From positions 1-21,434 of IMG/VR virus record IMGVR_UViG_3300042556_002638: a stretch of 21,434 nucleotides of DNA. One strand, 5' to 3'. This DNA is from a virus. Under the pieces are notes generated by a model. It saw only the letters and a program-made list of their open reading frames with translations, made no database searches and was not told the origin of the DNA. Every line of letters starts with the position of its first letter. Position 1 is the stretch's first letter. Shown here one piece after another: positions 1-21,434 of this stretch. A program made the position numbers and the translations under genes.

Positions 1-3000
1 AACCCGCCAACTTTCCCGATGACATCTTTGGGAAGCACTTTGAGCAACCCGTCGAGTTCGGCGATAGCTTGGGCGAGTTTCTCGTATTTCACCTTCTCCC
101 TGTAGACCGCATTGGATGCGACACGGCGCGACTCGGAGACCTCGGAGACTTTGCGTTTCTCGGCGGCGACCTCCTGCTCTACTTGCTTCTTCCGCTCGGC
201 GTATTTTTCGCGGATTCCCTTTTCGAGAATTTTGGCGCGATCCTTTGCATCCTCCTGTAGTTGCTTCTTGCCGGTTGAGTCAGAGGCATTGTCGATCCGT
301 TCTGCGAACTGCACGGCATTGTCCTGCAAGGCGGATTGCACCTCGGCAATTTCCTCGGTCTCAATATCAGCAATGCGACCGGCGCGATCCTCCTCCAGTT
401 TTTCGATTGCCGGTGCGGGGTCAGAAACCGCCGCCGCCTTGATAGCATCGAGTGCCGCTTTGTTGTCCTGGATCAGTTGCAGGAACTTCAGTTTTGCCCT
501 CTGGTAAACGGCAAGGCGACCCTCGGGGCCGCGATTGACCGCATCCACGGCGGATGCGACTCGGTCAATCTCCCCTTGTTCGCGGATGCTGTAGGAAGGA
601 TCATCGTTCAATCGGGATACAATCTCGCCCGATATAGATTGGTTTCCCTGCACTTGCCGTGCTTCCTTGGCGATGCGTTGTGCCTCGTCCTGCATAACGA
701 AGCGACCTGCTGTAGTGATGAACCCGAAATTTTTCGTTGGAGGGAATTCCCCGCCGTCCAAATCAAACCCACTTTCCTCCATAAGTTCCGCATGGGTCTT
801 GCTCGGGGAACTTAAAATCTCGCCGTCTTTGGCAATAAGAGCAGTCGCGGCGATGCGCTCGGTTTCGCGGATGCTGTAGAACGGGGTAGATAGGTCGGGT
901 GTAAGTTGATCTCGGATGGCAAGCCGGTTGTTGTACAACTCCATTGCCCCTTCTTCGATTTGTGCATCGGTGATGTTTGGGATGAGGTTCATTGGCCCTT
1001 CTGACGCAACAACCCCTCGGATGTGTTCGGCAAGCGTTTGGTTTTGGTTGTCCACTCGTCCTGTCAAATAATCCTCAACGGATTCAAGCATCATGCCGGT
1101 TGGGTCGTAATCCGAATCCATATAATCGACCGCCTCATCCACCTCAAAGGACTCATCCTCCATCTCTTGCTGTTGGGATTCGATTTTTTGGAAAAGGGAT
1201 TCCAATTCGCTTTCGTAGGTTCCAATCCTTCGATTGGTTCCTCCCGCCTCATACATAGCGTCCAGTTCTTGAGATAGAAAATTGATGCGATCCACATCGT
1301 TGTTTTCTCGGATGCTGTAGGAGAGATCGGAAATCTTCCCATCCCCGTATTGTGGGTCAGTTACGAAAACTACATTGCCTATCTGGTATGCTTTTGATGC
1401 TCCCGTGATTTGCTGACCTGTAGATCGGTCGTAGTAGTAGCTATGCCGGTCGGGATTGTATCCAACTTGAGTCCAATTTTCCAAATCCAATGGCATTGAT
1501 TGGTCTTCTGCCCAATCCCCTTTGATAACAATGTGTGGCCCTTTTGCCCCTCCGAGTGCTATTGCCAGAGATTTTTTTTCGTTCAGCACAAACCTTGGAT
1601 TCTCGATGGCGGCGGCGGCGGAATAGGCTTTCCCTTCTGGTGTGTCGATCACAACAACGCCAACCCCGTGGTCTGTCCATGCAGGGACATCTTGTCGGAT
1701 GTTGACAAGTTGCCGTTCTGGTATTTCGGAAACAGAAATTCGTTTGTTCGGTTTTGATGCCGTTGCATTGTCCACCTCTTCCTGTGTGGGAAGGTCTTTT
1801 TCAGATTGTGGAACCGGCGCGAGTTGCGCGGGGAAATGTTCGTTGATTGCCTCCTCGATAACTTCCCGAGGAATGTCTTCTCCGTTTGACCGGCGTTGCA
1901 ACAAATCCCGCACGATTGGAGAAAATGCGCGACCTTCTTTGGTTACTTCGACACTCTTCCATCCTTCGTATTGTTGAAGAATTGGAGATGCCTCGCGAAC
2001 AGAGTAATTCTGCATTGCATAGTAGAGACCCTCATGTGTGGTCTGGATGTCCTTGGCGGCGTCCCAAATCCAATGGTGGATGATGTGAGGCGCGACCTCT
2101 TTCGGAATCTTTTTCCCGCCCTTTGCTTTGTCCCGTAGCCCGAGGATTGCTGTTCGGATGCGCTCGAAAAGGTCTCGGCGTGTTGCCGCTTGACCCGATG
2201 CTTTCTTGGCAATCGCGGCGATCATCTTCTGATCCTGGTCGGCTCGGGTTGTATCCCCTACACCTGCAAGCCAGATATTGAGTTCGACGGCATCGATGGT
2301 TGACCACCCGCCAAACCCGAGGAAATGCGAGACAAACCCCTTCTTGCCTTCGCCGATTCCAACCGCACTCATCACCGCCTTTTCCAATTTCTCGGGGTCT
2401 CCCTTCGCGGCGTTGATGCGGTCGGTGAGTTCTTTGAGATTGGTGAGGTTTGCCTTCTTGCCCTTGGGCAATCCAACTGACCCCGAGGTCTGCACCCGTT
2501 TGCCCTCGGTCATTCCCTCTGGCAACTCGACCGGCGTGTCCTTGTTGTCGATGGAGAAACTCCATTTGCCTTTTTCATTTACCTCAACTTGCACCGCCTC
2601 GCCTTCGACCATGATTGTCTGGTCGGTGTTTTTTTCGCCCGTGCCGGTGACCCTCCACCTTTCGCGAAGGTCGTTCCTTCCGAATGCATCGCGCAACAGC
2701 AAGCCGGTGTCCCAATCCTCGGCGTTGAACACACCCTTTTCGACATTGTCCAAGGCGCGTTGCCCCTCGGGAGTCCCGAGCCAATATGCCGCCAGTTCCT
2801 CGGGTCGCATCTGCAACTGACCCCGTGTGCCGGTGGTCGTAAACATGGGGTCGGGGTTGAAGGAGATGCCTTCCTGCTGTGCTTTTTTCCCGATGGTCGC
2901 AACATCGATGGCATCCGCGCCAATGCTGGCAATCGTCATCCAGTAGGCTTTTGCCACATCCCGAGGCGAGACCTTGCCGTCCACCAAATCCTGCCGCTTG

Positions 3001-6000
3001 TCCATCATGTAGGAAACAATGGGTTCAAGGTATTCGGGGAATTCGCCAAGCATGGCGACCATGCGCGGGGTCGGGGTCAGTTTCGAGGATTCCAGTTTTG
3101 TGCGGATATCACTTGCGGACATTGACTTCACAATCTTGGCAATCTGGTCGGCGGACTTCTTGGTCTCCTTCACCGAGTAGGCTATGAGATCGTCCATCTT
3201 CCATCGTTCGTTGTCCTGCGACATCATTTCCTTGGCAATGGATGGTTTCACCTCCGCAAGGGTGCGGAATTTCATCATTCTGGCGACCGGCTTGCCTTTA
3301 AGAATGAATCCGTAGGATTTATGTTCTGGCACTCCAAGTTGCTTTGCCGTCATCGCGGGGTCGGTTCCCTCTGGAAGTTTCTCAATCTTGATGATGCCGA
3401 CAATGGTCTGTGCCGGTAGCCCCGCAAACGAGGGTTCCTCGACATCTTTCACCATATTCACGGCATCGGGAAATCCTGCTTTGGTGTTGGTTTTTGTAAG
3501 CAACTCCTGGTAGTTCGTTTGATTCTTATCCTTGTCAAATGTCTTTTTGAAATAGGCACTTCCTCTTTTTCCTTGAGGCATACCGACAATTGCTTTTTCC
3601 GCTTCAGCAAGTGATTTCCAAGGGGTGGAATGTCCTGTGAATTTCTTGTCCGTTTTTACCCATGCTGGATTCCCTTTTCTGGTAAAAAGCAAATTCCCCT
3701 CTGCATCGGTGGCTTGAATCTTTTCTTTTTCAAAAACAGGAGACCCGTCTTTGTTGAATTTCAGTTTCCCGTTTTTGTCTTTCTTCTGAATATCTGTAGA
3801 CCTCGTAGCGTCCACCTTTTTAGTCACATACTTCTCACGCACTCGGTTAATTTCGGCGAGTGCTTTGGCGTTTGTGAGTTTCCCTGCGGCGATGTTCTTC
3901 CGCAACTGCTCAAACCACATCATGGCAAATGACTTGTTACCAATAACATTCCCCTCTGCCATAATAGTCAAAGCAAGATACCCGCCACTATCCATTGCTC
4001 GGGCATACAATCCCCGAGCAGTTCCCTTGGAATTGAATGCCCATCCCACACCGGCCTTGAGATTCTCCACGATGGACGGGAACCCCATCCCTCCCTGCAA
4101 CGGAATCCCGAGGTATTCTCCTCCCGCCTTCATGCGGTCGATGTAAACGGAACGGATGATGCCGCCCGATTCCTTTTTTATCTTGGCAAAGAGTTTGGCA
4201 TCCATCGGGACAAACGAGGTTGGCAAGACTCGGACGCTATAGTTCCAATCATCTGACCAAGGGATTTCCTTCCACTCCTTGCCGGTTTGCTTGTCGGGAT
4301 TGATCTCGTCAATTTTGACATCTGGAGCAGGGTCTCCCGATTCGGTTGCTGGATCGGATGCTCGTTCATCGGGATCGCCCGAGGTGTCCCGCACCGAAAG
4401 ATTCGGATCGATGGATGCGGCGGTCTTTTCCAGCACCGGCAAATCGATAAATGCCGTTCCATTTTCCCACCGGATATTTGAGTCGTTCAACCCCACGCCG
4501 AATTGCTCCAGCATTGGAACCAGCACCGATTTCACCTTGTCAAAATTAGCCTTTGTCGTGATCGAGATGTTTTCAAATTTGCCGTTCGGGTCTACGGGAA
4601 TGCCAAGATCGTTGACGATGCTCTCTCCCGAGATGGCGACCTCTGTTGTGAGAGGTTTGCCGTCCGCGCCGGTGGCGATCACATATCCTTGCTGAAGTTG
4701 TCCGAGGAAAAACCGCAACCCATCTGTGCTGACCGATACATCCTCGGCATACTGGTGATTTTCTGGAAGGAGAGATTGCAATTCCGCCAGCATTGTCTTC
4801 GTTGCTCCTGGTCGAGTCGTTCGCCTTTCGAGTTTGCTGGTGAAGCGATTGGTTGGAGTCCCGTTGTCGTAGACTCTCATGTAGGCGACGAAGTCATTGT
4901 CGCCAAATGCGGCAAGGAACACATCTTGACTGCCTGTCTCGGGGTGTGTGTACACCGCAAACCCAATGCCGTCCTTGTTGAAATAACTGGATATACGAAC
5001 TGGAGTGGAAAGTTTGCCAAAGAAGTCGGAGGTTTCTGGAAATAAGTCGGTATCCCGCACAGATATTTCGTTGCCTCTGGAAATGTCCGAGGCGGTCTGG
5101 TTTCTGGTGCGGTCAAGTCGTACTTGTGGATCGATCCCGAGGGATTGCTCAAGGGCGGTTTGGAAATCGGTGTCGATTGCTCCGGTCTTGAATGCCTCGT
5201 CCATCTTGAGGAATCGGGCGAGTGCCTCCTTGAAAACGGCGGCAATGCGCTTGATGTAGTCCACAAAGGATTGCGGCATGGAGGTCTCATCGACGCGCCC
5301 CATAACAAAGTCCTCGGTGACCTGGGCGAGAGACTCGATCACCTCCATCTCGGTGGCGCGTTTGAGTTCGCGCCCCGTTGCCGCCTCGGTCTGCTCAAGC
5401 CACTTCTGGTAAGTGTCGAGTGTGTAGGTTCCGTTGGCGAGGGCGACCTTAAAGAACCCGTGGTTGATCTCTTCCAGAGCATCGCGGGGAGAGGCATTCT
5501 CTTTCAGTTTGATGACCGCCCGATACACCCCGTCCCGCACCTGTTCGATGGTGGTCTCGCCGAGGATGTAGAGTTTGTTCGGGTCTTTGCCTTGGAGGTC
5601 TCCAAATTTGAGACGCGCCATGAGGTTGTCTATTCCCTTCTGGTCGCCGATGCCTTCCATTTCCACCATTCGTTGCGCGACCGAAACCGGCTTTTCATCG
5701 GTAGAGATGTCGGGATTTTCCAAGACCTTCGACGCCCAATTGAGCAGTTCGGCGGTGGTGGATTTTTCGTTGAGGAGGTTGGCAGAGGTATTCTGTGAGA
5801 TGACCTCCATTGCCGCATCGATGTCTCCAAACCTTCCCACCTCTTCCCCCTTGTAGTCGGTGACGATCCATTCCGCCGTGCCGTCCTCTTTGCGTTCGAC
5901 GGCGAGGTTGTGGTCGGTGTCGGTCTGCTTGATCTGCTGGAGTTGTTGGTTGAGGTATTCCAACCCCCTCGCCTTGTCCTCCTCGGTGCGGGACTGCCAT

Positions 6001-8009
6001 GCCTCTTGGATGCGTTCATCCATTTCGGCTCGGGTTTCCGAGGCGAGGATGGCGTTGATTTTTTCCTCGGAGATTCCTGCTCCCCGCAAGCGTTCGCGGG
6101 TGACCTCGGTATTCACATTCTTGAGGTCGCCGGTGCTGGCAAACCCGCCGCCGATGAGGGCGAGAGGAAGAACGGCAAAGAAGACCTCGGGTCGGGTCTC
6201 CCACCAGTTCCCGAGTTCCTTCATAAAATCTTTGTCGGGCATATCCTCGCGAAGCGAGGCGACGATGGTTTCGACCACCGGCGCGATCATATCTTGCGCC
6301 CCTTCTTGCAAGAACTGCTCGGTTTGAATGACCCCCACCCGCTTGAGGTAGTTGGCGACCCCACCTTTCTGCATACCCTTGAGAACCCCGCTAAAGATTT
6401 TTGATTTTCCAGAAAGTGACGCAAGTTGGAATCGGTCGATCACCGCATTCATTCCGCCTTCGACGAGGGCGAGGGTTGATGCCGCGCCCAAATCCATGTC
6501 CTCGTTTTGGAGGAGGATTCGGTCGAGTTCATTTTGTTGGTATGCCAACACACCGAAAAACGGATTCACGGCGACCGCCCCCATGAGAGGAATGCTACCG
6601 GCAAGCCCATATGCGCCACGCTCAACCGCCCCGAGGAGACCGCCCTGTGCAAGTGGTTTGATCGGATCGACGCCGGTCTTTGCGAGGTTCCGTAGCTTGC
6701 GAACCATCTTCATCGACTTCATGCCTTCCTCGGCATTCTGGCGGATCAATTCCTTTTCCTCGGGCGTTGCCTTCCTCCAATTGCCTTGCAGGGGGTCTTC
6801 GTAGCCGGTCTCGTCGGGTTTCCCAAACGATGCCATCTGAAGGTATTTCGGGAGTTCCTGTGCGGTGCGAGGATTCTGGTATTCACCGGCGGGAAGAGAT
6901 TCCGATTCCACGGGAACCCACACATCATCCTTCTCGACTGCTTTGAGTCGGCTTGCCGCCTCCGCTTGCCCCGAGAAAATGTCATTGGCAGGAATCCAAT
7001 CAAACCCACGGGAGAGGGATTCCCCGAGGTTTTTTGCCAGTTGCGCCCATGCACCTCGGTCGATCTGTTCCGCCTCGGCGGCGAGGGACACATATTGCGA
7101 GACCTTGGTGAATTGCTCGGGTGTGAGATCGCGGAGGTTGCGCCCGAGTTCATCCAACTGCTCCTGGGTTGCGTTGCCTTGGGTGAAAGCGACAAGGGTC
7201 TTGTAGGTGGGCGCGGCGTATTGCCGCACATCCTTGAGGTCATCGATGGTGTTGCGATACATCTCACCGGCATTCCGAGCCAATAGCCATTGCCGGTCGG
7301 GAGTGGCGAGTTCGGGGTACTTTGCCATCCATTCGGAAAGGGTACGCCCTTGGTCGCGAACCATCGGGAATTCCTGTCCGTAGTTGGTCGCATTGAAGGC
7401 ATCCATGACCGCCATCATGTTGAGGTCATCGAGTGCCTTTTCGGTTACTTGCCGGTTGTTGAAGTGATCCGCCAGCATTTGCCGGTATTCCCCCTCGGTC
7501 TTGGGCGCGTTCTTACCGAGCTTCGCGGCAACAAGTTTTTTGTAGAGGGTGTAGTCGGAATCCTTCAGTTGCTCCACCGGCGTATCCAGCATGAAGGCGG
7601 TCGCCCTCCAGTTGGTTGCCATGTCTTTGAAGGCTTGCGGGTCGTAGGATTCCGAGGCGAGGTCAACTACATCGGGCGCGACTCCTCCGAGGTTGTCGCG
7701 ATCCGAAAGCATTGCCGTGATGTCCTTCCCCTCTTGCCGGTAGCTTTTCGCGGAACTCCATTGGTCTCCGAAAGGGTTGCTGTTGCCGGTTACACTTTCT
7801 TCAAAGTCCATCGCCCTGCGACCGGCAAATACCTCATTGAGGGGTCTGTCCTCTGGTTCGATGGGTGGTTGGGTAGGTGCTGGAACCGGCGAAGGAACCG
7901 GCGGCGGAAGCGGTTGGGCTTGCGCCTGTCCAAGTGGATTCTCCTCATCTTGCCTCGGTAGTGGGGTCGGCATTGGATTAGGAAGAGTGAAGTCGTTTTG
8001 TGTTGCCAT
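1..8009 (-). CDS. Giant polyvalent virion/ejection-type protein (LPP), C-terminus beyond window
   Basis: I translated this frame by hand from the ATG at 8009 to base 1 and found no stop: at least 2669 codons. The start lies 3 nt after the stop of the core-protein gene and has no clear Shine-Dalgarno. Seen in order: Pro-rich N-terminus (about 20-60); helical region with Gly/Ala hydrophobic stretches (about 453-490 and 610-625); EEINH site at 846-850 resembling a degenerate HExxH; GNAT-like stretch (about 990-1090); block with IPLQGGMGFP (about 1300); Lys-rich low-GC insert (about 1340-1510); block with LGTPEGQ (about 1743); block with GKKGF (about 1890) and HHWIWD (1978-1983); block with WTQVGYNPDRHSYYYD (2179 onward); coiled coil (about 2500-2650); LPKDVIGKVGG at the edge. 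Several blocks match what I recall of phage and mobile-element polyvalent proteins; that is recall, not a search. Its position after gp14- and gp15-like genes suggests a virion or ejected protein (inference). Confidence 0.93.
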   Translation of the reverse strand, partial: MATQNDFTLPNPMPTPLPRQDEENPLGQAQAQPLPPPVPSPVPAPTQPPIEPEDRPLNEVFAGRRAMDFEESVTGNSNPFGDQWSSAKSYRQEGKDITAMLSDRDNLGGVAPDVVDLASESYDPQAFKDMATNWRATAFMLDTPVEQLKDSDYTLYKKLVAAKLGKNAPKTEGEYRQMLADHFNNRQVTEKALDDLNMMAVMDAFNATNYGQEFPMVRDQGRTLSEWMAKYPELATPDRQWLLARNAGEMYRNTIDDLKDVRQYAAPTYKTLVAFTQGNATQEQLDELGRNLRDLTPEQFTKVSQYVSLAAEAEQIDRGAWAQLAKNLGESLSRGFDWIPANDIFSGQAEAASRLKAVEKDDVWVPVESESLPAGEYQNPRTAQELPKYLQMASFGKPDETGYEDPLQGNWRKATPEEKELIRQNAEEGMKSMKMVRKLRNLAKTGVDPIKPLAQGGLLGAVERGAYGLAGSIPLMGAVAVNPFFGVLAYQQNELDRILLQNEDMDLGAASTLALVEGGMNAVIDRFQLASLSGKSKIFSGVLKGMQKGGVANYLKRVGVIQTEQFLQEGAQDMIAPVVETIVASLREDMPDKDFMKELGNWWETRPEVFFAVLPLALIGGGFASTGDLKNVNTEVTRERLRGAGISEEKINAILASETRAEMDERIQEAWQSRTEEDKARGLEYLNQQLQQIKQTDTDHNLAVERKEDGTAEWIVTDYKGEEVGRFGDIDAAMEVISQNTSANLLNEKSTTAELLNWASKVLENPDISTDEKPVSVAQRMVEMEGIGDQKGIDNLMARLKFGDLQGKDPNKLYILGETTIEQVRDGVYRAVIKLKENASPRDALEEINHGFFKVALANGTYTLDTYQKWLEQTEAATGRELKRATEMEVIESLAQVTEDFVMGRVDETSMPQSFVDYIKRIAAVFKEALARFLKMDEAFKTGAIDTDFQTALEQSLGIDPQVRLDRTRNQTASDISRGNEISVRDTDLFPETSDFFGKLSTPVRISSYFNKDGIGFAVYTHPETGSQDVFLAAFGDNDFVAYMRVYDNGTPTNRFTSKLERRTTRPGATKTMLAELQSLLPENHQYAEDVSVSTDGLRFFLGQLQQGYVIATGADGKPLTTEVAISGESIVNDLGIPVDPNGKFENISITTKANFDKVKSVLVPMLEQFGVGLNDSNIRWENGTAFIDLPVLEKTAASIDPNLSVRDTSGDPDERASDPATESGDPAPDVKIDEINPDKQTGKEWKEIPWSDDWNYSVRVLPTSFVPMDAKLFAKIKKESGGIIRSVYIDRMKAGGEYLGIPLQGGMGFPSIVENLKAGVGWAFNSKGTARGLYARAMDSGGYLALTIMAEGNVIGNKSFAMMWFEQLRKNIAAGKLTNAKALAEINRVREKYVTKKVDATRSTDIQKKDKNGKLKFNKDGSPVFEKEKIQATDAEGNLLFTRKGNPAWVKTDKKFTGHSTPWKSLAEAEKAIVGMPQGKRGSAYFKKTFDKDKNQTNYQELLTKTNTKAGFPDAVNMVKDVEEPSFAGLPAQTIVGIIKIEKLPEGTDPAMTAKQLGVPEHKSYGFILKGKPVARMMKFRTLAEVKPSIAKEMMSQDNERWKMDDLIAYSVKETKKSADQIAKIVKSMSASDIRTKLESSKLTPTPRMVAMLGEFPEYLEPIVSYMMDKRQDLVDGKVSPRDVAKAYWMTIASIGADAIDVATIGKKAQQEGISFNPDPMFTTTGTRGQLQMRPEELAAYWLGTPEGQRALDNVEKGVFNAEDWDTGLLLRDAFGRNDLRERWRVTGTGEKNTDQTIMVEGEAVQVEVNEKGKWSFSIDNKDTPVELPEGMTEGKRVQTSGSVGLPKGKKANLTNLKELTDRINAAKGDPEKLEKAVMSAVGIGEGKKGFVSHFLGFGGWSTIDAVELNIWLAGVGDTTRADQDQKMIAAIAKKASGQAATRRDLFERIRTAILGLRDKAKGGKKIPKEVAPHIIHHWIWDAAKDIQTTHEGLYYAMQNYSVREASPILQQYEGWKSVEVTKEGRAFSPIVRDLLQRRSNGEDIPREVIEEAINEHFPAQLAPVPQSEKDLPTQEEVDNATASKPNKRISVSEIPERQLVNIRQDVPAWTDHGVGVVVIDTPEGKAYSAAAAIENPRFVLNEKKSLAIALGGAKGPHIVIKGDWAEDQSMPLDLENWTQVGYNPDRHSYYYDRSTGQQITGASKAYQIGNVVFVTDPQYGDGKISDLSYSIRENNDVDRINFLSQELDAMYEAGGTNRRIGTYESELESLFQKIESQQQEMEDESFEVDEAVDYMDSDYDPTGMMLESVEDYLTGRVDNQNQTLAEHIRGVVASEGPMNLIPNITDAQIEEGAMELYNNRLAIRDQLTPDLSTPFYSIRETERIAATALIAKDGEILSSPSKTHAELMEESGFDLDGGEFPPTKNFGFITTAGRFVMQDEAQRIAKEARQVQGNQSISGEIVSRLNDDPSYSIREQGEIDRVASAVDAVNRGPEGRLAVYQRAKLKFLQLIQDNKAALDAIKAAAVSDPAPAIEKLEEDRAGRIADIETEEIAEVQSALQDNAVQFAERIDNASDSTGKKQLQEDAKDRAKILEKGIREKYAERKKQVEQEVAAEKRKVSEVSESRRVASNAVYREKVKYEKLAQAIAELDGLLKVLPKDVIGKVGG
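579..596 (-). repeat. SYSIRE motif copy (residues 2472-2477 of the giant protein)
   Basis: Encodes S-Y-S-I-R-E. The same peptide core occurs at 864-881 and 1305-1322, with nearly identical DNA (TACAGCATCCG in all three). Related forms occur at residues 2001-2006 (NYSVRE), 1256-1261 (NYSVRV), 1203-1208 (NLSVRD) and 981-986 (EISVRD). It lies just before the long C-terminal coiled coil, so it looks like a domain-boundary motif. Confidence 0.75.
864..881 (-). repeat. FYSIRE motif copy (residues 2377-2382 of the giant protein)
   Basis: Encodes F-Y-S-I-R-E, sharing the DNA core TACAGCATCCGCGAA with the copy at 579-596. It lies 95 residues before that copy and 147 after the one at 1305-1322. Confidence 0.75.
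1305..1322 (-). repeat. SYSIRE motif copy (residues 2230-2235 of the giant protein)
   Basis: Encodes S-Y-S-I-R-E directly after the block containing WTQVGYNPDRHSYYYD, so it marks a domain end. The DNA core TACAGCATCCGAGAA differs from the other two copies at one synonymous base. Confidence 0.75.
3480..3990 (-). other. Low-GC, Lys-rich segment inside the giant gene with an internal peptide repeat
   Basis: Within the giant frame (residues about 1340-1510) base composition drops: hand counts give 35% GC for bases 3721-3780 and 42% for 3541-3600, against about 60% in most of the gene. The peptide is Lys-rich and holds two aligned 18-residue units starting at D1411 and D1435. They share D, G, L, F, G, P and K at positions 1, 4, 6, 8, 12, 14 and 18. 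This looks like an acquired insertion built from beta-hairpin-like repeats. No function can be assigned. Confidence 0.55.
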
Positions 8010-8012
8010 GAA

Positions 8013-10124
8013 TTATGTCGCCAATTTTTGAAGAGCAGGGATGAGAACTTGCCTTGCAAAGTCCCGTTCGTTGATGCCGCCGCGAGATGCCCCTGGGTCA
8101 TTGGTTTTGTGTGGCGCAATAAAAGTCATGCCATCGATGCGCCCAAGGGTGCTGGCAAGGATTTTAGCGTAACCATCGGGGTCGCTTTGTACCGCCGCCA
8201 AAGCATCCGAGTCGGCGACAAAGAAGGGTTCGGTGTGGAATCTTCCGCGAGTGCCGCGCCCGTTTTCTTTTGCTGTTCGCACACCCCTGTTGGGGACATC
8301 GATGCCTTTCGAGCGGAACCACTCGGTGGTGCGATCCACATACGCTTTTGCAATTGCCCGTTCCTGCTCGGTCGCATCATTCGGGATGATGATTTCTACC
8401 CCACGGGCGGTTGGCGAAGCGGCATCATTGAAGTCGAGGGAGACTTGCCGTGCCATTGGAGTCGAGGAAGGGAGTGCGTCCCGAGTCTTGTCGGTGACTT
8501 TGAAAGAGTAATCCCCGCCGGTCAGATCGGACACATCGGGGTCAAACATGGAAACCTCGTTGCCGGTCGGAGTGGAGGCGTCCTGTCTTGGAGTCGGCAT
8601 CGGAGTGCGAGTTGGGAGAGGGTCGGTTGGTTTTGCCGGTGGCTCGGCGGGGAACATTGATCGCCATGCTCTCTGGAAAACTCCTGGTTCCGCCCCGAGT
8701 GCCGCCTTGGCTTGCGCCGGTAGGAGGAGTTGGTTGAGAAACTCGTCGGCGTCTCTTTGGTTGGTGATCCCTGCTTTGCGGAACTTTTCCAACGCATCCA
8801 TTTTGGCGGTCTCGATCACCATTTGCTGTTGGACATATTCGGGAGATTGTTCCTCCCCGCTTGCCTTCGCGGGAACCTGCCCGAAAAGACCCATGCTCGC
8901 TTGCAGGTTGAGTTTGTTGGCGACATATCGCTCGATGTCGGAGTTGGGCTTGAGAGACCCTCCGTTTTCCGCCATCTCGGCAACTCGTTTTTGCAGTCCG
9001 TCAAGGATCAGTTTAAGGTGCGGATCGGGGATGTTGGCGGTCGCCCATGTCACCATTTCCAGCATCTCCCTTGCCGGTGCGTCTGTGGCAGGGAAACCGG
9101 CAAGTTTGTTCATGCCTTCGCGGATGAGCATCTCGCTTTGAGTGCTTCCCGCCTTGTTGTTGATCATTCTCCTCTCAAGGGCGGTGCGCTCTTCATTACC
9201 AAGTGTTTTATAGACAGGGTTGGCGCGGAGGGACTCAAGGGTCATGGTGTTGGAGTCAACCAAATCCACCATTGCCGTGACCTTCTCTGTTGTCTGAAAA
9301 GTGTGTGCGTATTCCGCCGCCTTGAGGTAGCGAGGATAGCTTTCGAGGGAGATGTTTTTAATGTCGGAAAGCGGGGTTCCAGACATGATTGCCTTTTGCA
9401 ATTTTTCTCCCATGACAACAGGGTTTGCCTGTATTGCCGCCATGAGGTTCTTGGTGTCTCGCGCCCCCTCGATGGCAATTTTGTTTGATGCATACGCCTC
9501 TGGAGACAACCGGCGGGTGGTGAACAGGGACTCGTTCATGGTGGCGGCATCGTCGTATTGACCCCCATTGATCAAGGTCTGCATGGAGGCGAGTTTGCGT
9601 CCCTCGTCCTGGTCGAGATTGGCGATGTGTGCGGCAAGCGAGTATTCCGCCATGTCCTTTGCCACGGCGCGTTGAGCGTCTGCTTCTACGAACCGGCGAC
9701 CAAAGGGAGAGATGCCTTGGAAGAGGGCGGGATTAAGTTGCCCGTCCTTGGTCTGATAGGTGTTCTTGACGATGACGGGATACATGGAGGGGTTCGCCCC
9801 TGCCATTTGTTGCTTCATGCTCCCCTGTATATCGGTGAGGTTGTTGAGGAATTGTGCGGTCGCCTCGGCATTTGCCATGCGCGAGTATGCGCTAACCCCG
9901 TCCCCGATATTGTCCGCCGTGTTGATGATGTCAGTTCCGACATTTTGCATGGCAGTTCCCATTGCCGATGCGGCTCGGGCGTTGACCATGTTGCTCTCGT
10001 AGCCTTGGCGAATCTGCGAGATTGCCTGTCCTCCCACCTCGTCCCTCGGGAATTGCGGGTTGGCAAGGGCGGGTTTGCCGCCCATCGGAGCGTTGGGAAT
10101 TTCTGCGAGTGGGATTCGTGCCAT
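8013..10124 (-). CDS. Internal virion core protein with C-terminal peptidoglycan-hydrolase-like domain (gp15-like position)
   Basis: 703 aa from an ATG 6 nt after the stop of the preceding gene; a weak AGGG lies upstream. Residues about 25-450 are Ala/Gln-rich, largely helical and without cysteine-rich or membrane segments, as in podoviral internal core proteins. A Pro/Thr-rich linker follows (about 475-510). The last 130 residues (about 574-703) form a distinct domain with GVRTAKENGRG (614-624), FHTEPFF (629-635) and APHKTNDPGASRG (670-682). I recall this pattern from phage proteins annotated as N-acetylmuramoyl-L-alanine amidase or peptidoglycan hydrolase, with H630 and E632 as candidate active-site residues. 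The likely role is local cell-wall opening during DNA ejection (inference). The gene sits between the gp14-like protein and the giant polyvalent gene. Confidence 0.85.
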   Translation of the reverse strand: MARIPLAEIPNAPMGGKPALANPQFPRDEVGGQAISQIRQGYESNMVNARAASAMGTAMQNVGTDIINTADNIGDGVSAYSRMANAEATAQFLNNLTDIQGSMKQQMAGANPSMYPVIVKNTYQTKDGQLNPALFQGISPFGRRFVEADAQRAVAKDMAEYSLAAHIANLDQDEGRKLASMQTLINGGQYDDAATMNESLFTTRRLSPEAYASNKIAIEGARDTKNLMAAIQANPVVMGEKLQKAIMSGTPLSDIKNISLESYPRYLKAAEYAHTFQTTEKVTAMVDLVDSNTMTLESLRANPVYKTLGNEERTALERRMINNKAGSTQSEMLIREGMNKLAGFPATDAPAREMLEMVTWATANIPDPHLKLILDGLQKRVAEMAENGGSLKPNSDIERYVANKLNLQASMGLFGQVPAKASGEEQSPEYVQQQMVIETAKMDALEKFRKAGITNQRDADEFLNQLLLPAQAKAALGAEPGVFQRAWRSMFPAEPPAKPTDPLPTRTPMPTPRQDASTPTGNEVSMFDPDVSDLTGGDYSFKVTDKTRDALPSSTPMARQVSLDFNDAASPTARGVEIIIPNDATEQERAIAKAYVDRTTEWFRSKGIDVPNRGVRTAKENGRGTRGRFHTEPFFVADSDALAAVQSDPDGYAKILASTLGRIDGMTFIAPHKTNDPGASRGGINERDFARQVLIPALQKLAT

Positions 10125-10130
10125 AGGATT

Positions 10131-10904
10131 CTACCCTGTTGCTTTTGGTGGAGGTGTTGCCGTTGGTTGGTTTGCCGGTGCGGGGTTGGCAGTTGGTTGG
10201 CGGAGGTTGGCGTAAAGAGAGGCGGAACTTGCGATACCCGCCGAGAAGTTCGACATGGCATTCCCATATCCGCTTACGGATTGTGCCGCCGCCATTTGGT
10301 TTCCCGCCATTTGGGTGGCGTTTGCCGCGATGATGCCGGTCTTCTCTGTCCAGTTCGCCATTGCCTCGGCGTATTGATATTGTTTGGCGGTCTCTCGGGT
10401 AAGTTCTGCTTGGTAGTCCTGCATCTTTGCGTCCCAATCGAACGATCCTGCTTCCAAGTTGGTTTTGTAAGCGGCATCCATTCGGGCGAGTTGTTGCATA
10501 CCGGCGGTGTATGCCTCGACCACAAGGGGAGACCCCGTGTCACCTTGGACTCCAGATGATCCATATGCCGCCCGAATCGAGGATTTCTCAAGGTCTCCCT
10601 GCATGATCATGCGTTTGACTGCTTCAAAACCTTGATTCTCGGTGGATCGTGCCTGGTCTCGGAGAACCACCGCATTGTTCCCGTAAACCTGTGCCTGTGC
10701 CATTGCGGTCTTGTAATTGAGTTGCGCTTGAAATCTTTGCACGGCGGCGGTTGCCCGTGCCTGTGCCATTTGTTGCCGCGCATTCAATGCCGCCGCGCCT
10801 CTTTGTGCCGCCGCCGATTGTTGACTTCCATAGATCGACATCCCTGTGCCAGCACCGGCAACCGCAAGTGATGCAACTCCAAGTCCAATTGCTATGCCTG
10901 ACAT
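10131..10904 (-). CDS. Internal virion protein (gp14-like)
   Basis: 257 aa. It starts with an ATG that overlaps the end of the cupin-like gene by 13 nt; AAAGGA lies about 10 nt upstream. The first 25 residues are Gly/Ala-rich and hydrophobic (MSGIAIGLGVASLAVAGAG). A long Ala/Gln-rich helical body follows, and the C-terminus is Pro/Thr/Ala-rich (about 235-257). A short hydrophobic N-terminus plus a Q/A-rich helix is typical of the T7 gp14 position, an inner-core or ejected protein that associates with the outer membrane. The assignment rests on composition and gene order, not on conserved catalytic residues. Confidence 0.75.
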   Translation of the reverse strand: MSGIAIGLGVASLAVAGAGTGMSIYGSQQSAAAQRGAAALNARQQMAQARATAAVQRFQAQLNYKTAMAQAQVYGNNAVVLRDQARSTENQGFEAVKRMIMQGDLEKSSIRAAYGSSGVQGDTGSPLVVEAYTAGMQQLARMDAAYKTNLEAGSFDWDAKMQDYQAELTRETAKQYQYAEAMANWTEKTGIIAANATQMAGNQMAAAQSVSGYGNAMSNFSAGIASSASLYANLRQPTANPAPANQPTATPPPKATG

Positions 10905-11356
10905 ATCAATCGATTCCTTTCCGTTAACCCCATCGGCTCAAAACCGGCGGGGAGTGTTCTGTTTTCAAGATAGGTATTGGTCATAAGCCACTCGTCGGGG
11001 TCGGTAATGTTGGTGCGGTGGAAGGTTGTCCAGACGAGGTCTTCGATAACCATGAAGACTCGGCGCGTTCCGATTTCGGTGATGCCGGTGTAGGGCGCGG
11101 AATATCGAGTGACCTCTCCGTATTCGTCGCAAATATCCGCAACCCCCTTGGACAGCACAAAGGGATGCTTGGTCTTGTGCGTGACCGAGGTGAACATGGT
11201 TCCCGCCGGTGCATGGATTTCGCGGATGTAGATACCATCTGCAAACCTGTGGAAGGTTGGGATGTCGGCGGGGAAATCCTCGGCAAGCGAGATCATCTCG
11301 TTTTCAAGGACATCGATTTGACGCCCGAATCGTTCGCGTTGTTCGGGTGTTCGCAT
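10892..11356 (-). CDS. Cupin-like small virion-associated protein
   Basis: 154 aa. The frame is open for another 43 codons upstream, but I chose the ATG at 11356: it overlaps the nozzle-gene stop as TGATG and has a good GGAGGG 9 nt upstream. The N-terminal 40 residues are helical and charged. The centre reads as a beta-barrel: HAPAGTMFTSVTHKTKHPFVL followed by SKG and a strand-rich stretch ending DLVWTTFH, which resembles the histidine pattern of cupins (HxxxH then a later His). I recall similar small proteins after the nozzle gene in podoviruses of Gram-negative bacteria. No enzymatic role can be shown; a structural or sugar-binding use of the barrel is possible. Confidence 0.72.
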   Translation of the reverse strand: MRTPEQRERFGRQIDVLENEMISLAEDFPADIPTFHRFADGIYIREIHAPAGTMFTSVTHKTKHPFVLSKGVADICDEYGEVTRYSAPYTGITEIGTRRVFMVIEDLVWTTFHRTNITDPDEWLMTNTYLENRTLPAGFEPMGLTERNRLICQA

Positions 11357-14064
11357 CAGTTTTGTCCCTCCGTGATTTCCCAAACAGGAACGATTGCCGC
11401 GATTGTCAAAGGCATTGGCAGGGTCTGGCGGATGAAGATGTCCACCCCGTCCTGCCAGTTGCTGGAAAGATACATTCGGTTCCATCCGTTGCGAACCGGC
11501 GGGGAATCGTCCATGAAGTCGGTTGTTGTTCTTGCGACCATTGGTGACCAGTTGACTTGGTCGCTTGAATATTCACCGGCGAAAGATTGGTAGAGTTTGA
11601 TGTTGATGCGCGGGATTCGCATCTTGCGCGACTGCGATGTCCCATCCGCCATCTGTTGGTCAACCCGCTCGGGACATAAAAGTGATGTGTAAGGTAATCC
11701 AACCACCGAGGCACATACCGGCGTCTGGAGGGTCAACGCCCCGTTGGTGACCGCCATTGGCTTGCCGGTGGCGGGATCGATAACCGGCGTCACAATGCCG
11801 TAGGTGATCTCGTTGTCGGTTGCGTTGTAGACTCCCGCCCAAACCGAAACTTCTTTGCCTTCCAAATGTGAAAGGCCGGTGATCATTGCGTTGCTTACTG
11901 GAATTAGGGATGGCGGATTCACAATTGTAAAAACGCCACCTGTTAAATCCGAAATCGTAAAGAAGTCTCCGTTGATTTTGTTAATTTTAGAAACTCCAGA
12001 AGTGATCCATGAATCAGTTATGGGTAAATAGTTTCCATTTAGTTGAGTGATATAAAATTCTGTACTTGAAATCTTTATTCCAACTTTATAAGTGCCGGTT
12101 AAGCCAGAATTCAAAGGAAGGTTGGAAAAGGTAATGACATCTCCACTTTTAATCGACAATGAGTAGGTCGGAAGTGTTTGCACACCCGAGTCCACAAAGA
12201 ACCATGCGGATTTGTCGCCGGTGTCGAGTGCGTCACGCATCCCTGTTTTGAAGCGTTCGATGCTTCGCACGATTTGGTTATTGATTGTCCTTTTAACCGA
12301 TACCCAAACCTCATCCTCTCCTGTTGTTCCGTTGATGGAGGTGACGCTTTCAAATTCGCCATCGGTGGAGTGCCTTGCAAATCCAACCACTTGTTGTTCG
12401 CGTTCATAGGTCATGGAAACCAGTTGACCATCCCCCCTCACAAACCAATAAACGGCATCTGGAACCCGTTGGTAAGCGACTTCGCGAATCAAGGTTCTGG
12501 TGGTGTGTTCAGCAAGGGCGGTGATGTCGTTGGAAATCCACGATTCGCTCGACCATGTGTAGATCAGTTCGCGGATTTTCCGCGCCATGCGTTGGATGTA
12601 GAGGATCGTGTCGTTGACAACAAGTGCAGGAAGGTTGCTTGAGCCGTATTGCGATTGTGCCTGGGCGCGAACATTGGTTGAGGTCAAAGGGCGCGATGAA
12701 TCTGACGCCGAAAGAGACCATTCATCTAACGAGGTTCCGATAAGCAAAGCGGCTTTGGAAACCAACCAATTGACTCGACCGCCGGTCGTTGATGCCAAGG
12801 TGAATGCCCATGAGTCTGCATCGAATGAACCTTTACGAAAATTTTGGAAATCGTTGCTGTAGCTTCCCCAAAGCGTGTTCGGAGAATTTTTTGTTCCAGC
12901 AAAAATCAGTCGCGATTCATGTAATCCAATGGCATTCGGGTAACCTTGCTCGGTTGAGAATGCGCCTTCATGCCATAAAGAGGTGGCAGAAGTTGCCCCA
13001 AGTGTTTTGACAACAATCGCTTTGGCTTGCTGGTAAAAAAGGGGTTCACCTTCAAAACCTGCTGTTGTTCCCAAAACGGATACAATTTTTACAAACCCGC
13101 GCAGAAGAGGTTCGATTGCAGACATCTGTATTCGCGGAGGTGATGCAGATGTAGTTGCAACATAGTTGTTCACAACAAAACGGAACAATGTTTCTTGAGA
13201 TTCCTCTCCCGTAGAAACAACATTGTAATCGTTGCGCGAAACATATGTGCGACGGACTTCCCAAGTCGCCCCATTGTCTGAACTTGCTTGCAACGAAATA
13301 TTTGCACTCCATGTTCCAAATGATTGGATTTGCCACTTCCCAAGAACGCTAAAATTTGCAGACATGGGGGTGGAAATTGGATGATTAAGAACCCCCGATT
13401 CTGTTGCATGGTCGATTTGCCAAAACGATCCAATGTGAGATTCTTTGAAAATTGGATACGAGGCGGTCAAAGTAATTTGACCGGCATTACTTGTTCTTGC
13501 TGATGGAGTGATTGTTACTGGTGTGACATTTTGATCAAGCATGGGCGGCCACGCCCAAACCACTTCGCCAAACATCCAATTGGTGTCTGAATACCTTGCC
13601 AACCTGTACGGGTGATGATTAGGGTGTACAAAATATACGACATTATTGATTTGAGTATATTTAATCTCTTGAAGTTCGGATTCCAAATAAGGGTGCTGGA
13701 TGGCAGGTTGAGGGAACATTTCAGACCCTTGCCAATCATACACTAACGGCTTGAGGGGTTCATTGTTTGCGGGATCAAGAATGAGATTCCCGTCTTTCCA
13801 AAACCGAATATATCCAACCCCCAATTCAAGAATGTATCGGTCGTTTGCCGTGAGGTTGACGCCAATTAACCGGCAACGAGAGGAAGAGAGTTTTGCCGCC
13901 CCTCGGTATTCCAGACCGGCTCGGCGGTTGGCAGGGCCGTATGGGGTGAGAAGAAAATTCTCAAGAAGTTTGCACCCGTTGCGATACTTTTCGAGGTTGG
14001 TGCGTGTTTCGAGATATGGGCTTAACTCACCGGCATTGAAGGAGGAGATGAGTTGGTTGATCAT
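11356..14064 (-). CDS. Tail tubular protein B / nozzle (T7 gp12-like)
   Basis: 902 aa, with an ATGA overlap with the tail tube A gene and GGAG 4 nt before the ATG. The N-terminus INQLISSFNAGELSPYLETR, followed by LEKYRNGCKLLENF and GPANRRAGLEY, is the hallmark opening of podoviral stabilization/nozzle proteins. The rest is strand-rich beta-propeller-like sequence (for example SRLIFAGTKNSPNTLWGSYSN), ending in a domain around residues 780-890. The product would form the distal tail tube below gp11-like rings and hold or gate the DNA. Two parts have lower GC than the neighbours: about 13000-13800, and more strongly 11880-12190. The second encodes two short beta repeats (GLTGTYKVGIKISSTEFYI and a related one) and looks inserted. 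Confidence 0.93.
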   Translation of the reverse strand: MINQLISSFNAGELSPYLETRTNLEKYRNGCKLLENFLLTPYGPANRRAGLEYRGAAKLSSSRCRLIGVNLTANDRYILELGVGYIRFWKDGNLILDPANNEPLKPLVYDWQGSEMFPQPAIQHPYLESELQEIKYTQINNVVYFVHPNHHPYRLARYSDTNWMFGEVVWAWPPMLDQNVTPVTITPSARTSNAGQITLTASYPIFKESHIGSFWQIDHATESGVLNHPISTPMSANFSVLGKWQIQSFGTWSANISLQASSDNGATWEVRRTYVSRNDYNVVSTGEESQETLFRFVVNNYVATTSASPPRIQMSAIEPLLRGFVKIVSVLGTTAGFEGEPLFYQQAKAIVVKTLGATSATSLWHEGAFSTEQGYPNAIGLHESRLIFAGTKNSPNTLWGSYSNDFQNFRKGSFDADSWAFTLASTTGGRVNWLVSKAALLIGTSLDEWSLSASDSSRPLTSTNVRAQAQSQYGSSNLPALVVNDTILYIQRMARKIRELIYTWSSESWISNDITALAEHTTRTLIREVAYQRVPDAVYWFVRGDGQLVSMTYEREQQVVGFARHSTDGEFESVTSINGTTGEDEVWVSVKRTINNQIVRSIERFKTGMRDALDTGDKSAWFFVDSGVQTLPTYSLSIKSGDVITFSNLPLNSGLTGTYKVGIKISSTEFYITQLNGNYLPITDSWITSGVSKINKINGDFFTISDLTGGVFTIVNPPSLIPVSNAMITGLSHLEGKEVSVWAGVYNATDNEITYGIVTPVIDPATGKPMAVTNGALTLQTPVCASVVGLPYTSLLCPERVDQQMADGTSQSRKMRIPRINIKLYQSFAGEYSSDQVNWSPMVARTTTDFMDDSPPVRNGWNRMYLSSNWQDGVDIFIRQTLPMPLTIAAIVPVWEITEGQN
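11880..12190 (-). other. AT-rich insertion-like segment in the nozzle gene
   Basis: Hand-counted GC for bases 11941-12000, 12001-12060 and 12061-12120 is 32%, 30% and 35%, against 52% at 11641-11700 and 65% at 10021-10080. It stays in frame (residues about 626-730) and encodes Ser/Thr/Ile/Asn-rich beta-strand repeats. This is consistent with acquisition of a host-contact or decorating domain from a low-GC source. Confidence 0.6.
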
Positions 14065-14651
14065 GCGACTCCAGAGTAACGGGATTGAACGAGGTCAGAA
14101 TCGACCCAAAGCATTTTTCTGCGGGGAATGCCTTCACCGGCGTCAATGCGCCGTGCCTCGGCGAGTGATTTTTCAAATTGTCCATTCATCATTTTTTCAA
14201 TGTCGAGGGAACCGGCAAGAGGTCGCGCCAGTTTGGCGGCGAGGCGAAGAACAAGGGCGTCTACAAAGAGAGGATCGAAGAGGTTTTCATCTACAATTTT
14301 TTGGATGTAGGAAATGACCGCCGTGGATTCATCGGAGTAAAGTTGGTTGCCCACAATCTGGAATTGTGTGACCGGCATGGTGGGAGCAAAAGAGTTGAAG
14401 GTCAGCATCCGCCCGAAATCCACGGGAAGACCGAATGCGTATTTCCAATCGTAAAGTGGCTCGGGACTGATGGGGGAGAGTTTGGAATGGGATGTTGCCC
14501 AATTCCAGTTGTGCAGTCGAAGGAGTTCCTGGGTGGTCGGTTCGTAGAATAGCTTGGAGAACCGAGCTTCGGGGGTTGGATCATCAAGTGACAGGATTGC
14601 GATGTCGCCAATCTTGGCGAGGGCGAGGTTGCAGATTGTCGTTGAGTCCAT
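14061..14651 (-). CDS. Tail tubular protein A / adaptor (T7 gp11-like)
   Basis: 196 aa. The N-terminus MDSTTICNLALAKIGDIAILSLDDPTPEARF, followed by FYEPTTQELLRLHNWNWATS, is the classic signature of the gp11-type gatekeeper/adaptor. Family members are about 190-200 aa, which this matches. The product would form a ring between portal and nozzle. The ATG lies 6 nt after the U-tract of the capsid terminator and has no Shine-Dalgarno, so expression must come from read-through transcripts. The gene overlaps the nozzle start by ATGA, which implies translational coupling. Confidence 0.93.
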   Translation of the reverse strand: MDSTTICNLALAKIGDIAILSLDDPTPEARFSKLFYEPTTQELLRLHNWNWATSHSKLSPISPEPLYDWKYAFGLPVDFGRMLTFNSFAPTMPVTQFQIVGNQLYSDESTAVISYIQKIVDENLFDPLFVDALVLRLAAKLARPLAGSLDIEKMMNGQFEKSLAEARRIDAGEGIPRRKMLWVDSDLVQSRYSGVA

Positions 14652-14656
14652 GTTTT

Positions 14657-14691
14657 AAAAAAAGGGGGTGATCCCTTGCGAGACCACCCCC
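14657..14691 (-). terminator. Rho-independent terminator after the capsid gene
   Basis: On the minus strand, GGGGGTG (14691-14685) pairs with CACCCCC (14670-14664) across a 14-nt loop and is followed by seven T (14663-14657). It starts 13 nt after the capsid stop. It probably attenuates rather than blocks transcription, because the whole tail module lies downstream with no other promoter visible. T7 places a terminator after its capsid gene in the same way. Confidence 0.85.
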
Positions 14692-14704
14692 ACTTGCGAG
14701 GTGT

Positions 14705-15634
14705 TTACTTGGTAGTGTCTGCGAGGATTTCGACCACACCCTTCTCAAGGAGACGGGTTGCGCCCATGACCGCCGTTGAGCGGACTTGAAGCGAGTGGCG
14801 ATTCTGTGGCAGGATGTCCATGTAGGTTTTGCGACCGCCATCGACCATGACCGCCGATTGCTTCTGGTATGCGATGCATGAACGGATGTTTGATGCAACG
14901 GGCAGGAGTTCGGTGCGAACCACTTTGAACCCGAGGAAGGAATCCACTTCACCATCCACAAGGGCGCGAACGCTGTTGTAGAGTTGGTTGGTCACTTCCT
15001 GTGTTCCGAGCAAGTCGGCGATTTCCTTGGAGGAGACCACAAGGATGCGGTCTTCAGCAGGGCATTCGTTGGAATCCAGAATGCGTTTTGCCTCGCGGAG
15101 CTTGGCAATAGACAATCCGGTGTTGGTTGGTGTTCCGCCGCCGCCGACATAGTTGACCGCCACCTTTTGGGTGTTGGGCAAAGCAATCGTGGTGGTGGTG
15201 TTGTTGAGACCGAAACCTGCCGAGGTGTTCGCGACATTGGTAATGGTCGAATTGCCGAGGAGTGCTGTGATCAGCACCGAGTCAGCAGTACGCCCGTATG
15301 CCGCCGCCTGGGCTTGCATGGTCTCGGAGGTCGGGAGAACAACACTTCCGAGGAAGGTGTTGTCGAACTCGTCAAACCAATTGCTGGTGTCGTAGGGAGT
15401 CGGATACGCCCAACGAGCTGGCATGGCGATGTCGGAGTTGGTAGTCGCGCCGTTGCGGGTCGTGACCGCCGCCATCGAGGTTGCGTCGAGTTGATTGAAT
15501 CGCACCGCCGCGCCGTTCGCTTGAACGAGTTTGGTGCGTTCCTTGAGACGGGAATCCATCTGTTGCAGAAGCATCTGCCAGTTGGTTTCGTATTGGATCA
15601 CATAGTGATCGGGAATTTGAGTTAGATTAGGCAT
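14705..15634 (-). CDS. Major capsid protein
   Basis: 309 aa from the ATG at 15634. The opening MPNLTQIPDHYVIQYETNW and later signatures (FDEFDNTFLGSVVLPTSE, SIAKLREAKRILDSNE, VDSFLGFKVVRTELLP, DGGRKTYMDILPQ) match what I recall of the capsid family in BPP-1-like podoviruses, an HK97-type fold. The length fits. The frame is open 28 codons further up to a TTG at 15718 directly behind AGGAGGGG (spacing only 2-3 nt). That would add a Ser/Thr-rich tail, and I judge it less likely because the family begins near the ATG. The ATG has no Shine-Dalgarno of its own. The gene lies between the scaffold terminator and its own terminator, consistent with separately set high expression. Confidence 0.93.
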   Translation of the reverse strand: MPNLTQIPDHYVIQYETNWQMLLQQMDSRLKERTKLVQANGAAVRFNQLDATSMAAVTTRNGATTNSDIAMPARWAYPTPYDTSNWFDEFDNTFLGSVVLPTSETMQAQAAAYGRTADSVLITALLGNSTITNVANTSAGFGLNNTTTTIALPNTQKVAVNYVGGGGTPTNTGLSIAKLREAKRILDSNECPAEDRILVVSSKEIADLLGTQEVTNQLYNSVRALVDGEVDSFLGFKVVRTELLPVASNIRSCIAYQKQSAVMVDGGRKTYMDILPQNRHSLQVRSTAVMGATRLLEKGVVEILADTTK

Positions 15635-15729
15635 TGTAGGAGTTGAGTTGAATTGAGTTGAACTGCTTGTTCCGCTCGCCCGAGTTGTCCCGATTGGGAT
15701 TCGTTTTTCGCGGGTCAACCCCTCCTACA
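15635..15729 (-). promoter_or_regulatory. Structured capsid leader: long-range pairing around the start
   Basis: On the minus strand TGTAGGAG (15729-15722), part of the only strong Shine-Dalgarno nearby, is the exact complement of CTCCTACA (15642-15635) just before the capsid ATG. The next bases GGGTTGA can pair with TCAACTC after a 2-nt bulge. Just upstream of CTCCTACA, TTCAACTCAA occurs twice in tandem (15662-15643). The fold would hide the AGGAGG and place its base next to the ATG. Function is inferred. Confidence 0.5.
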
Positions 15730-15733
15730 TGGG

Positions 15734-15756
15734 CCGAAAGATTGGTTATCCTTCGG
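15734..15756 (-). promoter_or_regulatory. Stable hairpin in the capsid leader
   Basis: CCGAAGGAT and ATCTTTCGG on the minus strand form a 9-bp stem with one G-U pair and a 5-nt AACCA loop. No T-run follows, so it is not a terminator. It may stabilise the 5' end of the capsid message or be a processing site. Confidence 0.55.
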
Positions 15757-15764
15757 AGGTGTTA

Positions 15765-15781
15765 AGGTGTGCGTACACCCG
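15765..15781 (-). promoter_or_regulatory. 17-bp repeat copy 3 (candidate phage promoter/operator, capsid)
   Basis: CGGGTGTACGCACACCT on the minus strand, identical to copies at 18953-18969 and 19315-19331. TGA precedes it by 2 nt in all three. The copy lies about 20 nt downstream of the scaffold terminator and about 130 nt upstream of the capsid ATG, which is where a capsid promoter would be expected. The TTGAAA before it resembles a sigma70 -35 box, but no good -10 follows. Confidence 0.6.
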
Positions 15782-15800
15782 TTTCAAAAGAGAGTCAAAT

Positions 15801-15836
15801 AAAAAAAAGACCCCACCCTCATAGGAAGGTGGGGTC
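15801..15836 (-). terminator. Strong rho-independent terminator between scaffold and capsid
   Basis: GACCCCACC (15836-15828) pairs perfectly with GGTGGGGTC (15817-15809) across a 10-nt loop, followed by eight T (15808-15801), all on the minus strand. It begins 26 nt after the scaffold stop. The opposite strand has no T-run, so it acts only on minus-strand transcription. It separates capsid transcription from the upstream head genes. Confidence 0.92.
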
Positions 15837-15862
15837 AGTTGCTGATGCCAGAACCAAGCCGA

Positions 15863-16780
15863 TTATTTCAGAAGGTCTGTGACGAGGGCGGCGATCTCCT
15901 TGTCACCCGAGGTGTACCTTTTGTGGAGAGGGTTGTCGGGGTTTTTCATAATGTCAAACGCCCTGGTCTTGCCCACCATCATAGTGGCGGCGGAATCGGC
16001 GGAAACCAGTTTGTCATCGCTCAAAGTATCGGCGATTCTTGCCAGCACCTTGACCATACCGGCGGATCGCAATGCAGGGTCGTTGAGGTCGCCTCCACCC
16101 AATTGAACGAGGCGAGTTGCCTTGCTCATGTTGATGTCGAATTTTTCGCCCCATTCCTCGGCGAGGCTTTTGCGAGCAGTCTCCAGTTCCTGCTGTTCCC
16201 GTTGAGCGGATGTTTCTCCCCTCTGCATTTCCCACTTGGCGTATTCGCCAACGAGTGCCTCCATCTGCTTGGGCGTGACTCCGAGTTTGTGTGCAGTCGC
16301 ATTGATCTGCTTTGCCGCGCCTTCATCCCATTCCATGTCTTTTGGGATGCTTGCCGGTCTGGCGGCATACTTGTCTGGCGAGTCTGGAACCCCCATGCGT
16401 TTGTTGAATTCCGCGACCTCCTCGGGAGTGGATTTCTCGTTGGGTATGATGACCGCATCGGCTTTTTTGCCGAGGAGTCGTTGCTGACTTGTTAGAGTCT
16501 TGAAGACCCCGTTGAGGTCTTTGAATTGCCCGAGGATTTGCTTGGAGTCATCGAACCCCTGTAGGCGGTCGAGCCACCCCTCGGTGAACGCGCCGGTCTC
16601 GTCAACGAACGATTTTGTCGTGCTGGTCTGTGCGTTCGGGGTATTTGTCCCGTCGAGGAGACCACTCGTCCCATTGCTGGTCGGCGTTGTGATCCCGCTC
16701 GATGCGGATGTGTTGTTTTCCTGTGCCGCCAAGGCGGCGTTTCCGTCTGTGACGGCATTTGTCGGTTCGCTTGTGAACAT
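15863..16780 (-). CDS. Head scaffolding protein
   Basis: 305 aa. The Ser/Thr/Asn-rich, poorly structured N-terminus (1-55) is followed by TEGWLDRLQGFDDSKQILGQFKDLNGVFKTL, IPNEKSTPEEVAEFNKRMGVPDSPDKY (about 113-140) and a long charged helix (about 165-215). This order (GW-type start, scaffold signature with PDSPDKY, coiled coil) is what I know from podoviral scaffold proteins encoded directly before the capsid gene. The product would guide procapsid assembly and leave before or during packaging. It starts 15 nt after the preceding small gene without an obvious Shine-Dalgarno. A strong terminator follows. Confidence 0.88.
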   Translation of the reverse strand: MFTSEPTNAVTDGNAALAAQENNTSASSGITTPTSNGTSGLLDGTNTPNAQTSTTKSFVDETGAFTEGWLDRLQGFDDSKQILGQFKDLNGVFKTLTSQQRLLGKKADAVIIPNEKSTPEEVAEFNKRMGVPDSPDKYAARPASIPKDMEWDEGAAKQINATAHKLGVTPKQMEALVGEYAKWEMQRGETSAQREQQELETARKSLAEEWGEKFDINMSKATRLVQLGGGDLNDPALRSAGMVKVLARIADTLSDDKLVSADSAATMMVGKTRAFDIMKNPDNPLHKRYTSGDKEIAALVTDLLK

Positions 16781-16795
16781 AAGTTTTGCCCATCG

Positions 16796-16999
16796 TCACA
16801 CGATGCGAATGCCGAATCGGTCGGCATAGTCACTCGGTATGCGGTTGTGGTAGCGCATGGCATGAACTTCCTCGGCGTGGTATTCCTCATGCCACATGAT
16901 GTACTCGGGCGTGAGGTCGCCGAGGTGGATGTCCTGCTCGGGGGCCGGTGGAGTTTCAGTCTTTGCGGGAATTGGTTTTTGTCGTGGTGCTTTGCTCAT
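16796..16999 (-). CDS. Small hypothetical protein between the Bbp19-like gene and scaffold
   Basis: 67 aa. The basic/Pro-rich N-terminus (MSKAPRQKPIPAKTETPPAPEQ) leads into an acidic, His-rich helix (EYIMWHEEYHAEEVHAMRYH) and a basic end. The ATG overlaps the preceding gene by 44 nt in another frame and has no Shine-Dalgarno. The reading frame fills the gap to scaffold almost exactly, which supports it being real. No family recognised; function unknown. Confidence 0.6.
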   Translation of the reverse strand: MSKAPRQKPIPAKTETPPAPEQDIHLGDLTPEYIMWHEEYHAEEVHAMRYHNRIPSDYADRFGIRIV

Positions 17000-17228
17000 G
17001 GGATTTGGATGCCATTGCGCGGATGTGCAGGATCACTTGCCGTTGCCCGTCTCGGACTGCGGCTCGGATCGGATCGAATGATCCATCGGCGTTGGGCGTG
17101 AAGGCGGGGAGGTTGATGCCAAAAGCCTTTTCGAGATCGGCAATCACCAGTTGTCCGTCGGGGATGTCGAACCACCCGTAAGCATGGGCGGTCTTTGCGG
17201 TGCGTACTTTTTTGGCGAGGTCGTTCAT
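16956..17228 (-). CDS. Bbp19-like small head protein
   Basis: 90 aa, with an ATGA overlap with the portal stop and AGGAGG 13 nt upstream of the ATG. The stretch FDPIRAAVRDGQRQVILHI (about 51-69) resembles the conserved core I recall from the Bbp19 family of Bordetella phage BPP-1, found between portal and capsid genes. The C-terminus is short, Thr/Lys-rich and probably disordered. The role is not established; position suggests head assembly or packaging. Confidence 0.68.
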   Translation of the reverse strand: MNDLAKKVRTAKTAHAYGWFDIPDGQLVIADLEKAFGINLPAFTPNADGSFDPIRAAVRDGQRQVILHIRAMASKSHEQSTTTKTNSRKD

Positions 17229-18949
17229 CCGAGTGGCATATCCTCCTGCATCATCTTTTGACCGAGCAGGGAGTCGGATTTTAGACCACCGGCCTTTTGA
17301 GCGAACTCCCCTGCCATCATCATCTGTTGTTGCTCCATTGCCGCTTGCTGTGCTTGGGCGCGACCTTGGCGGATTTGCTGTATCTCGCCCTGGTCGCGGA
17401 GATGGTCGGCGTCCATTCCCTCGGATAGCGCACCTTCCCGCACGATTGCGTCGATGTTGAAATTGTCCATGACCGAGGGATCGCCGGTTGCTTGCTGAAG
17501 CATTGCCGCTCGGGAAATAGACCTCTCCGAGGCGGCAAGTTCGATGGCGCGAACAGCAAGGGCGATGCGGCTATTGAAGACCACCTTGGGATCGGGAACA
17601 AAAAGTTGACCCTTGGCGTCCTGCTGAATGAGTGCCTCGGGAGGCGGCGGGAGTTCCCCGCGCCGTGCGAGGATTCCATAGACCCGTTGAAGAAGCGGGA
17701 TGAGAAGTTCGGTGGTGAGTCGCGCAAAGGTTGGCGAGAAATTCGCCAGACGCTCGGCGTTGCGAGCATTGACCTCGGTTGCCGTCATCCTGTTCGGGGT
17801 GTTCGACTCGGAGGCGGTGAACATCTGGAAGAGTGGAACCGAGAATGCCTCATTGATGTGCTGTTGCTTTTCCTTCACCCGTTCCAGACCGACATCGTAC
17901 CGGCCTTGAGTTGCCCACTCCTGTGGTTTGGCAGACGGGTCGGATGCGTTGAAATAAGTGATGCCACCGGCGCGAAGATCAACCACTCCTTCCATGCCAT
18001 CGGGAACAAGGATGCGCGGGAATGCCGCGAGTTCGGACAGGGCGTCCATCTGCTTCTGAAGGAAATTAAGTTGGCGGATGTCGGGAAGGGCGACCCATGA
18101 AGGAGACCATCCGTAGACCCCCTGTTGCCACTTGAGGTAGCGAGTCGCCATGAAAGGTTTCTCGTCATACCCGCCTTCGCGGAGGATGTGCTTCGACCGG
18201 CATTCAAGGTAGCAGGATGCGAAGGGTTTGTTTTGCCCGTCGAGTTTCTTGGGGTTCCTCTCCTTCTCCGAGCGGGGGTAAACCCCGTGGATCACCTCAA
18301 ACTTCTGGTCGAGGTTCTTCTGGTCTTCGTATGCCTTGCGAATGGTGTCGGAGACATTCTCGATTCCAAATTCCTCGACCACCTGTCTGGCGGTCATTTC
18401 AAATTTGCGGAAGCAGGTATCGACTACCCCTTCATGGTTCTCCGAGAGAACAAAAGACCCCACATCGATGTTGCGGAAAATAAGAGGTGTTGTTTCACCC
18501 GCCTCAACAAACAGCACCGCCGTGCCAAAGCATCCGCGATCCAAATAAAGTTCATGGATGGCGGTGTGAAAGTTGGATCGCGCCAGAGTTTCCAGCACCA
18601 CCTCGGTGACCTCGGCAAAGTATTCCTGCACACCATCGCCATCCTCGATCCCTTCGGGTGCTTCAAAACTGCACCAACGCGAGTCCGCCGGTGTGATATA
18701 CGACATACAACCCGCCGCCAGAACCATGTTGGCTCGGACGGCGGTGGAGTCGAACAGGCGCGTCTCCTTGTCGGTGGTCGGCGTGATCGTTTGGGTGAGG
18801 ATGTAACTCTTGCGAGGCATCACCAGATCGGCGATGGACTGCCACATCGACATCCAGTAATTGCGATCCGCCTCCAGACGCGAGTAGCGGGACATGATCG
18901 CTTTCGCGAGTTCCTGCTTGTTCCCACTCTTGTCGTACTTTTCGTTCAT
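17225..18949 (-). CDS. Portal protein (head-tail connector)
   Basis: 574 aa, in the expected 520-750 range of T7 gp8-type connectors. Signatures: YSRLEADRNYWMSMWQSIADLVMPR near the N-terminus; TRLFDSTAVRANMVLAAGCMSYITPADSRWCSF (about 63-95); FGTAVLFVEAG; and the C-terminal helix NRMTATEVNARNAERLANFSPTFARL before LLIPLLQRVYGIL. The C-terminal 60 residues are Gln/Met-rich, as usual for the barrel end. The product is the dodecameric DNA gate at the capsid vertex. The ATG follows the 17-bp repeat by 3 nt and has no Shine-Dalgarno. The stop overlaps the next start. Confidence 0.96.
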   Translation of the reverse strand: MNEKYDKSGNKQELAKAIMSRYSRLEADRNYWMSMWQSIADLVMPRKSYILTQTITPTTDKETRLFDSTAVRANMVLAAGCMSYITPADSRWCSFEAPEGIEDGDGVQEYFAEVTEVVLETLARSNFHTAIHELYLDRGCFGTAVLFVEAGETTPLIFRNIDVGSFVLSENHEGVVDTCFRKFEMTARQVVEEFGIENVSDTIRKAYEDQKNLDQKFEVIHGVYPRSEKERNPKKLDGQNKPFASCYLECRSKHILREGGYDEKPFMATRYLKWQQGVYGWSPSWVALPDIRQLNFLQKQMDALSELAAFPRILVPDGMEGVVDLRAGGITYFNASDPSAKPQEWATQGRYDVGLERVKEKQQHINEAFSVPLFQMFTASESNTPNRMTATEVNARNAERLANFSPTFARLTTELLIPLLQRVYGILARRGELPPPPEALIQQDAKGQLFVPDPKVVFNSRIALAVRAIELAASERSISRAAMLQQATGDPSVMDNFNIDAIVREGALSEGMDADHLRDQGEIQQIRQGRAQAQQAAMEQQQMMMAGEFAQKAGGLKSDSLLGQKMMQEDMPLG

Positions 18950-18952
18950 GCG

Positions 18953-18969
18953 AGGTGTGCGTACACCCG
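18953..18969 (-). promoter_or_regulatory. 17-bp repeat copy 2, directly before the portal start
   Basis: Exact copy of CGGGTGTACGCACACCT. The preceding TGA is the stop codon of the proline-rich gene, and only CGC separates the repeat from the portal ATG. In RNA it could form a GGTGT/ACACC hairpin with an ACGC loop. If it is a promoter, the portal message would be nearly leaderless; if it is an RNA element, it would replace a normal ribosome-binding site. Confidence 0.6.
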
Positions 18970-18971
18970 AA

Positions 18972-19274
18972 TCACGAACCGAGAAGTGATCCCGATCCGG
19001 TCGCCGTGTTTTGCGCGGCGTTGTTGTTCAGCAGAGTCGCCTTGTACCCGAATCCTTTTGACTTATTTTTAAGTGCTTCCTGCGATTCGGCGGTTACATC
19101 GGCGGATGTCGCCGATGGTGGTGGCGGTGGTGGTGGCGGTGGTGGCGGGGGAGCAGGTATATTGATGACGGGAGGAGCAGGAGGAGGAGGAGTCGGTTTA
19201 GGTTTGCTTCCACCTCCACCCTTGAACAATTCCAGCAGAGGCTTTTCGTTAGCCGGTTCAGATGGGATGTGCAT
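18972..19274 (-). CDS. Proline-rich small head-associated protein
   Basis: 100 aa from the ATG at 19274. The frame is open to an ATG at 19364, but that start overlaps the previous gene and runs through repeat copy 1, so I prefer the inner start (a TTG at 19304 is also possible). The protein has LLELFKGGGGSKPKPT, a Pro-rich stretch with 12 consecutive Pro, then a tail SKGFGYKATLLNNNAAQNT ending GSLLGS. Small proteins with a G-rich start, poly-Pro and a C-terminal xLLG tail next to the portal gene are familiar from podoviruses; their function is unknown. The poly-Pro run should require EF-P for translation. Confidence 0.72.
   Translation of the reverse strand: MHIPSEPANEKPLLELFKGGGGSKPKPTPPPPAPPVINIPAPPPPPPPPPPPPSATSADVTAESQEALKNKSKGFGYKATLLNNNAAQNTATGSGSLLGS
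19116..19151 (-). repeat. Poly-proline tract (12 consecutive CCN codons)
   Basis: Twelve Pro codons in a row using a mixture of CCA, CCG and CCC, so the tract is not a single pure trinucleotide repeat. It is preceded by another Pro-rich segment. Mixed codons suggest the amino-acid run, rather than DNA slippage, is maintained. Confidence 0.9.
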
Positions 19275-19314
19275 CCCACCGGCGAGTGCGTATTCGGGAG
19301 TCAACCCGCGAAGG

Positions 19315-19331
19315 AGGTGTGCGTACACCCG
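19315..19331 (-). promoter_or_regulatory. 17-bp repeat copy 1, before the proline-rich gene
   Basis: Exact copy of CGGGTGTACGCACACCT. The TGA two bases upstream is the stop codon of the 119-aa gene, the same arrangement as copy 2. The core GTGTACGCACAC is 12 bp of strict purine-pyrimidine alternation. Confidence 0.6.
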
Positions 19332-19333
19332 TG

Positions 19334-19693
19334 TCACGATAGAGAGGAGTGAATTTGTCGGCATTTCTGCTCGATACTATCCCACGCGAAGAAACGCAAC
19401 TTATTTTTTCGTTCATACGAAACCCACGGGAGTTGAAATGGTGGCGCGGCAAAAGCGTGATGAAACGCACCGGCGAAGAGGTAGAGATGCCAGCAGTCTG
19501 GATCGGTGAAGTTAACCCATGGGTTAACTATGTCCTCGTAGGAGGCGTCCTTCCTCACAGGTCTCCCCATGACAAAAGCCTCGGGGTGCGAGTAAACATA
19601 CCCGTGGAGGAGGTGTGCCTCCAAATCCTCTTGGAATGATCTGGCGCAATCTTCTTGCTGGTAAACGGCGGCGGCGAGTTCGACGGGTTTCAT
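19334..19693 (-). CDS. Conserved small phage protein downstream of terminase
   Basis: 119 aa, started by the ATG of an ATGA overlap with the terminase stop; no Shine-Dalgarno, so it is probably translationally coupled. Sequence features: FQEDLEAHLLHGYVYSHPEAFVMGRPV (about 20-46), a WHLYLFAGAFHHAF segment (about 68-81), and LPWVSYERKNKLRFF near the end. I recall a conserved, uncharacterised phage family with this pattern (helix with LEAHLxHGYV, then FVMGRPV, then PWVSxER), usually encoded between terminase and portal. Function is unknown; position suggests packaging or head assembly. Confidence 0.82.
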   Translation of the reverse strand: MKPVELAAAVYQQEDCARSFQEDLEAHLLHGYVYSHPEAFVMGRPVRKDASYEDIVNPWVNFTDPDCWHLYLFAGAFHHAFAAPPFQLPWVSYERKNKLRFFAWDSIEQKCRQIHSSLS

Positions 19694-21246
19694 GTTTGGA
19701 TCACAACTGACCGGCGTTGCGTTGGAGGTTCATCTCCTCGGAATCCCATCAGCACTTGCTGACCGGCATGGCGCATGGATCGCCGAGCCAACACGGCATC
19801 ACGATTCCCACCTTCAACGAGACCATGCATGACCGCCTCGGCGACCATGCGGAGTGCGTCCGATGCGTGACTCGCCCAATCGTGGACAGGTTCATCCATG
19901 CTGACCGCCCCTTGCGTAGCCGGTCTGGTGCGGTAGTTCTCCAATGCCTCCACACCCTGCTCGGTTGCCGGTGTGCGGAACGCGAGGCGAGGAAACATCT
20001 GCAAGAGTCGGTTGATGCCGATCCAGATGTTTTGCGTCCTCGGAATGATGCGGGTGTTGGGGAGACCGGCATCGCGCAACTCTGCTTGGAATGACCGGCC
20101 CGAGGTCTTTGTTGCGGCGGCATCATGCGGGAGGTAATGCGTCCCGAGCGGGTAGCCTTTGCTGACCATGTGGGAGATGCGTTGCACCAGATCACCATCG
20201 AACCCGTAGTCCAGGTCGATGAGTCGAATCTCGTCGGAAACGAACTGCACATACCAAACGATGGTATTCTCGGGAGACCCCAAATCCCAAAAGGTGTGGA
20301 CGAGTGCGGAGTGATCCACCTCGCTCGGCCCGATGCGTCCTCGGTCTCGGAGGGCGGTGATCGCATCCCCGTAGATTGCTCCTTCCACCGGCGCGGACAT
20401 TGCCTCCTCCAGAGTGGATGGGTATTCGCGTTTGACAAAGATTCCCTGCTCCAGTTTCCGCGCCACATACCACTTCTTCTGCTCGGGTGAGAATGACCGC
20501 CCGAGTCGGTCGCCGAGGTCGCGGAAATAGGATTCTGCTTCAAGGGTGACCTCACCGGCAAACCGCACACAAGCAGGGTCGCCGTGCCACGGGAAGAACA
20601 GCACCCGTCCCTCGGCGTTGGGATCACGCTCAAGGATGGGCTTGATAAGTTCCCACAGGTCGCCGCCCTTGCCACCATACCAAGTGGTCTCCACAATCCT
20701 TCGCCCTTGCCGCGCCGATGGCAATGCGCCGGTGCGGATTTCCCGCGACCTTGCAAAGTCGGTTGCGGCTATTGGCCCCCACTCCGAGACCCACAACATC
20801 GATGCGGTTCCGCCTCGGGCATTCATACCGGCATACAATGTCGAGATGCTGGTCTCGGGTTGCCCCGTGGTGAGGATCGTCATCTCCCCGTCATTGCGTT
20901 TGGGGAATTCCAAATTTGCTTTGATCGAGTCGGGAAGAGACATGATCCCAAACCGCATGATGTCCGCCATCTTCCTGTGGGCATCGGCTTGCGTCTGGTC
21001 GATGAGAGACCCCTTGAACCCCGAGTTGAAGGCGGCGGCATCCGCCATGAAAAGCCCGATGGTTGTGGACATCCCCAACCGGCGACTCTTGACGATGTAG
21101 AGTGGCTCGGTCGGGCGGTCGAGAAGGTGGTTGATGACCTCGGTCTGTTCGGCCCGAGGTTCAAAAACGATGCGCTTGCCGGTGTCCTCACTCTTGATGG
21201 CATAGAGGTTGGACAACCGCCACCGAGGATCGCACATCTCCTTCAA
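19690..21246 (-). CDS. terL: Terminase large subunit
   Basis: 518 aa from the TTG at 21246, which overlaps the upstream stop as TTGA and has GGAGG 10 nt before it. The frame also allows TTG at 21273 or ATG at 21237. ATPase domain: Walker A-like SRRLGMST (about 54-61) and Walker B-like MLWVSEWG with the catalytic Glu (about 150-157). Nuclease domain: TFWDLGSPENT (Asp about 321), RLIDLDYGFDG (about 341-351), YLPHDAAAT (about 371-379) and HDWASHASDALRM (about 455-467), giving the acidic residues of the RNase H-like site. It is the motor that cuts and pumps DNA into procapsids. No small terminase gene is in the window. Confidence 0.96.
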   Translation of the reverse strand: MKEMCDPRWRLSNLYAIKSEDTGKRIVFEPRAEQTEVINHLLDRPTEPLYIVKSRRLGMSTTIGLFMADAAAFNSGFKGSLIDQTQADAHRKMADIMRFGIMSLPDSIKANLEFPKRNDGEMTILTTGQPETSISTLYAGMNARGGTASMLWVSEWGPIAATDFARSREIRTGALPSARQGRRIVETTWYGGKGGDLWELIKPILERDPNAEGRVLFFPWHGDPACVRFAGEVTLEAESYFRDLGDRLGRSFSPEQKKWYVARKLEQGIFVKREYPSTLEEAMSAPVEGAIYGDAITALRDRGRIGPSEVDHSALVHTFWDLGSPENTIVWYVQFVSDEIRLIDLDYGFDGDLVQRISHMVSKGYPLGTHYLPHDAAATKTSGRSFQAELRDAGLPNTRIIPRTQNIWIGINRLLQMFPRLAFRTPATEQGVEALENYRTRPATQGAVSMDEPVHDWASHASDALRMVAEAVMHGLVEGGNRDAVLARRSMRHAGQQVLMGFRGDEPPTQRRSVVIQT

Positions 21247-21434
21247 AACGGGATGTCCTCCGATTCCTGCCAATCTTGGGCGAGTTCTGCTGGCGCGGGT
21301 TTGTTGACCGCCTTGCGAACCTGTTCGACGGCGCGTTTGACCGGCACAACATCTCGCCCATTGCCCAGGATCGGGAGTTGCACCCCGTCTTCGCGTTCCT
21401 GCTTGGTGACGCTTTGCTTGACCATGTAGTCGCC
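21243..21434 (-). CDS. Partial gene ending in an SSB-like acidic DIPF tip
   Basis: The frame is open to the right edge of the window; an internal ATG lies at 21425, so the start may be there (60 aa) or outside. The visible part is charged and probably unstructured, with a Lys/Arg-rich middle (VPVKRAVEQVRKAVNKPAPAE) and the end WQESEDIPF. An acidic stretch followed by DIPF is the classic C-terminal tip of single-stranded DNA-binding proteins, which recruits partner proteins. This may be the C-terminus of an SSB or a small SSB-tip mimic. It overlaps the terminase start by 4 nt. Confidence 0.55.
   Translation of the reverse strand, partial: GDYMVKQSVTKQEREDGVQLPILGNGRDVVPVKRAVEQVRKAVNKPAPAELAQDWQESEDIPF

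Follow-up and report, generated by a model that had tools for sequence, protein, structure and literature searches.

The giant gene that closes the virion module of this phage contig encodes an array of exchangeable cassettes, and between the cassettes stands a short joint motif, [FY]-S-[IVL]-x, that had gone unnoticed in the original prediction. Conservation of the joint is protein-level and lineage-specific: nearly all joints of one protein are spelled alike, and the spelling is fixed per phage lineage, not per cassette. We put at about even the chances that the giant is an ejection polyprotein whose lineage-specific joints are read by a co-evolving partner, most likely as proteolytic processing sites. 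The giant as such is of a known kind, a polyvalent protein in a podoviral ejection module; the lineage-coded joint is the new part, and no such motif was found in the open-access literature searched.

A giant reading frame at the end of the virion module

The window (the whole stretch of DNA analysed) is an entire IMG/VR virus record of 21,434 bases. Its recognised genes share the minus strand and run from terminase through portal, scaffold-like, major capsid, two tail, short tail fibre-like, gp14-like and gp15-like genes to the giant. As proposed at the outset, the giant comes last; it follows the gp14-like (phrog_418) and gp15-like genes and is the final gene of a T7-like virion/ejection module.

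3..8009, minus strand: giant ORF, 2669 aa, ATG-started, open at the contig edge (ORF listing and translation)
8013..10124, minus strand: gp15-like ORF ending in an amidase-like domain (PF01520, E 8e-4, short of the cut-off; position directly upstream of the giant)
10131..10904, minus strand: gp14-like internal virion protein (phrog_418, E 3e-12)
10892..11485, minus strand: short tail fibre-like protein (phrog_12032, E 5e-27)
11356..14064, minus strand: tail protein, tubular/nozzle type (phrog_376, E 3e-172)
14061..14651, minus strand: tail protein, tubular A type (phrog_394, E 2e-47)
14705..15718, minus strand: major capsid protein (PF19821, E 5e-58)
15863..16780, minus strand: scaffold-like protein (phrog_3742, E 2e-36; PF05396 weak)
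17225..18949, minus strand: portal, or head-to-tail connector (PF12236, E 5e-131)
19690..21273, minus strand: terminase large subunit (phrog_2, E 1e-13)

The claim of a single stop-free frame of at least 2669 aa, continuing past the window edge, was confirmed by the ORF list, the translation and the full-length relatives: no stop interrupts the 2669 codons, and the frame runs off the edge. Full-length relatives (L002/L009, 3206 aa; L003/L008, 3067 aa) are open from end to end, with 82-91% identity to the window giant over the N-terminal ~990 aa, which excludes a frameshift artefact. Since the window is the whole record, there is nothing to the left of base 1, where the C-terminus was to be sought, but the relatives place the end of the protein ~855 aa further on. 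This part of the conserved C-terminal module is estimated to be missing by comparison with L009 and L008, so that the full window protein would have ~3,520 aa. Complete giants of the family range from 1,379 to 3,344 aa. The giant gene of L075 has an early stop inside the C-module, which the other complete relatives do not have.

A tail fibre was rejected, as neither Pfam nor PHROGs gave a match to any tail-fibre family, the kind of match that would have counted against the original prediction.

Sister contigs of 37-38 kb encode an integrase, RecT and a PD-(D/E)XK nuclease, and the window phage family therefore probably consists of temperate T7-like podoviruses of uncultured bacteria. PADLOC found no defence-related family.

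Some neighbouring genes deserve a remark. The C-terminal domain of the gp15-like protein swaps between sister phages, being amidase-like in the window and L004 and of different sequence in L008/L009; a weak DPBB lytic transglycosylase match came up in the same scan. Between terminase and portal, a small ORF (18972-19364) has proline runs (PPPPPPPPPPPP) and glycine runs, and an ORF resembling it occupies the equivalent place in L079 (8620-8931). In the sister phage L082 the giant is followed by a gene (694-2907) for a tail protein whose RCC1-like repeats (PF25390, E 3e-49) are of a beta-propeller type rarely seen in phages. Tail-region proteins of another sister phage, L080 (12080-14837), had DUF285 and alpha/beta-hydrolase (DLH/Peptidase_S15) matches at the level of a proteome scan.

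Constant modules around a variable cassette array

A profile scan with the C-module identified 69 viral loci and 2 genome loci of uncultured phages, two of the relatives belonging to contigs that were assigned to the bins of a Verrucomicrobia MAG and an Acidobacteriia MAG. None of 50,697 GenBank phage records matched the C-module; with the entire window protein as query, just two records matched, each over a single cassette. The common plan is a constant N-module (~930-975 aa), a variable cassette array and a constant C-module (~830-1,000 aa).

5085..8009, minus strand: conserved N-module, residues 1-975 (aligned over ~950 aa in most relatives, 21-94% identity), with a Pro-rich stretch at residues 9-55 (Pro count) and hydrophobic segments at residues ~470-489 and ~609-627 (hydropathy)
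4401..5054, minus strand: cassette c1, residues 986-1203 (only in the window protein; gap 992/1192 against L009, L012 and L011)
3180..4229, minus strand: cassette A, residues 1261-1610 (model pLDDT mostly 70-94; no PDB match)
2007..3167, minus strand: cassette B, residues 1615-2001 (common with the InPase-bearing polyvalent protein of MW202675)
1320..1994, minus strand: cassette C, residues 2006-2230 (weak, sub-threshold likeness to Phage_L5_gp82, PF25735)
879..1307, minus strand: cassette D, residues 2235-2377 (homologues in L008 and L009)
594..866, minus strand: cassette E, residues 2382-2472 (L008/L009 lack it, precisely from one motif to the next; L012 has it)
3..581, minus strand: opening 193 aa of the conserved C-module (remainder beyond the contig edge)

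The Pro-rich N-terminus of the original prediction is real, with 17 Pro in residues 9-55. The coiled coil described as terminal is not terminal; it is the start of the conserved C-module. A further hydrophobic segment, by hydropathy only, lies at ~2917 in the C-module of L008.

It was also correct that the protein contains many unrelated blocks, for relatives differ by whole blocks and cassettes are gained, lost and permuted between them. The window has an extra block (986-1203) relative to L009, L011 and L012, and another (2382-2472) relative to L008 and L009; no homologue of cassette c1 was found among the relatives. In L012 another block, with the ART-like start FSIRAFHGS, replaces B-C-D, and L023 carries cassettes A and C in the opposite order to the window giant. 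L017 has both modules, almost no array and no joint motif.

Structure prediction, which had been suggested as a check, gave two AlphaFold models with mean pLDDT 62-63. They are good locally, at cassette A and a zincin-like region of the N-module, but Foldseek found no match to either model in the PDB with E <= 0.001, and PDB sequence searches with cassettes A, B and C returned chance matches only. The pattern GIGEGKKGF...TIDA in cassette B, with invariant Lys and Asp, may be a likeness to HhH-GPD DNA glycosylases, which neither search nor fold confirmed.

The window giant itself has no Pfam domain above its cut-off. We place it among the polyvalent proteins (PMC5512222), as originally predicted, because its relatives carry named domains of this kind and because cassettes B and C recur elsewhere. 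An ART-PolyVal cassette is present in 12 of the 17 relatives scanned, and other named cassettes in relatives are PBECR5, RadC, LPD3, GNAT and PRTase. Cassette B recurs in an 898-aa protein of MW202675 together with InPase (PF18823, E 2e-47), a domain defined in polyvalent proteins, and cassette C in a 994-aa protein of MW202701 that is encoded between portal and capsid genes. The giant thus combines disparate domains in one chain, its cassettes being separate homology units that come and go; through B and C it has domains in common with other polyvalent proteins; and its gene lies among late virion genes.

A joint motif at the cassette borders

Eight copies of the joint motif were located in the window giant, of which the near copies ISVR (982) and LSVR (1204) bound cassette c1.

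5055..5066, minus strand: copy 1, ISVR, residues 982-985 (left edge of the cassette absent from L009, L011 and L012)
4389..4400, minus strand: copy 2, LSVR, residues 1204-1207
4230..4241, minus strand: copy 3, YSVR, residues 1257-1260
3168..3179, minus strand: copy 4, YSVK, residues 1611-1614
1995..2006, minus strand: copy 5, YSVR, residues 2002-2005
1308..1319, minus strand: copy 6, YSIR, residues 2231-2234
867..878, minus strand: copy 7, YSIR, residues 2378-2381
582..593, minus strand: copy 8, YSIR, residues 2473-2476 (start of the C-module)

The window giant has six [FY]S[IV][RK] matches compared with a mean of 0.12 in shuffled sequences, and none of 20,000 shuffles reached six. The arrays of 43 non-redundant giants contain 173 [FY]S[IVL], five times over chance (34.7 ± 5.7 when shuffled). 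In the same 43 giants the motif was below chance in the N-modules (9 versus 22.9 expected) and C-modules (11 versus 21.6), and in the gp15-like ORFs it was at chance (12 versus 11.2). In the models, the joints coincide with or adjoin stretches of low confidence that are probably flexible.

Homology segments between relatives start preferentially just before the motif and end just after it. Of their 814 ends, 196 were no more than 10 aa away from a motif, compared with 71 ± 8 for circular shifts (maximum of 1000 shifts, 102). As homology ends cluster on the motif, it marks the border of the units of exchange.

We considered whether the motif is simply the end or start of ART domains. The ART cassette was preceded by it in 28/28 proteins with the family modules and in 1/21 without them, and in the ART proteins without family modules the motif was at chance (31 versus 42.8 expected). 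Since the motif also flanks unrelated cassettes, and is missing before ART in 20 of the 21 module-less proteins, this reading was rejected. In 6 of these 21 proteins (L151, L146, L165 and others) ART is preceded by AGLINFLPA[FY]HGT, possibly a different joint of another polyvalent lineage.

Some members with an array have weak or altered motifs (L030 FATGR, L051 FSTI, L055 LALG, L067 FSM), and such variants are repeated within their own protein, FATGR twice in L030 and FST-I twice in L051.

Joint spelling follows the phage lineage

Joints read YSVR, YSVK or YSIR in the window clade, FSIG in L046, L068 and L078, FSII or FSVI in L073, FSIS in L028, FSIR or FSLR in L058 and NYSIG in L093 and L097. 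Cassette A, where it occurs in other lineages, bears the joint motif of the respective lineage.

Agreement among joints of one protein was compared with that after permuting the copies among proteins. It was raised at position 4 (0.431 versus 0.186 ± 0.020), position 1 (0.701 versus 0.579 ± 0.025), position 3 (0.460 versus 0.371 ± 0.025) and position -1 (0.282 versus 0.135 ± 0.018), not significant at positions -2 and 5, and marginal at position 6 in this first set. A search with the ART cassette yielded 27 proteins that the first set did not contain, and these gave the same pattern, although the two sets are not fully independent, since both belong to the same superfamily. The class of the residue at position 4 (R/K, small or hydrophobic) needs no more than three changes on an N-module tree of 39 rows; a poorly resolved tree of ART cassettes, built to look for transfer between lineages with a change of joint, counted six changes.

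Homogenisation of the joints at the DNA level was rejected, because their codons are no more alike than gene usage predicts. Agreement of the Ser codon class within a protein was 0.672, versus 0.622 ± 0.040 predicted from the codon usage of the gene, and AGY and TCN codons are mixed in 23 of 38 proteins. As the copies do not share codons beyond gene usage, their agreement points to selection on the peptide.

A zincin-like domain in the N-module

5295..5573, minus strand: zincin-like domain, residues ~813-905 (aligned to the HExxH...E relatives L023, L024, L027, L068 and L078)
5460..5474, minus strand: EEINH at the HExxH position, first His changed to Glu

The modelled domain has a strand-strand-helix-helix core (pLDDT ~75-92) in an order that fits the zincin fold, while Foldseek gave no confident PDB fold match for it. 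Of 43 non-redundant relatives, 13 have HExxH and a downstream Glu where the N-module ends, and the other 30 lack HExxH. The window (EEINH) does not have the complete signature of HExxH plus downstream Glu; its clade reads EExxH with the downstream Glu kept, and other clades EExxE or HExxE. Both Glu positions are invariant across the 35 rows of the alignment behind the model. Because the His is replaced almost only by Glu, the sequences suggest a site that has changed rather than simply decayed, and it is perhaps a metal site of a new kind.

Presence of HExxH was associated with a small residue at position 4 of the joint (11/11 versus 9/28, Fisher p 1.5e-4), but the tree offers at most three independent contrasts for this strong plain table, and co-evolution of HExxH loss with the position-4 type was left as a lead. 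Scans of the predicted proteins of two sister contigs, which took in part of the small ORFs, brought up no clear gene for a separate phage protease; one family member had a weak alpha/beta-hydrolase/Peptidase_S15/S9 match.

How the joints may be read

We propose that the giant is loaded into the head as an internal virion protein, as the position of its gene suggests, and that the joint would be recognised as protein by a partner co-evolving with the phage lineage. Recognition would most likely take the form of cutting at the joints, during maturation or after ejection, and this would release the cargo from the N- and C-modules. The natural candidate for the ancestral protease would be the N-module's own zincin-like domain; as the first zinc-binding His is Glu in the window, cutting there would need a modified site or another protease. 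A fuller version, in which the giant is a cargo polyprotein of exchangeable effectors set between a peptidase-like N-module and the C-module, every joint a lineage-specific cut site read by a co-evolving peptidase and the joint an entry code, is more tentative, and we rate it somewhat below even. Several points weigh against the proposal: recognition without cutting fits the same data; HExxH is absent from the window clade and many relatives while the motif persists; no separate protease gene was evident in the scans of sister contigs; and a few relatives with arrays have weak or altered motifs.

The main rival to cleavage is docking or threading by a pseudo-peptidase, in which the (pseudo-)zincin or another virion part binds the joints to order, unfold or thread the chain through the narrow portal. 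The motif persists where the zincin-like site has lost its His, the two invariant Glu are as expected of a retained binding domain, the motif is confined to the giant, and a concerted footprint of ~5 residues fits a bound peptide. The binding is putative, however, and Iyer et al. 2017 (PMC5512222) argued that zincin-like peptidases process polyvalent proteins, citing cleavage of P1 DdrB before packaging; we regard docking as unlikely, at roughly one chance in four.

It is less probable still, though not negligibly so, that the giant is never delivered with the virion and acts as an intracellular late protein or a non-ejected structural scaffold. Delivery is deduced from gene position, and the giant has no sequence homology with gp16; on the other hand, a gp14-like gene, a gp15-like gene and then a large gene is the order of podoviral ejection genes (PMC8954989), a long ORF directly precedes the giant in most relatives, hydropathy gives hydrophobic segments in both constant modules, and polyvalent domains typically occur in proteins that enter the host along with the DNA (PMC5512222).

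That the joints are recombination seams only, short shared DNA for gain and loss of cassettes with no role in the protein, appears improbable. Close relatives do gain and lose cassettes exactly motif to motif, and two identical 15-bp copies (TACAGCATCCGCGAA) stand on either side of cassette E, for which reason the joints may also help recombination. Yet, across and within proteins, identical residues are encoded with Ser codons of either family and with differing third positions, the codon class is not concerted, and in different lineages the amino-acid spelling shifts in concert at every joint. An N-to-O acyl shift, as in Nup98 and FIIND/ZU5-UPA domains, might let the chain cleave itself at the [FY]-Ser bond. 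Only the F-S resemblance suggests this, and it is very improbable, since Ala replaces Ser at some joints (FAIRAYHG in L013/L016, SYAIRAL in L021, FATGR in L030) and the joints are not embedded in a shared fold.

The joints bear on how giant phage-delivered proteins are packed, pass a narrow portal and are converted into working effectors. The 2017 proposal of processing by zincin-like domains defined no sites; the joints can now be named residue by residue, and in both data sets, which are partly independent, their behaviour is that of recognised sites. If the joint is indeed read as an entry code for cutting, a cassette that gains the joint of a new lineage would become deliverable by a modular delivery system. 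As joints mark cassette borders, effector domains without known homologues can be separated cleanly.

Comparison with known systems

The original prediction likened the giant to gp16-type ejection proteins. Gene position, and position only, bears this out, the giant being the last and largest gene after gp14-like and gp15-like genes, as in T7 gp16-type proteins (PMC8954989); its hydrophobic segments in two regions, seen by hydropathy, may be a further likeness. Homology to T7 gp16 does not: neither N- nor C-module had a relevant match in PDB sequences or PHROGs, and no transglycosylase domain, as in gp16, was recognised in the giant. An amidase-like domain is found on the gp15-like ORF instead, and a peptidoglycan-hydrolase-like domain is known to move between gp15-like and gp16-like proteins, being on the gp15-like protein in phage K1E as in the module studied here (PMC8954989). 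Unlike gp16-type proteins of 609-1,337 aa (PMC8954989, Table 1), the complete relatives set against them measure 1,933 to 3,344 aa. They also differ in having a cassette array, which is not described for gp16.

The N4 virion RNA polymerase is a giant single protein of about 3,500 aa that is packaged and ejected, and the full window giant would be similar in these dimensions. Unlike it, the giant has no recognised polymerase domain, and its cargo is a changing array. The N4 protein has a zincin-like domain and is packaged unprocessed (PMC5512222).

Like the zincin-like metallopeptidases of polyvalent proteins, about a third of the relatives have HExxH and, in a helix further downstream, a Glu, and L017 reads HELWEH, like the HEXXXH variant (PMC5512222); EExxH in the window clade, and EExxE or HExxE in other clades, set the family apart. 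The word 'linker' was not found in the text of PMC5512222. Like the polyvalent proteins described there, the giant is very large and multi-domain, lies beside virion genes and, across its family, has a zincin-like domain and named domains. Unlike them, it has fixed N- and C-modules around a variable array, and a joint motif that is coded by lineage.
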